Assembly (NCBI GenBank): GCA_028279595.1
Contig: JANQNK010000019.1
Location: 1-64,000 of the forward strand
Origin: Thermoplasmatota archaeon
Lineage (GTDB): Archaea; Thermoplasmatota; JAKEGO01
Length of the DNA: 64,000 nt
Direction of reading: 5' to 3'
The notes beneath the pieces were generated by a model. It ran no database searches. It was given only the letters and a program-made list of their open reading frames with translations, and was not told where the DNA came from. Below are positions 1 through 64,000 of this stretch, one piece after another; the stretch's first letter is position 1; each line of letters opens with the position of its first letter. The translations under genes were made by a program, and so were the position numbers.

Positions 1-2339
1 GAGGTCCCCAGGTGCACGGCGTCGCCGTCATCGCCAACGAAGAGCGCCGCCGATCCGTTGTGAACGTAGGCGCCGTCGTTCGGTACGAAGGACAGGTTGG
101 TCCTGAGCGAAGGGATGAGGGTCCCGTTCCAGGGACCTAGGAGTCCGTTGTTCGGAGCAGTGACCGTTATGTTGACCGGCTGTCCGAGGACGGGCGTCTC
201 GCTCAGGGCGATGTCCTGGACGGCGAAGTCGGGTCCCGTATCGCCGTAAAGCACCAGGGAGAAGTTCTGACCGAGGGCGGAGTCGCGTGCGGAGATGGTT
301 ATCGTGTACCATCCAAGGTCGGGCGAATCGAAGTACACGCACTCGACGTTGTTCCTGTCGTCGTAACCGTTGCCGTCATTGTCCCAGTCGGGATCGGCGT
401 TCAGGTCTCCGGTCACGGAGTGCCCATCGTCGAATATATTGCCCTTGTAGGACCTTCCGTCAGGTGCCTCTATCGTCAGGTCGAGGTCGTTTATCAGGGC
501 GACGCTCGCGAGGGCGCTCGCGGGCTCGTCCGACCAGGTGAGGGTGAACCTGAGCTGGTCCGTGCCGATATTGGGCACCGAATACTGCTGTGATTGTCCC
601 GTTGTGAGGGTCGGTCCGGTGGCGACGAAGAGGACCCGCTCGGGGTCGAGGGCCCGGGTCAGGTTCATACGCCCCCAGCCCTCGTGGACGTTCGGGATGG
701 GATCGAGCGCGCCACCATTTCCGTACTGACCCGCCATGTCGTCCGCCGTGGCGATCAGTATCCCCTTGACGAGGGACGCCGGGACGGAGGGGGTCCGCCA
801 TTCGAGGTACTCCCTGAGAATGGCCGTTGCGCCAGATACGACAGGGGCGGCCATGCTGGTCCCACCCGAGTAGAGGTAGTCTGAATCATAGACGCCCCAG
901 AGCGTGTCGCCAGAGACCTGGGACCTGACCGCGACTATGTTGGTCCCGGGAGCAACGATGTCCGGCTTCATCCGGCCGTCGGACGTCATCCCGCGGGAGC
1001 TGAAGGCAGCCATGCCCTCGGTATCGTCCGAGGTCGTGTCGTTCCGGATGGGGTTGGTATCGAAGTCGCCTGCCCACAGATCGTGCCAAGTGTAGTTGGA
1101 GTACCCTCCCTCGGTACGGAGGGTCTCCGACGCACCGATCGCGATGCCGTTCTTCGAGTTTCCGGGTGACAGGATGCTGTTCCTGTCGACGATCCCGTCG
1201 TCGTTGGCGTCGGTGCCGGAGTTCCCGGCGGAGATCACGATGATCATGTCGGGATTGTCGTTCACGAACTTGTCCACGGCCCTGGAGTCAGTGGTGTAAT
1301 CGTTGGTCTCGTAGCCCCACGAGTCGGAATGTATCCGGGCCCCCTGGTCGTATGCGTCCTGCAGTAAAGGATAGAGCGGTGAGACGCCGATGAATCCCTC
1401 GCTGTCGTCTGCGACGGCCTGGAAGTATATCCTGGCTCCGGGTGCCATTCCGGTGATGTTCCCTCCGGAGGCGGCGCCGGATCCGGCAATGGTCCCGGCC
1501 ACATGGGTGCCGTGGGCCGCGTCGTCGTCGGGTCCGTAGGTCGTGAAATCGGTGATCGCGATGACATTGTGACGGAGGTCCGGATGCATGGAGGCGTTGA
1601 TCACGCCGGTATCCAGTCCCGTGTCGGCGACGGCGACTATCTGGCCGGTGCCGTTGAATCCGTAATCATCCGAGATCATGACAGGTTCAACGATGCCACG
1701 GGCGACGTCGACAAGAGGTCTGTTGTCAGGCCAATCCTCGATGTAGAGGACGCTCTGCAGCCCGGCGATAGCGAATGCGCCTTCCGCCGTGACATCGCAT
1801 CGCAGGTACTCCCCGACGATGGCGCTGGTGATGCCGAGCAGTGCGATATCCGATAATGCTTCCATCGGGTCCGTCGGGACCACCCTGATGTCGCTGCCGC
1901 GGGCGAGCTGCTTCATCTCCGCCGTCAATGGAAATAGCCTGTCTATCTCGTCGTGTTCGGGTTCGGTCTCGAGGTCGACTATCCAGGCGGTCTCGGGAAC
2001 CCTCTCGTAGAAGGTCGCGCCCGCTGCCTCCATCTCGGTGATCGGGATGTCGGAGGTCAGCGAGAACTGAACGATGTAAAGGCCGGGACCGAGGTAATCG
2101 ATACCCTCTCCGGGAATCCCCGACCGCAGATGGACAGGGCGTGAATCGGCCCCGACGTCCGTTCGTGGAACGATCGATGGGTTCTGTTCAGAAATGATCT
2201 CCGGACCGATCGTATCGATCGGAGTGGCAGTATCCTCTTCAGGTTCGCCGTCCATGGTGGCGGGCTGCGGGGCATCACCGAGAACAGCGATCGTCGGCAT
2301 GACTAGCAGCGCTAACACCAGGACTGCGATGGATTTCAT
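1..2339 (-). CDS. Secreted subtilisin-like serine protease (S8), 3' end cut by the window
   Basis: Secreted endopeptidase of the subtilase family. Reading leftward from an ATG at 2337-2339 gives an N-terminal signal peptide (MKSIAVLVLALLVMPTIAVL), a prodomain-like region to about residue 215, then the S8 catalytic domain. The triad is visible: Asp239 in VADTGLD, His276 in HGTHVAGT and Ser495 in GGTSMAAPV. A jelly-roll-like P-domain region (DLDLTIEAPDG, about residues 585-650) and the beginning of a CARDB/NEW3-type domain follow; the frame is still open at base 1, so the C-terminus (probably a membrane anchor) is missing. A TATA element at 2361-2374 sits about 27 bases before the ATG, which suggests a leaderless message and supports this start. 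Family assignment is secure; substrate unknown. Confidence 0.93.
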   Translation of the reverse strand, partial: MKSIAVLVLALLVMPTIAVLGDAPQPATMDGEPEEDTATPIDTIGPEIISEQNPSIVPRTDVGADSRPVHLRSGIPGEGIDYLGPGLYIVQFSLTSDIPITEMEAAGATFYERVPETAWIVDLETEPEHDEIDRLFPLTAEMKQLARGSDIRVVPTDPMEALSDIALLGITSAIVGEYLRCDVTAEGAFAIAGLQSVLYIEDWPDNRPLVDVARGIVEPVMISDDYGFNGTGQIVAVADTGLDTGVINASMHPDLRHNVIAITDFTTYGPDDDAAHGTHVAGTIAGSGAASGGNITGMAPGARIYFQAVADDSEGFIGVSPLYPLLQDAYDQGARIHSDSWGYETNDYTTDSRAVDKFVNDNPDMIIVISAGNSGTDANDDGIVDRNSILSPGNSKNGIAIGASETLRTEGGYSNYTWHDLWAGDFDTNPIRNDTTSDDTEGMAAFSSRGMTSDGRMKPDIVAPGTNIVAVRSQVSGDTLWGVYDSDYLYSGGTSMAAPVVSGATAILREYLEWRTPSVPASLVKGILIATADDMAGQYGNGGALDPIPNVHEGWGRMNLTRALDPERVLFVATGPTLTTGQSQQYSVPNIGTDQLRFTLTWSDEPASALASVALINDLDLTIEAPDGRSYKGNIFDDGHSVTGDLNADPDWDNDGNGYDDRNNVECVYFDSPDLGWYTITISARDSALGQNFSLVLYGDTGPDFAVQDIALSETPVLGQPVNITVTAPNNGLLGPWNGTLIPSLRTNLSFVPNDGAYVHNGSAALFVGDDGDAVHLGT

Positions 2340-2360
2340 CGGCAACCCTAGGAACGAGTC

Positions 2361-2374
2361 CGATTTATAATTTG
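2361..2374 (-). promoter_or_regulatory. TATA box of the subtilase gene
   Basis: Leftward AAATTATAAATCG centred about 27 bases upstream of the ATG at 2339, the archaeal promoter-to-start distance expected for a leaderless transcript. Confidence 0.6.
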
Positions 2375-2529
2375 TCACACACCTGTTACAATCGTAATGG
2401 AAAACCAATCGGCAAAGACGACGCCCCTATCCTAGTCCTAGCGAGGTGCGTTGTCCCCTGACCTCAGCGGGGACGAGCGCCTCTTTCAGACGTTGTAAAT
2501 GACTTTCATCATCCTCTCCCGGCAATTGA

Positions 2530-2538
2530 TTTTAATAG
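2530..2538 (+). promoter_or_regulatory. TATA box of mre11-rad50
   Basis: TTTTAATAG centred 26 bases before the GTG at 2560. The spacing supports a leaderless mRNA and decides the GTG start of mre11. Confidence 0.6.
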
Positions 2539-2559
2539 ACCGAGGCCGTTCACGGAAAG

Positions 2560-3672
2560 GTGAAGATATTACACATGTCGGACTCCCACCTTGGGTTCCG
2601 TCAGTTCACGAGGATCGCCCCGGCAGGGGACGAGTACGCTGGTCTGAACCAGCGCGAGGTCGACACCTACAGGGCGTTCCACTGGGCAGTGGACACGGCC
2701 ATCGACAGTAAGGTGGACCTGGTCGTCCACTCGGGCGACATGTTCGACTCCCCGAGGCCGACGAACAGGGCGCTTGTCGAGGCCATTTCCGGTATCAAAC
2801 GACTTGGAGAGGCCGGGGTCCCGTTCGCCGTTATCGCTGGCAACCATTCCACACCCAGACTGCGCCGCACAGGCAGCGTCTTCAGGGTGCTCGAGCAGCT
2901 GACCAACGTCCACGCCGTGTACAGTTCGTATGAGAAGGTCCTCATTGGGGACGTGGCCTTCCATGGGGTACCCCACACGTTCGACGGGGACAGGAGGGAC
3001 GAGTCGATGGCGTCCCTCGTCACCGACGGGGATGCGAGGTACAACATCGCCGCCATCCACTGCGCCGTCTCCGGCGTGGAGAACCATTATGCGGAGATAT
3101 CCCAGATGAAGGTGGACGACACCGAGATCCCCAAGGATTTCGACTATGTCGCGCTAGGCCATCTGCACCAGCACCATGTCATTCGAAAGAACGTGGTTTA
3201 TTCCGGCTCCCTCGAGAGGTTCAGCTTCGCGGAGGCAAAGGACCCGAAGGGTGCTGTGCTGGTCGACCTGGACAATGGCGATTGGGAGTTCATCGAGAGG
3301 CAGGGCCGGAGGATGGACTACGTCAAGGTCGACTGCACCCGCCGCGGGTACGAGGACATCGAGAGGGACGTCGGCAAGGCCATCGATGGTGCACCGGATG
3401 GAGCGTTGCTCAAGATCAAACTCGTGGACATCGCTCGGGACGAGTTCCGCAGCATGGACCTCAGGAAGCTCCGCTCGTCCGGCGAGCGGCTGCTGCATCT
3501 CGATATCTCGCACGAGCTGGCGGAGTCGTCGGTTGGGGCCCCGCGCGGTGAGAGGATCGGGGACCTGGCCTCGGAGTTCGAGGCCTATCTCAGGGACACG
3601 CCGGTGGAGAACGTGAACAAGGACGCGGTCCTCTCCCTGGGACTGAACATCCTGGAGGAGGTGCGGCGTTGA
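2560..3672 (+). CDS. mre11: DNA double-strand break repair nuclease Mre11
   Basis: Manganese-dependent 3'-5' exo/endonuclease that works with Rad50 in resecting DNA double-strand breaks. The 370-residue protein shows the calcineurin-type phosphoesterase motifs in order: MSDSHLGF near the N-terminus, HSGDMFD (about residue 62), AGNHSTPR (about 95), an IHCAVSG segment and ALGHLHQHH (about 205), followed by a capping domain and a C-terminal Rad50-binding region. The GTG start sits 26 bases after a TATA element; an in-frame ATG five codons later would remove the first motif strand. The stop codon overlaps the rad50 start (TTGA), so the two subunits are translationally coupled. The pair lacks neighbouring herA-nurA genes here. 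Confidence 0.95.
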   Translation: MKILHMSDSHLGFRQFTRIAPAGDEYAGLNQREVDTYRAFHWAVDTAIDSKVDLVVHSGDMFDSPRPTNRALVEAISGIKRLGEAGVPFAVIAGNHSTPRLRRTGSVFRVLEQLTNVHAVYSSYEKVLIGDVAFHGVPHTFDGDRRDESMASLVTDGDARYNIAAIHCAVSGVENHYAEISQMKVDDTEIPKDFDYVALGHLHQHHVIRKNVVYSGSLERFSFAEAKDPKGAVLVDLDNGDWEFIERQGRRMDYVKVDCTRRGYEDIERDVGKAIDGAPDGALLKIKLVDIARDEFRSMDLRKLRSSGERLLHLDISHELAESSVGAPRGERIGDLASEFEAYLRDTPVENVNKDAVLSLGLNILEEVRR

Positions 3673-6077
3673 GGCTCGTCTCGCTCACGCTCCAGAACTT
3701 CCGGCGGTTCAGGAACGCAGAGGTCCACTTCCCCGAAGGCATCATAGGTATCATCGGCGAGAACGGCTCGGGAAAGAGCACTCTCATCGAGGCGATCGCC
3801 TTCGCCCTGTACGGTTCGCCCGCCCTGAAGCACAGGGGCGGGAAGGAGAACGTCAGGACCTCCTCGGCGTCGAGCGCGGAACCGTGCTCCGTCACCCTGA
3901 AGTTCGATTTCAATGGGCACAACTACGAGATAATGCGGGAGCTGAAGGGTGTCAACCTCCTTCAGCAGGCCAGGCTGATCGTCGACGGGATGGTGATCGC
4001 AGACTCGTCCAAGGCCGTGGACGCCAGGATCGAGGAGGACCTCAACATGAGGTACGAGCCCTTCAGGATCTCGGTCTACGCCATGCAGAAGGAGACCGAC
4101 CGGCTCATCGAGAGCATCCCCAGCAAGAGGAAGGAGCTGGTCATGAGGCTCATGGGCCTGGAGGACATCGACAGGGCCATCGCGAAGGCCCGCGAGAGGA
4201 CGACGGAGCTCCGCTCGACCGTGTCCGCCCGGAAGGGGGACCTCGAGAGGAAGCCGGAGATCGAGGCCCAGCGGAAGGAGAGAAGGAAGGAACTCTCGTC
4301 TGCCAGAAAGAACCTCGTTGGTCTCGAGTCGTCCATGGCGGAGGCACGCGAGACCGTGGAGAGGCTCGAGGTGGACCTCGAGAAGGTCGAGGAGCGTGAG
4401 CGCGAGGTGGCCGAGATCGAGCGCCGCAGGACGGCGGCCGCTGGGGAGCTGAAGGCTGCGAAGGACGCTCTTGCGAGGATCGGGAAGGACCTCGAGACCA
4501 TCGCCGGACTTGAGGATTCGATCCCGGACCTCAAGGCGAGGACGGAGGGCCTGGCCGAGATCGAGGAACGTATGAAGGAGCTCGCCCGCCTCGACGAGGT
4601 GAGGAAGCGCGCCGAGAGGGTCAAGCGCGACATCGAGACCCGGGGAGAGGAGGTCGAGAGGATCTCGTCGCGACTCGAGGGCCGACCCGACATGGCAGGT
4701 TACGATGAACTGATCACCAAGATAGAGGATGCGATATGGACCTCCGAGAAGGAGCTCGAGACGGCCGAGGAGGAGGAGCGGAAGACTAACCGGTCTCTCG
4801 GGTCCGCAAGGACGGATGCGGAGTCCGCGAAGAAGGACATCGCGGTCGTCAGGACCCGCCTTGACGAGCTCGAGGAGAAGGGCCCGGACAGTGTCTGCCC
4901 CGAGTGCGAACGCCCGCTCGAGGACCACTACGACGTCCTCATGGGACGTTACAGGGACATAATGGCCGAGGCCGAGAACCTCCACGGAAAGGCGGGGGAG
5001 GTCGTTGCCGAGAGGGAATCCGTCCTGAGGGACATCTCAACGCGGATAGCCGGTCTGAAGGATACGATCGAGAGGGCCCGGAAGGAGCTCGAGGACAGGC
5101 GGTCCGCAAGGAAGGAGACCGAGGGCTTCATTGAAAGGCGAAAAGGTCTGGTATCGGAGATCGACGGACTCGAGGCGGAGCTCAAGGCCATCGGTGAGTC
5201 CGAGATCGATCCCGCGGAAGCAGAGGAACTCGGAAAGAGGCTGGACGCCATCCGGAAGGCGAGGGACGAGCTCGTCAGGACCGAGCAGGAGGTCTCCAGG
5301 AAGGGCGGGCTCGTGGACGAGGAGGCAGTGGAGCTCAAGAGGAAACGCTCCGCAGAGAGGGAGATCGCGTCCCTTGAGATGAAGGTCAAGGACATGGGAT
5401 TCTCGCGCGAGGACATGGAGCGCGTCCGGGACGAGGTGCGCTCAGCGAGGAAGGTCCAGTCCGTACGGGAGAAGGAGTTCTACGAGAGACGAGCCGATGT
5501 GGCGCGGCTCGAGGAATCGCTCGTGTCCATCGACAGGGAGATTGAGAACCTGGTGAAGCGTGCCGAGGAGATCGCCGCGGTGCGCAGGGACATCAACCTC
5601 CACGAGACCCTGAGGGAACTGCTTCGTGGTTTCCGCACCCACATGATAGGCAAGGTCAGGGGCGACCTGATGGACCTGTCCTCGGAATGGCTATCGCGGT
5701 TCACCGACGGACGTTACTCGTCCATAGAGATCGACGGCGATTACAACGTCTCGATCGTGGAGGGACGCGAGAGGTACGATGTGAGCAGATATTCGGGCGG
5801 CGAGGTCGACGCCATCAGCCTGAGCCTGCGGATGGCCATCAGCGGTATACTCACGAGGCGCAGCGGTGCGCCTATAAACATGGTCGTTCTGGACGAGGTC
5901 TTCGGAAGCCAGGACGAGTCCAGACGGAGAGCGATACTGACATCGCTGAGCAGGATGAAAGGCGAGTTCGGCCAGATCGTCCTCATCAGTCACGTAGGTG
6001 AGATAAGGGACAGTCTGGAGCATGTGTTCTCTGTAGAGACAATGGACGACGGATCGAGCGTGGTCGTCGAGGCGTGA
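3669..6077 (+). CDS. rad50: DNA double-strand break repair ATPase Rad50
   Basis: SMC-like ABC ATPase that tethers and unwinds DNA ends with Mre11. The 802-residue protein has a Walker A GENGSGKST at residues 30-38, two long coiled-coil arms, and a zinc hook CPEC at residues 410-413 at the apex. The C-terminal half has the signature motif SGGEVDAISLS (about 709) and Walker B VVLDEVFGSQDES (about 738). The start is TTG at 3669, overlapping the mre11 stop; no ATG lies nearby before the first beta strand. Length is slightly short of the usual 850-900 residues but all parts are present. Its stop lies 4 bases from the stop of the convergent gene at 6082. Confidence 0.95.
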   Translation: MRLVSLTLQNFRRFRNAEVHFPEGIIGIIGENGSGKSTLIEAIAFALYGSPALKHRGGKENVRTSSASSAEPCSVTLKFDFNGHNYEIMRELKGVNLLQQARLIVDGMVIADSSKAVDARIEEDLNMRYEPFRISVYAMQKETDRLIESIPSKRKELVMRLMGLEDIDRAIAKARERTTELRSTVSARKGDLERKPEIEAQRKERRKELSSARKNLVGLESSMAEARETVERLEVDLEKVEEREREVAEIERRRTAAAGELKAAKDALARIGKDLETIAGLEDSIPDLKARTEGLAEIEERMKELARLDEVRKRAERVKRDIETRGEEVERISSRLEGRPDMAGYDELITKIEDAIWTSEKELETAEEEERKTNRSLGSARTDAESAKKDIAVVRTRLDELEEKGPDSVCPECERPLEDHYDVLMGRYRDIMAEAENLHGKAGEVVAERESVLRDISTRIAGLKDTIERARKELEDRRSARKETEGFIERRKGLVSEIDGLEAELKAIGESEIDPAEAEELGKRLDAIRKARDELVRTEQEVSRKGGLVDEEAVELKRKRSAEREIASLEMKVKDMGFSREDMERVRDEVRSARKVQSVREKEFYERRADVARLEESLVSIDREIENLVKRAEEIAAVRRDINLHETLRELLRGFRTHMIGKVRGDLMDLSSEWLSRFTDGRYSSIEIDGDYNVSIVEGRERYDVSRYSGGEVDAISLSLRMAISGILTRRSGAPINMVVLDEVFGSQDESRRRAILTSLSRMKGEFGQIVLISHVGEIRDSLEHVFSVETMDDGSSVVVEA

Positions 6078-6081
6078 ACGA

Positions 6082-6858
6082 CTATTCCCCTTCCTTTGGG
6101 GGTTCTGTCGGCGGGTCCTTGGGCCTTCCCTCGGGTCCCGAAGGCTTCTTCTTGACCACCCTCTTCACGGGCCGCTTCCTCGCGGTCGGCCTCGAGGACC
6201 TGGGCGGCCCCGATCGGCGCACAGGCGCCTGCCGCCTGGGTCTCGGTTCGGCTGGCTCCTCGTAAGGCATGTCCCATGGATACTGTGAGTACGGATCGGG
6301 CCCGTAGGGATCACCGTATTGCGGATAATCGGGTGGTCCGTAGTGCTGGGGCGGAGGCGGACCATAGCCGTACCTGTCCCCGCGCGGCGGAGGGTACCTC
6401 GGATATCTCCCGTACTCGGGCTGGCCGCTCTTGGTCAGGAGGATCAGCGCTATCAGCGAGAGCAGGCTGGATAGAAGCATCGGACCGAACGAGACGATCC
6501 CGAAGACCGCCATCAGCTTCACTATCCCGGGCTTGCCTCCCATGAGGTGGAGGAACCCGCCCATGAGCGGGAACAGGGCCAGGATCATGTAGACCACGGC
6601 GGTGTAGGTGATTATCTCGCCCGAGGCGTCGAAGCCCCAGTCGTCGAGCATTCTGGCAAGTTGGTCCCTCTGCATCAGGAGCACGATCCCGTTCATGACA
6701 CCCAGGAGTCCTGCTAGCAGCAGGAGGGATCCTGGCAGTGTGCTCCGCGGTTCCGGCTCGCCGTACCCATAGGGCGATCTATAGCCGGGATCCGGGCGAC
6801 GTCTCTCCTCGCCGTACCATGGCGGAGGGTAAGGACTATCGTACGGAGGTTCATACAT
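6082..6858 (-). CDS. Proline/tyrosine-rich four-helix membrane protein, function unknown
   Basis: Unrecognised membrane protein of about 258 residues. A short Pro/Tyr/Arg-rich N-terminal tail precedes four hydrophobic helices (roughly residues 42-60, 80-105, 112-125 and 130-142). The C-terminal half is a low-complexity cytosolic tail with PPPP, YGPP and DPY repeats, ending in a Lys/Arg-rich segment (RKRPVKRVVKKKP) and an acidic-proline end. Such tails usually mediate protein or nucleic-acid contacts, but that is inference. Two starts are possible: ATG at 6879, or ATG at 6858 which lies about 27 bases after TTAAAAGG (6882-6889) on the coding strand's upstream side; the latter matches the leaderless pattern seen elsewhere. 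Confidence 0.7.
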   Translation of the reverse strand: MYEPPYDSPYPPPWYGEERRRPDPGYRSPYGYGEPEPRSTLPGSLLLLAGLLGVMNGIVLLMQRDQLARMLDDWGFDASGEIITYTAVVYMILALFPLMGGFLHLMGGKPGIVKLMAVFGIVSFGPMLLSSLLSLIALILLTKSGQPEYGRYPRYPPPRGDRYGYGPPPPQHYGPPDYPQYGDPYGPDPYSQYPWDMPYEEPAEPRPRRQAPVRRSGPPRSSRPTARKRPVKRVVKKKPSGPEGRPKDPPTEPPKEGE

Positions 6859-6971
6859 CGAACATTCATACGGTCCCATCGTTAAAAGGGTTTTCGAGTG
6901 GGAAAGGGGCGATGATCATCGGGACCGGAGCCCTGAGAACACTTTCACTTTCACCCCACCCCTCGCTCGTA

Positions 6972-6980
6972 GTATATAAA
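6972..6980 (+). promoter_or_regulatory. TATA box of the small gene at 7003
   Basis: TATATAAAG-type element centred about 27 bases before the ATG at 7003; supports the small gene as real and leaderless. Confidence 0.55.
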
Positions 6981-7002
6981 GAAAGACGCGTTTCTTCCAC
7001 CG

Positions 7003-7233
7003 ATGAGAAGCGTTGACCCGATAACGATGCACGATCACATAAACGGCCTCGGCCTGTGGATCGTGACGCAACTGTCCCGACCCGTGGACCATGACGAGTT
7101 CCTGGTCCGTGCGAGGAGGGCCTTCCCCGAGGTCTCCCGCGAGACCTTCGAGCGGTCGTACGATGTCTTCATGGAGACGACATACAGGACCGACATTCAC
7201 GATGATACCATCCCAGTTCATGCGGTAGCGTGA
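7003..7233 (+). CDS. Small hypothetical protein (76 aa)
   Basis: Unrecognised 76-residue soluble protein, rich in Arg, Asp and His with two predicted helices (around RPVDHDEFLVRARRAF and RETFERSYDVFMETT). No motif was recognised. It is supported as a gene by a strong TATA element 27 bases upstream of its ATG and by a G7/C7 hairpin with a T-tract just after its stop. It lies between a membrane-protein gene on the other strand and tRNA-Pro. Codon use is like the GC-rich host, so it belongs to the chromosome and not to the neighbouring provirus. Confidence 0.6.
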   Translation: MRSVDPITMHDHINGLGLWIVTQLSRPVDHDEFLVRARRAFPEVSRETFERSYDVFMETTYRTDIHDDTIPVHAVA

Positions 7234-7252
7234 GCACACCATCCCATCTGTT

Positions 7253-7292
7253 GGGGGGGACTTCCTCACTGACCCCCCCACTTCTATTTTTT
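7253..7292 (+). terminator. Stem-loop with T-tract after the small gene
   Basis: GGGGGGG (7253-7259) pairs with CCCCCCC (7273-7279) around a 13-base loop and is followed by a T-rich run ending at 7292. Confidence 0.55.
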
Positions 7293-7306
7293 CCCATGGT
7301 GCGATT

Positions 7307-7315
7307 CTTATATAC
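7307..7315 (+). promoter_or_regulatory. TATA box of tRNA-Pro(TGG)
   Basis: CTTATATAC about 28 bases before the mature tRNA 5' end at 7343. Confidence 0.6.
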
Positions 7316-7342
7316 TGGTGAACATTCTGCCATTGCCTTACT

Positions 7343-7417
7343 GGGCCCGTAGGGTAGCTTGGCCGATCCTCGTGGCTTTGGGAGCCATGGACTCCGGTTC
7401 AAATCCGGGCGGGCCCA
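7343..7417 (+). tRNA. tRNA-Pro (anticodon TGG), host of the provirus attachment site
   Basis: 75-base gene. The acceptor stem is GGGCCCG/CGGGCCC with discriminator A. The anticodon arm GTGGC-TTTGGGA-GCCAT carries anticodon TGG in a normal U33 loop. The T arm TCCGG-TTCAAAT-CCGGG closes well. No intron and no encoded CCA. The last 18 bases (7400-7417) recur exactly at 21930-21947, so the gene's 3' end is the crossover site of the integrated element; integration left the tRNA intact. Confidence 0.95.
7400..7417 (+). repeat. attL core (tRNA-Pro 3' end)
   Basis: 18-base sequence CAAATCCGGGCGGGCCCA, identical to 21930-21947. It covers half of the T arm and the 3' acceptor strand, a standard target of archaeal tyrosine recombinases. 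Confidence 0.88.
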
Positions 7418-7425
7418 CTTCCTCT

Positions 7426-8418
7426 CTAGCGTCCGTTTTCGGCACTTTCAGAGACATTTCTGCCATTATCAATCACCTCGTTGTTTATATGAGATTGTTG
7501 GGGACCCAAAGACGACAAAGCATCAGTCACCTTTGCGAGCCCATTTTGAACGTCATCAAAGTTGATTCCAAGGTACCGAATCGTCGTTTCGGTATTGGAA
7601 TGACCTAGAGCATAACTCACTGTAGCAACGTTCTTCGTTTCGTCGTACATTAGACGACCGAAGGTTCTACGGAGATCATGAGCGCTGAAATCGAAACCAC
7701 ATCGTTTCGAGATTCGTTTAATAATCAAATCAATTGAAGATCGTTTGTAACCTTTCAACTGATTCTTAGACCGATAGATTATCAATTGACCAGAATCCTC
7801 AATACCCATTCCGGGATGAGTTGCTTCAATCAATTGTTTTTGAAGGTCTCGATATTGAAAATATATTTTGAATGTTTCCTTGGTCCAAGGATTAAAAGGA
7901 ATATCACGTTCTTTTCCATCACGGTATCCCTTACCGCGTACACGAATACGATTCCTGTTCATATCGATGTCGTCGATACGAAGTCGAAGAACATCAACAC
8001 GACGAAGTCCTAGAAGAACCATAAGGTGAACTACCATACGTTCAGTTGGAACTTGTGATTCTCTAAGTAAGGTTTTAACTTGGGGTGTTGTCAACCATCG
8101 ACCAACATGTTGATGTTTCGGAATCAGTATCTTATATTTTTGAAGTACATCATTTCCAAGGAACTTCAAATAGATCTTCAAAACGCGATGATGCCAATTC
8201 ACACGGCCGTGCGCATCAAGAACAGCACCAACATCTTCAATGGTCCATGATTGTGGTAATGATAAGTTTAGTTTGTCTGAAGCTTCAAGCAATCGATGAA
8301 TTACAGTTTCATATTCGTGTATTGTTGTCTCGGCAACTCCCTTTGCGCGTAGCTCTCGTTGCCACCGTTCTACATCGCTCCAACCCGACAGATTCATTGG
8401 GACCACTTCAACGGGCAT
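7426..8418 (-). CDS. Provirus integrase, tyrosine recombinase (XerC/D-like)
   Basis: Site-specific recombinase of 330 residues that integrates and excises the element at tRNA-Pro. An N-terminal SAM-like core-binding domain (about 10-95) precedes the catalytic domain. Catalytic set: Arg139 in LGLRRVDVL, Lys163 in RGKGYRDG, His247 and Arg250 in HDLRR, His273 in LGHSN and Tyr282 in RYLGI; nothing is missing. The stop lies 8 bases outside the attL core, the usual position for archaeal integrases of the non-split kind, so integration does not break the gene. It diverges from the ribbon-helix-helix gene across a 104-base promoter region. Confidence 0.95.
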   Translation of the reverse strand: MPVEVVPMNLSGWSDVERWQRELRAKGVAETTIHEYETVIHRLLEASDKLNLSLPQSWTIEDVGAVLDAHGRVNWHHRVLKIYLKFLGNDVLQKYKILIPKHQHVGRWLTTPQVKTLLRESQVPTERMVVHLMVLLGLRRVDVLRLRIDDIDMNRNRIRVRGKGYRDGKERDIPFNPWTKETFKIYFQYRDLQKQLIEATHPGMGIEDSGQLIIYRSKNQLKGYKRSSIDLIIKRISKRCGFDFSAHDLRRTFGRLMYDETKNVATVSYALGHSNTETTIRYLGINFDDVQNGLAKVTDALSSLGPQQSHINNEVIDNGRNVSESAENGR

Positions 8419-8522
8419 CTATATTCAGCAATCCATTATCACTATATATATGTTCCTGTTTTCGTTATATTTAACGATAATAGGACAACATATTACATAT
8501 TCTACTACACTGATATCGACAT
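8419..8522. promoter_or_regulatory. Divergent promoter region between integrase and RHH regulator
   Basis: AT-rich 104-base interval with TATA-like CTATATATATG near 8444 and an interrupted inverted repeat CGTTA-TATT-TAACG (8465-8478). The repeat is a candidate operator for the adjacent ribbon-helix-helix protein, which would then control both integrase and itself; the regulatory link is inference. Confidence 0.4.
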
Positions 8523-8693
8523 ATGCCCCGATATCAAGGTGTAAGTATCCCAGTTAATCTGCTTGAACAAATAGACCTATTTCTCAAACTTTATCCTCAA
8601 GCGGGATATTCAAACCGCGCTGATTTCATGAGATCAGCCATTCGCCACCACCTCCTCGAACTTCAAAACCGATATAAAGATGACGATAAGTGA
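8523..8693 (+). CDS. CopG-like ribbon-helix-helix transcriptional regulator (56 aa)
   Basis: DNA-binding regulator of the ribbon-helix-helix class. The 56-residue frame begins MPRYQGVSIPVNLLEQIDLF: a short beta strand (GVSIPV) followed by helix 1 (LLEQIDLFL), a turn with NRA (GYSNRADFMRSAI) and helix 2 ending HHLLELQNRY. Dimers of such proteins insert the paired strand in the DNA major groove. It is divergent from the integrase gene and just upstream of the TIR gene (33 bases between), so a role in controlling lysogeny or the TIR gene is plausible. The protein is too short for most gene callers. Confidence 0.82.
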   Translation: MPRYQGVSIPVNLLEQIDLFLKLYPQAGYSNRADFMRSAIRHHLLELQNRYKDDDK

Positions 8694-8725
8694 TTCCTGA
8701 CCTATTTTTTACATATTTTTAACTA

Positions 8726-9397
8726 ATGACTACGGTATTCTACTGTATGAACAAGCGACAGCCATTAATATTCTTCAGCCATCATCATTCCGAGGCAACA
8801 TTATTAACCCCAGTAGTTAATATTCTTGAATTATATGGATTCAATTGCTTTCTTGCTCATCTTCATATTAGCCCTTCAAAAAACTGGAAGCACACAATCC
8901 TAGAAAATTTGAAAAACTGTGATTTTTTTATCCCATTCCTCTCAAACGAATTCAAATCATCTCCATGGTGTGATCAAGAATCAGGGATCGCTTATGAAAA
9001 AAATAAAGTCATTATCCCGATTATTGTCACGCTCGAACCATACGGTTTTCTATATGAAATTCAAGGAATTTCCTATAAATCAAATCAAGCAAATTTACCA
9101 AACGCTATTCTTGATGCAATTGAAACCGGATCATTTTCCCTTCGTTTTCATCTCATTCAACACCTAAAATTTAGTGATTCTTTTCAACAATCTAATCTCA
9201 TAATATCACGTATTCGTAAATATTCAAGATTTAGTATAACCGAATTAGAATCAATTTTGAATGCAATATTTAAAAACCAACAAGTCAACGAAGCATTCGA
9301 AACAAAAAAACTAATTAAGAAAATCATCGTTCAGAATTCACACGACATTTCCGAATATCAAAAAAACAAACTCCTAAATATTGAAAAATCAATCTAA
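8726..9397 (+). CDS. TIR-domain protein encoded by the provirus
   Basis: 223-residue protein with an N-terminal TIR domain (about residues 12-120). Visible: beta-A PLIFFSHHHSE, the alternation typical of TIR folds (LELYGFNCFLAH, DFFIPFLSNEF), the WCDQE motif with the putative catalytic Glu85, and beta-D VIIPIIVT. Bacterial and archaeal TIR domains with this Glu are usually NAD+ hydrolases or cyclases in antiviral signalling. The remaining about 100 residues are helical and Lys/Asn-rich, without a recognised sensor. The gene is very AT-rich and sits among cargo genes, so it could be an exclusion or abortive-infection factor carried by the virus. An internal ATG at codon 8 is an alternative start. 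TIR assignment is strong; the activity is inference. Confidence 0.85.
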   Translation: MTTVFYCMNKRQPLIFFSHHHSEATLLTPVVNILELYGFNCFLAHLHISPSKNWKHTILENLKNCDFFIPFLSNEFKSSPWCDQESGIAYEKNKVIIPIIVTLEPYGFLYEIQGISYKSNQANLPNAILDAIETGSFSLRFHLIQHLKFSDSFQQSNLIISRIRKYSRFSITELESILNAIFKNQQVNEAFETKKLIKKIIVQNSHDISEYQKNKLLNIEKSI

Positions 9398-9508
9398 TAA
9401 TCAACTCCATCTTACATTCAAACATATATTCACAGCTTTAAATAACAAGCAAATCCCGTCTAATTCAAATATTCAATTCAGGTACCTCGAGGACTCCTTT
9501 AAATTATA

Positions 9509-9667
9509 TCACATCACTTCTTTGAAGGACGTGAATTGATCACTGCCGCAGTCAGGACAACCGTTCTGGCGATGCTGACAAAGATAACAGATTACGGTAC
9601 CGCATTTTACACAACGGACGTAACTTGCATAGTAACTTGAAACGTTGCAGCTAGTACATCTTACCAT
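9509..9667 (-). CDS. Zinc-finger miniprotein with four Cys pairs (52 aa)
   Basis: 52-residue frame read leftward from ATG at 9665-9667. Cysteines come in CTSC, CVKC, CYLC and CPDC pairs, the pattern of a double zinc ribbon or rubredoxin-like knuckle protein. The last residues are SFKEVM. It could bind nucleic acid or another protein; no family was recognised. The neighbouring genes are the TIR gene (upstream on the other strand) and a second zinc-ribbon miniprotein. The cysteine spacing makes chance occurrence unlikely. Confidence 0.68.
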   Translation of the reverse strand: MVRCTSCNVSSYYASYVRCVKCGTVICYLCQHRQNGCPDCGSDQFTSFKEVM

Positions 9668-9758
9668 CAGTTCACGAAGCGTCAATGAGAATTGGTCATA
9701 TCTCGATTATGACCTTTTTTTTACGCACGTTTTTACTAGTTGAGGAAATCAGTCAATT

Positions 9759-9923
9759 ATGAGTGAAATTTACATCGGATTCATTTGTCCCAAATGTGAA
9801 TTCGGACTCCAATTCCTTTACAAACACTACGAGGAAGCTCTCCGTAGAGATGTAGTCCTAGCATGCCCTAAGTGCCTATTTGAATTCGACGTAAAACAAC
9901 TCAAACAACTAAGAACCAAGTGA
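9759..9923 (+). CDS. Zinc-ribbon miniprotein (54 aa)
   Basis: 54-residue frame starting MSEIYIGFICPKCEFGL with a CPKC knuckle at about residues 10-13 and a second at 36-39 (ACPKCLFEF), separated by a helix rich in charged residues. This is a classic zinc-ribbon arrangement, likely nucleic-acid or protein binding. It is encoded in the AT-rich cargo arm of the provirus, with its own AT-rich upstream region. No family name was recognised. Confidence 0.7.
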   Translation: MSEIYIGFICPKCEFGLQFLYKHYEEALRRDVVLACPKCLFEFDVKQLKQLRTK

Positions 9924-9930
9924 ACAATAT

Positions 9931-10218
9931 CTACATTGCTGTATTAAAATAATCATCTAGAAGTATTCGGAATATATCCATAGGATCCTCAAGAAAATCT
10001 TTTAACTGTTCTATATTCATATAATCTACTGAACGTATTCCAATATGATCTCCAATCTTGATCTGTACAGACACCTCACTGGTATCTTTATTATAGATGA
10101 CTCTACCGATGAAGACATCTCCATGATATTGGACTTCTGCACGGTATCCAAGTTCTGTATCGCTCTCGAGTTTGGATTTCGCATCGACGTCGACGAAGAA
10201 TCCTTCAGATTCTGACAT
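9931..10218 (-). CDS. Hypothetical acidic protein of the provirus (95 aa)
   Basis: 95-residue acidic protein, predicted mostly beta in the first two thirds (AEVQYHGDVFIGRVIYN, SVQIKIGDHIG) with a C-terminal helix (IEQLKDFLEDPMDIFRILLDD). No domain recognised. It follows a possible 62-residue gene on the same strand by 4 bases and faces the zinc-ribbon gene convergently. Function unknown. Confidence 0.6.
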   Translation of the reverse strand: MSESEGFFVDVDAKSKLESDTELGYRAEVQYHGDVFIGRVIYNKDTSEVSVQIKIGDHIGIRSVDYMNIEQLKDFLEDPMDIFRILLDDYFNTAM

Positions 10219-10222
10219 TCAA

Positions 10223-10411
10223 TCAAGACCAGGAGGCGCTATTGATATATCTAATTCCTAACCATTTCTTTACGAAGTCGATTGGTTCGCTCAAAATCAC
10301 AATTATGCAAAATCCTTGATCTCGATCCTTTCCTTGCTTGATAGAAATTGAACGTGAGATCTCGAACCATTCAAGTGGCCTTCTCAAATTCATAACCAAA
10401 GTGACGCACAT
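10223..10411 (-). CDS. Possible small protein (62 aa), weak support
   Basis: 62-residue open frame read leftward, ending 4 bases before the start of the 95-residue gene. It has mixed hydrophobic and basic residues (FCIIVILSEPIDFVKKWLG) and no recognised motif. The tight spacing with its neighbour is the main support; it could be an untranslated leader instead. Confidence 0.35.
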   Translation of the reverse strand: MCVTLVMNLRRPLEWFEISRSISIKQGKDRDQGFCIIVILSEPIDFVKKWLGIRYINSASWS

Positions 10412-10467
10412 TGCTAGATATGCGACATTCTTAAGTAAATGTCAACATTAGTACTCCTGGGATCAAC

Positions 10468-10680
10468 ATGCCAAAGGATCAAACTAAGTTTAAAGACATG
10501 ACAGGAAAACAAGCCTGGTTATTTGGAACAAGACTATATCTCGTGGGTATCGGCTCTGCGATTCTAGTAGGCGGGATCGTGCTTGGATTCATCCATGGAT
10601 TTACGCCGATAACTATTGGGCTCAACGTCACAATAGGATTGATTTCAATCGGATTGGGTATTATTTCAAAGGTAGATTAA
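10468..10680 (+). CDS. Small two-helix membrane protein (70 aa)
   Basis: 70-residue protein with a charged N-terminus followed by two transmembrane segments (about 21-43 and 46-66, Gly/Ile-rich). Such small two-helix proteins are typical envelope or coat components of lipid-containing and filamentous archaeal viruses, so a virion role is possible but unproven. Its stop is immediately followed by the ATG of the next gene (stop 10678-10680, start 10681), a tight operon. Confidence 0.65.
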   Translation: MPKDQTKFKDMTGKQAWLFGTRLYLVGIGSAILVGGIVLGFIHGFTPITIGLNVTIGLISIGLGIISKVD

Positions 10681-10896
10681 ATGACAAATGAATTATCGAC
10701 GGAAAGATGCCCAGAATGTTCAAACCATCTCGAAGACGGATACTTTGTAAAATCAGGTTATGCATTAGGTTGGTCAACTACACCTAAAGGATGGAAAGCG
10801 GAAGAACTTCTTTTCCACTTTTCTGCGCGACCTAAGAATAATTTCGTTAAGGCAAAACGATGCTCTACTTGTAGAATTCTCATAGTTCAATATTGA
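10681..10896 (+). CDS. DUF6487-like zinc-binding protein (71 aa)
   Basis: 71-residue protein with CPEC at residues 10-13 followed by a glycine-containing strand (DGYFVKSGYALGWS) and a CSTC pair near the end followed by ILIVQY. The pattern of CPxC, G-strand, W and a terminal CxxC-x-x-x-I-x-x-Y matches DUF6487 proteins, small zinc-binding proteins of unknown role common in bacteria and archaea. It lies directly after the two-helix membrane protein. Family match is by eye. Confidence 0.65.
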   Translation: MTNELSTERCPECSNHLEDGYFVKSGYALGWSTTPKGWKAEELLFHFSARPKNNFVKAKRCSTCRILIVQY

Positions 10897-10953
10897 TCTA
10901 ATTGTGTAACAATCTCCATAAGATATATTATGGCTATTATCATTCCAACGCAT

Positions 10954-11469
10954 ATGCAATTACTAAGCTGTGGGACCATTATCGTGTTATCAATCCTGAT
11001 CATCGGATGTGTTGATCCTACATCATACGATGAAACCGATCCTGGTTACATGTATCACGGAGCAAATTCTTCCGTTAATTTCACAAGTATTGGAGATACG
11101 AATTATCTTGAATACATTGACCAGTTTATCTCCGAGCTAAGTAAGAATATCACTGTAGAATTTGACTCAGACGTTAATATCGTTTGGATCCATGAATCTA
11201 ATCGGACAACATATATTCAAGGAGCTCTACACTATCATAACTATACGAATCATATTGAAAGTCGGATATTCGGCTACTATGTCGGTGGTGACCGATACAA
11301 ACCATACAATACAATGTCAAAATGTCAAGCGAATATTACGGAAGAATATTCTCAGGATCTATCGCTTCTTCGATACCATGTTCGTGTTATCCTGAACGGA
11401 ATTAAGGAAATCTATCATCATGATACGCAAATTGAGGATGAACAGTTTTGGAAAGTATTTACAGGATAA
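10954..11469 (+). CDS. Secreted lipoprotein-like hypothetical protein (provirus)
   Basis: About 171 residues. The N-terminus MQLLSCGTIIVLSILIIGC is a signal sequence ending in a lipobox-like IIGC, so the mature protein may be lipid-anchored outside the membrane. The rest is polar, with many Asn-x-Ser/Thr sites and Tyr, as in surface-exposed archaeal proteins. A TATA-like AGATATATT (10921-10929) lies about 27 bases before the ATG at 10954, favouring this start over the ATG at 10930. No homologous family recognised. Confidence 0.6.
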   Translation: MQLLSCGTIIVLSILIIGCVDPTSYDETDPGYMYHGANSSVNFTSIGDTNYLEYIDQFISELSKNITVEFDSDVNIVWIHESNRTTYIQGALHYHNYTNHIESRIFGYYVGGDRYKPYNTMSKCQANITEEYSQDLSLLRYHVRVILNGIKEIYHHDTQIEDEQFWKVFTG

Positions 11470-11557
11470 TCTCAATCAATTACATTTTGCTTAACCCAAC
11501 AACGTCAATTAATCGTTATGATGAATTATCAAGAAGTTGTTATTAGTATTAACAACT

Positions 11558-11794
11558 TTATTTCGAATATAGTTTACAGGATATTATTTTCATCCGTTCC
11601 TCATTTTCAGTTTTAACAGCCATAGTTGCCATTATACCTGCTGTTGATGCGAGAAATGACATTAAAATTAACAATAATAATCCTAGTTTACCATCACAAT
11701 CGTAGACATATGCAGAAATCATTCCAAAAATAAAAGAAACAAGTAATAATCCGCTGGTCAATAACCACATATATTGTGATAAATACCCAACCAT
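11558..11794 (-). CDS. Small two-helix membrane protein (78 aa)
   Basis: 78-residue protein with two hydrophobic helices (about 8-30 and 35-58) joined by a short polar turn (DCDGKLG), ending in a charged tail. Possible membrane component of the virion or an accessory membrane protein. A TATA-like stretch lies upstream near 11840. Second of several small membrane proteins in the provirus left arm. Confidence 0.55.
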   Translation of the reverse strand: MVGYLSQYMWLLTSGLLLVSFIFGMISAYVYDCDGKLGLLLLILMSFLASTAGIMATMAVKTENEERMKIISCKLYSK

Positions 11795-11861
11795 TAACTA
11801 ACACCCCAGTACTAGTCCTCACAAGCTAATATGAGAACTGTATATTTAATATTAACTAATA

Positions 11862-12071
11862 TTAACAATAATATTTCTTAGCAATAAACGGTGATACGAT
11901 CAATATTGCCCATCCAATCATTATTATAAATAAAAATAACGACCCACCAATCCATACTTCTAGTAATGCTCCAAGGATCATTACGACTAACCCGAGAATC
12001 AAAACAATTCCCGGAACTTGAAAAAGAATCGTAGTTATTGGTACTTTCTCCATCTTGTTTGCCTCTGCCAT
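11862..12071 (-). CDS. Small two-helix membrane protein (69 aa)
   Basis: 69-residue protein with a polar N-terminus (MAEANKMEKVP), two hydrophobic helices (about 11-34 and 40-62) and a short basic end (AKKYYC). It starts 1 base after the stop of the upstream 71-residue gene, so the two form an operon. Likely membrane or envelope protein; no family recognised. Confidence 0.6.
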   Translation of the reverse strand: MAEANKMEKVPITTILFQVPGIVLILGLVVMILGALLEVWIGGSLFLFIIMIGWAILIVSPFIAKKYYC

Positions 12072-12072
12072 T

Positions 12073-12288
12073 TCACACCACCGCCTTCTCCCAATTTATT
12101 ATTAGCTGAAAATTATATAAACCTGCCGGTGACATAACAACTTGCTGATCCTTCTGCTCTTTCTCTTCGCTTAAGGGATTAGCGGTCCTATACTGCCTAT
12201 CGATATTTAAGTTTGTAACGTTATAAATACTTATCGCCGATGATCGTTGATTATCATTCTCAATAAGACCATCTATCACACCTATCAT
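12073..12288 (-). CDS. Hypothetical soluble protein of the provirus (71 aa)
   Basis: 71-residue polar protein without recognised motifs; the C-terminal end is more hydrophobic (AGLYNFQLIINWEKAVV). Supported mainly by tight coupling to the two-helix membrane protein that follows it on the same strand. Function unknown. Confidence 0.5.
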   Translation of the reverse strand: MIGVIDGLIENDNQRSSAISIYNVTNLNIDRQYRTANPLSEEKEQKDQQVVMSPAGLYNFQLIINWEKAVV

Positions 12289-13003
12289 ATCTGAGCCCCC
12301 GCATTCGATAAATCCACATCACTAGATTATCTAGTTCTGCGAATCTCTAATCGAATCTTATCATCTATCAATTTACACCATATATAATTTATGTTCACAA
12401 GTATAAATTAATATCAATAATTCAACATTCCTTTAAACAACATCTCATTTTCACATATACATTCCCGTTTTAATAATTAATCGCCATTTTCTGAAATCAT
12501 TTTTTCCGTTATTTATTGTAAATTCAATTCTCGCCAAATAATTCTCAACCTCATTTCTCCAATATATTTGAGAGTTGGCCTGGGTTTTCTTAGATTTTCG
12601 ATTTACGATACATCTATTTCTCTCAACCTGCCGACCTTAAATTAGATTCATAGGGGGCCCCTGCGGGGCCCCAGGTCGGCCCCCTCCCCACGGAGGCCGA
12701 GAGGGGCACGGAGAATAGGGAGAAGAATGAGAAGAAGAATTGAAACCGCCCCTCTATTCGGCCTCCTAAAGGGTAGGGACTGAACTGCGTTTTAAAGGTT
12801 ACAGGAAACGGCATCAGAACAAAAATAGACGATAGTAAAGTGCGTCGTTTCACACGGTGAAACAACGCCACGTACTTGGATGCCTCTGATAGACCACTAA
12901 TATCCTCGAGAGCGACGGTAAAGATAGTATGTTACGCCGAGGATCACAATCCATGCGATGCATACAGGAGGATTTAATTCCATTATCAAAATCATTACAA
13001 CAC
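12289..13003. other. Non-coding provirus segment with GC-rich cruciform and two further hairpins
   Basis: No convincing gene. 12289-12620 is very AT-rich. At 12630-12680 composition flips: GCCGACCT (12630-12637) pairs with AGGTCGGC (12673-12680) around a second element in which GGGGCCCC occurs twice separated by TGC (12654-12661, 12665-12672). Next come GTTTCAC-ACG-GTGAAAC (12847-12863) and ATCCTCG (12902-12908) with CGAGGAT (12938-12944). The segment adjoins the 3' end of the possible Rep gene, so an origin of replication or packaging signal is a reasonable guess. Confidence 0.55.
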
Positions 13004-14254
13004 CTACGTATTTACTGCATCTGAGACTACTTTATCTCCAACAATGTTTCCAGATTTCTCGACTCTTACCTTTTTCAATTTCACTCCTTGTTTCTTCACT
13101 AACTCTGAATCAAGCTCATAGTAATACTGGCCACCAATTAATTTCGCTCTCATTAAATGTCTACTTCCATAGCTCCTATACTTATCTGGAACCTCATGTT
13201 TTTGTACGTATCCACGTCGACGCAAAGTATCCCAAAAACGAACCTCATCTTCATTCACGGCGCCAACCTTCAAGGCGATCTCAAGAAGATCATCGTTGAC
13301 ATCCGCACTACCATCGATGATGTCCTCGATTGGGAAACTCTCGTGGATAGGATTTACGAACTTGGTCCAAAGACTACCCTTGGTGTAAGCAGAATCGAAC
13401 ACCGTTCCAACCTGAGAACTGACCTTGCGTTTCTTGAAGTTGTCTCCTTCTATCATTATCTCGAAACGGATCCTGTCAAGTGCTTTAGCGTATATCTTAA
13501 CCTTGCCACGGTTGTTGAACATGGTACAGATGACGGAGTTAGATTGGAACCGTGGGTCTGAATGGACATTGACTGCGAAGCCTAACTTCGAGGCGAGGTC
13601 TACTCCTTGGTCATAGAAGAATTTGATTATCTCACGCATGACAGCTGTTGCGGTGTGGTCCTCGAAGATGTAGTCCTTGGCAACCTCTACGTGTTTGATG
13701 ACCATCTGTTCGTGGAGCCTTTGAACGTCCATGTATTCGGGGATCTCGAGGCCTACCTTCTCAAGACCGGTGACCATCATTCGATCAACGTCATACCATT
13801 TCGGTAAAGAGGCACGATTGTCATCCATTAACTTTTGTTCTGAAACGCCGGCCAAGTCAACATCAATGAAGTTGTCAGATTTCATCACAATCCGTTTGTA
13901 CCCGTCATAGTCAAGGTCCAGACCATAACCCGCTTTCTGATTGCGGATAGCATTACCCTGAATCCTTAGTTGACTGTTCTTCATCTGGTAGTATCCTTCA
14001 ACGCAAGGTTTTGCCTTCGATGTTGCTGCACCCCATCCATGACGTGCATAGTGCTTCCGGAGGACATCGGGTTGGTATCGGAATTTAGGTAATCCCGATC
14101 TTGACATTTGGTAGAATAGGTCAGAGTTCTTGGTCAAATATTCACGGAGGGCCTCAACGTACTCATCAAAGATGATATCGCCCTGGCGTACTGCTCGCGA
14201 GTAGCCAAGGACAATGACATTGTCTATCAAAGGAGGCGTTGAGGACCACTCCAT
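13004..14254 (-). CDS. Possible replication initiator (Rep_trans/Cri-like) of the provirus, tentative
   Basis: 416-residue soluble protein, last gene of the leftward operon. The segment GKVKIYAKALDRIRFEIMIEG resembles the K-x-Y-x-K...R-x-E signature of Rep_trans and phage Cri-type rolling-circle initiators, and an ID-V-DL-like strand (NFIDVDLAG) lies upstream; a clear HUH motif is not visible. The C-terminal part looks like a winged-helix region (ALKVGAVNEDEVRFWDTLRRRGYV). The hairpin-rich segment just downstream would suit an origin. Alternatives are a structural or regulatory protein. It starts 21 bases after the stop of the large surface protein gene. Confidence 0.45.
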   Translation of the reverse strand: MEWSSTPPLIDNVIVLGYSRAVRQGDIIFDEYVEALREYLTKNSDLFYQMSRSGLPKFRYQPDVLRKHYARHGWGAATSKAKPCVEGYYQMKNSQLRIQGNAIRNQKAGYGLDLDYDGYKRIVMKSDNFIDVDLAGVSEQKLMDDNRASLPKWYDVDRMMVTGLEKVGLEIPEYMDVQRLHEQMVIKHVEVAKDYIFEDHTATAVMREIIKFFYDQGVDLASKLGFAVNVHSDPRFQSNSVICTMFNNRGKVKIYAKALDRIRFEIMIEGDNFKKRKVSSQVGTVFDSAYTKGSLWTKFVNPIHESFPIEDIIDGSADVNDDLLEIALKVGAVNEDEVRFWDTLRRRGYVQKHEVPDKYRSYGSRHLMRAKLIGGQYYYELDSELVKKQGVKLKKVRVEKSGNIVGDKVVSDAVNT

Positions 14255-14274
14255 GTAGATGGTCCTCCGTCACA

Positions 14275-16773
14275 TTATCTTCGTTTTCTAGGTAGCAACA
14301 ACAACAGTATCAGAAGTCCTATGAACACATATAACAGGAAGTTACCTCCGAACATATTCTCCAAGGCAATGTCAACAGTTCCAGTTATCTCCTTAGAGAC
14401 GCCTTCGATGTTAGTCACTTGAACATCGACCTTCTCAGTACCAACGGTATATGGTATCTTGAGGGTCATCGTGATATTAACCGCTTTACCGCCGGCGACA
14501 AGGATCTCATTGTCAATGTCCTCAGTGGTAGTGTATTGGAGGTCAGTGTCAATCTCGACGAAGAACGTGTCCTGAGCGTTCCCGCGATTATAGATCATCA
14601 AGTTCATGACTTCAACATTACCTGGTGAAGCGTCGATGCGTTTTGGAATTAAATCGATGGCGAAACTGTATGCAGGAACGAAGTCATCGGAGGTCCAATT
14701 CTGGGCTTCTATCGAGACATTGTAATACGCATCTTCAGGGTCCTTCACCTGAACTGAGTAATTGCCCCAGTAATCAGTGGTCTGTTGATAGTTTCCGTCC
14801 TGGTCGAGAATAAACACTTCAACGAATGCTTGACGATTAGTTGTTCCAGTACCGATGAGAACTGCACCGTTGTCGTAGACGTACACAGTGGCGTTAGAAT
14901 CGCCATTATAACGCTCTCTGGTGTAGCCTTGAGCCGTGTTAGTGAAGAGGACGTAGTAGCTCGGAGTCAGTTGACCACCGTCTATGTTCTCTACGGGATC
15001 AAAAGCAAAGATTATCTCGTTGATAACAAACGAATCGAAGTTCGTGAGGATGATAGAGTTCTCTGATTCAGTGCCATCTGTTACAGGGGCCCGGAACTGT
15101 AATTTGTCATTGAAATCGTTATACGTCAATGCAACTTGACAAGAGTCTCCATCAGTGCCGGAACGACCGACAAAGGTCTGGTTCAGAGAACCATTCGGAG
15201 GCTCTTCCTGTGTAATGGGAGGAAAGTTCAGTTGGACAGGTATACGATCCCGTGAATACGCCCAATTCGATGTAGATGAATTGCTTGGAGGTACAGGGGC
15301 AGGACCTACCCAACATATCAACAAGAAAGTGCCGGAATAGGAACCTGGAGCTTGTGTTGATGGAATCGGTAGTTCGTCGACAGTGAACTTCTTGTTGTTA
15401 CCTGCTAGGATTGGGAATGGATCTAATGCACCGTGACCAAGACTGTCAAGATAATCGAAATTGACCTCCTCGTTCATGTATTCACAAAGTTTTGCATCTT
15501 CGAAACTGATTGGTGTACCAGGACCGAGCATCGGATTCATTGTTATTTCAATCGAATCAACGTCGTATGTTCCTTCATTCTTGATACGGACAGTATCTAC
15601 AGCATCATTATCCTGATCTGGAATCAGGGTTCCATAACCTAATTTCGTCTTCGCATTATTCGTTACTTTCTCTTTGTACTCCATTGTTAAAAGAAAGTCA
15701 GCACCGCTGGAATATTCTCCCTGGAAGATGTCAACGAGATTACTGTTCCCGTATGCATCATTCACTCCTTGCACTTCGACGTTACAATAGTAATCACCTT
15801 CTGGTTCAGTCGGATCAACATCCTTGATGACACCATCAAATAATAAAAATGCCAAAGGTGCTAGTGGTGTCACGGGAGTATAGGTACACGTAAACTTACC
15901 ATCTGACGCGGTATCATCTTCGATAGGAACAGGAGGTGCCGTAGGCACTATCTGAAAGTTCTGATCGACATAGATGATATCAGCATCCTTGACGAAGTTC
16001 GACACCTCGAAATTGATGTGGTCAATCACAACATTGCCAACGTTTGTTACCTTCAATTGATTGATAGTGGCAGAGGGGCCCTGGACAACTGCCGTTGGAA
16101 AGTTCCAATAGGTTGCCGCATCGGAGATCTCCACTGTTATCTGAACGTTCTCTGCAACATCACCGCCAGATTCACCCTGCGGAGGAGGATCATCACCTCG
16201 AGCTAGACCAACAAGGTTGAACATTTCGGGTTTGATATGCATCGATGCTAATGGCGTGTAGTATGCTGTGATTGTGAAGATGTTTGTCAAGTATCCACGC
16301 AATGAGGTTGAAACGTTCAGTAAGAACACACGGATACGAATCGAATCTCCCTTCTCAAGCGACAAACCACCGATCAGGATTGATTGTTCCGAGGCGTAAT
16401 AGCTCTTGTTGTTCAAGTTATGTGTGACCTTGAAACTGCCTTCTGTGAAGAAGGTCGCGAAATCTCCAGTCATGTCAGGGAATTCTACCAGAATAGTAGT
16501 GTATCGTCGTGATTCGTCGGTATTCTTCAGTTTGATTCGATTGTCAGACTTTACATTAACGATTTCTTCGGAACCGTTGTATGCATTACCCCAGTTCTGA
16601 GTAAATCGAAGCATGTCACTACCGTCAGAATACGTTAGAACAAGGCCTCCACCATCGGCCTTGACTAATCCAACTAGCTCGAGCAAGGGAGTGAATCCCA
16701 TAAGTACGATGACCCCAACAAGAGTCAACGCTACTATCTTCCTACTTGCGAATGTTCTTTTCATTAATCTCAC
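14275..16773 (-). CDS. Large membrane-anchored surface protein of the provirus (spike candidate)
   Basis: 832 residues. The N-terminus has a Lys/Arg-rich start and hydrophobic signal (residues about 10-38, ending VKADGG). The bulk is beta-rich with repeated Ig-like modules of the NEW3/CARDB type, for example GNVEVMNLMIYNRGNAQDTFFVEI near the C-terminus. A single C-terminal helix (FLLYVFIGLLILLLLL) followed by PRKRR anchors it with a short basic inner tail. This topology (signal, ectodomain, C-terminal anchor) is that of spike proteins of pleomorphic and spindle-shaped archaeal viruses. It follows the 305-residue lipoprotein-like gene by 2 bases. A spike role is inference from topology and operon context. 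Confidence 0.75.
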   Translation of the reverse strand: MRLMKRTFASRKIVALTLVGVIVLMGFTPLLELVGLVKADGGGLVLTYSDGSDMLRFTQNWGNAYNGSEEIVNVKSDNRIKLKNTDESRRYTTILVEFPDMTGDFATFFTEGSFKVTHNLNNKSYYASEQSILIGGLSLEKGDSIRIRVFLLNVSTSLRGYLTNIFTITAYYTPLASMHIKPEMFNLVGLARGDDPPPQGESGGDVAENVQITVEISDAATYWNFPTAVVQGPSATINQLKVTNVGNVVIDHINFEVSNFVKDADIIYVDQNFQIVPTAPPVPIEDDTASDGKFTCTYTPVTPLAPLAFLLFDGVIKDVDPTEPEGDYYCNVEVQGVNDAYGNSNLVDIFQGEYSSGADFLLTMEYKEKVTNNAKTKLGYGTLIPDQDNDAVDTVRIKNEGTYDVDSIEITMNPMLGPGTPISFEDAKLCEYMNEEVNFDYLDSLGHGALDPFPILAGNNKKFTVDELPIPSTQAPGSYSGTFLLICWVGPAPVPPSNSSTSNWAYSRDRIPVQLNFPPITQEEPPNGSLNQTFVGRSGTDGDSCQVALTYNDFNDKLQFRAPVTDGTESENSIILTNFDSFVINEIIFAFDPVENIDGGQLTPSYYVLFTNTAQGYTRERYNGDSNATVYVYDNGAVLIGTGTTNRQAFVEVFILDQDGNYQQTTDYWGNYSVQVKDPEDAYYNVSIEAQNWTSDDFVPAYSFAIDLIPKRIDASPGNVEVMNLMIYNRGNAQDTFFVEIDTDLQYTTTEDIDNEILVAGGKAVNITMTLKIPYTVGTEKVDVQVTNIEGVSKEITGTVDIALENMFGGNFLLYVFIGLLILLLLLPRKRR

Positions 16774-16775
16774 CT

Positions 16776-17693
16776 CTATCCGAGTAATCGATATTGATAC
16801 AGATCGACCTGGTCCTCATCGTCACCTTGTATTGGTGTATCCCAAGTCGGATACTTCGTTATCTCAGGTTTCGTGATCTTTGCCGTTGTACAAAGACGGA
16901 AATCCGGCAATCCGAACATTTGACTCAACCAACTCAAGTCGAGCCATGTCTTCGTGACTGCACGCATCTGTGTCCATTTCGCTTCTGCATTACCGTCATA
17001 ACCTTTCGCCTTTACATCAAGGTCAGAAGGATCCTCGAGTTCCTTCAATGGGATGAACAGCTCAACAGAATCATAGTAAACATCGTCTCCTTCATCGTAC
17101 ATATCTGGAACAGGGAAGCGAACGAAGAATATCATCGACCAAGACTGATGAGCGACAGTGTTGAAATCGCCAAGAGCACTCGCTTGTTCAACATGAATGT
17201 AAAATGGAAGAACAGTGTTCATACGGTCCCCAATATCTTCAAGGACGAACTCTCCACCATTCGTTATCGGTTTTGGTGTCTTTTCTGCTTCTGAAACGAA
17301 ATCGGTATTCAAGTCACCTATCACAGTTCCTGTGGTTTTCCGCTCTGCCTTGATGATCCTACCGTTAAGAATGTATTCTTCAGTCTTACCTACACGATTC
17401 CCGACCATTGCATCAAATTGATGACGGTAGATTACCGTAGGTTCAGGGGTATGATCATTGCCGATCTCTCCCCAGATCTTCCAATCTTGGACCTTAGCAG
17501 AACCTTCAGTTCTAATGTCCGATTCGACATGAACACTGAAAGGTATTCGGATTAACATACCGACTGCCCCTGCACTTTTCACCGGCCTACGGTCATCAAA
17601 AAGATTAGGGGGGCCATCTCCGCTGAGACAGCCCATCGATACGAATCCGTTGCTGACTACCAGCACAACTAAAGCCAATGCGGTTAGACGCAT
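16776..17693 (-). CDS. Lipoprotein-like secreted protein of the provirus (305 aa)
   Basis: 305 residues with a signal peptide ending in SMGC (Cys22), a lipobox that would place the protein on the outer face of the membrane. The mature part is beta-rich (IPFSVHVESDIRTEG, FYIHVEQASALGDF) with no recognised domain. It lies between the 282-residue membrane protein and the large surface protein in one operon, so it may be a virion or egress component. No homologue recognised. Confidence 0.65.
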   Translation of the reverse strand: MRLTALALVVLVVSNGFVSMGCLSGDGPPNLFDDRRPVKSAGAVGMLIRIPFSVHVESDIRTEGSAKVQDWKIWGEIGNDHTPEPTVIYRHQFDAMVGNRVGKTEEYILNGRIIKAERKTTGTVIGDLNTDFVSEAEKTPKPITNGGEFVLEDIGDRMNTVLPFYIHVEQASALGDFNTVAHQSWSMIFFVRFPVPDMYDEGDDVYYDSVELFIPLKELEDPSDLDVKAKGYDGNAEAKWTQMRAVTKTWLDLSWLSQMFGLPDFRLCTTAKITKPEITKYPTWDTPIQGDDEDQVDLYQYRLLG

Positions 17694-17738
17694 TTTCCGG
17701 CCTCCATTCGTATCTTACGTGTTGTCAGATGGTAGGGC

Positions 17739-18587
17739 TCAGAAACGTCTACGTCCTGACCCTCCTACTCCACGAGCAAGTGGTTTCCCAACGTACGATG
17801 CCAGGAAGAACACCACCATCACGCTAGCAATGATGAGTACCACAAGTATCAGTACTGCAGGGAGTACAAGCATTCCAAGGAACAATGCGCCAATCACCAC
17901 GATTCCGAGTACACCACTGACAAGAGGACTCAATCCAAGCAGGAATATCAGAACAACTCCGATAATGAGTCCGAATATCAGAGTGTAAAGGAGAGATCCG
18001 CCGAGGTAATCTGCGTTCAGGTCGAAGAGATATGGGCTATCGCTATCACCATCTCCCTGAACATCAACTGAGGTGTTACCCTTGACGTAGATGGCCTCGT
18101 TCTTGATGCCATCGCCCTTGATCTCATAGAAGCGCTTGTTCTCGACAAGGATCTCACTAATACCAGAATCGTCAGTAATTCCACGGTAGGTACAGTTACT
18201 GCCCTCGGCAGATACAATGAAATCCTCGACAGGATATCCATTCTCGTCCTCTACGTACACCGATAAGGTAACGTAGTCGTTGAGTGTGTAGGATTGGTTC
18301 TCATCAGTATAGATGATAGTAGAATCACCCTTACGATAGTCGATGAGTTTCCAAAGACCCTTGTCTAATTCGAATGATGCTTCATTCGTGGTCAAGGTCT
18401 TCGTTTTGTTCGTACTTCCTACACCATCATCCCAGTCGTAATCACGAACTGTGATTGGTCTATCAGCACCTGAACTATAGATGCTGACTGTGTGAGCTTC
18501 TGCGGTCACACTCGCCACGATCGACATGCAAAGCAATAGGGCAACGAGCCCTAGTCCAACAGCGTTCATTCGCTTCATATCTTTCAC
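17739..18587 (-). CDS. Signal-peptide protein with TTR-like domain and C-terminal membrane helices (282 aa)
   Basis: 282 residues starting at a GTG that overlaps the preceding stop (GTGA). A signal peptide (about 8-30) is followed by a beta domain like the carboxypeptidase regulatory/transthyretin fold (VTLSVYVEDENGYPVEDFIVSAEG, DDSGISEILVE). About four closely packed hydrophobic helices then fill residues 195-270, and the protein ends in GGSGRRRF. A membrane-embedded virion protein or assembly factor fits this layout. Function is inference from operon position. Confidence 0.68.
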   Translation of the reverse strand: MKDMKRMNAVGLGLVALLLCMSIVASVTAEAHTVSIYSSGADRPITVRDYDWDDGVGSTNKTKTLTTNEASFELDKGLWKLIDYRKGDSTIIYTDENQSYTLNDYVTLSVYVEDENGYPVEDFIVSAEGSNCTYRGITDDSGISEILVENKRFYEIKGDGIKNEAIYVKGNTSVDVQGDGDSDSPYLFDLNADYLGGSLLYTLIFGLIIGVVLIFLLGLSPLVSGVLGIVVIGALFLGMLVLPAVLILVVLIIASVMVVFFLASYVGKPLARGVGGSGRRRF

Positions 18588-18901
18588 GTCTCCATTTCAT
18601 CCAACGATATCGGTGCTGGAACCGTCCATACTACGGCAATGAATTCCTCAATCAACATCTGAAAAAAGAGACGAACATCATCTCCGGCGACGTCCACTCT
18701 TCTTGAAACGACGTTTCCGTCCCTTCCCTCGATAACGGCGCTTCTTCCGGTACGTTGTGGTCTTGGACTTCCATCTACCTGACTTCCCGGTGCCAGCTCG
18801 GAATCTGCCCCGAGGACCGTAGGGCTGACGGAACGAACCTCTGACTCGTGTACCCTTCCGCAGTCTCTTACTGCGAGTCTTTTTATACGCCAGGGTATCA
18901 C
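18584..18901 (-). CDS. Possible 105-aa frame overlapping the basic nucleoprotein frame
   Basis: Starts at a GTG that overlaps the stop of the upstream 58-residue gene (GTGA) and ends in a GTGA overlap with the next gene, so its ends fit translational coupling exactly. Its composition (Arg, Val, Ser, Gly, Asp without hydrophobic core) looks like a shadow of the strongly basic frame at 18678-18893. Perhaps only its start and its last about 25 codons (MLIEEFIAVVWT onward) are translated, or a frameshift joins it to the basic frame. Confidence 0.3.
   Translation of the reverse strand: MIPWRIKRLAVRDCGRVHESEVRSVSPTVLGADSELAPGSQVDGSPRPQRTGRSAVIEGRDGNVVSRRVDVAGDDVRLFFQMLIEEFIAVVWTVPAPISLDEMET
18678..18893 (-). 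CDS. Highly basic nucleoprotein-like frame (about 71 aa)
   Basis: Read leftward, this frame has about 30 Lys/Arg out of 71 residues and not one Asp or Glu (segments KKTRSKRLRKGTRVRG, TTTYRKKRRYRGKGRKRR, ending KKSGRRRR). That composition is what small DNA-condensing virion proteins show, as in the VP2 protein of spindle-shaped viruses. It has no ATG, GTG or TTG: either CTG at 18891-18893 is the start, close behind a strong GGGGTGAT ribosome site, or it is entered by a -1 shift from the GTG at 18901 at the run of five A. It lies in the middle of the provirus operon. Confidence 0.55.
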   Translation of the reverse strand: MAYKKTRSKRLRKGTRVRGSFRQPYGPRGRFRAGTGKSGRWKSKTTTYRKKRRYRGKGRKRRFKKSGRRRR

Positions 18902-19074
18902 CCCTTTAGGTTAAATTTTGCCATTTTTGGCAACATTCTCAGTGTTTTCCGTTTCCGGCGCCGTTCCATTCCATTCCGTAACCGCTCCAATAACAACTGA
19001 CGCAATGAGTCGAAGAATAATCGATATAATATGAAAGAAATAACAAACATAATCGCCCAATATTCGAATTTCAT
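18898..19074 (-). CDS. Small single-helix membrane protein with basic tail (58 aa)
   Basis: 58 residues read from ATG 19072-19074, which overlaps the preceding stop (ATGA). The first about 22 residues form a hydrophobic helix (MKFEYWAIMFVISFILYRLF); the rest is strongly basic (LRNGMERRRKRKTLRM). This is the layout of small coat or membrane-anchoring proteins that contact nucleic acid. Its own stop overlaps the next start as GTGA. Overlaps at both ends make it a credible gene despite its size. Confidence 0.62.
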   Translation of the reverse strand: MKFEYWAIMFVISFILYRLFFDSLRQLLLERLRNGMERRRKRKTLRMLPKMAKFNLKG

Positions 19075-19403
19075 GCCATACCACCATATACGGAGGCGTA
19101 GGCGTCCATCTTCGCTACGAGATCATCAAGAGCATCAATTCGAGCGAATACATCTGACCTCGAGATTGTGCGAACATTCGTGACAGAACGATAGATCTCA
19201 CTGAGTAGAGTCCTACGATAAGGATTCAAATCTTCTACTACCATATCAACAAGGCAGAGTGATGAAGCAAGGGCGTGAGCCCGTTCTTTCATTGCAGTAA
19301 GTTCGGGATCCATCACGCGATAACGGGACATCTCAACACGGGTTGCACGATATTTTCGAAATATTCGACGACGGTGTACAGCCGGATCCTTCATTTGTTT
19401 CAT
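19071..19403 (-). CDS. Hypothetical helical basic protein of the provirus operon (110 aa)
   Basis: 110 residues, mostly helical and basic in the first third (VHRRRIFRKYRATRVEMSRYR), with no membrane segment or recognised motif. Start overlaps the stop of the 211-residue gene by 4 bases (ATGA) and its stop overlaps the 58-residue gene start by 3 bases, so it belongs to the morphogenesis operon. Could be a scaffold or DNA-binding protein. Confidence 0.65.
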   Translation of the reverse strand: MKQMKDPAVHRRRIFRKYRATRVEMSRYRVMDPELTAMKERAHALASSLCLVDMVVEDLNPYRRTLLSEIYRSVTNVRTISRSDVFARIDALDDLVAKMDAYASVYGGMA

Positions 19404-20035
19404 GGAGTATCGGCCTCCCGGAATGCGCCTTTCTGCTGAGTAATATTGATACCTTTGATCAGTGAAGATGACGATTTAATTACACGCTCATGGTACTGAA
19501 CTTCCTTGTCAAGGTACTTGCCCATGATGTGAATCTTCGCTTGATCCACATTGGCGAATGTGATGCCACTATGATTGACATATTGAATAGGACGGACCAT
19601 CGCCTTTTCGTACAGGTGAGGGCCGAACTTGATGATTCCACCATTAACGGAACGTTCTGCGATCACTACGAAATTATTGGTTTTGTCGTTGTCAGAATAT
19701 ACAGCAGTCTCGACGGTCATTGCAAAACGCATTATGAAATTAATGCCGACCATTATAGACATGACCTGGCCGAAGGTGTACAACATATGGATCTCGTCCA
19801 TTGTAATCGGTTCGTATGGACCGTAGTAATGATGTTCCCGAATCATTCCTCGAGGAAGCATGTAATACTGAGCGAAGAGAAGTACAGCACCACAGAAAAT
19901 GAATGGCATCAGTGAGACGATAACTCGTTTTACCATCTCTTTTCTAAATGCCATGATGTACTCTGCATGTTCTTTGTCGAGGCGCTCTCGAGAGTCTTCA
20001 AAGCCAGGAGTCTCACCCTCGACGATGAAGAACAC
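19400..20035 (-). CDS. Two-helix membrane protein of the provirus operon (211 aa)
   Basis: 211 residues. A charged N-terminal region (about 1-35) is followed by a hydrophobic helix (VIVSLMPFIFCGAVLLFAQYY), an extracellular loop and a second helix (about 85-105), then a beta-rich C-terminal soluble domain of about 95 residues. It overlaps the ATPase gene by 23 bases. A membrane partner of the ATPase in assembly or DNA transfer would be consistent; no family recognised. Confidence 0.65.
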   Translation of the reverse strand: MFFIVEGETPGFEDSRERLDKEHAEYIMAFRKEMVKRVIVSLMPFIFCGAVLLFAQYYMLPRGMIREHHYYGPYEPITMDEIHMLYTFGQVMSIMVGINFIMRFAMTVETAVYSDNDKTNNFVVIAERSVNGGIIKFGPHLYEKAMVRPIQYVNHSGITFANVDQAKIHIMGKYLDKEVQYHERVIKSSSSLIKGINITQQKGAFREADTP

Positions 20036-20804
20036 CTCCTTTCAATTCGTGGACCGAGAACATATTCTGAAGGATGTCTCGACCCCATGCAGAACCTCGT
20101 AATGCGTAAGGAGACCGATGGCCCACTAGTAAGAAAACGATTCCTCGTTTCCTTCCCTGAAAAATTAGATTTGGGACCATGCTGTTCACGTCGTGACGCT
20201 CTAGACCCTCGGTCTCCTCGAGAACTACTATCGTCCCGAAACGATCTCGGTGAATCTCGTTGGAACGACGGATGAGTGAGGTGATAAGAAGCACTAATTG
20301 AAAGTGGCTATAGTCTGGGTGAGGGGTTATCCGAATCCGTGATTCTAGATTTAAAACCTTGATGATATCTTGACCGTTGAATAACGGGGAAAGCTTGTCA
20401 ATTGCACGGTTGAAAGCATCAGATTGGGTCTTTGACAGACCGTTCAAATCAAATGATTCTCCACGTAATCTAGGAACGAGATAATGCGTGTATTGTGCTT
20501 CAGTACGAAGAAGAGCTTGCACTAATTCTACGTTAACCATTGATCTAGGTAGTCCAACATTAACACGACGACCACGGTATTCGTTTTCATAGTCAAATAC
20601 AACAACACGATGAGGTGTCGAATTCAATAAATCTTGAACGTAACGGGTCTTTCCAGAAGCAACCTTTCCATATAAATAGTGAGCATAACCACGTTGTCCA
20701 CCAACTTCAATTTGTGATAATTCATTCAATACAAACTCAGGGAGTTGATTCAACCGAAAACCCCCTGAGAGGGACGCAGTATCCGGATGAAGGGGACCAC
20801 CCAA
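20013..20804 (-). CDS. HerA/FtsK-superfamily ATPase of the provirus (packaging or morphogenesis)
   Basis: 263-residue P-loop ATPase. Walker A GKVASGKT (about residues 46-53), Walker B IVVLEETEG (about 194-202), a sensor-like segment (FQGRKRGIVFLLVGHRS) of the kind seen in HerA/FtsK enzymes, where a polar residue after the hydrophobic strand contacts nucleotide, and a terminal GGV. Enzymes of this class pump DNA or drive assembly in membrane-containing and filamentous viruses (the pI/Zot group included). It is the first gene of the long leftward operon, whose TATA-like GGTTATATAC lies near 20945-20954. Superfamily is secure; exact role is inference. Confidence 0.75.
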   Translation of the reverse strand: MGGPLHPDTASLSGGFRLNQLPEFVLNELSQIEVGGQRGYAHYLYGKVASGKTRYVQDLLNSTPHRVVVFDYENEYRGRRVNVGLPRSMVNVELVQALLRTEAQYTHYLVPRLRGESFDLNGLSKTQSDAFNRAIDKLSPLFNGQDIIKVLNLESRIRITPHPDYSHFQLVLLITSLIRRSNEIHRDRFGTIVVLEETEGLERHDVNSMVPNLIFQGRKRGIVFLLVGHRSPYALRGSAWGRDILQNMFSVHELKGGVLHRRG

Positions 20805-20847
20805 ATAAAGTTTGCAAGTGCTCTGCGCCCCTCGTTGCTTGAAATAT

Positions 20848-21231
20848 GGAAGAGTCCGGCCTTGCGAATGTCGCCCTCACAAGGTGGAAATTCCCGGCAC
20901 TCTTCCAAAGAGAAAAACGATTTCAGTTTACTTAATAGTTGTGTGTATATAACCACACAGTTTGGGGGATACGCAGGGACCAATATTGGTATTCCGGATT
21001 TCAGGTGGCGGACGTATCCCCCGTTGTGGGCTTTTCGGAAGAGAACCCTTAGGGGTGACGATGCGTTTTTCCAATGGGTACAACAATCTATCTCTTCCGA
21101 TAAAGGAACGACATGGATTGACGTATATATACGTTTTAGAAAAAACCGGACAATCAAGGATGATGGCCTCCTTGAGTATAGGGGAGGATATTCGAAGGAT
21201 GGGACGCATCTTTCAAAATCATATCCTCCCC
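20848..21231. other. Hairpin-dense segment: four long inverted repeats in series
   Basis: Four large stem-loops in 384 bases. I: GGAAGAGTCCGG (20848-20859) with CCGGCACTCTTCC (20894-20906), one bulge, plus inner CCTTG/CAAGG. II: GGGGGATACG (20964-20973) with CGTATCCCCC (21013-21022). III: CGGAAGAGA with TCTCTTCCG (about 21036-21044 and 21091-21099). IV: GGGGAGGATAT (21181-21191) with ATATCCTCCCC (21221-21231). TATA elements lie between them (20943-20953 inside GTGTG...CACAC, and 21121-21134). Open frames crossing the segment are unconvincing. Likely replication origin, packaging signal or structured RNA. Confidence 0.6.
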
Positions 21232-21345
21232 GACGAACAAAGAACCTTGACGTTTTGGAACTCCAAGATACAATCCACATCTCGGGCAGTAATCGTGCGA
21301 TTCACAGTCCCTGAAACCACAACAAGGGCATAGAATGCAAGCCAC
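21154..21345 (-). CDS. Possible zinc-ribbon protein (63 aa)
   Basis: 63 residues from a GTG at 21343-21345. The first 24 residues carry CILCPCCGF and YCPRCGL, a compact zinc ribbon; the rest is polar without a motif and overlaps hairpin IV of the neighbouring segment. It would be transcribed in the same direction as the ATPase operon. The Cys pattern argues for a real protein, the structured DNA under it argues for caution. Confidence 0.45.
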   Translation of the reverse strand: MACILCPCCGFRDCESHDYCPRCGLYLGVPKRQGSLFVGEDMILKDASHPSNILPYTQGGHHP

Positions 21346-21374
21346 GAAACCACCAATAAAAATGGGGAGGGGGA

Positions 21375-21818
21375 TTACTCCCCCAGAGTTGCCCTCTCTG
21401 CCATTGTCTCCGCTGCGACTCGGACATCATCCAACGACATGACCGCCATCTCGTCGTAGGTCCGATTGTCGGTGCCCTTCCTCTTGTAGATATGAGCTAC
21501 AAAGAGATCCCCTGGCTCAAGGTTTCGCATAGCATCATGCTTGGCATAGCGCATATGATTCATCTCATAAACGCTATTCACCGGTTCACCCGGACGACCT
21601 CCGATGAACCAGATCTTCGCATCGGTCTGGGGAGTAGACTTCTTCTGTCCATCCTTCTCCCACTCACCAGTGCTGATCTCCTTCGAAAGGAGACAGGCAA
21701 AGTAGAACCCTACGTTGGGTGTTCCCATGTACATCGGGATGTCCGTAGGGATATCACCTACTTCCATACCAAAGAGTTCCGCTGCCGTTCCAATCACGTT
21801 TTCCGCTGCCGCTTCCAT
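21375..21818 (-). CDS. Hypothetical protein of the provirus (147 aa)
   Basis: 147 residues, soluble, alpha/beta, preceded by a good ribosome site (GGAGG) about 7 bases before the ATG. The central part (TDAKIWFIGGRPGEPVNSVYEM ... GDLFVAHIYKRKG) suggests an OB-like or small beta-barrel fold, so a single-strand DNA-binding protein is one possibility, but no family was recognised. Base composition is nearer the host than the left arm. It is the gene closest to attR. Confidence 0.65.
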   Translation of the reverse strand: MEAAAENVIGTAAELFGMEVGDIPTDIPMYMGTPNVGFYFACLLSKEISTGEWEKDGQKKSTPQTDAKIWFIGGRPGEPVNSVYEMNHMRYAKHDAMRNLEPGDLFVAHIYKRKGTDNRTYDEMAVMSLDDVRVAAETMAERATLGE

Positions 21819-21929
21819 ATTTTCATTCCTCCAATTATGCTGTCTGTCCTAACTCAGAAGGACCGTGATTCATGAACTCCTCAAGCACTCTGGCATACTC
21901 CGAAATGACCGCCTCAAAATCATTAGTCA

Positions 21930-21947
21930 CAAATCCGGGCGGGCCCA
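21930..21947 (+). repeat. attR core
   Basis: Exact copy of 7400-7417, the 3' end of tRNA-Pro(TGG). Bases on either side differ from attL, so the repeat ends are sharp. Confidence 0.88.
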
Positions 21948-22220
21948 TCGTTACTCATTGATCTATCATAGAAGATGGGCCCTTCCTCTCCTCGAAATAA
22001 TCCTAGATCCGATTAAAGCATTTCGAGGATCCGGGTATTCCAACTGATTATTCCAAGCGGGCCCACTCGCCCTCTCGTGGAACAGGTCTTCATTAAACTA
22101 ACATCATGTTCCACGATCCGGGAATAATGCGAGGCCGATCACTTCGGGCCCACTCGCCCTCTCGTGGAACAGGTCTTCAATAACCTAGCATCATATTCCA
22201 CGATCCGGGAATGTTAGGGG
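21941..22220 (+). repeat. Tandem hairpin array downstream of the original tRNA-Pro(TGG) end
   Basis: Chromosomal sequence that before integration directly followed the tRNA. It begins with hairpin GGGCCCATC (21941-21949) / GATGGGCCC (21974-21982), whose loop holds CTCATTGATC. Three units follow, each opening with GGGCCC: 21977-22058, 22059-22145 and 22146-22220. The last two share 34 identical leading bases. Each has a stem: CTCGAAAT/ATTTCGAG, TCGTGGAACA/TGTTCCACGA, TCGTGGAA/TTCCACGA, followed by GATCCGGG, which mimics the T-arm 3' half of the tRNA. No coding potential. Confidence 0.7.
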
Positions 22221-22951
22221 AACAGAGAGAGCTTGAAGTTGTCGAGCACCATAACCGCATTTCCATCGATTCCCAGGTTCACCTGCCAGTTCTCAACACC
22301 TCTTGCCTGGGCATCCTCCGCTGCAGCGAAGATCCTCTCGTTATCCTTAGCCCTGGGAGGTGGAACGAACGGAGGCGCATCGTACATGAAGGCGAGCAGG
22401 AGGATGGCTCTGGAACCTTCCCCCTTCTGATCGGCGAGCTCCCCGAAGTGCTTTATCAATCTGTCGAATTGGTCGAACCTCGACGGAGGACGGGTCTTCG
22501 TCTTGGTCCTGGTTCCTACGGGGAGGTCGATCAGAGGCATCTTCACCTCGATGTAGGCGTTTCCGACCTTGAGGTCGAGCCTTGAGTCACCGAGCGCGAC
22601 CTCGTGCTTGATCTCACCTCCTTCCGGAAGCATTTCGTCGAAGGCGCCCTCCCGGATGAAGTGCTCGACGTACTTGTTTATACGGTTCTGGTTGATGCCT
22701 ATCCAGGATTTATTCTTTCGCTCGGGCGGATCGACGGAGATGGCCTCTACGGTAAAGTCGGTCGTCCGGCCCTTGGTCTGGGCGGGTGTCATTAGGCACG
22801 GGACGTCCTCGAAGACGATATTGCCGATCCTTCCCGTCGAGGGACAGTGACAGCGATGCTCCACACCATCGATGTCGACGAACATGATGAACCTGTTCGG
22901 TCTCGACTTGATCAGCCCCTCCACGAGTGGCTCGTTGAACTTGATCTGCAT
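22214..22951 (-). CDS. sfsA: SfsA family protein (sugar fermentation stimulation protein A homologue)
   Basis: 245 residues of the SfsA family, which has an N-terminal OB-like DNA-binding part and a C-terminal restriction-endonuclease-like fold. Motifs: PLVEGLIKSRPNRF near the N-terminus, HCPSTGRI (about residues 35-42), and a D-S-R-L-D-L ... YIEVK arrangement (about 122-138) that matches the PD-(D/E)xK nuclease core. Physiological role is not settled in any archaeon. It is the first chromosomal gene beyond the repeat array; its stop touches the array end. About 10 residues longer than bacterial SfsA because of an insert rich in Lys/Thr/Arg. Confidence 0.9.
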   Translation of the reverse strand: MQIKFNEPLVEGLIKSRPNRFIMFVDIDGVEHRCHCPSTGRIGNIVFEDVPCLMTPAQTKGRTTDFTVEAISVDPPERKNKSWIGINQNRINKYVEHFIREGAFDEMLPEGGEIKHEVALGDSRLDLKVGNAYIEVKMPLIDLPVGTRTKTKTRPPSRFDQFDRLIKHFGELADQKGEGSRAILLLAFMYDAPPFVPPPRAKDNERIFAAAEDAQARGVENWQVNLGIDGNAVMVLDNFKLSLFP

Positions 22952-22994
22952 TGTCGATGGAAGAGTGCCTTCATACTTATTGTTGACCGCGAAT

Positions 22995-24404
22995 TCAGAA
23001 CTTCTTGAAGACCATGATGATTATCGGCGCCATTATTATCACGAAGACGAAGAACAGGATCGGCATGATCATGTCGCTGCCCTCGTCGGACTCCTCCTCT
23101 CGGGCGTTGTGCTGATAGAAGTTCGTAACGGAGAGCTCCGGGTCGTGGACTATCTTGTCGCCTCCGGGATACGAGAAGCCGCCAATCACGTAATAACCGG
23201 AATAGATACCGTTGTCACCGGGCCATATGATCCTCCTACCGCCCTGGATCTGGAAGTACATGTCCTCGACACTCTCGGTCCCGTTCCTGGTGACCGTTAC
23301 GTTCTTGACCCACGAGAACCGGCTGTACCTGCCCCAGTCGTCGTTGGTATCCAATCTTTCATTGATCAGCTTCTTGGGCTGTTTTACGGCGAACGCATCC
23401 GTGGTCCGGTCCTCCTGGACGGTCCAAAGGCCGTCTTCGGTGCGGTACTCGAGGACTCCGACCCTGTCCTCATCCTGGATGAACTGGAGGTTGATCCACT
23501 TCAGCATTGCGTAGGACACGGCGTTCCCGAGGATGGAATGCGTCTCCAGCAATATCCCAGGGTTCTCATTGGTCGGATCGAGGTCCCATCCCTCGATCAC
23601 ATGGTCGACCTTCGATCTGTATCTGAGGACCCGCCCGTTCACCGTACGTTCACCGGTGGCCTCGGTATTGACGATCTCGGGAGGTTCCGCCGAACTGAGG
23701 TCGCCCTCGGTCGCTGTTATCCTGATGTTGTACTCAGGGACTGTGTATGTAGCGGACCTCATGTAGGCCTGCAGGCTGAACTTGAACTGTACCATGTCGA
23801 GAGTGTCCTCGGTCGCGTTCGGTGTGATGTAAGGGAGGTCCCGTGCCGTGATGGTGAACTCCCATGACTTCCATTTCTCGGTATTGTTCGAGGCTGCCTT
23901 GACATTGCCCGGCTGCCACGAGGTGTTGAGATCGACGGCTTTGAGAATGGGTTCGTTCTTCACCAGCGACAGCGCGCCGAAACCGGTGCCTATCCTGGTG
24001 AGATTGCAGATCCCGTCACCGTTCGTATCATTGAACTCGAACAACGAGGCGAGGCGCACCGCATAGATCGTGCGTATCGCCACCGGTTCCCCCTGGGCGT
24101 AGCTCGCGTTCTCCGTGTCGGTGACGTTCACCTTGCCCAGATAACGGTTCATGCTGACAAAGATCACCGGCGAGTTGGGATTCTCATCGGTCCCATACAC
24201 GACCGCGAAAAGCGCGTCCGTTCCGAACCTGATCCCTATGTAGTCACCGCCGCCAAAGGCCTCGGTGTCCCCCGTCTCCTTGATCAATGACTCCTTGTAA
24301 ACGGTCTGACCCTCCACACCGATGTTCATCATCGGCAGGAGGAGGCAGAACGCCAGAACGATCGACAACAACTTGGTCCCAACAATGAAACTATCGCGTT
24401 TCAT
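22995..24404 (-). CDS. Secreted, C-terminally membrane-anchored protein of unknown function (469 aa)
   Basis: Signal peptide MKRDSFIVGTKLLSIVLAF at the N-terminus, a large extracellular beta-rich domain with many Asn-x-Ser/Thr sites and a DTNGDGICN calcium-loop-like segment, and one C-terminal helix (MPILFFVFVIIMAPIIIMVF) ending in KKF. No known domain recognised. A TATA box at 24478-24486 lies downstream of the ATG at 24560 that a longest-frame call would use, so the ATG at 24402-24404 is the real start; it also begins the signal peptide. Confidence 0.75.
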   Translation of the reverse strand: MKRDSFIVGTKLLSIVLAFCLLLPMMNIGVEGQTVYKESLIKETGDTEAFGGGDYIGIRFGTDALFAVVYGTDENPNSPVIFVSMNRYLGKVNVTDTENASYAQGEPVAIRTIYAVRLASLFEFNDTNGDGICNLTRIGTGFGALSLVKNEPILKAVDLNTSWQPGNVKAASNNTEKWKSWEFTITARDLPYITPNATEDTLDMVQFKFSLQAYMRSATYTVPEYNIRITATEGDLSSAEPPEIVNTEATGERTVNGRVLRYRSKVDHVIEGWDLDPTNENPGILLETHSILGNAVSYAMLKWINLQFIQDEDRVGVLEYRTEDGLWTVQEDRTTDAFAVKQPKKLINERLDTNDDWGRYSRFSWVKNVTVTRNGTESVEDMYFQIQGGRRIIWPGDNGIYSGYYVIGGFSYPGGDKIVHDPELSVTNFYQHNAREEESDEGSDMIMPILFFVFVIIMAPIIIMVFKKF

Positions 24405-24477
24405 CCAATCACTCCTTGCATCTGAATGGACGCAGCCTGGTCGTCGGTTGCATCCCGCCTGACAAGGCGTTTCAGTG

Positions 24478-24486
24478 TATATAAAA
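24478..24486 (-). promoter_or_regulatory. TATA box deciding the start of the 469-aa secreted protein
   Basis: Leftward TTTTATATA. Transcription from it would begin near 24453, inside the longest open frame, which excludes the upstream ATG at 24560. Confidence 0.6.
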
Positions 24487-24699
24487 CGAGTAGAAGGACC
24501 GTCCTCGGATAATATCGTTGAAAAAGGCTCATTTCGGGCTCTAGATACTGAAAACAGCATTCTAGATAAATATGAATCGATGTTTCAAGAACATGTTTTA
24601 CAAAATCGAGAATATGACCATTGAAACGCACGATTTCGTGAGTTCTCCACCTGAAACGAGGGATAACTACATAAAGGGGTATTCCCATCCAGGAGCGGG

Positions 24700-25410
24700 A
24701 TGGGAATGCACAAGGCAGATGTCGTCGGTTACAGTCCCGAACCGGTTTCGGTCAGGGGCTGGAAGGAGAAGGAAGCCACCGGTCTCCGTGCTAAGTTCTC
24801 AGTACGCTCCTGGCTGAAACGCTTGTTCAGGCGCAAGAACATCAAGATCGGGATATACGGACCGCCGAACGCCGGAAAGACGACCCTAGCGAACAGGATC
24901 GTCATGGATTGGGCCGGCGAGGTGATGGGATCGGTGTCCGACGTCCCGCACGAGACCAGGAAGACCAAGGTCAAGAAGAACATCGCCATCAAGCATGGCA
25001 AGAAGAGCCTGAGCCTGGACATCGTGGACACCCCCGGTGTCGCGACGAAGATAGACTTCCACGAGTTCGTCGACACCTACGGTATGAGCGAGGACGACTC
25101 GAGGCTCAGGGCCCGCGAGGCGACAGAGGGAGTGATCGAGGCCATCAAGTGGCTCGACGAGATCGACGGCATCCTGCTGGCCATGGATTCCTCGGAGGAC
25201 CCGTTCACCCAGGTGAACATAACGATCCTCGGGAACCTCGAGGCCAGGAAGCTCCCGATACTCATAGTTGCCAACAAGGTTGACATCCCCGGGACGGATG
25301 CCGCCGTGATAAAGAACGCCTTCCCACAGCACCCTTCGGTGCCAGTCAGCGCGTTGACCGGGTACAACATGGAGCGCCTCTACGAGGCGATGGTGAAGCA
25401 CTTCAGGTGA
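24700..25410 (+). CDS. Era-like GTP-binding protein
   Basis: 236-residue GTPase of the archaeal Era-like/TRAFAC class. After about 45 basic, Trp-containing residues come G1 GPPNAGKTT (about 54-62), G2 region around TRKTKVKK, G3 DTPGVA (about 110), G4 NKVD (about 193) and G5 SALTG (about 217). The start ATG at 24700 is preceded by AGGAG. It is followed after 4 bases by a DUF2073 gene; this pair is conserved in Euryarchaeota and is suspected to act in ribosome biogenesis, although no reaction is established. Confidence 0.88.
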   Translation: MGMHKADVVGYSPEPVSVRGWKEKEATGLRAKFSVRSWLKRLFRRKNIKIGIYGPPNAGKTTLANRIVMDWAGEVMGSVSDVPHETRKTKVKKNIAIKHGKKSLSLDIVDTPGVATKIDFHEFVDTYGMSEDDSRLRAREATEGVIEAIKWLDEIDGILLAMDSSEDPFTQVNITILGNLEARKLPILIVANKVDIPGTDAAVIKNAFPQHPSVPVSALTGYNMERLYEAMVKHFR

Positions 25411-25414
25411 TATC

Positions 25415-25837
25415 ATGTCCGACGGTGTTTCTATAAATCTGATCTCCCGGGAGAAGCTAACGACGATGAACGAGGAGGAGAAGGTCGCCTTCATACTGTC
25501 CGAGGTGATGGACGGCAAGGTGCTGGTACTCGAGGAGGGACTGTCCCCCGTCGAGGAGGCGGACCTCATGAGGCGTACAATGGCGTCGATAGACCACGAC
25601 ACCTTCATAGGGATCGAGATACAGGGTTACTACAACGCCAACGACCTGAAGAGATCGGCGTTCAAGCGGTTCTTCGCACGACGGACCCCTCCGAGGATGA
25701 CCGTCATCGGACCGGCAGCGCATCTTAGGACCATCTACAAGGACGGTTCCGTGATCCAGGCGCTGATCCTGACCGAGAAGCCGTACATCGAGGGCCAGGC
25801 CGAGGCCCCGCCGGTCGCCCAGGCGACGGAGGCGTGA
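25415..25837 (+). CDS. DUF2073 family protein
   Basis: 140-residue archaeal protein of the DUF2073 family: beta/alpha start (VSINLISREKLTTMNEEEK), the VLVLEEGLSPVEEADLMR segment, IGIEIQGYY and a conserved RMTVIGPAAHLRTIYKDG strand-helix. Almost always next to an Era-like GTPase, as here, suggesting a partner or regulator of that GTPase. Ends in an Ala/Pro/Glu-rich tail. The frame TTG 25840-25902 after it encodes only 20 polar residues and may be a remnant of a third gene. Confidence 0.85.
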   Translation: MSDGVSINLISREKLTTMNEEEKVAFILSEVMDGKVLVLEEGLSPVEEADLMRRTMASIDHDTFIGIEIQGYYNANDLKRSAFKRFFARRTPPRMTVIGPAAHLRTIYKDGSVIQALILTEKPYIEGQAEAPPVAQATEA

Positions 25838-25904
25838 CCTTGGACCCGAAGGAGAAGAAACGGAACCCTCGCGATATCTCGTACATCGACGAGTGGACAT
25901 GATC

Positions 25905-26924
25905 CTAGAAGAAGTCCTCGAGGCTCTTCTGGCTCGCCGCATCACGGTATTTCGCCATCTTCCTTATCGATGACTCGACACGGGACTCCGAGAATTCGTA
26001 ACCGTTGCAGAGCAGCGCCTTCAACCTCTCCTCGTCCGGCGCGGGCCAATCCAGCTTGTAGTCGTCGGTGACCTCTGGTTCGAGGAATAGACCGAGGATC
26101 TCGTCGAGGTCAGGGATCTCGTACTCCTTGGCCTCGATCACCGACCGGACGTCGCCGTGCTCCTTGATCAGTTTCAATCCCTTCTTCGGGCCGATCCCCT
26201 TGATCCCGGGATTGAAATCCGTTCCGGCGAGGACCGCGAGGCCGACGAGCTGCTCCCTGTCGATGTCGAGCTCGTTCAGGACCACGTCGAGGTGGATGAC
26301 CTCGGGGACGACGTCGACGTACCTCTGCTGCCTGGGCAGTTTCCGGCGACCGCTAATTGTCATGTTCCTGACGAGCCTGGGCGCGCCGAAGAGGAGGGAA
26401 TCGAAGTCCTGGGACCCGGCACCCCAGACATCTCCCTTGGCTGCCATGTAGCTCGCCTGGGCCTCCCCCTCGGAGGGTGCCGTGAGGTACGGGATCCCCA
26501 GCGCTGACAGGAGTTCCCTGCTCGACAGTATCACGTCGTCGGTGATCCGGGTCGTCTGCATCGCCTTCGATCTGGCTCGCTCCATGTCGCCTGCCGCGAG
26601 GGCCTCCTTGTACTCCGCCTCGGCCTTGACCTTGCGCTCCTTCCGGGCGATGAGGGTCTCCATCTTCAGTGGGTGCGGAACGCCGTCGAAGACGAAGACT
26701 GGCTGGACCCCGTTCGCCAGCAGGTTCGTCGTCCTCTGAAGGATCCCGCTCAGATGGGAGACTACCCGACCCCTGCTGTCCATCAGCGGCTTCCCGTCGG
26801 GCATTCGTACGCTGGAGAGGAACTGGTAGATCGTGTTGTAGGCGTCTATTGCGATGGCCTTGCCTGCGAGGTCTGGAATGCCGCGTCTCTCGGCGACGAT
26901 CAGTCCGGACAGATCGAATCCCAT
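25905..26924 (-). CDS. fen: Flap endonuclease 1 (FEN1)
   Basis: Structure-specific 5' nuclease that removes RNA-primed flaps during Okazaki fragment maturation and repair. 339 residues from ATG 26922-26924 (MGFDLSGLIVAERRG), matching the conserved FEN1 N-terminus; the longer frame adds 30 unrelated residues. XPG-N with IDAYNTIYQFLSS and VFVFDG, XPG-I with PSEGEAQASYMA and GSQDFDSLLFG, helix-hairpin-helix GTDFNPGIKGIGPKKGL. The C-terminus QKSLEDFF is a PCNA-interacting (PIP) box. Divergent from queC, sharing a 90-base promoter interval. Confidence 0.95.
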   Translation of the reverse strand: MGFDLSGLIVAERRGIPDLAGKAIAIDAYNTIYQFLSSVRMPDGKPLMDSRGRVVSHLSGILQRTTNLLANGVQPVFVFDGVPHPLKMETLIARKERKVKAEAEYKEALAAGDMERARSKAMQTTRITDDVILSSRELLSALGIPYLTAPSEGEAQASYMAAKGDVWGAGSQDFDSLLFGAPRLVRNMTISGRRKLPRQQRYVDVVPEVIHLDVVLNELDIDREQLVGLAVLAGTDFNPGIKGIGPKKGLKLIKEHGDVRSVIEAKEYEIPDLDEILGLFLEPEVTDDYKLDWPAPDEERLKALLCNGYEFSESRVESSIRKMAKYRDAASQKSLEDFF

Positions 26925-27014
26925 GGGTCTCCGGCCGATATCTGCAAAGCGGTATTTAGAATTGACAGTCGGAACCTCGACAATGTATTTTAGGGGCGAA
27001 ATGGATGGAGGCAC

Positions 27015-27683
27015 ATGACGTTATCCGTCGTTCTCCTGTCGGGCGGGCTAGATTCCACCACGATCCTGGCGATGGCGCTGAAGGAGGGTGACGCCGTCGC
27101 CCTCACCTTCGACTACGGACAGAGGCACAGCCGAGAGGTCGAGAGGGCGAAACGTATCTCGGAGCATTACGGGATTCAGCAGATAGTGTTCCCTCTCTAC
27201 CTGCAGGGATTCGACTCGGCCCTCATCAAGAAGGCGGACGAGATCCCCGAAGGGGTCGAGGTCCGGGAGGAGATACCGGAGACCTACGTCCCCGCGAGGA
27301 ACATCCTCTTCCTGACGGTCGCCCTCGGTGTGGCCGAGTCCATCGGCGCCGACAGGATATACATCGGGGTCAATGCGGTGGACTACAGCGGATATCCCGA
27401 CTGCAGACCGGAGTTCATCGAAGCGTTCCAGAGCATGGCCGAGGTCGGCACCAAGGCCGGCGTCGAGGGGCGTGCCCCGAGGGTGATGACGCCCATCCAG
27501 GACATGTCCAAGGCCGAGATAGTAAAGGTCGGAAAGGAGCTGGAGGTCCCCTGGGAGCTCACATGGTCATGCTACCGGGGCGAGGAGAAGGCCTGCGGGC
27601 GCTGCGACACATGCCTGCACCGATTGAAGGGCTTCCGGGAGGCCGGCGTCGAAGACCCAGTACCCTACGAGGAGATGGAATGA
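27015..27683 (+). CDS. queC: 7-cyano-7-deazaguanine synthase QueC
   Basis: Converts 7-carboxy-7-deazaguanine to preQ0 with ammonia and ATP; in archaea preQ0 feeds archaeosine in tRNA. 222 residues: PP-loop SGGLDSTT at 9-16, PARNILFLTVALG (about 93), and the zinc-binding C-terminus with Cys in CYRGEEKACGRCDTC. The stop overlaps the next start as ATGA, so it is coupled to dph6. An element TGTATTTTAGG about 30 bases upstream looks like its promoter. Confidence 0.95.
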   Translation: MTLSVVLLSGGLDSTTILAMALKEGDAVALTFDYGQRHSREVERAKRISEHYGIQQIVFPLYLQGFDSALIKKADEIPEGVEVREEIPETYVPARNILFLTVALGVAESIGADRIYIGVNAVDYSGYPDCRPEFIEAFQSMAEVGTKAGVEGRAPRVMTPIQDMSKAEIVKVGKELEVPWELTWSCYRGEEKACGRCDTCLHRLKGFREAGVEDPVPYEEME

Positions 27684-28351
27684 GGGTCGCGGTCCTCTTC
27701 TCTGGCGGAAAGGATTCCACCTATTCACTGCAATGGGCCGTCGATCAGGGACACGAGGTCGTATGTCTGCTGACGGTCATTTCGGAAAGAACGGACTCGT
27801 ACATGTACCAGGTCCACGGGATCGGTCTCGCATCATTCATCGCGGAAGCCCTCGGATATCCCCAGATCGTCGTTGAGACGACCGGTGAGAAGGAGGAGGA
27901 GCTCCTGCCCCTCCGGGAGGCACTTGGGGAGCTGGAGATCGACGGCGTCGTTTCCGGAGCCATCAGATCGACGTACCAGAAGAACAGGATCGACCTGATC
28001 TGCGAGCAATTAGGCCTGGAATCCTTCTCCCCATTGTGGCATACCGGCATGGGAAGGATCGACGGTATGGTCGAGGACGGATACGAGATAATGATCGTCG
28101 CGGTCGCGTCGATGGGGCTCGGCCCCGAATGGCTGGGCCGGACCCTCGACATCCCGGACCTGGAGGAGCTGCAGGAGCTCGAGAGGGAGTACGGCATGAA
28201 CCCTGACGGCGAGGGTGGCGAGTTCGAGACCTCAGTCCTGTACGGTCCCGGTTACTCGAAGAGGGTGACTATCGTTGAGAGCGAAGCCGTCTGGGAGCGT
28301 GACTCGGGACATCTGTCGATCAAGAAAGCGGTCCTGGAGGAGGTGAGCTGA
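27680..28351 (+). CDS. dph6: Diphthine--ammonia ligase Dph6 (PP-loop ATPase)
   Basis: Adenylating amidase that performs the last step of diphthamide synthesis on elongation factor 2. 223 residues with the PP-loop FSGGKDSTYS at 7-16, the YQVHGIGL and GAIRSTYQKNR segments and the SPLWHTG motif characteristic of the family, and a C-terminal EFETSVLYGPGY strand. The true start is ATG 27680 overlapping the queC stop; longer frames upstream are shadows of queC. Two ATP-pyrophosphatases acting on translation components are thus co-expressed. Confidence 0.9.
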   Translation: MRVAVLFSGGKDSTYSLQWAVDQGHEVVCLLTVISERTDSYMYQVHGIGLASFIAEALGYPQIVVETTGEKEEELLPLREALGELEIDGVVSGAIRSTYQKNRIDLICEQLGLESFSPLWHTGMGRIDGMVEDGYEIMIVAVASMGLGPEWLGRTLDIPDLEELQELEREYGMNPDGEGGEFETSVLYGPGYSKRVTIVESEAVWERDSGHLSIKKAVLEEVS

Positions 28352-28740
28352 TGTCGGATTGGCGGAAGTACATGGAGAGGCGGTTGAAGCGGGACGCGAG
28401 GATCATCGGCCTGCTGGTCGTCCTGATCGGGTTCATACTGTTCATAGCCGGTGTGATCACCACACAGACGAGCGAGTACGTCGTCAAGAGGTACGAGGAC
28501 CCGGGAGGCACACTGATCCGACTGGTGTCCGACGAGGACGAGAGGAACTACCAGAACGCCAAGGACTCCATCGAGACCGGAAGGGGCCTGTCTGGATTGG
28601 GGTGTTTGATCGGACTCCTGGGATTGGTCGTGGTCATCAGGCCCGGTGTATACAGATGGTTCGAACGGCGCATCTTCCGGAAGGACAGGGAACGTGAGCG
28701 AAGCCTCAGGGGTCCTGACCCTGAAGAGAAGATGAAGTGA
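28351..28740 (+). CDS. Two-helix membrane protein (129 aa)
   Basis: 129 residues; basic N-terminus (MSDWRKYMERRLKRDAR), helix 1 about 18-40, a polar extracytoplasmic loop of about 40 residues, helix 2 about 80-98, and a charged cytosolic tail rich in Arg/Glu. The start overlaps the end of dph6 (TGATG). No family recognised; probably a small accessory membrane protein co-transcribed with queC-dph6. Confidence 0.7.
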   Translation: MSDWRKYMERRLKRDARIIGLLVVLIGFILFIAGVITTQTSEYVVKRYEDPGGTLIRLVSDEDERNYQNAKDSIETGRGLSGLGCLIGLLGLVVVIRPGVYRWFERRIFRKDRERERSLRGPDPEEKMK

Positions 28741-28874
28741 TGCGATGATCCAGCGCCCTGGAGCGTCTCGGTGAACACTCGACAAGCGTTGTCGACTCGA
28801 AGGGTGGTCGACGAGCGCATCGTCCCGACCCTCGTTAACGTTACTTTTATAACATCAACCCGATTGCGTGGGCG

Positions 28875-29882
28875 ATGGAAAGGATCCCGACAGTGCCCAG
28901 GGCCGAGGAGCTCAAGGACAGAGCGTTCCGCAGAGCCTCGAAGATCGAGGTTAAGAAGGGCAGTGCGGTCCCGGACACCAGGAAGAAGATCAACAGCGTT
29001 ATCGACTACGTCGGAGGAAGGCTGAACAAGGTCGTCAAGTCCTTCCCGACGTTCGAGAACCTCCATCCATTCTATCGTGAGCTCTTCGACCTGATGTTCG
29101 GCATCGACAACGCGCGGCAGAGCCTCGGTGCGGTGCAGTGGGCCAAGGACAACGTCCAGTCGCTCGGCCCGCAGGCAAGACAGAGGCTGAAGAAGGGCGA
29201 CGACCCGGACACCGTCCGGAAGATGGTCTACGGTAGGATCTCGTCCATAGTCGACAAGGTCGCCGACGACCTGCTGTTCCTCGACGATATCAGGAACGTG
29301 ATGAAGAAGACGCCCGAGCTCGACATGGAGGCGCCGACGCTTGTCATATGCGGGTATCCGAACGTCGGCAAGAGCACGCTTCTAAGGAGGCTGACCCGTG
29401 CGGAGCCCGAAGTAGCCCATTATCCGTTCACGACGAAGGAGATACACATCGGACACCTGAGGATCGGCAAGATCAGGATACAGATAATGGACACGCCCGG
29501 CCTCTTCGATCGGGCCGTCGACGAGATGAATCCCATCGAGAGGCAGGGGATAGCCGCCCTGAGACACATCGCCGACGCGGCCCTTGTCATCATGGACCCG
29601 ACGGAGACATCGGGTTTCGAATGGGAGAGCCAGCTGAGCCTCCTGGACATGATCTCCGGGACCTTCGATCTCCCGAAGGTCATCGTCGAGAACAAGTCGG
29701 ACCACGAGCTCTACAGGACCAGGATGGAGGGAAGCGTTCGATTCTCTGCCCTCTCGGCCACGGATGATGAGGTCGACGAACTGGTCTCCACCATCGAGGA
29801 GCTCATGAGCTCCGGTCCGAACTGGGCAGTGAAGCCCCCATCCACAGCCCGTGGAAGGGCACCTCGGGCAAGGGATAAGTAA
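28875..29882 (+). CDS. Nog1-type GTP-binding protein
   Basis: GTPase of the Obg/Nog1 class needed for large-subunit ribosome assembly. 335 residues: an N-terminal helical bundle typical of NOG1 (PTVPRAEELKDRAFRRA, VGGRLNKVVKSFPTFENL) precedes G1 GYPNVGKST at about 160-168, G2 YPFTTKEIHIGH, G3 DTPGLFDR, G4 ENKSD and G5 SAL. A TATA element ACTTTTATAAC (28842-28852) is 27 bases before the ATG, implying a leaderless mRNA. The tail is basic and Pro-rich. Confidence 0.93.
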   Translation: MERIPTVPRAEELKDRAFRRASKIEVKKGSAVPDTRKKINSVIDYVGGRLNKVVKSFPTFENLHPFYRELFDLMFGIDNARQSLGAVQWAKDNVQSLGPQARQRLKKGDDPDTVRKMVYGRISSIVDKVADDLLFLDDIRNVMKKTPELDMEAPTLVICGYPNVGKSTLLRRLTRAEPEVAHYPFTTKEIHIGHLRIGKIRIQIMDTPGLFDRAVDEMNPIERQGIAALRHIADAALVIMDPTETSGFEWESQLSLLDMISGTFDLPKVIVENKSDHELYRTRMEGSVRFSALSATDDEVDELVSTIEELMSSGPNWAVKPPSTARGRAPRARDK

Positions 29883-29902
29883 GGGGAGCGGTATCCGCCC
29901 TC

Positions 29903-30337
29903 ATGACCGAGACCTGCGAATTATCATGGCATGATAGTACCGATCCCGAGATAATTGATATCCTCGAGAAGAATGACAGGATCGCCGTGGTCGGGATATC
30001 CTCTAAACCCGAGAAGGCGAGCAACGAGGTCGCGAGATATCTCCTCGAGAACGGTTACGACGTCATCCCAGTGAACCCTTTCCAGGAGGAGGTCCTCGGA
30101 CGGAAGTGTTACCCTGATCTTGCATCCGTACCGGGAGATGTGCATGTGGTCGACATCTTCAGGAGGCCGGACGACGTACCTCCAGTGGTCGACGAGGCCA
30201 TCGGGATCGGGGCAAGGGTGGTCTGGATGCAGGAGGGTATTGTCAACAACGCTGCCGCCGACAAGGCTCTCGCTGCGGGATTGAAGGTCGTCATGGACCG
30301 CTGTATGAAGAAGGAACATCGACGCCTGGAGAAGTAG
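29903..30337 (+). CDS. CoA-binding protein (YccU/CoA_binding_2 family)
   Basis: 144-residue Rossmann-fold CoA-binding protein. Motifs: IAVVGISSKPEKASNEVARYL nucleotide loop, DVIPVNPF, VDIFRRPDDVPPVV, VVWMQEGIVN and the terminal VVMDRCMKKEHRRL with the family's Cys. Stand-alone members bind CoA or acyl-CoA and are thought to act in protein CoAlation or carbon metabolism; no reaction is established. It follows Nog1 by 20 bases on the same strand. Confidence 0.88.
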   Translation: MTETCELSWHDSTDPEIIDILEKNDRIAVVGISSKPEKASNEVARYLLENGYDVIPVNPFQEEVLGRKCYPDLASVPGDVHVVDIFRRPDDVPPVVDEAIGIGARVVWMQEGIVNNAAADKALAAGLKVVMDRCMKKEHRRLEK

Positions 30338-30373
30338 ATCCCAGGGCCCACTGTCACCGAAGTATCTTCAAAA

Positions 30374-30414
30374 GGAAGATGGTGGGGGCCCTGCTGCCCC
30401 CAATTGCGTCTTCC
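30374..30414 (+). terminator. Compound stem-loop after the CoA-binding protein gene
   Basis: GGAAGA (30374-30379) pairs with TCTTCC (30409-30414); inside, GGGGGC (30384-30389) pairs with GCCCCC (30396-30401). Probable transcription terminator. Confidence 0.45.
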
Positions 30415-30476
30415 TTCGGGAATGACCCGAATTGATTATGTCTAATGTTACAATGATATAAATAGATTACCGGGAA

Positions 30477-30503
30477 ATGCGTTAAACGTGCGTTTTAACG
30501 CAT
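30477..30503. other. Perfect 10-bp hairpin in intergenic region
   Basis: ATGCGTTAAA (30477-30486), 7-base loop, TTTAACGCAT (30494-30503). It lies about 25 bases after a TATA-like TATAAATAG (near 30458-30466) and before tRNA-Phe, so it could be the first element of a short transcript or a protein-binding site. Confidence 0.4.
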
Positions 30504-30592
30504 ATAGCTTAAGTTCAGCGATTTCGAGGAATATTGACATTTGGCTTTTCCAGGGCGTACTTGAGCCGATCCGAGGCGGAAAAGAACGCATT

Positions 30593-30601
30593 CTTTTTAT
30601 A
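30593..30601 (+). promoter_or_regulatory. TATA box of tRNA-Phe
   Basis: CTTTTTATA, about 26 bases before the mature tRNA. Confidence 0.55.
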
Positions 30602-30624
30602 CGGAGTTCTCGATGCGAGTGAGA

Positions 30625-30697
30625 GCCGCGGTAACTCAGTTGGGAGAGTGCCAGACTGAAGATCTGGATGTCGCCGGTTCGAGTCCGGCCCGCGGCA
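30625..30697 (+). tRNA. tRNA-Phe (anticodon GAA)
   Basis: 73-base gene with acceptor GCCGCGG/CCGCGGC and discriminator A, anticodon arm CCAGA-CTGAAGA-TCTGG, T arm GCCGG-TTCGAGT-CCGGC. No intron. CC follows the discriminator in the genome but not a full CCA. Confidence 0.95.
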
Positions 30698-30878
30698 CCT
30701 CCCCTTCTCAGATGTGTTTCCGAAATAGAGACCACGGTGCGCTTCCATTGGAGCTACGTTGGGAAAGCGGCAACAGCGCGGTCGGTCCGTTCAGGCCCGA
30801 TGCAGAACGCATCTACTTTCACCCAACCCTCCCTTCCATTGAAATATTAAATACCCCACACTGCATTACCCAAGGTGC

Positions 30879-30911
30879 AGCGTTCACCGGACTATAACCG
30901 GAGCTAACGCT
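30879..30911 (+). promoter_or_regulatory. Leader hairpin upstream of nrdJ
   Basis: AGCGTT (30879-30884) pairs with AACGCT (30906-30911), enclosing CCGG (30887-30890) paired with CCGG (30898-30901) around ACTATAA. A TATA-like AATATTAAATAC (30843-30854) would start transcription at the hairpin's first bases, so it forms the 5' end of the nrdJ mRNA and ends 20 bases before the ATG. It does not show the conserved cobalamin-riboswitch core. Confidence 0.45.
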
Positions 30912-30930
30912 ATCCTGATGGGGGGAACCG

Positions 30931-33135
30931 ATGGCACTCGATCTGTCGAAGAACGCAATGACGATACTCGAAAAACGCTACCTCAAAAGGGACGTTACCG
31001 GCAAGGTAACGGAGACCCCTGAGCAGATGTTCAGGCGCGTGGCCAGGAACATCGCCAAGGCCGATGCCAACTACGGCAAGGACCAGCGGGAGGTCAACAA
31101 GACCCAGCGGAAGTTCTACAACCTGATGACCAGGTTCTACTTCCTCCCCAACTCCCCGACCCTCATGAACGCAGGGAGGGAGCTGCAGCAGCTTTCCGCG
31201 TGCTTCGTCCTCCCGGTCGACGACTCCATGGAGAGCATCTTCGAGACCCTCAGGGACTCCGCCCTCATACACAAGAGCGGCGGCGGGACCGGTTTCTCGT
31301 TCTCGCGGATCAGGCCGAAGGCGGATGTCGTGCAGTCGACCATGGGCGTCTCGAGCGGTCCGATCTCCTTCATGAAGGTGTACAACGCCGCGACCGAGGC
31401 GATCAAGCAGGGCGGCACGCGGCGCGGAGCCAACATGGGCATCCTCCAGGTCGACCACCCTGACATCATCGATTTCATAACCTGCAAGCAGGACGAGAAG
31501 GAGCTCACGAACTTCAACATCTCCGTTGCCATCACCGAGGAGTTCATGAAGGCCCTGGACGACGGGATGGCGTACAACCTGAGGAACCCGCGGACCAAGG
31601 AGATCGTCCGGTCCCTCGACGCGAGCGAGGTCTTCGAGAAGATCGTCGCCAACGCGTGGAAGTCCGGGGAGCCGGGTATCGTCTTCCTTGACAGGATCAA
31701 TGCAGCGAACCCCACCCCCAAGGTGGGGATGATAGAGAGCACGAACCCGTGCGGTGAGCAGCCGCTCCTGCCCTACGAGAGCTGCAACCTCGGCTCCATC
31801 AACCTCATGGCCATGTTCATAGACGGCGAGTTCGACTGGGACCTCCTGCGTGAGGTCGTCAGGGACTCCGTACATTTCCTCGACAATGTCATCGACATGA
31901 ACCAGTTCCCTCTGGAATCCATCGCCGAGAACACGAGGGCCAACCGGAAGATAGGCCTCGGGGTCATGGGATTCGCTGACATGTTGATCGCCATGGGCAT
32001 ACCCTACGACAGCGAGGAGGGGCTAGCGATGGGGGAGAAGGTCATGGCCTTCGTCAACGACGAGGGCTGGCAGATGTCCAAGGAACTCGCGGAGGAGCGG
32101 GGACCGTTCCCGAACTTCAAGAGGTCGCGCTTCGCCAGGAGGACGCCGGTCCGGAACGCGTCCGTTACGACCATCGCACCGACGGGGACCATCTCGATGA
32201 TAGCCGACGTCTCGAGCGGTATCGAACCGCTGTTCGCGGTCGCCTTCGTCAAGAAGGTGCTCGAAGGTGAGGAGCTCGTCTACGCCCACAAGGAGTTCGA
32301 GGCAATCGCCGTCAAGGAGGGCTTCCACACCGACGACCTCATGAAGACCGTCGCGAAGGTCGGCAGGATCGGCGACCTCGACGGGATACCGGACGAGGTC
32401 AAGACACTGTTCAAGACCGCGATGGAGATCGATCCGGAATCGCACGTCAGGATGCAAGCGGCGTTCCAGAAGCACACCGACAACGCGGTATCCAAGACCA
32501 TAAACTTCCCTAACTCCGCCACCGAGGACGAGGTGAGGACCGCATACCTGCTGTCATACCAACTCGGGTGCAAGGGGATCACGGTCTACAGGGACGGGTC
32601 ACGGACGACCCAGGTCCTCTCGACCAAGAAGGAGAAGCCTGAGGCGCAGGTCGCCACCGGGAAGCTGAGGCCGAGGGCCCGGCCGAACACCACGGTGGGA
32701 AGGACCCTCAAGGTCCAGAGCGGCTGCGGGAACCTCTACGTCACGATAAACGAGGACGAGCACGGCCTGTGCGAGCTCTTCGCCACCATGGGCAAGTCCG
32801 GCGGATGCGCAGCAGCACAGACGGAGGCCGTCGCAAGACTGACCTCGCTGTCATTGCGCTCGGGCATCGAGACCGAGGTCGTGATAAAGCAGCTCCGTAC
32901 CATCCGCTGCCCGAAACCCATCCTCGCTCCGGGTGGAATGACGTATTCATGTCCAGACGCGATCGCCCAGGCGCTCGAGCAGTACCTCGAGTCCTTCAAG
33001 GGGATACGCGTCTCGAAGGTCGACCTGCTGAAGGACAACGGGACGTCCCCGGAGTGCCCGGAGTGCGGAACGCTCCTGGTCTTCCAGGAGGGCTGCCTCA
33101 TCTGCCCGAGCTGCGGCTGGAGCCAGTGTGAGTGA
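30931..33135 (+). CDS. nrdJ: Adenosylcobalamin-dependent ribonucleotide reductase (class II)
   Basis: Reduces ribonucleotides to deoxyribonucleotides using a B12-derived radical. 734 residues, large-subunit barrel with NSPTLMNAG, the SACFVLPVDDSMESIF entrance with a redox Cys, HKSGGGTGFSFSRIR, the loop NPCGEQPLLPYESCNLGS containing the radical Cys and Glu, and FPNSATEDEV. The end carries a zinc-ribbon CPECGTLL ... CPSCGWSQC with the C-terminal cysteines that pass on electrons. No ATP-cone is evident at the N-terminus. The stop overlaps the next start (GTGA), coupling it to thyX. Confidence 0.95.
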   Translation: MALDLSKNAMTILEKRYLKRDVTGKVTETPEQMFRRVARNIAKADANYGKDQREVNKTQRKFYNLMTRFYFLPNSPTLMNAGRELQQLSACFVLPVDDSMESIFETLRDSALIHKSGGGTGFSFSRIRPKADVVQSTMGVSSGPISFMKVYNAATEAIKQGGTRRGANMGILQVDHPDIIDFITCKQDEKELTNFNISVAITEEFMKALDDGMAYNLRNPRTKEIVRSLDASEVFEKIVANAWKSGEPGIVFLDRINAANPTPKVGMIESTNPCGEQPLLPYESCNLGSINLMAMFIDGEFDWDLLREVVRDSVHFLDNVIDMNQFPLESIAENTRANRKIGLGVMGFADMLIAMGIPYDSEEGLAMGEKVMAFVNDEGWQMSKELAEERGPFPNFKRSRFARRTPVRNASVTTIAPTGTISMIADVSSGIEPLFAVAFVKKVLEGEELVYAHKEFEAIAVKEGFHTDDLMKTVAKVGRIGDLDGIPDEVKTLFKTAMEIDPESHVRMQAAFQKHTDNAVSKTINFPNSATEDEVRTAYLLSYQLGCKGITVYRDGSRTTQVLSTKKEKPEAQVATGKLRPRARPNTTVGRTLKVQSGCGNLYVTINEDEHGLCELFATMGKSGGCAAAQTEAVARLTSLSLRSGIETEVVIKQLRTIRCPKPILAPGGMTYSCPDAIAQALEQYLESFKGIRVSKVDLLKDNGTSPECPECGTLLVFQEGCLICPSCGWSQCE

Positions 33136-33782
33136 TATCCATGGAGAACGAAGTGAAGGTGCTTGACAACGGTTTCGCTAGGCTTGTGGACTTCGTGGGC
33201 GGCGACAGGAGCGCCGCGACGTCCGCCAGGATCTCGACCATGACGAAGGGCGACGAGAAGGACGACGCCAAACTCGTCCGCTACCTCATCAAGATGAAGC
33301 ACGGGACGCCCTTCGAACACTCCTACTTCACGTTCTACATCAAGTGCCCGCTGCTCGTCGCGAGGCAGTGGTTCCGCCACAGGATCTCATCGTACAACGA
33401 GATGTCAATGCGCTACGTCCTGGCAGACAGGGATTACTATGTCCCCGCGGACCTGACGGACTCGCAGAAGGAGAGGTACGTCGCCGCCGTCGAGAACTCC
33501 TTCGACACGTACGAGGAGCTCGTCCAGGACGAGCTGAGGAAGGAGCTCGCCAGGGGGGTCCTGCCGGTCTCGACCTACACCCAGTTCTACTGGACCGTCA
33601 ACGCTAGGGCGCTCATGAACTTCCTGGACCTGAGGTTGGACATAGCAGCCCAGTACGAGATCAGAGAGTACGCGAAGGTGCTGCACGGCTTCTTCCTCGA
33701 TAAGATGCCGTACACGGCACAGGCCTTCGAGGACCTCATCCTCGGCAATCTGGAGACTCCGAGGACCGAAAAGGACCTGTAG
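33132..33782 (+). CDS. thyX: Flavin-dependent thymidylate synthase ThyX
   Basis: Makes dTMP from dUMP with methylene-tetrahydrofolate (or the archaeal equivalent) and FADH2. 216 residues, with the ThyX signature in ARQWFRHRISSYNEMSMRY (about residues 76-94: RHR, then Ser and Arg), HGTPFEHSYFTFYIK upstream, and a C-terminal NARALMNFLDLR helix. The GTG at 33132 overlaps the nrdJ stop; ATG at 33141 is an alternative with a GTGAT ribosome site. Pairing with nrdJ places dNTP and dTMP synthesis in one operon. Confidence 0.95.
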   Translation: MISMENEVKVLDNGFARLVDFVGGDRSAATSARISTMTKGDEKDDAKLVRYLIKMKHGTPFEHSYFTFYIKCPLLVARQWFRHRISSYNEMSMRYVLADRDYYVPADLTDSQKERYVAAVENSFDTYEELVQDELRKELARGVLPVSTYTQFYWTVNARALMNFLDLRLDIAAQYEIREYAKVLHGFFLDKMPYTAQAFEDLILGNLETPRTEKDL

Positions 33783-34022
33783 TCGAATTCTTATTGAGGA
33801 TCGGGGAAAGACCGTCCTTCATCGATCATGGTGACAAGGGGCGGGTGGGAAGGATCGGACGCTTAAGAACGGGGCATGTTGATGGATTCACGTCCGAACC
33901 AGACGATACTGCGTTTCTCAATTATTCGGGCGAGGAGTATCGTTGGACCCCAGGCCGGACGGGGCCGGGTCTAATCCCGTTTGACCGTAAACGTATTATC
34001 GTAAGATACCGTGCATGATTGC

Positions 34023-35069
34023 ATGAGGACCTTGCTGCTAGCCGTCTGCCTGAGCATTCTCGCATTATTCATATCCGTTTCAGCGGCCGTCGCCCAGGAC
34101 ACCGTGGAGTGTCCCGAGGGCACTGTCCCGACGATCGACGGGACGCTCGAACCGGGTGAATGGGACGATGCCGAGAACATCACGATGTCGTTCTCGCTCG
34201 AGGACGACTGCACGGCATTCTACAAGTATTCCGGACGTTACCTGTTCGTCGCCTTCCAGTTCGAGGAAGGACACACCACCAACATACCCGATACTCGGGT
34301 CCTCCTCGACACGAACAATGATATGGCAGACAGTCCCCAGACCGACGATTTCGAACTCTACATCAATCCCGACAACGGAGGGGCGAGGGAGCGCCGTGGC
34401 ACGGGGAGCAACTGGGCGGTCGTCGACATCGACAACTGGACCGGCGAGTGGAACGACACCGATTCGGACCGTTGGTCGTCAGAGTATTCCATTTCGTTCT
34501 CGAAACTGCAGGGTAATGGTTCGTCCAGCATCCTCGGATTCGGCATAGTTGTCTACGGAAATTACGGTGAATCCTCGGGATGGCCGAACGGTGCTGACGA
34601 GGATGATCCGGGAACCTGGGGCAACATGACGTTCGGCGGGGCCGGTCCCGGTGTTCGCAGTCTCGGATTGCGGGTTCCCACGCTCATCGATGTAGAGGCG
34701 GGAAAGGATGCCACAGCCGCTTTCACGGTATCCAACACGGGGTCCGAGACGGAATTGGTCCGTCTCGAAATTGGGGGTGATGTCGTGAGGTGGGCCTCAC
34801 TGGACATCGATGAGTTCACCATCGAACCCCGGGAGGAGATCATGATCAACATCACGGTCACGGTCCCAGGTGATACGGAGGAGGGTCTGTACTCGATAGA
34901 TATCACGGCCGAGGCCAGGAGCGGTATCAACAGCACGGCATCGGTCAGGATTGATGTTTCCGCATCCGAAGGTGGCGGTGGTGGGAGCGATGACGACACC
35001 CCCGGGTTCGACCTGATACTTGTAACGATAGCCCTCGCTGTGGTCGTACTTCTCTACAGGAGACGATAG
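34023..35069 (+). CDS. Secreted CBM9-like/NEW3 domain protein with C-terminal anchor (348 aa)
   Basis: Signal peptide MRTLLLAVCLSILALFISVS, then a CBM9-like beta-sandwich (TIDGTLEPGEWDDAENI, FVAFQFEEGHTTN, DDFELYIN) covering about residues 35-205, a NEW3/CARDB-type domain (about 215-305), a Gly/Ser/Asp-rich hinge and a C-terminal helix ending YRRR. The layout is that of archaeal surface proteins held by a C-terminal membrane segment. A TATA-like ACGTATTATCG (about 33990-34000) lies about 27 bases before ATG 34023, favouring it over the GTG at 34011. Possible glycan-binding role is inference. Confidence 0.78.
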   Translation: MRTLLLAVCLSILALFISVSAAVAQDTVECPEGTVPTIDGTLEPGEWDDAENITMSFSLEDDCTAFYKYSGRYLFVAFQFEEGHTTNIPDTRVLLDTNNDMADSPQTDDFELYINPDNGGARERRGTGSNWAVVDIDNWTGEWNDTDSDRWSSEYSISFSKLQGNGSSSILGFGIVVYGNYGESSGWPNGADEDDPGTWGNMTFGGAGPGVRSLGLRVPTLIDVEAGKDATAAFTVSNTGSETELVRLEIGGDVVRWASLDIDEFTIEPREEIMINITVTVPGDTEEGLYSIDITAEARSGINSTASVRIDVSASEGGGGGSDDDTPGFDLILVTIALAVVVLLYRRR

Positions 35070-35076
35070 TCCGGGA

Positions 35077-36012
35077 TCACTCGTGCGGACCGGGGAAGGG
35101 GAGCAGTCCCTTCTCCTCGAGTTCCTTCGAGAAACGCTCCTTCTCCAGCAGCGTCTCCCAGCGGGCGTCCATCTTCCTCTCCCAGTCCTTCAGGAAATCC
35201 TCGGGGAGATGCCGGAACCTGCCCTGCATCCTCACGTATGCCATGAAGTCGGTCTTCTGGGGTTTCTGGTTGATCGTGTAGACGCCGTGGTCGACCTCGA
35301 AGAGGGGCCAGAGATGTGTCGAGACCGCCATCTTGGCGAGCTCGATGGTCCTGCTCGGGTCGGAGCGCCAGCCGGTCGGGCAAGGTGCGTAGACCTGTAT
35401 GAACTTGGGTCCATGGATCGTCTTGGCCTTCTGGAACTTGCGGATCATGTCCTCGGGATAGGCGACCGAAGCGGTGGCGACGTAGGGCGCCTTGTGGGCG
35501 ACCATTATATCGACCATGTCCTTCTTCTCGTCGGCCTCCCAGAACTGGGTGCTTCCCACGGGAGTGGTGGTCGTCCAGGCTCCCACCGGCGTCGAGGAGC
35601 TCCTCTGAATGCCGGTGTTCATGTACGCCTCGTTGTCGTACATAACGTAGATCACGTTGGTGCCGCGCTCGACCATGCCGGAAAGTGCCTGGATCCCGAT
35701 GTCGGCCGTTCCGCCGTCGCCGGCCCAGCCCATGACCTGGACGTCGTCCTTCCCCTGGAAGTCCAGCGCCGCGCGGATACCTGATATGGATGCACCGGTC
35801 ACCTCGAAGGCTGTGTAGAGCAACGGGACCTTGAGGTTCTGGTTGGGCCAGACCCCTGGGATCACAGCCCAGCAGCATGCCGGGATGCTGACGATGGTGT
35901 CCTCGCCCATTGCCTTTAGGGCGTAGCGCATCGCGTGCGCCGCGCCGCAGCCCTGACACGCCACGTGCCCGGACCTCATGTGCTCGTCAGTGGGTATCGT
36001 GAACCTTCCCAT
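35077..36012 (-). CDS. porB: Pyruvate/2-oxoacid:ferredoxin oxidoreductase beta subunit
   Basis: Thiamine-diphosphate subunit of the enzyme that oxidises pyruvate (or another 2-oxoacid) and CoA to acyl-CoA, CO2 and reduced ferredoxin. 311 residues: CQGCGAAHAMRY with iron-sulfur cysteines, ACCWAVIPG, the ThDP/Mg motif GWAGDGGTADIGIQ, MYDNEAYMNTGIQRSSSTP and the conserved APCPTGW Cys. Last gene of the leftward por operon; its start overlaps the porA stop (ATGA). Substrate preference for pyruvate is likely from the sequence signature but not proven. Confidence 0.93.
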   Translation of the reverse strand: MGRFTIPTDEHMRSGHVACQGCGAAHAMRYALKAMGEDTIVSIPACCWAVIPGVWPNQNLKVPLLYTAFEVTGASISGIRAALDFQGKDDVQVMGWAGDGGTADIGIQALSGMVERGTNVIYVMYDNEAYMNTGIQRSSSTPVGAWTTTTPVGSTQFWEADEKKDMVDIMVAHKAPYVATASVAYPEDMIRKFQKAKTIHGPKFIQVYAPCPTGWRSDPSRTIELAKMAVSTHLWPLFEVDHGVYTINQKPQKTDFMAYVRMQGRFRHLPEDFLKDWERKMDARWETLLEKERFSKELEEKGLLPFPGPHE

Positions 36013-37196
36013 CAGGCATCACCTCCCGGTCCGACCAGACCATGCCATGTCATCTCCTCGTCGAGCCCCTCGCGGCTCACCTTGACGAGGTTCTTGTAGA
36101 CGTCCCTGATGTCCCTCGGTCGGACATCGCGCCCGCCGATGCCGACGAGGTAGTTCTTGAGAAGAGGTCGCTCCTCCTGTCCGTATAGGGCAGCGAGGAT
36201 CTCGGTGTAGAACGGTCCGAAGGCCCCGTAGGTGTATGTCCTGTCGATCACTCCGATTGCCTTCACACCCTTTGCGAGAGCCCTTACATCGTCCACCGGG
36301 AACGGCCTGAACACGCGGACCCTGGCCATGCCGACCTTCTCGCCCTCGTTTCGGAGCTGGTCGACGACCTCACGGGTGGTCGAGCTGTTCGTGCCGGAGG
36401 CGACGAGGAGGTAGTCAGCGTCCTCGGTCCGGTAGTGCTCCACCAGCCCGCCGTAGGACCTTCCGAAGGTCTTCTCGAACTCCCTGTCCACCTCGACGAT
36501 GCGCTCCTTGGCGGTGTCGTAGGCCTTCGCCATGAGGTATCTGAACTCGAGGAAGTTGTCGGGCATGACGAGCGATCCGAAGCCGTACGGTTCGTCCACG
36601 TCGAGCTTGTATCGCGGTTCGTATGACGGAAGGAACTCGTCGACGAGCTCCTGGTCCGGTATGTCGACGGGCTCGACCGTATGGGACAGATAGAAGGCGT
36701 CCTCGGTGAGCATCGACGGCATGAGGATGTCCGAGGACTCGCTCACCCTGTATGACATGATGGTGGTGTCGAGGACCTCCTGGTTGTTCTCGCAGTAGAT
36801 CTGCATCCATCCTGTGTCCCTCTGTGCGATGGAGTCCTGATGGTCCGCCCATATGCTCCACGGGGGACCCATGGCGCGGTTGATGTTGACCATGACTATC
36901 GGGAGCCTGGCGGCAGCTGCCCACATGAGCATCTCGTGCATAAGCGCGAGTCCGTGGGCCGAGCTGGCCGTGAAGCTCCTCACTCCGGTGTTCTGTGCGG
37001 AGATGCACGCGCTCATAGCGGAGTGTTCGCTCTCGACCTTGATGAACTTGCAATCGAGCTCGCCGTCGGCGATGAAATCGGCGATGTACTCCACGACCGT
37101 GGTCTGCGGTGTGATGGGGTAAGCGGCGATGACGCCCGGCCTTGAGAGCTTGGCCCCGTAGGCGGCGGCGTGGTTACCGGTGATGACCTTCCTCAT
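36012..37196 (-). CDS. porA: Pyruvate/2-oxoacid:ferredoxin oxidoreductase alpha subunit
   Basis: 394-residue alpha subunit, providing the second half of the thiamine site. Motifs: GNHAAAYGAKLSRPGVIAAYPITPQTT at the start with the YPITPQT motif, the KVESEHSAMSAC segment, SSAHGLALMHEM, and NINRAMGPPWSIWADHQD. The correct start is ATG 37194-37196; longer frames run through the ferredoxin gene in another reading. It follows porD by 2 bases and overlaps porB. Confidence 0.94.
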   Translation of the reverse strand: MRKVITGNHAAAYGAKLSRPGVIAAYPITPQTTVVEYIADFIADGELDCKFIKVESEHSAMSACISAQNTGVRSFTASSAHGLALMHEMLMWAAAARLPIVMVNINRAMGPPWSIWADHQDSIAQRDTGWMQIYCENNQEVLDTTIMSYRVSESSDILMPSMLTEDAFYLSHTVEPVDIPDQELVDEFLPSYEPRYKLDVDEPYGFGSLVMPDNFLEFRYLMAKAYDTAKERIVEVDREFEKTFGRSYGGLVEHYRTEDADYLLVASGTNSSTTREVVDQLRNEGEKVGMARVRVFRPFPVDDVRALAKGVKAIGVIDRTYTYGAFGPFYTEILAALYGQEERPLLKNYLVGIGGRDVRPRDIRDVYKNLVKVSREGLDEEMTWHGLVGPGGDA

Positions 37197-37198
37197 CG

Positions 37199-37471
37199 TC
37201 ACACCTCCTTCTCCATGTCTATCGCATCCTTCGGGCACTCGTGGGCGCAGATCCCGCATCCCTTGCAGTATTCGTAGTTGATCTCGGGGAAGGAATCCTC
37301 GTCCTCGACGATCACGGAGACGTCGGGACAGAACTTCCAGCAGATGAAGCACTTGATGCACTTCTCGTTGTCTATGACCGGCTTGAAGGTCCTCCATGAC
37401 CCGGTCTTGAGCTTCATCTCCTTGTCATATGTTATCGGGGTCGGGGTGAGCTTGTCGAACGGTATCGTCAT
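37199..37471 (-). CDS. porD: Pyruvate/2-oxoacid:ferredoxin oxidoreductase delta (ferredoxin) subunit
   Basis: 90-residue 2x[4Fe-4S] ferredoxin-like subunit that carries electrons out of the complex. Two clusters are visible: CIKCFICWKFCP (about 38-49) and CKGCGICAHECP (about 69-80). Its start overlaps the stop of porC by 4 bases, and it is followed directly by porA. Length and Cys spacing are standard. Confidence 0.95.
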   Translation of the reverse strand: MTIPFDKLTPTPITYDKEMKLKTGSWRTFKPVIDNEKCIKCFICWKFCPDVSVIVEDEDSFPEINYEYCKGCGICAHECPKDAIDMEKEV

Positions 37472-38028
37472 TCGGCCACCTCCATCTCTACCATATCGAA
37501 GGCATCCCTGGCCGCCTGGATGTTGGGTTCGACCTTCCTCTTGACCTGGCGCTTGACGGCCTCGGCCACGGACTCGATGGAGACCACGCCGGTCTTCGCG
37601 AAGGCGCCGACCATAGATGTGTTGACTATCGGCGACTCCCTGCTGCCAAGACCGTGTTCGAGAGCGATACCGGTGCCGTCGACGACGTCGACCGTCGCGC
37701 CGAGCTTCTTCTTGTACTCTGCGGCCATGGCAGCGGGCGCGTTGATGAGTATCCTGCCGTCATCCTTGAGGCCCTCTCCCACATTGATGTACTCCAGCAG
37801 TGCGGTGTCGAGGACGATGACGTAGTCAGGCTCGTAGATCATCGATTTGACCCTTATCGGCCTGTCGTCGACCTTCGTGAACGCCGTCACGGGAGCTCCC
37901 CGCCTTTCGACGCCGAAGAACGGGAACGCCTGGACGTCCTTTCCCTCTATGAAGGCCGCTTCGGCCAGCAGACGGGATGCGATGACCGCACCTTGACCTC
38001 CCCTTCCGTGGAACCGTATCTCTATCAC
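37468..38028 (-). CDS. porC: Pyruvate/2-oxoacid:ferredoxin oxidoreductase gamma subunit
   Basis: 186-residue gamma subunit from GTG 38026-38028 ([20 protein letters not shown]). The HGRGGQG motif opens the domain that binds CoA in related enzymes; [13 protein letters not shown] and [12 protein letters not shown] are conserved. A longer frame to 38133 exists, but a TATA element (38057-38067) lies within it, so the GTG start is preferred. First gene of the por operon C-D-A-B. Confidence 0.92.
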
Positions 38029-38056
38029 ATCAAACCCCGTTGACCTATTCGCCCCT

Positions 38057-38067
38057 GATATTTTTAC
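38057..38067 (-). promoter_or_regulatory. TATA box of the por operon
   Basis: Leftward GTAAAAATATC, placing the transcript start near 38035, just before the GTG of porC. Confidence 0.5.
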
Positions 38068-38212
38068 CTTTCTGCCATTGTCTGGTCGGTTGAGGATTCT
38101 CAAGTTACTTGTGGGACATTTTCCCGAAATCACGACGAGAATGAACGTCTCCGGGAGCTTCCTGGCCGATCTATCATGTGTGCTGGTCGAAGGCGAAGGT
38201 CGTCAGTGTGAA

Positions 38213-38223
38213 CCTTTAAATTG
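38213..38223 (+). promoter_or_regulatory. TATA box of gcvT
   Basis: CCTTTAAATTG, about 40 bases before the ATG at 38258; it lies inside the longest frame and so excludes starts upstream of it. Confidence 0.5.
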
Positions 38224-38257
38224 TGTGTCAGGGCTGACCGTTCTTGGTGGAGCGAAG

Positions 38258-39325
38258 ATGAGGACAGCACTTTACGACAGACACGTCGGGCTCGGAGCGA
38301 AGATGACCGATTTCGGGGGCTGGGAGATGCCGCTCTGGTACAGCAGCATCATCGACGAGCACATGGCGGTCCGCAGGGACGCTGGCCTCTTCGACGTCTC
38401 CCACATGGGGGACCTGGTCATCTCGGGACCGGATGCGGTGGCGTTCATCGACACGGTCCAGACAAATCACTTCGGCAAGGTCGAGGTGGGCGGAATGAAG
38501 TACTGCCACATCCTCAACGAGGACGGCAACATCATCGACGACACGATAATTACGAGGATAACGGAGGAGGAGTACCTGATGGTGCCCAACGCGGGGACCA
38601 CGCCGAAGGTCCTCTCGTGGCTGAGGGAGCATTCCGAAGGCTTCGACGTCTCCATCGAGGACAGGTCGGAGATGTTCTGCGTGGCATTGCAGGGTCCTAA
38701 GGCAGCCGAGGTCTTTGAAGCGGCGGCCGGTGCGGCAGGTGACATGGAGTTCTTCACCATGCGCCGGATGGCCATAGACGATGTCGACTGCATGGTCGAG
38801 GCATCCGGGTACACCGGAGAGCAGGGCTACGAGATCATGGGGCCGCCGGAGGGCGCGGAGGCCGTCTGGGACGCGTTGATGGAAGCCGGAGCAGGCCACG
38901 GGATGAGACCGTGCGGGCTCGGCGCCAGGGACACCCTGAGGCTGGAGAAGTGCTTCCTGCTGTCCGGTCAGGACTTCGATTCCGACAGGACGCCCCTGGA
39001 GACGACCTACGACTTCGTACTCAAGTGGGACCATGACTTCATCGGGAAGGACGCGCTCCTGGCACAGCGGGAGTCGGACGATTTCGATCGTTGGACGGCG
39101 TTCATGATCGAGGGCAAGGGGGTCCCGCGTCATGGCGACAGGATCCTCAAGAACGGAGATCCGGTCGGGGTCGTCTCGAGCGGTGGGATGTCACCGATGC
39201 TCAAGGTCGGGATCGCTCTTGGTTACGTACCGAAAGACCTGACCGGGACGGGTACCAAGGTGGACATCGAGACACGAACAAGGACACTTGACGCGGTGGT
39301 CGTCGAGAAACCTTTCATTAAGTGA
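38258..39325 (+). CDS. gcvT: Glycine cleavage T-protein (aminomethyltransferase) GcvT, stand-alone
   Basis: 355-residue aminomethyltransferase fold: start RTALYDRHVGLGAKMTDFGGWEMPL, LFDVSHMGDL, the folate-binding YTGEQGYEIM and GLGARDTLRLEK, then C-terminal GVPRHGDRIL and SSGGMSPML with the IALGYVP strand. In the glycine cleavage system it releases ammonia and passes the one-carbon unit to a tetrahydropterin. No gcvH or gcvP lies nearby, so it may work with distant partners or as a GcvT-like folate enzyme. Start chosen after the TATA element at 38213. Confidence 0.92.
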   Translation: MRTALYDRHVGLGAKMTDFGGWEMPLWYSSIIDEHMAVRRDAGLFDVSHMGDLVISGPDAVAFIDTVQTNHFGKVEVGGMKYCHILNEDGNIIDDTIITRITEEEYLMVPNAGTTPKVLSWLREHSEGFDVSIEDRSEMFCVALQGPKAAEVFEAAAGAAGDMEFFTMRRMAIDDVDCMVEASGYTGEQGYEIMGPPEGAEAVWDALMEAGAGHGMRPCGLGARDTLRLEKCFLLSGQDFDSDRTPLETTYDFVLKWDHDFIGKDALLAQRESDDFDRWTAFMIEGKGVPRHGDRILKNGDPVGVVSSGGMSPMLKVGIALGYVPKDLTGTGTKVDIETRTRTLDAVVVEKPFIK

Positions 39326-39393
39326 TTCGTAACTAGATGGTTTTCTACCGTCCGTGAAGGCCCTGGCCGTCGACGACCATGGGAGCTACTTGT

Positions 39394-40446
39394 CTATAGC
39401 ACCTTTACCTTGTCGCCGACGTAGATGTCGTCCTCTATGCGGACACCGCCGATCCCGGGGATGTATACACCGGGTTCGATCGTGAATGTGTTGCCCTTCC
39501 TGACGACGTCCTTCTTCGGGCTGGCTATCCGCACCCAGGGTCTCTCGTGGACCTCCAGGCCGAAGCCGTGTCCGGTGGAGTGGACGAAATATCGGTCGTA
39601 GTCCGGCTTGAGCGTCTCCCTGATGGCCGCCTCTATCTCGCAGAACGGAACGCCGACGCCGACCGTCTCGATGCCTGTCAGCTGGGCCTTCTCGACCGCC
39701 GCGTAGATCTTCTTCATCTTCGCCGAGGCATTGGGCATGAGCAGGGTCCTGGATATATCGGAGCAGTATCCGTTGATGAACACTCCGAAATCGATGATGA
39801 CCGCGTCGGACTTCCCGATCCTCCTATTCGTGACGTCGTGATGGGAATATGCCGAGTTCTGCTTCCCGGAGGCCACGATGGTGGTGAAGGACAGAGCCGT
39901 ACCGCCAGCGGACCTCAATGCATGGTCCAGGTCGACCGCGGCCTGGTTCTCGGTCTTTCCGGGGACGATTATCTCGGGGAGCTCCTCGCCCACCTTCTTG
40001 GTTATCCTCACGGCCTTCCTGATCTGGGCCATCTCGTACTCGTCCTTGACCTCGCGCATCTCCTCGACCTTGTCGCTGACCTTGACCTTGACGCCCTTGA
40101 TGCGATCCTTGGCGTCCATCAGGGCCGTCGTGATGTCATAGTGATCAACCACCTTCTTCAGGACCTCTACCGCGGACGCCCCGTCCTTGGGGATCCCATC
40201 GTATGGGCCGAATATCTTCAATGTGTCACAGACAGCCTGTTCCCTGGCCCTGAACTCCTCGAGGGTGGACGTTATGCCGATCGTTCGCCTCGGCGTCACG
40301 ACCAGGTACGTGAGCATGGCAAAGGTCGGTACGTGGGAGCAGGACAGGTAACGGATGTTACCGGGTGTCTTGAATATGAACGCGTCCGCTTCCTTCTCCC
40401 GCATGTGTGCCCTGACCTGGCGTAACCTATTCCTGTAATCGATCAT
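39394..40446 (-). CDS. Xaa-Pro peptidase, M24 family
   Basis: 350-residue metallopeptidase with an N-terminal creatinase-like domain (about 1-125) and a pita-bread catalytic domain. Metal ligands can be read: Asp in IIDFGVF, Asp in CSDISRT, His in STGHGFGLEVHE, Glu in TIEPGVY and Glu in GVRIEDD. Cleaves an N-terminal residue preceding proline in the classical members. It follows the RND exporter gene by 20 bases with an AGGTGATC ribosome site, so it is co-transcribed, a pairing without an obvious functional reason. Confidence 0.93.
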   Translation of the reverse strand: MIDYRNRLRQVRAHMREKEADAFIFKTPGNIRYLSCSHVPTFAMLTYLVVTPRRTIGITSTLEEFRAREQAVCDTLKIFGPYDGIPKDGASAVEVLKKVVDHYDITTALMDAKDRIKGVKVKVSDKVEEMREVKDEYEMAQIRKAVRITKKVGEELPEIIVPGKTENQAAVDLDHALRSAGGTALSFTTIVASGKQNSAYSHHDVTNRRIGKSDAVIIDFGVFINGYCSDISRTLLMPNASAKMKKIYAAVEKAQLTGIETVGVGVPFCEIEAAIRETLKPDYDRYFVHSTGHGFGLEVHERPWVRIASPKKDVVRKGNTFTIEPGVYIPGIGGVRIEDDIYVGDKVKVL

Positions 40447-40466
40447 TTGCGATCACCTCTTCGTGA

Positions 40467-43328
40467 CTATTCCACTAGGTCTACCTCAGTGGTCGCCCCG
40501 GTATCGTGCCTGCCATACATAAGCTCATCGTACAGCCTGCCCCGTATGAGGTAGGTGTAGATCGCCGTCAGATAGAAGAGCGCGGCGAGCACGCAGAGCA
40601 CGAGCAGGAACTGGATGAGGCCGATGAACACGTAGATCGGCTGGATCGGTATGAAGAACCCGGCGAAGAGCCCGGCGAGGGTGACCGCGGTCGCCTCGAC
40701 GAAGGACCTCCCGGACGTCTCGATCGTCGTTCTGATGCCGTCCAGCGTTTCCCCCTCTTCGCGGAGACGTTCGGTCGTGTGGATAGAGAAATCCACCCCT
40801 GCACCCACGACTATGGACCCAAGCATGGCTGTAATGATCGTCAATGGCGTGTTGAAGAGATACAACGTCAACGGCAATAGACCTACCACTATCGAGAGCG
40901 GAATTACGGTGATGACGGAGTACCGGACGGACCGGAATATGACCATGAGGACTATGAGGACGAATACGAGGGACAGGATCATGCTCGTGATCGCGTTCAC
41001 GAAGATCAGGTCGTTGACGGTGATGCCGATGGCGGCGACACCGGTCAGCTTCGATGTGCTGAGCCCGGCGGGCACCTCCTTCACTGCGGCGTTGACGCCC
41101 TCCACCTTGGACCTCGACTTCTGGACGCTCTCGATGGGCATGTCGATGAAGATGAGCATCTTCGAGTAGTCCGAGTTGATGAAGAACTCCCTCAGTTCCG
41201 GGGAGAGGCTGTCGTAGACCATCTCGATCCAGAACAGGCGGAGGTTGTAAGGCTGCTTGTTCTCGGGGGATTGCTCGATGAGGTCCCAGTAGGTCATGTT
41301 CAGGTACTCGTCCTGCTGGTTGATGTTCGCCAGGCCTGCGACGGAGAGCAAGGCGGGTATGACGTCGTAATCGTCCTGTGCATCCAGAAGGTTCCTGAGG
41401 CGGAGGGTCTTGAAGATATCGACGATGCTGATGGCCCATGTGTCCTTGACCTCGTTTATCCTGTTCTCGAGGTGCTCGGCGCTCCTCAGTACGTCGTAGT
41501 CCTTCATGCTGTACTCGTAATCGTCGCCGATCGCCGGGGCGCCGCGGACGATGACCATCCCGATCTCGCCGCCCTTGAATATCTCGGCGTAGTCCTTGTA
41601 GGTCACCAGGGACTCCTGGTCCTCCGGTGCGAACGATAGGAAGTCGACGTCGGAGCCGACGCCGCCGCTGAGCATAATGGACAACGACAGTAGAAGGAGG
41701 ACGATCCCTCCGGCTAGGATCTTCTTGGTGTGCTTGATGGGTATGGGGGAGATGACCTTGAACTTGTCACCAAGGGTGTCGCCCCTCTTGTGGTAGTCGA
41801 GGAGAAGGACGAGGGGGGGCACGAGGAGCATCGCCATCATGTAGTTGACGATGATCCCGAGGGTGAGGGTCAGTCCGACGGTCTGCATCGGTAGGATGTT
41901 CGTGACCATGAGGGATGCGAAACCGCCCGCGGTGGTTATCGCGGAAAGGAAGACGGCCTTGCCGGTCGTCCGCACGGCGACCTTTATCCTCTCCTGTTTG
42001 TCCTCTATCTGGGACTCCTCCGCGTAACGGTTGGCGATGTAGAGCCCGTAGGCCACACCCAAGGCTATCAGGATCGGACCTACCGCTATCACCTGCGGTG
42101 TGATAGGTAGCTTGGTGATGGCTATGATCGAGAACGTGAGCGCGATGGACACGGAGACCGGTACCAGCGCGATGAACAGGATCTTGAGGGTCCTGTGGAA
42201 GACGAACAGGGCGACGAGGATGAAAAGGGTCGCTATGATGAGGGCGTTGATCCCCTCACGGACGGAGCGGTCCTGGACGTCCTTGGTGACCGGAATGGTA
42301 CCCGTGTCCCTGACCTTGAGCTTCATGTTGGCCGGAACGCGGCCGTTGTAGTCCGCCACCTCGTTCTGGTAGGAGTCCCTGACCCTTACCGTGATCTCGT
42401 CGAAATCGAGGTCCGAGACGAGCCCGATGAGGCAGATCGCGGAGTCCCAGACACCGTCGCCGTTGGTGTCGAGGACGATGTGGTTGAGGATGCGCTCCTC
42501 GACCTGGTTGACCCAGTCATTGACGTCATCCTGGTCCTCTGGAATCTCGTACGAGCCGGACTGGTTTGCCATGATGTCTATCCAGGTGTCGGCCCAGCCG
42601 GTATTGGTCCCGGTGGCCTTCTCGACCTGGTGCTGGAAGGCGTAGAGCGCCTGGGGGGTGCTGCCGTTGAGCTCGCGGATGATGCTGGCGATCGACAGGA
42701 CGTATATGACATCATCCTCGGCCCCGCGGTCGCTCTCGACCGTGTTCAGTCCGCGTTCTATGACGGTCATCTCCTGGAGGATGCCCACGTCGGTGATGTT
42801 GGTGCCTATATTCCTGTCGAAGGCGTTCATGGTCTCGAAGTAGAGCACGAACAGGTCGATGGTCCAGTTCTCCCTCACCTCGTTCAGGATGTTCGACGTC
42901 TCCTCACCTTCTGGTAGGTACACGTCGAAAGCGGCGTTCATGTTGAGATTCAGATAACCAAGCATGTTGGGGGGATCCTCGTTCTCGTTCAGCTTCTTGT
43001 CCACCGCATCCCACTTGACCAGCGGAACGATGAGGATCGATGTGAGGATGAGTGTGACCATGAGCGTGGTCTTGGGGTGCTCGATCATCTTGTCGAACAG
43101 GTTGTAGAATCCCTCCCGGCTGAACACGATGTCGATGTAACGACCACCGGTCTCGTCCACCTTCTTCATTGCGGCGGACGCACGGTCCTTTGCGGAACCT
43201 GCAGCCTCGGTAGAGCGGTCCACGGACTCGGCGGCCTTTGTCAGGCGCTTGTCGAGCGATCTGTCGATCGAGTCCTTGAGGCCCTTCAATCGAGAGAGGG
43301 CCTTCCCTGAACCTGGCTCTTCAGCCAT
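40467..43328 (-). CDS. RND-superfamily exporter (MMPL/HAE3 type), 12 transmembrane helices
   Basis: 953-residue integral membrane transporter. Two homologous halves, each with one helix, a large external loop and five further helices: first half TM1 near 80-97, loop to about 345, helices to about 525; second half repeats this from about 545. Conserved GVAYGLYIANRYAEE and GAGVDFSIHTTERLREE segments in the central helices are the RND proton-coupling region. Archaeal members are thought to export lipids or hydrophobic compounds. The N-terminal 60 residues are soluble and Lys/Ser/Asp-rich. Likely under control of the TrmB-like gene upstream. Confidence 0.9.
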   Translation of the reverse strand: MAEEPGSGKALSRLKGLKDSIDRSLDKRLTKAAESVDRSTEAAGSAKDRASAAMKKVDETGGRYIDIVFSREGFYNLFDKMIEHPKTTLMVTLILTSILIVPLVKWDAVDKKLNENEDPPNMLGYLNLNMNAAFDVYLPEGEETSNILNEVRENWTIDLFVLYFETMNAFDRNIGTNITDVGILQEMTVIERGLNTVESDRGAEDDVIYVLSIASIIRELNGSTPQALYAFQHQVEKATGTNTGWADTWIDIMANQSGSYEIPEDQDDVNDWVNQVEERILNHIVLDTNGDGVWDSAICLIGLVSDLDFDEITVRVRDSYQNEVADYNGRVPANMKLKVRDTGTIPVTKDVQDRSVREGINALIIATLFILVALFVFHRTLKILFIALVPVSVSIALTFSIIAITKLPITPQVIAVGPILIALGVAYGLYIANRYAEESQIEDKQERIKVAVRTTGKAVFLSAITTAGGFASLMVTNILPMQTVGLTLTLGIIVNYMMAMLLVPPLVLLLDYHKRGDTLGDKFKVISPIPIKHTKKILAGGIVLLLLSLSIMLSGGVGSDVDFLSFAPEDQESLVTYKDYAEIFKGGEIGMVIVRGAPAIGDDYEYSMKDYDVLRSAEHLENRINEVKDTWAISIVDIFKTLRLRNLLDAQDDYDVIPALLSVAGLANINQQDEYLNMTYWDLIEQSPENKQPYNLRLFWIEMVYDSLSPELREFFINSDYSKMLIFIDMPIESVQKSRSKVEGVNAAVKEVPAGLSTSKLTGVAAIGITVNDLIFVNAITSMILSLVFVLIVLMVIFRSVRYSVITVIPLSIVVGLLPLTLYLFNTPLTIITAMLGSIVVGAGVDFSIHTTERLREEGETLDGIRTTIETSGRSFVEATAVTLAGLFAGFFIPIQPIYVFIGLIQFLLVLCVLAALFYLTAIYTYLIRGRLYDELMYGRHDTGATTEVDLVE

Positions 43329-43378
43329 CCAATCTCCTCATCCGGGGCTATTCCAAGGTATGATATAGGTTTTTCGCA

Positions 43379-43549
43379 TCAGGCGTGGTATTCCGCCCAC
43401 CTCTCGGCCGTGTACCACATCGGATGCTCCACCCTGTCGTACCTCTCGCAGGCGCCAGCTATGTTCCCGTTGCAGGTCCCGTCGAGGTATCCCCGGCAGA
43501 AACTGCATCGCTCGGAACTCACCGCGCTCCGCTTCATCTTCACCATCAT
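43379..43549 (-). CDS. Small Cys-containing protein between TrmB and the RND exporter
   Basis: About 56 residues (MMVKMKRSAVSSERCSFCRG...) with four Cys in a CSFC-x7-C-x7-C pattern that could bind zinc or an iron-sulfur cluster; ends in a Trp/Tyr-rich segment MWYTAERWAEYHA. The start is uncertain: several ATG codons follow an AAGGTGAG ribosome site. It begins 14 bases after the TrmB stop. Resembles small DUF archaeal proteins but no family was recognised. Confidence 0.55.
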   Translation of the reverse strand: MMVKMKRSAVSSERCSFCRGYLDGTCNGNIAGACERYDRVEHPMWYTAERWAEYHA

Positions 43550-43563
43550 CTCACCTTTTCGAC

Positions 43564-44334
43564 TCATCCTTCGCAAGAGTACAGGCTGTCGAACAGTATG
43601 TTGTTGAACGTTACCAATGCCTGGTTCTCCGTGACAATGCCGACCATGTCAGCTCCGGTCCCCGAGGTGTCCAGACCACCGACGTAGACCTGTCGGCCGT
43701 CGATAATAAGCAGTCCCGCGTTCGGGACGTTCTGGATGCTCGCTTCCAGGAAGTCCACCGCCTCCTGCGGGACTAGTTCTGGCGGCAGGATCGCCTTGAC
43801 ATCGAGACCTGCCTTCTTCGACTCCACAAGGAGGTCCGTGATCTTCTCGACGATCGACTGGGGAACGACCGTCGCCACGACCTTCACCTCGTGTTCCGCC
43901 GTCTTGATCATCTCCTCGATCCGCTTGAAGGCCTCCAGTCCACGGACTACGGTGATCTCGGACATCTTGACAGGGATGTTGTTGTAGACCGGTTTCAGGG
44001 CACCGACGGCCGTCTTGTAGGCCTTCGAGACCGCCTTCCGCCTGAGGTCGAGGACCTTCTCCGGGTCCACGGGTGCGAACATGCGAGGCGCTTCCGAGAC
44101 CTTCTTGACCCATCCCTTGGACATCAGTCGGTCGAAGATCCCGTAGACCTTCGTCCTCGAAAAACTGAGGTATTGACTGATGTCTCCGACCGTGGAAACG
44201 CCCTTGGTCAGGAGGAGCCTGTAGACGTCGGCCTCCTCCCGTTCCAGTCCCATGTCCTCGAGGGCATGGAGCACCTCTTCGGTCCCCGTCTCCTCGGTCT
44301 CGCCGTCCGGTTCCTTGGGCTCGTCAGGGTTCAC
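43564..44334 (-). CDS. TrmB-family transcriptional regulator
   Basis: 256 residues from a GTG at 44332-44334. After an acidic Pro/Glu-rich leader comes a winged helix-turn-helix (about residues 22-90: YRLLLTKGVSTVGDISQYL, SRTKVYGIFDRLMSKGWV), then a TrmB C-terminal effector domain of the phospholipase-D-like type (about 120-250; VVRGLEAFKRIEEMIKTAE, LLIIDGRQVYVGG). TrmB proteins repress or activate sugar transport genes; here the operon context suggests control of the RND exporter. A TATA element at 44357-44368 lies 27 bases before this GTG and inside the longer frame, fixing the start as leaderless. Confidence 0.87.
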   Translation of the reverse strand: MNPDEPKEPDGETEETGTEEVLHALEDMGLEREEADVYRLLLTKGVSTVGDISQYLSFSRTKVYGIFDRLMSKGWVKKVSEAPRMFAPVDPEKVLDLRRKAVSKAYKTAVGALKPVYNNIPVKMSEITVVRGLEAFKRIEEMIKTAEHEVKVVATVVPQSIVEKITDLLVESKKAGLDVKAILPPELVPQEAVDFLEASIQNVPNAGLLIIDGRQVYVGGLDTSGTGADMVGIVTENQALVTFNNILFDSLYSCEG

Positions 44335-44356
44335 CAGTCCGTCCTTACGGCCTGAG

Positions 44357-44368
44357 GGTATATAAACG
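44357..44368 (-). promoter_or_regulatory. TATA box of the trmB-RND operon
   Basis: Leftward CGTTTATATACC; 27 bases before the GTG at 44334. Confidence 0.6.
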
Positions 44369-44523
44369 TTCTCTAAAAAAGAAACAGTAATAACAATGGG
44401 GTGCATTTATACTGACTGGACAAAACGTCTGCAATCGACGAAATTATGCCGAAAAATCGAAAAAACGAGATTCAAATGTATCAAAATCACATGAAGGATT
44501 TTGACATTATATCTATCGGCATG

Positions 44524-44684
44524 TGGGCCCGCTGAGACCCGGGCGCTTAAGACCTCATTGATCTAGAATTCTAACGCACGGGTAAGGCGGGGCTACGATT
44601 GTCAGAGTGCAAGAATTAGAGTGGGCTTGCCGAGACCGGACGCTTAAGACCTCATTGATCTCCCGTTATAACGTCCGGGCTAGA
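44524..44684 (-). repeat. Two shorter repeat units (C and D) distal to tRNA-Pro(GGG)
   Basis: Read leftward, unit C (44684-44622) has stem CCGGACG/CGTCCGG and unit D (44621-44524) has stem CCCGTGCG/CGCCCGGG with one mismatch. Both loops contain the identical GATCAATGAGGTCTTAAG, and both units end in a tRNA-3'-end-like GGGCCCAC or its decayed form AAGCCCAC. Stems differ in bases but keep pairing. No coding potential. Confidence 0.6.
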
Positions 44685-44814
44685 TGGCCCGTAGGGTCAT
44701 CGAGATTCGACCTAGATGAAGCTCCGCTTCATCAGGGTTTGTGAATGGTCGACATATCGAATACAGCATTCACAAACACTCTGTTGAAGAGCGACTTCTT
44801 ATCAAGGCGGGCCC
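44685..44814 (-). repeat. Structured tRNA-like unit A downstream of tRNA-Pro(GGG)
   Basis: 130 bases. Read leftward it starts GGGCCCG and ends GGTCGAATCTCG...CGGGCCA, so it resembles a tRNA with acceptor and a T-loop but no anticodon arm. In between are three hairpins: CGCTCT/AGAGTG; TTTGTGAATG/CATTCACAAA (perfect 10 bp); GATGAAGC-GGA-GCTTCATC. About the same as unit B but with different loops. Confidence 0.65.
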
Positions 44815-44847
44815 GTCGCTAATTAATTAATTAGGAGTGGGCCCGCC
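44806..44847. repeat. Spacer hairpin S2 between units A and B
   Basis: GGCGGGCCC (44806-44814) pairs with GGGCCCGCC (44839-44847); the AT-rich loop is related to that of spacer S1. Its arms are the ends of units A and B. Confidence 0.6.
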
Positions 44848-44960
44848 GAGATTCGACCTGGATGAAGCGGAGCTTCATCAGGGTTCGTGAATGATCGAGA
44901 ATTCAATTACTTCATTCACAAACACTCTGTTGGAGAGCGAGTTCTTATCAACGCGGGCCC
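44838..44960 (-). repeat. Structured tRNA-like unit B downstream of tRNA-Pro(GGG)
   Basis: 123 bases, read leftward: 5' GGGCCCG and 3' CGGGCCCA form a perfect seven-pair acceptor-like stem with discriminator A; AGGTCGAATCTCGG imitates the tRNA T arm. Hairpins: CGCTCT-CCAAC-AGAGTG; TTTGTGAATGA/TCATTCACGAA, where a U-G pair replaces the U-A of unit A; GATGAAGC-TCC-GCTTCATC, whose loop is the complement of unit A's GGA. The pattern indicates a selected RNA fold or an inverted mobile hairpin. Confidence 0.65.
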
Positions 44961-44992
44961 ATCGCTAACTCATTGATTCTGAGTGGGCCCGC
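44953..44992. repeat. Spacer hairpin S1 next to tRNA-Pro(GGG)
   Basis: GCGGGCCCA (44953-44961) pairs with TGGGCCCGC (44984-44992), the latter being the tRNA 3' end. The loop contains CTCATTGAT, also present in the hairpin after attR (21941-21982) and in units C and D. Confidence 0.6.
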
Positions 44993-45098
44993 GGAGATTC
45001 GAACTCCGGTATCCAGCTGTCCGTTTCATCGGAGGGAAGCGGCTCCCCTCTCTACGAACCCCGAGCTGGGAGGATGGACCAAGCTACCCTACGGGCCC
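44984..45098 (-). tRNA. tRNA-Pro (anticodon GGG, or CGG) with intron
   Basis: 115-base gene: acceptor GGGCCCG/CGGGCCC with discriminator A, D arm identical over 20 bases with tRNA-Pro(TGG), T arm CGGAG-TTCGAAT-CTCCG. The anticodon stem CCAGC/GCTGG encloses TCGGGG, then about 39 intron bases with their own stem GAGGG/CCCTC, then A38. In register with the other tRNA-Pro the anticodon is GGG with an unusual C33; shifting by one base gives CGG with U33 but breaks a stem pair. A TATA box lies at 45122-45132. Confidence 0.85.
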
Positions 45099-45121
45099 TT
45101 GTAATCAGTGGATACCTTTTC

Positions 45122-45132
45122 GATATATAAAC
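45122..45132 (-). promoter_or_regulatory. TATA box of tRNA-Pro(GGG)
   Basis: GATATATAAAC, about 28 bases before the mature tRNA 5' end at 45098 in leftward orientation. Confidence 0.55.
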
Positions 45133-45311
45133 TCGATGTCATGGTCCCATCCTCCAGCTCCCACAAGCGCGATATTGTGTTTTGATGTGGCGGAGAAATT
45201 GCGACGATTGGTGGAACGAATATCAAGTGACGAGATCGGTCGACTGCCTGATGAATTTATGTCTAGAGGTCGGCCACGCGTCGACGGAGTACCGGTCGAA
45301 TGGTTTGGAAA

Positions 45312-46418
45312 TCAGATCAGGAGTTCCCCATCCTTGATCACGGTCTCCCTGTCGCCATCCTCGTAGAGGAGGACGACCGTGGGCTCCTTGACAAGGCCGT
45401 CAAGATGTGTCAGCGCCTTGGCGTCCTCGTCGTAGTTGGAGCCGAGGGCGAAGTGGCAGGTCCGGAACACCTTCTCGTCCTCGAGCATGTTCCCGACGAT
45501 CTCGGCTGCAGGGTTGAGACCGATGCCGAACTCTCCGATGCTGTACGTGTTCTTCGAATACGACTCGGCGTCGGATGCCGAGATCTTGCCATCTTCCACG
45601 AACTGGAAAGGGAGCTTGGATGAGCGTTTCAGCGCAGCGTCCAGCAGCGTGGCTTCGAAGCCGCCGGCGATGTCGTAGGCGTAGCCATCCTTGACGTGTA
45701 CGACGATGGGCTCCTCGGGAATGACCTCGCCTTCGGGTAGGGACATGACTCCGTCGAAGGCTATCACGCCCTCCGACGTCCCGAGCTCTGGTGAAACGAA
45801 CGTCTCACCTGCCGGAAGGTTCCCTCCAGTGCCGGGATCCCTGAAGTCACCATCGTCGGACTTGCCCTTCCTTCCGTTCAGTCCCACGGACAGGTCGGTG
45901 CCTCCCGGCGCGGTGATGTGGGCGGACACTCCTTTGTCTATCCGGCCCTTCAGTGTGGAGCTCCTTCGACGAAGCTCGTCGTAATCGATGGGGACGGTCT
46001 TGACGAACATCTCCGTCGTTACGCCTGGTGACCAGAACGACCTGGATATCTTCTCTCCGAGAAGGTAGGTGAAGATGTGGTCATATGTCTTCTCACCGGT
46101 CATGTACGGGGTCTTGAGTGCCTCCCTGTCCTTGCCGATCTTCTCGTGACTGATCGAGAGGATGATGTCTGGCTCGGTCTTGAGAGCGGCGATCACGGCC
46201 GGCTCCGCGAAATCCAGCTGACCCTTCACCTTCTGGTAGACGAGGATCGGGGCACCGTCCAGGTCCATGCTCGCATCGAAGAGAGCCTCGGAAATGGCCT
46301 TTACGTTCTCCCTGGGATTGGTGACGATGAGTACAGATTCATCCTCCTTGAGCCCCATGACCTCGGACATGGCCACGTCTGCGGCCTTCCTTAGTTCGCC
46401 GTCAGCGCCGAACATCAT
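45312..46418 (-). CDS. M29-like aminopeptidase (thermophilic aminopeptidase T family)
   Basis: 368 residues from ATG 46416-46418. The N-terminal alpha/beta half ([21 protein letters not shown]) and a C-terminal catalytic half with [38 protein letters not shown] and CHFALGSN match M29 leucyl aminopeptidases, in which Glu, His and Asp from these strands bind two metal ions. Several expected His are not obvious, so it may be a divergent or non-canonical member. It starts 7 bases after the pyrophosphatase stop, so it is co-transcribed with hppA. Confidence 0.78.
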
Positions 46419-46425
46419 ATCACAC

Positions 46426-48495
46426 TCACACGAAGAACGGCAGGAACACGAGCGCGACAATGCTCATCAGTTTGATCAGGATGTTCAGGCTCGGCCCGGC
46501 AGTGTCCTTGAGGGGGTCGCCGACCGTGTCACCGACAACGGCGGCCTTGTGGGCATCGGAGCCCTTTCCACCCAGGTTCCCGGCCTCGACGTACTTCTTG
46601 GCGTTGTCCCAGGCGCCCCCCGCGTTGGACATGAATATTGCAAGGAGCAGGCCCGATACGAGGGATCCTGCCAGGAATCCTCCGAGCGCCTCGAGGCTCC
46701 AGTAACCGATGGCAAGCGGCATGACGATGACGATTATCGTTGGCAGGACCATCTCGCGGAGCGAGGACTTCGTCGCGATGGCGACGCAGCGCTCGGTGTC
46801 CGGCTTCGCCTTGCCCTCCATCAGGCCCGGGATCTCCCGGAACTGGCGCCTGACCTCGTCCACGATGGACATGGCGGCCTTTCCGACGGAGTTCATGGCC
46901 ATGGCGGAGAAGATGAACGGCATCAGTGCGCCGAGGAACAGACCGACGGTCACGTTCGCCTCGGCGAGGTCGATGTGATCTATCCCGGATACGGACTGGA
47001 AGGTGGAATACAGGGCGAGGGCCGCGAGAGCAGCCGAGCCGATCGCGAAACCCTTGCCTATCGCGGCGGTTGTGTTGCCGACCGCGTCGAGCTCCTCGGT
47101 CCGCTGGCGAGCGACCTTTCCGCGTCCTGCCATCTCCGCGATCCCTTGTGCATTGTCCGCCACTGGCCCGTAGGTGTCGATGGCCAGTGTGACCCCAAGA
47201 GTAGAGAGCATGCCCATGGCCGCGAGAGCGATGCCGTAGAGGCCAGCGACCTCGAAGGAGATCAGGATGGCGATGCAGATCACGACCACCGGAATGGCCG
47301 TGCTGAGCAGTCCCACGGCAAAACCGGAGATGATGACTGTACCGGCCCCTGTCGTGGCCGACTTGGCGATATGCTTCGTCGGCGATCTCTCCTCCGATGT
47401 GAAGTAATCGGTGGAGAATCCGATGGCCATTCCGGCCAGGAGACCGGCCATGAGAGCGATGTAGAGCTCGCTGACGAACTCGCCTATGTACATGGTGATC
47501 ACTGGGATGGAGAGGAGCCCCATCATGATGGCGCCGACGACGGTCCCGCTGAGAAGGGCGGTCCTCGGGCTCTTACCGCCCTTTAGACCGTAGACTGCGA
47601 GTATTCCGACGATCGATGATAGGATCCCGACCGATGTCAAGAGCAGGGGAAGGATCATCGCCTGGTCGCCGGTGATGGAGACGTCCCCCATGAGCCTGAC
47701 AAGCATGTCGTCGTCCTCGGGAGTGAAGGGCTGTCTGGCCTTGACCACGGCCATTGCAGCGCCTAGCGCCATGGCGGCGATGATGGCATCGACGTAGGAT
47801 TCGAAGAGGTCGGCTCCCATACCGGCCACGTCGCCCACGTTGTCGCCGACGTTGTCAGCGATGCCAGCCGGGTTCCGGGGATCGTCCTCGGGTATGCCGG
47901 CCTCGATCTTGCCGACGAGGTCGGCGCCGACATCGGCTGCTTTCGTGTAGATGCCTCCACCGAGGCGGGCGAAAAGGGCGATGGAACTCGCTCCGAAGCC
48001 GAAGGCATAGAGCGCCTCGATATGGGATTCGCCTACCAGAAGGAACATCGTCGCGACGCCCAGCAGACCGAGACCCGATACGGTCAGGCCCATTATGGCC
48101 CCGCTCGAGAAGGCGGTCTGAAGGCCGTGCATCAGGGACCTCTCGGCGGCGTATGTGGTCTTCCCATTCGCCATGGTCGCCACGCGCATGCCGATGTTCC
48201 CGGCGAGGGCCGAGAGGAGCGCGCCCATGCCGAAGGCGATCCACGAATACTGTTCGATCTTCCCGTAGTGCGTCTCGCCGATCATCAGGATCATCATTAT
48301 GACGACCACGAAGATTATCAGCACCTCGTATTCCTTGTTCAGAAACGTCACTGCGCCCTTCTGGATCTCCTTGCTGATCTCCTGGATCTTCTTGGGTCCG
48401 GAAGACCTGCCGGCCAGCCAGATGGCTATGGTAACAGCACCTATTATGGCCAGAAGTCCAGTCATTATGGCGAGGTAGATCAGGTTCACGTCCAT
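46426..48495 (-). CDS. hppA: Membrane-bound ion-pumping pyrophosphatase, K+-dependent type
   Basis: 689-residue, about 16-helix pump that couples hydrolysis of pyrophosphate to export of H+ or Na+. Active-site acidic motifs: [17 protein letters not shown] (about 181-197), [19 protein letters not shown], and the C-terminal [10 protein letters not shown] ... [10 protein letters not shown]. The segment [10 protein letters not shown] has Ala where K+-independent enzymes have Lys, so K+ dependence is expected. Whether it moves Na+ or H+ cannot be settled by eye. It links pyrophosphate made by the biosynthetic genes to membrane energisation. Confidence 0.95.
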
Positions 48496-48510
48496 TTTGT
48501 CACCTCAAAG

Positions 48511-48601
48511 TGCCGGGGGCGGGGTTCGAACCCGCGACCTTCGGATGCCTCAGGCGGAATCCCTATGAGTCCGACGCTCCGCCAGGCTGAGCCACCCCGG
48601 C
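48511..48601 (-). tRNA. tRNA-Met (anticodon CAT) with 17-base intron
   Basis: 91-base gene: acceptor GCCGGGG/CCCCGGC with A discriminator, anticodon stem TCGGA/TCCGA, loop CTCATA then a 17-base intron beginning GGGATTCC and A38, T arm GCGGG-TTCGAAC-CCCGC. Spliced, it reads like archaeal elongator tRNA-Met. An isoleucine tRNA with modified C34 is the alternative for a CAT anticodon but the body matches Met. Confidence 0.9.
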
Positions 48602-48622
48602 ACGCCCGATACATCGACGTTC

Positions 48623-48633
48623 AACATATAAGA
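48623..48633 (-). promoter_or_regulatory. TATA box of tRNA-Met
   Basis: Leftward TCTTATATGTT, 27 bases before the tRNA 5' end at 48601. Confidence 0.6.
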
Positions 48634-48683
48634 TTAGCGGTTGAACATGATTTTTTATACTAGCCTGGACGTCCTGTGGACAG

Positions 48684-49766
48684 ATGCCCGAGCTCCGCTG
48701 GAAGAACATGAAGATCGCCCACGGAAAGCCCCCGATGGGATGCGTCCAATGCGAGAAGGGAGCGAAGATGGTACTGCTCGCGACCGGCCTCTGCGACGTC
48801 GGTTGTTGGTACTGTCCCTTGTCGGCGAGGAAGCTCGGGAACGACGTCGCTTTCGCCAACGAACTCCAGGTCGAACCCGAAGACAAGGACTCCATCATCA
48901 GGGAGGCAAGGATGGTCGACGCTCTGGGGACCGGCATCACAGGAGGAGACCCTGCTGTGGTGCTCGACAGGACCGTCGATTACATCTCGACCCTGAAGTC
49001 AGGGTTCGGGGACTCCCATCACGTTCATCTATACACGGGAACTCCGCTCGGTCCGGCTCAGCTCGACAAGCTGAGCGAAGCGGGATTGGACGAGGTCAGG
49101 TTCCATCCCAAACCCGCAGGCTGGAAGGACCTGCCCGAACCTCACAGAAGGGCTGCATCCGATGCGATGGACCGGGGTATCGTCACCGGCTTCGAGATAC
49201 CGGCCATTCCCGGGACTAAGAAGGACATCCTTGCGTTGGTGGACACTCTCGAGGCCATGGAGGTAGCGTTCATCAACCTCAATGAACTGGAGTACTCGGA
49301 GACGAACTGGGACGCCATGCAGGAGAGGGAGCACACTTGGCGGACCGACACCTCGAACGCCATCAGGGGCAGCGAGAAGGTCGCGGTCCAGGTCGTCACC
49401 TTCGCACACGACGCAGACCTCAACATGACCGTCCATTTCTGCAGTTCCGCCTACAAGGACGGCGTTCAGCTCAGGAACCGGCTCAGAAGGAGGGCGAAGA
49501 ACGTCGCCTGCGCAAGGGACGTTATCACAACCGACGGCACGATCATGAAGGGGATCGTCGAGACCAACGACCCCGAGAAGGTCATGAAGAACATCGTGGA
49601 ACTGTTCGAGGTGCCGAAGGAAATGGTCGGAGTGAACGAGGGAAGGGTCGAGATCGCGCCCTGGATACTCGAGGAGATAGCCTCCAGGATCGAGGAGAAG
49701 GCGTTCATCATCGAGGTCTACCCGACCGAGGACAGGCTCGAGGTCGAAAGGGCCCCATTGAACTGA
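48684..49766 (+). CDS. Radical SAM protein of the COG2108 type
   Basis: 360 residues. The cluster motif CDVGCWYC (Cys37, 41, 44; CxxxCxxC) binds the [4Fe-4S] that cleaves S-adenosylmethionine; TGGDP and a partial TIM barrel follow. Two more Cys (CVQC, 20-23) precede the motif, and CSSAYKDGVQLRNRLRRRAKN lies in the C-terminal part, as in archaeal proteins related to pyruvate formate-lyase activating enzyme. Substrate unknown. TTTTTTATAC (48651-48660) lies 27 bases before the ATG: leaderless. It diverges from tRNA-Met across a shared promoter interval. Confidence 0.88.
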   Translation: MPELRWKNMKIAHGKPPMGCVQCEKGAKMVLLATGLCDVGCWYCPLSARKLGNDVAFANELQVEPEDKDSIIREARMVDALGTGITGGDPAVVLDRTVDYISTLKSGFGDSHHVHLYTGTPLGPAQLDKLSEAGLDEVRFHPKPAGWKDLPEPHRRAASDAMDRGIVTGFEIPAIPGTKKDILALVDTLEAMEVAFINLNELEYSETNWDAMQEREHTWRTDTSNAIRGSEKVAVQVVTFAHDADLNMTVHFCSSAYKDGVQLRNRLRRRAKNVACARDVITTDGTIMKGIVETNDPEKVMKNIVELFEVPKEMVGVNEGRVEIAPWILEEIASRIEEKAFIIEVYPTEDRLEVERAPLN

Positions 49767-49816
49767 ATCAATCAATACTGGGGGGCTAGTTCGTCATCTC
49801 AAAGCAAAGGTGGCCT

Positions 49817-49836
49817 CTAACGTGCTTATTTTCACG
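49817..49836. terminator. Stem-loop between convergent genes
   Basis: AACGTG-CTTATTTT-CACGTT between the radical SAM and deacetylase-fold genes. Confidence 0.4.
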
Positions 49837-49837
49837 T

Positions 49838-50890
49838 TTAAAGCAGGTCCCAGCGGCCTTTCAGGTTCTCGGCGACCTCGTCGAGCATCTTTTCGTTCTC
49901 TTCGTGGACCAGTTCACCGGGGAACCTCGGATGTCCCTCGTAGGCGCCTTCATCGAAGGGCACCGTCAGGTCGATTCCGGTAGCACCCGACCATATCTGA
50001 AGCCATCCCGGGACGGCATGGTCCCCGTACCCCGAGATCGGCAGGTCGACCAGGGGGGCATCGACCCCCTTTGCCATCTCCCGAATGGCTCCGCCCATCC
50101 ATCGGAACCCCGTCATGGACATGCCGAGCGCGGTCAGCTGGTCCCTGTAATGGGGGTCAGCACCGCCGTTCCTGATCATCATGTCCGGATCGAACTGCTC
50201 GACGATGGGCCGAACGGCCCGTTCGAAGGCCATCTCATAGTCCTGGTCCCTCGAGAAGGGGAACATCGGTATGTTCACCGTGAATCCTGTACCATCGCCG
50301 TCGCCGGTCTCGTGGGCGAAGCCCCTTCCGGGATACAGCGTCCTTGGATGCTGGTGCAGGGAGAGGAAGAGCACGTCCATCGAACGGTAGAAGATGTCCA
50401 TGGTACCGTTGCCCTGGTGGGCGTCTGTGTCGATGATCATGACCTTCCTGGCCCCAGATCCGAGAGCGTGGTCCGCAGCGACTGCAACGTCGTTGTAGAT
50501 GCAGAAGCCCTCCCCGTAATCGACGCCGGCGTGATGGAATCCGCCCGTGCACAGAACGACGTCCTCACCGCCCAATGCGAGGTCGACCGCCTTCACCGCG
50601 CCACCGACGACTGCCTTGGCCGCATCGGGCGTCCCCGGTGCCACCCACGTGTCCATCGACAGGTGGCCCGACCTCTTCTCGAGACGCAGGACCTTCTCGA
50701 TGTAGTCAGGGGAATGGACGGCAAGCAGCAGATCGTCAGAGGCCGGTTCCGAGGCCACGACGTCGATCGATCCATCGTCGATATGAGGCTGCAGGTACTC
50801 CCTGAGGTCGCTCACGTTCGCCGCCCTGAACGGGTGCTTCCCGAAATCGTAATTGGCCATTCCTGGATTGTAGACGAAGGGGACCGGCAT
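49838..50890 (-). CDS. Histone deacetylase superfamily protein (AcuC/acetylpolyamine amidohydrolase-like)
   Basis: 350-residue arginase/deacetylase-fold hydrolase. Zinc ligands and general bases are in place: GGFHHAG with paired His, IIDTDAHQGNGT with Asp and His ligands, NGGADPHYRDQLTALGMS with the second Asp, and ISGYG where the transition-state Tyr sits. Candidate substrates are acetylated polyamines, lysines or other N-acyl amines; archaeal chromatin protein deacetylation is possible but unproven. The C-terminal about 60 residues extend the usual core. Confidence 0.92.
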   Translation of the reverse strand: MPVPFVYNPGMANYDFGKHPFRAANVSDLREYLQPHIDDGSIDVVASEPASDDLLLAVHSPDYIEKVLRLEKRSGHLSMDTWVAPGTPDAAKAVVGGAVKAVDLALGGEDVVLCTGGFHHAGVDYGEGFCIYNDVAVAADHALGSGARKVMIIDTDAHQGNGTMDIFYRSMDVLFLSLHQHPRTLYPGRGFAHETGDGDGTGFTVNIPMFPFSRDQDYEMAFERAVRPIVEQFDPDMMIRNGGADPHYRDQLTALGMSMTGFRWMGGAIREMAKGVDAPLVDLPISGYGDHAVPGWLQIWSGATGIDLTVPFDEGAYEGHPRFPGELVHEENEKMLDEVAENLKGRWDLL

Positions 50891-51020
50891 ATCCGGATAT
50901 CGTCATCCACGAATTAATACCTTCGATTCCGTGGTCAACGCTCACGCTTGACCGGAGAATGAAATTGAAAAAAAAGGGGGGTCGGCGGGGGGTTCCCCGC
51001 CGTTCTTTCCGTGTTCGCAC

Positions 51021-54000
51021 CTACTGCTTCAGGCGCAGGGTCGCGGCACACTTCTCGCACTTGATCTCCAGCGGGCGCTTCGGATCCTTCACGTCGATTA
51101 TGTTGCCGCACTTCGGACACTTCACCTTCACCGGCTTGGCTCCTGCTGGCGGGGCTGCTGCAGCTCCGGCCGCCGCTCCTGCTGCTGCCGCGGGGGCCGC
51201 TCCGGGTGCCGGAGGCGCTCCGGGCTTCGGAGGTTCGCCGGGCTTCCCGGGAGCCGCTGGCGGGGCGCCAGGTGTTCCGGGTGCCGGGGGCGCGCCGGGC
51301 TTCGCCGCGTCCTTCGCGGGCTCCTTGGCGGCCTCCTTCGGTTGGTCCTTCTTACGCCTGCCGCCGAAGAGCAGCATGCCGATCAGTATACCGAGTATCA
51401 GACCGCCCGCGAGCGATCCGCCGACGTACATCATCAGGTCTCCCGATGCGAGCTCGTCCGTCTTCTCGTCGAAGGTGTAGTCCTTCTTCACGTTGATCTC
51501 GATCGGCTGGGCGCCGGTGGTCTGGATCCGGATGCTCTGCTTGCCGTCCCCGACATTGTCCCAATCGAAGGTCAGGTCCTCGAACCTGTCCGCACCGAGC
51601 TCCTCGATCGTGAAGGTGTCCTTGACGGTGCTGCCGATGAGGAACTTGACCTCCAGGTCCGCTATCGGACCGGAGCCGTTGTTCCACACACGGACCTCGA
51701 CGACCACATCGTCACCCTTCTCGACCGAACTCGGGCTCGTGTCGAGCTTGATGTCGTGCTTCGAGATGCGGATGTCGGCCGCGAGGACCGTGACCACGAA
51801 GGTCTCGGTCTGGGAAGTTCCGCCCTCGGAGGAGGACACGCGGATCTGGAAGGAGAGTGTACCCTCCCTCGCATCCTCGTCGGCCGTCAGCTCCATCTCG
51901 ACGACCTCCTCACCATCAGGATCGATCTGGAACGTTGCCGGATCTCCCTTGTTCGCGAAGTCGACGTCCAGGTCAGCGGACATTCCCAGCGTCTGCAGCT
52001 TGAAGGTGTCCTCGAAGTTACCCTCGTTGTGGATGGTTATCGGCACCTCGACGAGGTCCTGCTTGTCGAGTCCGGTCGGATCTATCTCGGCGGTGGTGAT
52101 GTCGATGGTCAACTCGAACCCTGCCACCTTCTCCACCTCGAGGGTCACGTTCTGCCAGACCCTCGCCTGGGTGTCGCCCGGACCGCCGCCCTTTGACTCT
52201 ATGGCGATCATGTAGGAGTACTTGCCCTCCTCCGCGTCGACAGGTATCGTACCGACGTCGAACTCGAGGAACACCGTGCCGGGCGTTCCCGTCTCCATGT
52301 CCTCGATGGTCAGCGAGGTCCCGGTTCCGGAGATATCCTCGTACTTGAGGCTCACCCAGCTCGTGTCACCGGGTATCAGGTTCGAGTCCTCGAGGTCGGG
52401 TGTCTCGAACACGCGGATCTCGATGTTGTCCGGGTCGTCGCCGGTGTTCTCCACGTCGAACTGTAGTGTCACGTTGTGGTCGTCCTGCTCGGGGCTCACC
52501 TTTGCGGAGGATGTCGAGAACGCCACCGAGATGGAGTACGACTTCTCCTCGACCTCGGTTCTGTAGTCGATGTCGATCCTCTCGTTGGAGTCGATGCTGG
52601 ACGTTATCTGGATCTTCTCCGCGAACTCGTCGATCTCCTTGTCCTGGATGTCGTCCTTGTCCCCGGTGATGATGTAGTCGACGAGCTCCTCGCCTCCCAC
52701 CTTGATGGGCACGTTGATCGACTTGCCCTTCTTCTCGACGCCCTGGGAGTCGATCCACAAGAGGTTTCCGTACTTCAGGTTCTCATCATCGGTCAGCCTT
52801 ACCTTGGCGATGTCCACCTTGTTCCCGTAGTTCGATATCTTGAACGTGTAGGTGGTGTTACCACCAGGTTCCACGGTCGTGTCGTCATCGAGGCGCTCCT
52901 CCTCGAGGTCCGCCTTGGTGTCGATGCCGACGGTCACTGTGAACATTTCCTCCTGGGTGTCGTCCTCTTGAGACTCGACGGTCACCTCGATGTCATAGTC
53001 GCCTGCCGGTACACGCCAGAGCTCGTTCTTCGTGTCGTCGATGTCCATCAGGATGTTGACGGTCAGCTTGGCCTGGTCGTCGATCATTCCGCTGACATCG
53101 AAGCTGTGGCTGATATCGAGGAAGCTGTTGTTGGTGTTGTAGCTCACGGAGTACTTGTCCTCGGAGATACCGGTGTTCCTCACGGTGATGTCGAAGTCTA
53201 CGTCCTCATCCTCCTTGGGATCGGTGATCGTCTGCTTGAGCTGCGCCGGAAGGTCCAGCTCGAACCTGTAGACGTCGATGACCGTGGCGGTTATCTTGTC
53301 GTCAGCGTCTCCGAACGGGAACGTCGAGCCGTCCTCAGCGACGAGAGAGAACTCGAAGGTGATCTCGTTGTCGTCGTCGGCGTCGAACTCGTCGAGGACC
53401 TCGTCGATGTCAGGGGTTATCTGCAGCTTCACGGTGACCTCGGTGTCATGGTTTATGTTGATGTCCTGGAGGCTGGAACCGGATTCCGCACCTCTCGCGA
53501 ACACATACCAGTCGTTCGTCGGGGTCACCTTCGATGCGGAGATGTCGAACGTGTCGTCGCCGTTGCCCTTGTTGATCACGTTGATCTCGAACTCGGTCAT
53601 CTCCTCGACCTTCACATCCTTCTCGTTCTGGTCGATGTTCAGGTCCAGGTTGTAGAACTGCTCGACCGTGAAGTCGAAGTTGATGGTCTCGACGACGGTG
53701 GTGTTCCCGTTCGACAGGACGTCGACGATGAGCCTTGGCGTACCGGCCTCGATGTCCTTTGGCTGGCCCGTCCTGCTCATCGTGATCGTCACGTCGACCT
53801 GACCCGTCCTGTTGGATATCTTCGCTCCGGAGTATCCGGTGGTGGCGAACGATACCTTGCCCGGGAACGGGTTGGAGACCACGTCGACGGTGTATGCATC
53901 GTCCCTCGTTCCAGTGTTCTTTATTCGGAAGTTGAAATCGATCTCGTCCGTGCCCTCGTCGGGGTCGGGGTTCCAGTTGATGTTCACGTCGAGCGGCTGG

Positions 54001-57000
54001 AGCTCGAAGTCGATGGAGAACTCCTCTATGTTGAAGTTCAGGATGAAGGTCCGGACGACGTCGTTGTCGCCACGGGATGTCACTTCGATCTCGACCTCGT
54101 AGGAGCCGGTCTGGATGTCGTTGTCGTTCGCCGGCAGTGTCACCCTCACGTCGATCTCCTCCGACTCGCCCGGCTGGACCTTCTGGCCGCCGTAGTCGAT
54201 GGATACCTGCATCTTCTGAGGGCTCGAGAGCTTGAGGATGGTGTATGTATCCTCCCTCGTACCTTCGTTCTGTATCTCGAAGGCCAGTTCCGCCTCGTCG
54301 GCCGAGTTGGCATCGACGTCTATGTTGTCCTGTGTCTCGACGATCTCGAAGTCGAAGACGGCCTTGAACTCGACGGTCAGGTTGATGTAGTCCTCCTTGT
54401 CCTCGTCCTCGAGCGAGTATCCCTTGATCTGTATCCTGTCGCTCGCGAGGGTGTCATCGCCGTACAGGTCCTCGATGGTGTCCCTGTTCGGTATCCTCAC
54501 GGTCACGTTGACCGTGTGGGTGACACTCGCGTTCTCGAGGATGATGTCGATCTCATCGACGTTCTGCGTGTTCTTGTAGCTGAAGTAGGTGTAGGATGCG
54601 AGCTTACCATCGGACACGAGCAGGTGGACGGTGTCCTCGCCGTTGCCCTTGTTCTCCACGTTGATCTGGAAGGTCAGGTTCTTCTCGAACCGGCCCGTCT
54701 TGGTATCGGCGGGTGACTGTAGGTCCAGGTCGTACAGTGTGTTCACCTTGACGGTGAAGTTGAAGTCCTCGGAGAGATCGGAGTCGCCCTGCGACCTGAC
54801 GCGGAGCACCATGATGTACTCGAGGGACTCTGCGTCGTCCGGTACGTCGATGTCGATCTCGAAGGTCTGGAACGTTCCCTCGTTGACGGTGATCTGGTTC
54901 GCCATGCCGATGGTCCATTCGTCGCCGCCCTCGTTCAGAACGATCTGCAGGCCGTAGGTGTCATCGTCGTTCCCCTCGTTCTCGAGGGTGATCTCGAATG
55001 TGACGTTGTCGCCCGCGTCGACCTCCTTCCTCTCGTCGCCGGTCACCCGGAACTTGTAGAACTGGTCGACGTCGATGTTGAGCTCGATCGAGTCGGTCTT
55101 CGTCTCGTCGCCTATCGACTGTACGGTCATGTTGATGTAGTGGGGTCCTGTCTCGATGTTCTCGCCGGATATCTTCTCCGGGACCGGAATTGTCAGGTAG
55201 ACAAGGACAAGCTGTTCTGGATCGAGCGGCCCGATCTCCGTCAGGATGGTCCTGTTAATGTCGTCGTCGTCGAGATCGAACACGTCGGTGGAATTGCCCT
55301 CGAAGGACCATCCCGCCATCTCGTCAGTGAGCTCGAACGAGTAGGTGTCCTCGGCGTCCCCGGTGTTCTTGACACGAACGGTGAAGGTCACCGAGGTTCC
55401 CGGGTCTCCGACGATGGATGTGGTGAACGAATTGATCTCGACATCGAAGGTCTCGTCAATGACGATGGTCAGGTTCATCACCCTGTGGCCGTCATCGTGC
55501 GAGACGTTCAGCTCGACGTAGTAGGTTCCGGGGTCCTCATCCTCGGGAACCTCGACCCAGACGTATGCGAAGTCCTCCTCCTCGGGATCGAGGGTCATCG
55601 AGGACAGGGTCTGACCGCCTCCGTCTGCCTGGCTTCTGATGGACGCCCAATCCTGTTCCGTCCCCTGCTTAGCCAGGGAGAACACGTCGTTGCCGTTGCC
55701 TTCGTTCGATACCTTCACGACGAAGTCGAACTTGTCGCCCGGTTCGACATCCTGGGAAGGCCCGCTCGTGAAGAGCTCGACCTCGTGGAACTGGTCGACG
55801 TTCACTTCGATCACATCTGATGCGATGTCATTTCCCTTTCCATCGGATTCGAACTCGATGTCGATGAAGTAATCGCCTTCCGCTGCGTCATCCATGTCGT
55901 TCGGCAATGTGATGTTGATGCCGAGGATCTCGTTCTCCTCGGGATCGAGCCTGACGCGGGAATCGTTCGCATCGAAGAAGCTGACGTCCCAGTTGGTCGG
56001 TATGTCGCCGAACGTCACGTTGAACGTGTCGGTGTGCGTTCCCTTGTTCGTGATCACTATGGAATAGTTGATCATCTCACCCGGAAGGCCGGACTTCGGA
56101 TTGATCTGGCCGATCTGGACCTCGTACTGGGGCTTGATCGACACGGTGAACATGACCGTATCGGTGACTGTAGGCTCCTTCTGACACGTCACCTTGAGGC
56201 CGATCTCGAAGTAGCCGTCGTTCTGGATCGTCGGGTTGATGTCCTCCCACTCGGGGAGCGTGATGTTCAGGAAGGCGATCTTGTCGTCTCCCGCCTTGAT
56301 GTTCGGGGAGACCGGTTCGTGCGTGGCCCACGACCTGCCCTGTCCGGTCTTGTTGACCCAGAACCTGCTGTCGCCGGTCCCGATGTTGCTGATCTGGAGC
56401 TCGAAGTAGACCGTCTGCTCGGGCTCTACCTCGTCCCACACGTCGGAGCTTGTCAGGAAGAGCTCGTAGACCGGCTCGATCACGATGGTGAAGGTTATCT
56501 CCTTCACGATGTCGTCGGTGTCATCGTAGGCGGTCCCGTTCTCGGATGTGGCCTGGTATGTGATGTTGAACGCTCCCAGGTCGATGTCCTCCTTCTCGGG
56601 GAGGTCCACCCTTATCGTCGACCTGTTGACCATGCCGGCTGTGATCGAGTGGGTGGTGTTGATCAGTGTGACAGTGGCCTCGGTCGGAAGCTCGCTGCTG
56701 ACCTCCTCCATCTCGATCGAGTCAGGTCCAGTGCCCTTGTTCTCCACATTGATGTAGAAGTAGACCGTGTTCTCGGGCTTGGAGCTGACCTGCTCGACAG
56801 GGGTCGTGAGTCCGATGTCGTAGAGCTGGTCCACGACGACGGTAACACCGGCCGTGTTATGGAACACGCTGTTTCCCGGTCCGGTCGTCGCGTTGAAGTT
56901 GATCGCATAGGTATCCTCTGCCGCATCGTCCGGGGGTGTCACTGTGAGGGTCAGGTTCACATTGGAGTTCGCATCGATCTCGGGGTTGCCCTGACTGAAC

Positions 57001-59255
57001 TCGTAGGTCCAATCGACGGCCGGGTTCGAGATCTCGATCTTGATGTTGTCCTCTCCGTTCCCTTCGTTGTGCAGCCGTACCGTGAATGTGATCGCCTCAC
57101 CTGGATCGGCGTGCTGGCTGTCGACACCAGGGATCGTCACCTTGCAGTCGAACACCTGGTTCACGTTGATGCTGACGTCGTAGGTATCGGTCGTCAGAAG
57201 GGTCGCCTTCGATATCGCCTCGACCGTTACCGCGTAGGTGTCGTCGAGCGCGTCCTCGCCGATCTCGATCTCGAGGACTATTATCGTCTCTTCGGCCTCA
57301 TCGAGCACGATGGAGGACGGAGTGAAGGTGTAGAAGTCCCATCCGGTGGGTCTGACCGCATCGAACTCGACGGTCGCCCTGTCGTTCCCGATGTTCTTGA
57401 CCTGAAGGTCCACGTACACGGTGCCTTCGGGGTCGAGGTCGGATGTGGTCGCATTGATCGTTCCGGTCATGATGTCGAAGTCATAGTACTGGTCGACAGT
57501 GACCGTGAAGACCAAGGGGGCGGAATAACTGCTGTCGCCCATCTGGGCCCGAACCGTCCACTGGTAGTCGCCTGCGGTGTACTCGACCGGTACCTTAACC
57601 GAGAACTGGATCTCGGCCGATTCGTCCGGGTCCAACTCGATGCTGGTCGGGCTGAAGGTTATCGAGCCCCAGCCGGTGGAATCCTCGTCGACGTATTCGA
57701 ACGTAAAGGTATCCTGCCTGTTACCATCATTGGTGATGGTGAAGTTGAATCCGATCACCTTCGCCTGGTTCTGGATGTCCACTGCCTTGTTCGCCTCACC
57801 GTAGGTCCCTATCTCGACTCCGTAGTCCTGATCGACCTCGACAGCTAGGGCGAGCGGGATCGATGATACCGACTCGTCACCAGTGGATGTCGCGTTGCAA
57901 TACACGTTGTGGGGTCCATAGGACGCATCCTCGTGCACGTAAACACGCAGGGTGAGGGTGTCCTGCGAGTTTCCTGCGACCGTGAGGGTGGCCGACGGAT
58001 CGAAGTTGAATCCCCAATCCTCGGGTACTTGGGCGAGCATGCTGAACGTGTCCTCGCCGTTCCCGTCGTTCACCACTGTAATGGTGGCGTTGCCCCATTC
58101 GCCTGGCATGATCTTTCCAGAAGGAGCGGTACCTTCGAGATGCACGTCGAATATCTGGTCCACCTCGGTGGATAGGACGATCGAGGTATTGGTGCCCTTT
58201 CCAACCTCCGGCACGATCACGACTGTCGTGTCGATCGTGGTATCCGCGAGTGCATCGTCGTCAGGCTGGACCTTGACGTTGATCACCCTTTCGTCGCTCT
58301 CGTCCAGGGTGAACGACGACGGGTTGATCGAAAAGGTCCATGGTGAGATGTCCTCGACGATGGTGACATCGAAGTCGACCCTTACATTCCCGGAATTGTT
58401 GAATGTGAGGTTGTACTCGATCCACTCGTTGGGAAGGCCGTTCTTCGCCGCATCGTCCACCGTGATGGAATATGTGTAATCCTCGTTCACGGTGATGTTG
58501 ATCTGTGCGGTCTCGGAGTCGCTGCCCTGAACCGATTCAGCGTTGAATATCAACGAATACTTCTTGGCCGTCGCGTACCGGCCGATCGTAACCTGGACAG
58601 GTACTGGCTTCGACGCTCCGGCTGCCAGCGAGTGGAGCTCGCCGAATGTGGTCGTAAGGTCTCCCGGGGTCTGGGTCAGGTTGATCTGGATCTGATCGTC
58701 ACCGTTCCCGTAGTTGAAGATCCTCAGATTGAAGGAGACATCTTCCGATACGTTCCCGAACCTGCTGTCCGATCCGATGACGACGATGTCGACATCGTCC
58801 TCGAAGAGGATGTCGGTCCTGAAGTATATCGGAGCCTCCTCTGTACCATTAGTATTTGTTATGGTCACGTAAGTCTCCTCGTAATCACCGACCTCTGCGT
58901 CAGCAGGGGCTGTGATCTTCACGGAGGTGTACTTCCAACCGGAGTTGGTCACGTGCCAGCTGGATACACCGCCGACGAACTCGTTGGACCAATCCGTGGT
59001 CGGAGTGCTGAGTGAAAGACTGATATCCGTCTCATATGGAGACGAACCGTCCTTCGTCAATCGCACACCCACCTGGTATGTCACCGACTTGTTGGCTTCG
59101 ACTTCCTTGTTGGCGCTGTCGACCGACGTAGCGTCGTTATCGACGTCAGCAACAGCGTTCCCGGTGGTCATCATCAGGAACACGAATCCAACAACTAACA
59201 ATCCTGCGAGCACCAAGAGTGCTCGTGTTCTCCCGTTTTTCTGGGCAAACATCAA
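51021..59255 (-). CDS. Giant surface protein: tandem NEW3/CARDB-like Ig domains, membrane anchor, cytoplasmic zinc ribbon (2744 aa)
   Basis: N-terminal signal (about residues 10-36), then more than 2500 residues of repeated Ig-like modules of about 100-130 residues; each contains versions of N-x-G-N-x-x-D-x-F/I (for example NVGNDRATVEF, NEGNGEDNIKI, NKGNGDDTFDI) and L-D-P-x-E, the NEW3/CARDB pattern, about 20 copies. The modules are followed by one transmembrane helix (MYVGGSLAGGLILGILIGML), a basic stop RRKK, a Pro/Ala/Gly linker of about 85 residues, and a zinc ribbon CPKCGN ... CEKCAATLRL. So a very long stalk outside is coupled to a cysteine module inside. A TATA element GTTTATATTC lies at 59287-59297. 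Role (surface layer, adhesion or signal) unknown. Confidence 0.85.
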   Translation of the reverse strand: MMFAQKNGRTRALLVLAGLLVVGFVFLMMTTGNAVADVDNDATSVDSANKEVEANKSVTYQVGVRLTKDGSSPYETDISLSLSTPTTDWSNEFVGGVSSWHVTNSGWKYTSVKITAPADAEVGDYEETYVTITNTNGTEEAPIYFRTDILFEDDVDIVVIGSDSRFGNVSEDVSFNLRIFNYGNGDDQIQINLTQTPGDLTTTFGELHSLAAGASKPVPVQVTIGRYATAKKYSLIFNAESVQGSDSETAQINITVNEDYTYSITVDDAAKNGLPNEWIEYNLTFNNSGNVRVDFDVTIVEDISPWTFSINPSSFTLDESDERVINVKVQPDDDALADTTIDTTVVIVPEVGKGTNTSIVLSTEVDQIFDVHLEGTAPSGKIMPGEWGNATITVVNDGNGEDTFSMLAQVPEDWGFNFDPSATLTVAGNSQDTLTLRVYVHEDASYGPHNVYCNATSTGDESVSSIPLALAVEVDQDYGVEIGTYGEANKAVDIQNQAKVIGFNFTITNDGNRQDTFTFEYVDEDSTGWGSITFSPTSIELDPDESAEIQFSVKVPVEYTAGDYQWTVRAQMGDSSYSAPLVFTVTVDQYYDFDIMTGTINATTSDLDPEGTVYVDLQVKNIGNDRATVEFDAVRPTGWDFYTFTPSSIVLDEAEETIIVLEIEIGEDALDDTYAVTVEAISKATLLTTDTYDVSINVNQVFDCKVTIPGVDSQHADPGEAITFTVRLHNEGNGEDNIKIEISNPAVDWTYEFSQGNPEIDANSNVNLTLTVTPPDDAAEDTYAINFNATTGPGNSVFHNTAGVTVVVDQLYDIGLTTPVEQVSSKPENTVYFYINVENKGTGPDSIEMEEVSSELPTEATVTLINTTHSITAGMVNRSTIRVDLPEKEDIDLGAFNITYQATSENGTAYDDTDDIVKEITFTIVIEPVYELFLTSSDVWDEVEPEQTVYFELQISNIGTGDSRFWVNKTGQGRSWATHEPVSPNIKAGDDKIAFLNITLPEWEDINPTIQNDGYFEIGLKVTCQKEPTVTDTVMFTVSIKPQYEVQIGQINPKSGLPGEMINYSIVITNKGTHTDTFNVTFGDIPTNWDVSFFDANDSRVRLDPEENEILGINITLPNDMDDAAEGDYFIDIEFESDGKGNDIASDVIEVNVDQFHEVELFTSGPSQDVEPGDKFDFVVKVSNEGNGNDVFSLAKQGTEQDWASIRSQADGGGQTLSSMTLDPEEEDFAYVWVEVPEDEDPGTYYVELNVSHDDGHRVMNLTIVIDETFDVEINSFTTSIVGDPGTSVTFTVRVKNTGDAEDTYSFELTDEMAGWSFEGNSTDVFDLDDDDINRTILTEIGPLDPEQLVLVYLTIPVPEKISGENIETGPHYINMTVQSIGDETKTDSIELNIDVDQFYKFRVTGDERKEVDAGDNVTFEITLENEGNDDDTYGLQIVLNEGGDEWTIGMANQITVNEGTFQTFEIDIDVPDDAESLEYIMVLRVRSQGDSDLSEDFNFTVKVNTLYDLDLQSPADTKTGRFEKNLTFQINVENKGNGEDTVHLLVSDGKLASYTYFSYKNTQNVDEIDIILENASVTHTVNVTVRIPNRDTIEDLYGDDTLASDRIQIKGYSLEDEDKEDYINLTVEFKAVFDFEIVETQDNIDVDANSADEAELAFEIQNEGTREDTYTILKLSSPQKMQVSIDYGGQKVQPGESEEIDVRVTLPANDNDIQTGSYEVEIEVTSRGDNDVVRTFILNFNIEEFSIDFELQPLDVNINWNPDPDEGTDEIDFNFRIKNTGTRDDAYTVDVVSNPFPGKVSFATTGYSGAKISNRTGQVDVTITMSRTGQPKDIEAGTPRLIVDVLSNGNTTVVETINFDFTVEQFYNLDLNIDQNEKDVKVEEMTEFEINVINKGNGDDTFDISASKVTPTNDWYVFARGAESGSSLQDININHDTEVTVKLQITPDIDEVLDEFDADDDNEITFEFSLVAEDGSTFPFGDADDKITATVIDVYRFELDLPAQLKQTITDPKEDEDVDFDITVRNTGISEDKYSVSYNTNNSFLDISHSFDVSGMIDDQAKLTVNILMDIDDTKNELWRVPAGDYDIEVTVESQEDDTQEEMFTVTVGIDTKADLEEERLDDDTTVEPGGNTTYTFKISNYGNKVDIAKVRLTDDENLKYGNLLWIDSQGVEKKGKSINVPIKVGGEELVDYIITGDKDDIQDKEIDEFAEKIQITSSIDSNERIDIDYRTEVEEKSYSISVAFSTSSAKVSPEQDDHNVTLQFDVENTGDDPDNIEIRVFETPDLEDSNLIPGDTSWVSLKYEDISGTGTSLTIEDMETGTPGTVFLEFDVGTIPVDAEEGKYSYMIAIESKGGGPGDTQARVWQNVTLEVEKVAGFELTIDITTAEIDPTGLDKQDLVEVPITIHNEGNFEDTFKLQTLGMSADLDVDFANKGDPATFQIDPDGEEVVEMELTADEDAREGTLSFQIRVSSSEGGTSQTETFVVTVLAADIRISKHDIKLDTSPSSVEKGDDVVVEVRVWNNGSGPIADLEVKFLIGSTVKDTFTIEELGADRFEDLTFDWDNVGDGKQSIRIQTTGAQPIEINVKKDYTFDEKTDELASGDLMMYVGGSLAGGLILGILIGMLLFGGRRKKDQPKEAAKEPAKDAAKPGAPPAPGTPGAPPAAPGKPGEPPKPGAPPAPGAAPAAAAGAAAGAAAAPPAGAKPVKVKCPKCGNIIDVKDPKRPLEIKCEKCAATLRLKQ

Positions 59256-59552
59256 TATCCCTCAGCCCTCAACTAAATACACACCGAATATAAACGTTGT
59301 GGTTAACATGTCACAACAATTTAAAGTTCTAATTAAATAATTAAAGAATTAATTATGAATAGATTGGTTAATAACCTTTATATTATTTTACTATTTTTTT
59401 ATATTTCTCTTAATTTTCCACGATTTTAGGCGATTTTCGGGGTTGAAATCGGCCCGATTTCGGGCCCTTTTTCGGATGTCTGTCTACCCCCAAGGTGTTG
59501 TGGTGTTTCTGAATAAGAGACAGATGTCCGTTAATTGACGAATTCCAAGCCG

Positions 59553-60455
59553 CTAGAAGGAGATCTTTCCGCCCTTTTTGAGCTCTTCGAGGGTCTTGTC
59601 CTCCACTTTTTCGAGCTCCTTCTTGTCCGTGAGGGCCTTGTCGACCGCCTTCGCCTGGTCCTTTATGACCTTGCGGGCCTGCTGTCTCTCGTCGCGGTCC
59701 TCCTTCTTGAGCGAGAGCACCTTCGAGCGCATCTCGAGGGCCTTCTGATGCTGGGCATCGGCCTTCTTCTTGACCTCGATGAACTCGGCGTGCTTCTTGT
59801 TGGCCTCGATTATGAGATAGCTGACGGAATTGTAGATCTCGACGACCTGCTCGTGGAACGTCTGGGAGTCCTGGTAGTACTGGACCACGTAGGTGTGCTC
59901 CTCGTCGGCCTTCTTGAAGAGGTCGTCTATGGAGGCGTTCAGGGAATCGAGGTCCTCTATGATGCTCTCCTGGTCCACGAGGTTCTTCTGCATCTCGATG
60001 TACTGGTGCATCTTGTCCCTGATCTTGTCTATGAGGTCCTTCTCGGCGGACAGGGACATGGGTACGGTCTGCTGCTTGAGCTCCAGGGACTTGATCTCGG
60101 CGTCCAGTACCTGGACGTCCTTCGGGAGCGCCCTGTTGAGGTTCTTGTTCCTCTCCCGCTTCTCCTCGATCATGGACCTGGCCTTTGACTGGTACTCGTT
60201 CCTGCGCTTCTTGTGCTCGCGCATCTTGCGGACGAGTGCGTCCCTCTCGGCCTTCAGCTTGTCAACGCCCGCCAGTGCGTTCTTCCTCTCCTCGTTGAGG
60301 GCGTCCCTCTCCTCCCGGAGGAGCCTGGCATCGGCGTTCAGCTCGTTCCGACGGTCGATAATGGACTGGTGGACCTTCTCGGCGCTCTGTATGGCCTTGC
60401 GCCTCTGCTGACCCTTGTCGTCCTCGGCGTCCTTCTCGCGTTTCCGTCGTGGCAC
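59553..60455 (-). CDS. Archaeal coiled-coil protein (COG1340-like)
   Basis: 300 residues, almost entirely coiled coil: KREKDAEDDKGQQRRKAIQ at the start, long heptad stretches rich in Lys, Glu, Asp and Arg, hardly any Gly/Pro, ending in ELKKGGKISF. Resembles the widely conserved archaeal coiled-coil proteins of COG1340; function unknown, possibly chromosome or cytoskeletal organisation. TATA CGTTTTTATGG (60477-60487) stands 27 bases before the GTG at 60453-60455, which fixes a leaderless start and excludes the 50-residue longer frame. Confidence 0.8.
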   Translation of the reverse strand: MPRRKREKDAEDDKGQQRRKAIQSAEKVHQSIIDRRNELNADARLLREERDALNEERKNALAGVDKLKAERDALVRKMREHKKRRNEYQSKARSMIEEKRERNKNLNRALPKDVQVLDAEIKSLELKQQTVPMSLSAEKDLIDKIRDKMHQYIEMQKNLVDQESIIEDLDSLNASIDDLFKKADEEHTYVVQYYQDSQTFHEQVVEIYNSVSYLIIEANKKHAEFIEVKKKADAQHQKALEMRSKVLSLKKEDRDERQQARKVIKDQAKAVDKALTDKKELEKVEDKTLEELKKGGKISF

Positions 60456-60476
60456 GGGCCGAGACAAGAACTCTAT

Positions 60477-60487
60477 CCATAAAAACG
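60477..60487 (-). promoter_or_regulatory. TATA box of the coiled-coil gene
   Basis: Leftward CGTTTTTATGG, 27 bases before the GTG at 60455. Confidence 0.55.
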
Positions 60488-60722
60488 TTTGGCTGGAGGG
60501 ATCGGACATACCCGAGGAGCTGTCGTTACATATCGGACGGGTGCGCTCACGGGATTCATATGCGGGGCGCTGTGCCAGGAACTGAGGGCCCTGGCGCGCG
60601 CCCCGCACGAGTGGTACCGTGGCCTCCCCCCCGTTCGGACGGACGTTGTCGACCCAAGAGGGGACGAACCGACGGATTTCAGGCCAAAAACGTTTATATC
60701 GTAGCCCACGTTAGACGGAGGG

Positions 60723-61405
60723 ATGAGCGCAGTAGAGGATGCGTTGGAGGCGCTGAAGAGGGGCGAGTTCGTGCTCGTCTTCGATGCGCCCGACAGGGAG
60801 GGCGAGACCGATCTGATAAAGGCGGCCATACACACGCAGCCAGAGGACATATCCAGGATGCGGAACGACGGCGGCGGCCTCATATTCATGATGGTCGGCC
60901 ACGAGACCTCCGAGAAGCTGGGGCTTCCCTTCCTTTCGGACCTCTTCTATCGAGAGGGCGGGCGTTATCCGGTCCTCAAGGAACTGATACCGAACGACAT
61001 CCCCTACGACACGAAATCGTCGTTCTCGGTGCCTATCAACCACAGGAAGACGTTCACGGGCATCACAGACGTAGATCGCTCCCTCACCGTACGCAGGTTC
61101 GGCGAGATGGCCGACGAGATACCAGACCTCACCCCAGCGAAGGCCCAGAGGGTCTTCGGCCAGGAGTTCCGCGCTCCGGGGCACGTGGCGATCTGCAGAG
61201 CGTCCGAGCATCCCCTCAGGGACCGGTTCGGACATACAGAACTGGGTGTCGCACTCATGATCATGGCTGGATTCACTCCCGTGGCCGTAGGCTGCGAGAT
61301 GATGACCGAGGGAAAGGCCCTTCCGCCGGAGGAGGCAAGGAAGTACGGCGAGGAGAACGGGCTCATGTTCCTCGAGGGCAAGGAAGTTCTGGGGGCCTGG
61401 AGAGA

Positions 61406-61418
<13 letters not shown>
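60723..61418 (+). CDS. ribB: 3,4-dihydroxy-2-butanone-4-phosphate synthase RibB
   Basis: Makes the four-carbon unit of riboflavin from ribulose 5-phosphate. 231 residues: VFDAPDREGETDLI with the catalytic acidic loop (E25-D30 region), RNDGGGLIFMMVG, SFSVPINHRKTFTGIT and the APGHVAICRASEHPLRDRFGHTELGVAL region with HTE. First gene of the rib operon; TATA CGTTTATATC near 60690 and a GGAGG ribosome site before the ATG. No FMN riboswitch core seen. Overlaps ribL by 13 bases. Confidence 0.94.
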
Positions 61419-62334
<916 letters not shown>

Positions 62335-62343
62335 GGTGATGAG

Positions 62344-62754
62344 ATGAAACTGGCGTTCGTCATATCCGAGTTCAACTATGACGTCACGATGATGATGCTG
62401 GAGCGGGCGAGGGAGCACGCTACGTTCCTGGGAGCCGAGGTCAGCCACGAGGTGACCGTTCCCGGGGTCTTCGACATGCCCCTGGCCATCAAGGCGCTCC
62501 TGGAAAGGAACGACGTCGATGCCGTCGTGACCCTGGGCGCTGTCATCGAGGGAGAGACCGAGCACGATGATATCGTGATCGGCCATGCCTCGCGCAAGAT
62601 CGCCGATCTGGCTACACAGTTCGGGAAACCAGTGACCCTCGGGATCACCGGACCCGGAATGAGCAGGCTCCAGGCGGAGGCGAGGATCGAACGCGCAAAA
62701 ACGGCCGTCGAGGGCGCCGTCAAGATGCTCAAGAGGCTCGACAGCATCGAGTGA
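62344..62754 (+). CDS. ribH: 6,7-dimethyl-8-ribityllumazine synthase RibH
   Basis: Condenses the RibB product with the ribitylaminouracil. 136 residues: VISEFNYDVTMMMLERA, the VPGVFDMPLAIK loop, TLGAVIEGETEHDDIV containing the catalytic His, and GITGPG near the end. Last gene of the rib operon. A GGCAGC-GAA-GCTGCC stem-loop with a T-tract follows at 62778-62797. Confidence 0.94.
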   Translation: MKLAFVISEFNYDVTMMMLERAREHATFLGAEVSHEVTVPGVFDMPLAIKALLERNDVDAVVTLGAVIEGETEHDDIVIGHASRKIADLATQFGKPVTLGITGPGMSRLQAEARIERAKTAVEGAVKMLKRLDSIE

Positions 62755-62777
62755 GCATATCTGTAGATCCATATCCG

Positions 62778-62797
62778 GCAGCGAAGCTGCCATGTTT
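62778..62797. terminator. Terminator hairpin between ribH and the IscU-like gene
   Basis: GGCAGC (62778-62783), GAA, GCTGCC (62787-62792), then ATGTTTT. Serves the convergent pair. Confidence 0.55.
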
Positions 62798-62831
62798 TGA
62801 ATGAGATCGTTCTGGACCCAAGGGACCTAGC

Positions 62832-63491
62832 CTAATGCCCGGTATCCAGGTCGCCGGCGAAGATGACCTCGACCTTCTCAATGTCCCATAGGCGGTCGAG
62901 ACGCTCGTGGATCTCCTCGTTGATGTTCTCCGCGAACGGGTGGTCGGCGTCGAGGCCGACGGTGACCGTTATCTCTCCATCCTTGACTCCGACACCGGTC
63001 ACGAGGTTCATCTTTACGATGTCCAGACCGGTTATCGGGTTCATCACATGGGTGAGCCTCGAAAGGACCACCTCGGACGTCGTCTCGATGAGTTCCTCTG
63101 GCGGTATGAGCCCGTGCGTCTCCTCGTAGGTCCTGATCGCCTCGCGAAGCGTCTCGACGGCCAGCACCGAGCAGTGCGCCTTCACCGATGGCAATCCGCC
63201 GAGCTCGTCCGAGGCCGACTTCCAGTCTATCTCCTTCGCCTCGTCGAGGGTCTTCCCCTTGGCCATCTCCGTGATTATGGAACCGGTCGCGATGTTCGAG
63301 GCGCAACCGTACGACTCGAAGGAGATGTCCTCGATGACCAGAGTGTCCGGGTCGACCTTCAGATAGAGGGTCACCATGTCACCGCACGCTGGACTCCCTT
63401 CGGTAGCCTTCGCGTCGGCCTCGTCCAGGCAGCCCACGTTCTGGGGGTTCTTGAAGTGCTCCATCAGCTTGTCTGTATACTTCAGGACCAT
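62832..63491 (-). CDS. IscU-like Fe-S scaffold fused to a DUF59/MIP18 domain
   Basis: 219 residues from ATG 63489-63491 (MVLKYTDKLMEHFKNPQNVG). The N-terminal about 125 residues are an IscU/NifU scaffold with its three cluster Cys: ACGD (about 36), YGCAS (about 63) and HCSV (about 107). A second domain (about 130-219) is DUF59/MIP18-like: VLSRLTHVMNPITGLDIVKMNLV, GEITVTVGL, EEIHERLDRLW. DUF59 proteins assist Fe-S cluster transfer and usually are separate, so this is an unusual fusion. No cysteine desulfurase lies nearby. Longer frames upstream cross the promoter (CTTTATAGG near 63530). Confidence 0.88.
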   Translation of the reverse strand: MVLKYTDKLMEHFKNPQNVGCLDEADAKATEGSPACGDMVTLYLKVDPDTLVIEDISFESYGCASNIATGSIITEMAKGKTLDEAKEIDWKSASDELGGLPSVKAHCSVLAVETLREAIRTYEETHGLIPPEELIETTSEVVLSRLTHVMNPITGLDIVKMNLVTGVGVKDGEITVTVGLDADHPFAENINEEIHERLDRLWDIEKVEVIFAGDLDTGH

Positions 63492-63601
63492 GGGCGTCGA
63501 TTCCCAGACCCCTTTATTAATGTTGGTCCTATAAAGTTGACAAGACGTTATGTCCAGAGCCTGCGCTGTACTTAGGATACTAGTTTCGGTGGACCATGCG
63601 A

Positions 63602-64000
63602 TCATTCTACGAATACGATGGTCGAATCGGTGCTGGCGTACAGCCCTGAGCCGTCGTCGTCTGGATCGGCGATGGACACATACACGATGAAGTCGCTTCC
63701 GCGGTCCTCGTATTCGTAATCATTGTCCGCGTTCTCGCCGTAGTCAAAACGCTCGTTATCGCTCTCCTGCTCCGGGAAGGTCCAGACTATATCGGCATCG
63801 TCCTTGTCGGTGCTGGTGTCGATGTCGCCCTTGTTCTCGTCCATGTAGTGGACCTCGAAATAGACGGTGTCCTCACCCGCGAAGGGCGGGTTCGCCGTCT
63901 GGTTTGGTCCAGCGTCCACGAGTGGTCTCGCGTTGTAGTATGTCTCCGGCAGTTCGATGTCGACCTCGTGGATGTCAGAGGATTCGATGACGGGATTGTG
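63602..64000 (-). CDS. Secreted protein, C-terminal Ig/PKD-like part, cut by window end
   Basis: The frame is open at base 64000 and ends at 63602, giving 132 residues here. It reads LVDAGPNQTANPP, EDTVYFEVHYMDENKG and then an acidic segment with many Asp and Tyr, ending DSTIVFVE. VDAGPNQ is typical of the first strand of PKD/Ig-like extracellular domains. No anchor is present at the C-terminus, so anchoring, if any, is N-terminal. The next gene on this strand (IscU) starts 110 bases further left. Confidence 0.7.
   Translation of the reverse strand, partial: HNPVIESSDIHEVDIELPETYYNARPLVDAGPNQTANPPFAGEDTVYFEVHYMDENKGDIDTSTDKDDADIVWTFPEQESDNERFDYGENADNDYEYEDRGSDFIVYVSIADPDDDGSGLYASTDSTIVFVE

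Follow-up and report, generated by a model that had tools for sequence, protein, structure and literature searches.

In several families of one archaeal phylum, gene-less units of about 60-250 bases lie behind between about one third and two thirds of the tRNA genes examined. We consider it likely that these units form polar arrays of small non-coding mobile elements that target the 3′ ends of tRNA genes. In the window, that is, the whole stretch of 64,000 nucleotides analysed here, an intron-bearing tRNA-Pro(GGG) gene is followed by such units (Table 1). A sequence-only reading had described tandem repeated units with three hairpins behind this gene, and the description is confirmed, chance being excluded by controls in which own and swapped tRNAs were compared. 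Two 146-nt copies, at 44847-44992 and 44701-44846, are 85% alike, and both carry the hairpins hp1 (CTCT..AGAG), hp2 (GTTTGTGAATG../..CATTCAC.AAC) and hp3 (TGATGAAGC-NNN-GCTTCATC). In the unit next to the tRNA, a closing stem, TGGGCCCGCG..CGGGCCCA, can be seen clearly. Folding is better than that of shuffled sequences by 5.9 s.d. in unit 1 and by 3.1 s.d. in unit 2 (z -5.9 and -3.1). The finer points of the reading held as well: hp2 has T-G in the near unit and T-A in the next; the hp3 loop is TCC in the former and GGA in the latter; the shorter units C and D have different stems that nevertheless pair, around a shared inner loop AAGACCTCATTGATCT (a 44-nt repeat, 82%); and the GGGCCC spacer hairpin is the inverted repeat I3. 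It is only the end of the "130-nt" unit that has to be described in another way, since it is not a simply decayed copy as proposed. Its tRNA-end copy is cut after TCGAATCTC by the hairpin GATGACCCTACGGGCCATC, and the same junction is found at C2:27410. As to the tRNA-Pro(GGG) gene itself, ARAGORN labels it merely "tRNA-???"; it was missed as a standard tRNA both by ARAGORN and by the Rfam gathering scan of the window, and was recovered by whole-genome Infernal.

Table 1. Features at the two tRNA-Pro loci of the window
Feature	Position	Strand	Basis
Intron-bearing tRNA-Pro(GGG) gene; the units contain copies of its 3′ strand (P1)	44984..45098	-	Infernal RF00005, 39.2 bits; ARAGORN partial call
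Spacer hairpin H0: tRNA end CGCGGGCCCA pairs with inverted copy TGGGCCCGCG over a 22-nt loop	44952..44993	-	Inverted repeat I3
Unit 1 (B of the sequence-only reading plus spacer), type 1: inverted end, hp1, hp2, hp3, direct tRNA-end copy TCGAATCTCGGCGGGCCCA	44838..44983	-	Repeat analysis, folding, match to type-1 model R1
Unit 2 (A of the sequence-only reading plus spacer), type 1, 85% like unit 1; tRNA-end copy broken after TCGAATCTC	44702..44837	-	Repeat analysis, folding, R1
Hairpin GATGACCCTACGGGCCATC inside the tRNA-end copy of unit 2; junction recurs behind tRNA C2:27410	44683..44701	-	
Unit C, type 2: hairpin CCGGACGTTA..TTAAGCGTCCGG, then tRNA-end copy TCTCGGCAAGCCCA	44622..44682	-	Repeat analysis, folding
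Unit D, type 2: hairpin with the inner loop of unit C, and tRNA-end copy TCTCAGCGGGCCCA	44524..44621	-	Repeat analysis, folding
tRNA-Pro(TGG), own units displaced by integrated element	7343..7417	+	
Integrated element, 14.5 kb, in tRNA-Pro(TGG)	7418-21947		
Tyrosine integrase gene of the 14.5-kb element	7426..8418	-	ORF; PF00589 match G000:C7:7564-8097
attR: tRNA-Pro(TGG) 3′-end copy CAAATCCGGGCGGGCCCA at the far end of the element	21930..21947	+	
Three tandem type-2 units, Pro-type, directly behind attR, 14.5 kb from the tRNA	21948..22215	+	Matching units behind tRNA-Pro(TGG) orthologues in G001

How is a unit built? Going outward from the tRNA, the order is P1 (the real 3′ end of the tRNA), H0, P2, between one and three hairpins of the body, and P3. 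P3, with which each unit ends, is a direct copy of the 3′ strand of the unit's own tRNA; it starts at position 55-60, ends at 73/+1 and is 14-22 nt long. P2, an inverted copy that often extends into the T-arm (GGGATTCGAACCC), usually stands at the start of the unit. H0 straddles the tRNA end, its stem lying at 71..+9 in one class and at 65..+1 in another, and the geometry class of the tRNA-Pro(GGG) spacer recurs behind 21 of 53 tRNAs. Hairpins are thus present at the element ends, in the form of H0 and the right-hand hairpins. Bodies belong to several families. That of the three-hairpin units of the window is type 1; type 2 reads [stem]GTTA..CTTAAG[stem]; and type K/5, recognised by eye in the genomes G002 and G000, shows CGTCAAT twice, in the loop of H0 and in that of the right hairpin. 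In family f10, the sizes of units concentrate at 153-165 nt. Among perfect hairpins, those with a 3-nt loop are enriched (45 observed against 8 in shuffles) while those with a 4-nt loop hardly are (10 against 6). The commonest triloop type is C-GNA-G, and GNA triloops are unusually stable in DNA. Behind one tRNA of the window's genome (locus L210, G000:C3:47809), two reverse-oriented type-2 hairpins adjoin an inverted copy of the T-arm, as if inserted into that inverted copy.

The regions downstream of all tRNAs found were read in the window's own genome (G000), in a genome of the same family (G001), in one of the same order (G002), in four genomes sampling family f10, and in other families. 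Direct copies that match the 3′ end of the respective tRNA over at least 12 nt lie within +40..+320 behind 14 of 41 tRNAs in G000, 7 of 20 in G001 and 10 of 28 in G002 (34-36%), and behind 15 of 25 in f10. In a larger f10 set, which overlaps the first, the own tRNA matches in 49 of 97 cases and swapped tRNAs in 2 of 2341, the rate over the f10 sets being 51-60%. The duplicated ends are therefore tRNA-specific: swapped tRNAs give 0-1% in this control, and inverted copies of at least 10 nt within +10..+120 are found for 15-54% of own tRNAs against 0-2% of swapped ones. Of these tRNAs, 0-4% have a match of at least 10 nt on their upstream side. Other families of the phylum gave 1 of 33 for the direct copy. 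In all, units related in architecture, whose presence behind tRNA genes of relatives the sequence-only reading had named among the touchstones of its claim, are seen in G000, in its two nearest relatives G001 and G002, and in families f10, f28 and f33. They are unevenly distributed over tRNAs. Among six f10 genomes there is none at His (0/5), Phe (0/3), Lys (0/3), Cys (0/2) and Asp (0/1), and they are near-universal at Gly (8/9), Ser (7/8), Tyr (4/4) and Ile (4/4).

The same bodies are met behind different tRNAs. A DNA search found the hp1-hp2-hp3 body also behind tRNA-Leu(TAG) of G000, and that unit ends in the tRNA-Leu end TCGAATCCCTCCCCCCGCACCA and starts with the inverse of TCGAATCCCTCCCCCCGCACCA. 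A search with the type-1 model R1 recovered 10 copies in G000, all behind tRNAs, and 7 in G001; over 390 genomes of the phylum it gave, beyond these two genomes, one chance match in a region without tRNA. The model is limited to G000 and G001 because bodies diverge faster than the architecture, and the distribution was therefore judged tRNA by tRNA. The pattern CCTGATGA..TCATC.AGGTC, scanned over genome and viral contigs, has L075 (same isolate as G001) as its sole real match; it is too loose, and the other matches examined were chance ones outside a tRNA context. Tighter pattern scans of viral contigs gave no matches. Similarity between the bodies at different tRNAs was seen in 123 pairs of units with the same orientation, and the 7 pairs of opposite orientation all involve a single locus between two convergent tRNAs; orientation relative to the tRNA is fixed. 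Type-1 bodies group by genome and not by orthologous tRNA: for tRNA-Pro(GGG), the unit of G001 is closer to the remaining units of its own genome (76-79% alike) than to the corresponding G000 units (62-64%). Unit ends follow the tRNA, and bodies follow the genome.

Whole units differ between close relatives, and they do so in a polar manner. Within f10, genomes of one genus were compared tRNA by tRNA where the flanks are conserved. Alignments of unit-free tRNA-His loci start at base 1, which is not so at many loci that bear units. In eight pairs, the sequence common to both genomes is displaced by 124-251 nt on the tRNA-proximal side, and the displacement coincides with the end of a complete unit within 1 nt in four of the eight and within 6 nt in two more. 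The cleanest filled and empty pair is at tRNA-Gln(ttg), where the tRNA is 100% identical between G020 (filled) and G075 (empty). The sequence is ..ggggcta|CCATATATTCTCC in G075 and ..ggggcta|[159 nt ending in CGAATCCGCCCGGGGCTA]CCATATATTCTCC in G020, that is, an insert of 159 nt flanked by an 18-nt duplication of positions 56-73. Similarly, G010 has two hairpins, 57 nt in all, inserted at position 59/60 of a tRNA-end copy; G050 lacks this insert and is 98% identical in the adjoining sequence. Filled and empty sites with target duplication, by which a mobile element is recognised, are thus at hand in both cases. The differences at tRNA-Met and tRNA-Gln(ctg) look like tandem duplication of a unit, and those at the Val(cac), Gly(tcc) and Ile pairs are more complex. 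Units turn over: at syntenic tRNAs they are often unrelated or absent. Some are orthologous between species, so that turnover is not always fast. In G001, a single metagenome-assembled genome (MAG), contigs C92 and C161 share a flank and have two units and one unit, respectively; copy number thus seems to vary within a population.

At the other tRNA-Pro locus of the window, units are found far from their tRNA. A 14.5-kb element with its own integrase has inserted between tRNA-Pro(TGG) and its older units. Since the element sits between them, these units are probably not needed beside that tRNA, although a second Pro(TGG) gene, C1:14162, has a unit of its own. The ORF at 8726-9397 of the element resembles, by eye, a TIR-domain protein, and further ORFs are membrane and ATPase-like ones.

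How could such arrays arise? Repeated insertion of a small non-coding mobile element at the end of a tRNA gene was one of two explanations that the sequence-only reading left side by side, and it is the one that finds support, in units at many tRNAs, duplication of the target end, gain and loss of whole units, and shared bodies. Non-coding DNA elements of about 60-250 bp would insert, always in the same orientation, beside the 3′ end of a tRNA gene. With every insertion, the 3′ strand of the T-stem and acceptor stem (55/60-73, 14-22 bp) would be duplicated, and the tRNA would therefore stay intact. New units would join at or near the tRNA-proximal side, and a polar array would result, much as CRISPR arrays grow at the leader end or as cassette arrays grow in integrons; units would also be lost and tandemly duplicated. 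Plain insertion with target duplication leaves unaccounted for the inverted copy that each unit has and that matches its own tRNA. The perfectly paired hairpins, many with DNA-type triloops, and this inverted copy may be read as folded single-stranded DNA by a recombinase acting in trans. Tentatively, one may go further and see here a new class of gene-less mobile DNA, in which specificity would come from the carried direct and inverted copies of the tRNA 3′ end and be reset at each tRNA, a recombinase not described so far would act on folded single-stranded DNA, and tRNAs would anchor chronological arrays of insertions.

Which enzyme could be responsible? No Y1 transposase, Cas1, tyrosine recombinase or reverse transcriptase is common to all the carriers searched, which are incomplete MAGs (54-95% complete), and searches for these four protein families in them gave no autonomous partner sharing the unit ends. 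Y1 transposase (PF01797) was found in none of G000, G001, G010, G020, G028 and G035, and once in G002. Cas1 (PF01867) was absent from G000, G001, G002, G010 and G020 and present, among the carriers searched, only in G028 and G035 (genomes 73-95% complete). Reverse transcriptase occurs in three of the carriers searched. Tyrosine recombinases are scattered, with seven in G000, several of them beside tRNAs, one in G002 and none detected in G001. It is possible to regard the units as cassettes of, or scars left by, a tyrosine recombinase whose substrate is folded single-stranded DNA, in the style of integron attC sites or of the CTX phage, with the tRNA 3′ end as its att site. P2 and P3 reproduce the target as a hairpin stem, orientation is fixed, insertion is beside an att-like site, and structure is kept while sequence varies, as in attC sites (PMC2727003). 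The seven recombinases of G000 would fit too, but the scarcity of such enzymes in G001 and G002 does not; a single integrase would have to serve tRNAs with differing ends, and the units have no cassette genes. We hold this explanation to be unlikely, though it deserves to be kept in mind.

Are the units perhaps RNA rather than DNA elements? They would then be structured tRNA trailers, or a family of non-coding RNAs, cotranscribed with the tRNA and processed like it, and selection for RNA pairing would keep P2 and P3 matching the tRNA. The strong folding of the Pro units, the covariation of hairpin stems, the compensatory changes in H0 stems across the tRNA end, and unit ends that track the tRNA between the tRNA-Asn genes of G020 and G071 can all be cited in its favour. 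It is to be noted, however, that folding energy has no strand bias. The sense strand folds better in 25 of 53 and 22 of 40 units, against 134 of 157 and 89 of 97 tRNA controls, and the mean of sense minus antisense energy is -0.29 and -0.46 kcal/mol for units and -3.25 and -3.88 for tRNAs. RNA helices usually change through G-U, whereas compensatory changes here come without such steps: stems of the type-1 alignment have two-sided changes in 34 cells and one-sided changes in 3. Single mismatches number G.T 14 and A.C 3 in f10 stems, and 12 and 11 in the first set; the excess of G.T in f10 leans to the sense strand, and a minor RNA role is for this reason conceivable. A low-threshold Rfam search of the units yielded no family above threshold (best E 0.35). 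There are many tRNAs without a unit, units at syntenic tRNAs are unrelated or missing, one set of units is 14.5 kb away from the tRNA it belongs to, and T-runs right behind several f10 tRNAs would stop transcription ahead of the unit. On these grounds the RNA explanation, the other of the two in the sequence-only reading, is improbable, and the case gives a caution that sequence downstream of tRNAs may be structured and covary without being RNA.

Another explanation does without any mobile element. Template switching during replication or repair at hairpin-prone tRNA genes would make the direct-inverted-direct copies, and hairpin-templated correction would keep them paired. The order of the copies, the correction of arms without strand bias, the tandem duplications at Met and Gln(ctg), and the lack of an enzyme among the families searched agree with it. 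It does not explain, however, why defined body families in one orientation are common to tRNAs and genomes, why f10 units cluster in size, why single-unit insertions are clean, and why units are nearly absent from other genomes of the phylum in spite of similar tRNAs. We think that it has little chance of being right.

A casposase-like integrase of the Cas1 family, inserting units as in casposons and CRISPR adaptation, is still harder to believe: casposases do target tRNA 3′ ends with a target duplication of 14-15 bp (PMC6614799, PMC6977970), that of Aciduliprofundum boonei reads the T-loop motif TCAAATC (PMC6614799), and array growth is polar as in CRISPR, but the casposon duplication consists of the last 4 nt of the tRNA and 10 nt beyond (PMC6977970) and not of 55/60 to 73/+1, Cas1 is missing in most of the carriers searched, as listed above, and there are no common terminal inverted repeats except the tRNA-derived ends. 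A single old insertion with a decaying tRNA-end copy was rejected, as the copies stay near-identical while the bodies differ, and P2 as a primer-binding site of a retroelement was dropped for want of a reverse transcriptase common to the carriers searched.

Even so, casposases are the nearest biochemical precedent for the insertion of mobile elements proposed here. The tRNA-targeting casposons of family 2 are found at tRNA-Pro of A. boonei and tRNA-Leu of Methanosarcina mazei; like our units they insert site-specifically at the tRNA 3′ end and duplicate a short target, which the casposase reads via the T-loop (PMC6614799, PMC6977970). Casposons are, however, kilobases in size, have genes and terminal inverted repeats, and make a duplication mostly outside the tRNA, while the units have 60-250 bp and no genes, duplicate 55/60-73, and live in G000-G002 without Cas1. 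CRISPR arrays and integron cassette arrays are similar in their polar addition at an anchor site whose end is duplicated each time, and integron attC sites are recognised by structure (PMC2727003). In our case, in contrast, the anchor is a tRNA gene, the bodies are related hairpins and not foreign spacers or genes, and neither Cas1 in G000-G002 nor an IntI was identified. MITEs and the non-autonomous elements of IS200/IS605 (REP/PATE) are small, non-coding, hairpin-ended and spread through the genome in copies as well; the units differ in being found so far only behind tRNAs, with duplication of the target end, and without Y1 transposase in G000, G001 and the four f10 genomes searched. Genomic islands of tyrosine recombinases duplicate the tRNA 3′ end at their far side, as the element at 7418-21947 of the window does, but that island has an integrase and other genes and one target tRNA, whereas the gene-less units occur at many different tRNAs. 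In Methanopyrus kandleri, a palindrome CGTTA(N)9TAACG lies about 10 bp downstream of half of the tRNA genes, likewise at a fixed place behind many archaeal tRNAs; it is short and conserved, and the accessible part of that report mentions no copies of the own tRNA end and no arrays (PMC5217627). No description of a system like ours was found in the open literature, subscription papers lying outside the search.

The 3′ ends of tRNA genes are classic docking sites of genomic islands, of casposons, and perhaps of the ancestors of CRISPR arrays. A lineage-wide, very small and gene-less system that docks at many tRNAs and adds its units beside the tRNA would leave insertion arrays that can be read. 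It poses a testable question: which enzyme makes direct-inverted-direct copies at tRNA ends? The arrays also offer markers for strain typing of uncultured archaea.

Some further observations concern the range of such sequences. In G001, another repeat family, CTTTTTCGAACATCGG..GATGTGAGAAAAAG.., is found behind several tRNAs without an obvious tRNA-end copy (L005:100-260; tRNA ends on C35, C20, C110 and C124). At a tRNA-Met of G003 (L285), a hairpin segment of 51 nt is flanked on either side by a perfect 25-nt copy of the tRNA 3′ end. The family is otherwise free of units, and this may be an independent or minimal case. Finally, the motif TTACGTCAAT at the unit start recurs in the distant families f2 and f28 (L355 of G054, f28, and units of G002), and its recurrence suggests that the units of both may go back to one old element family.
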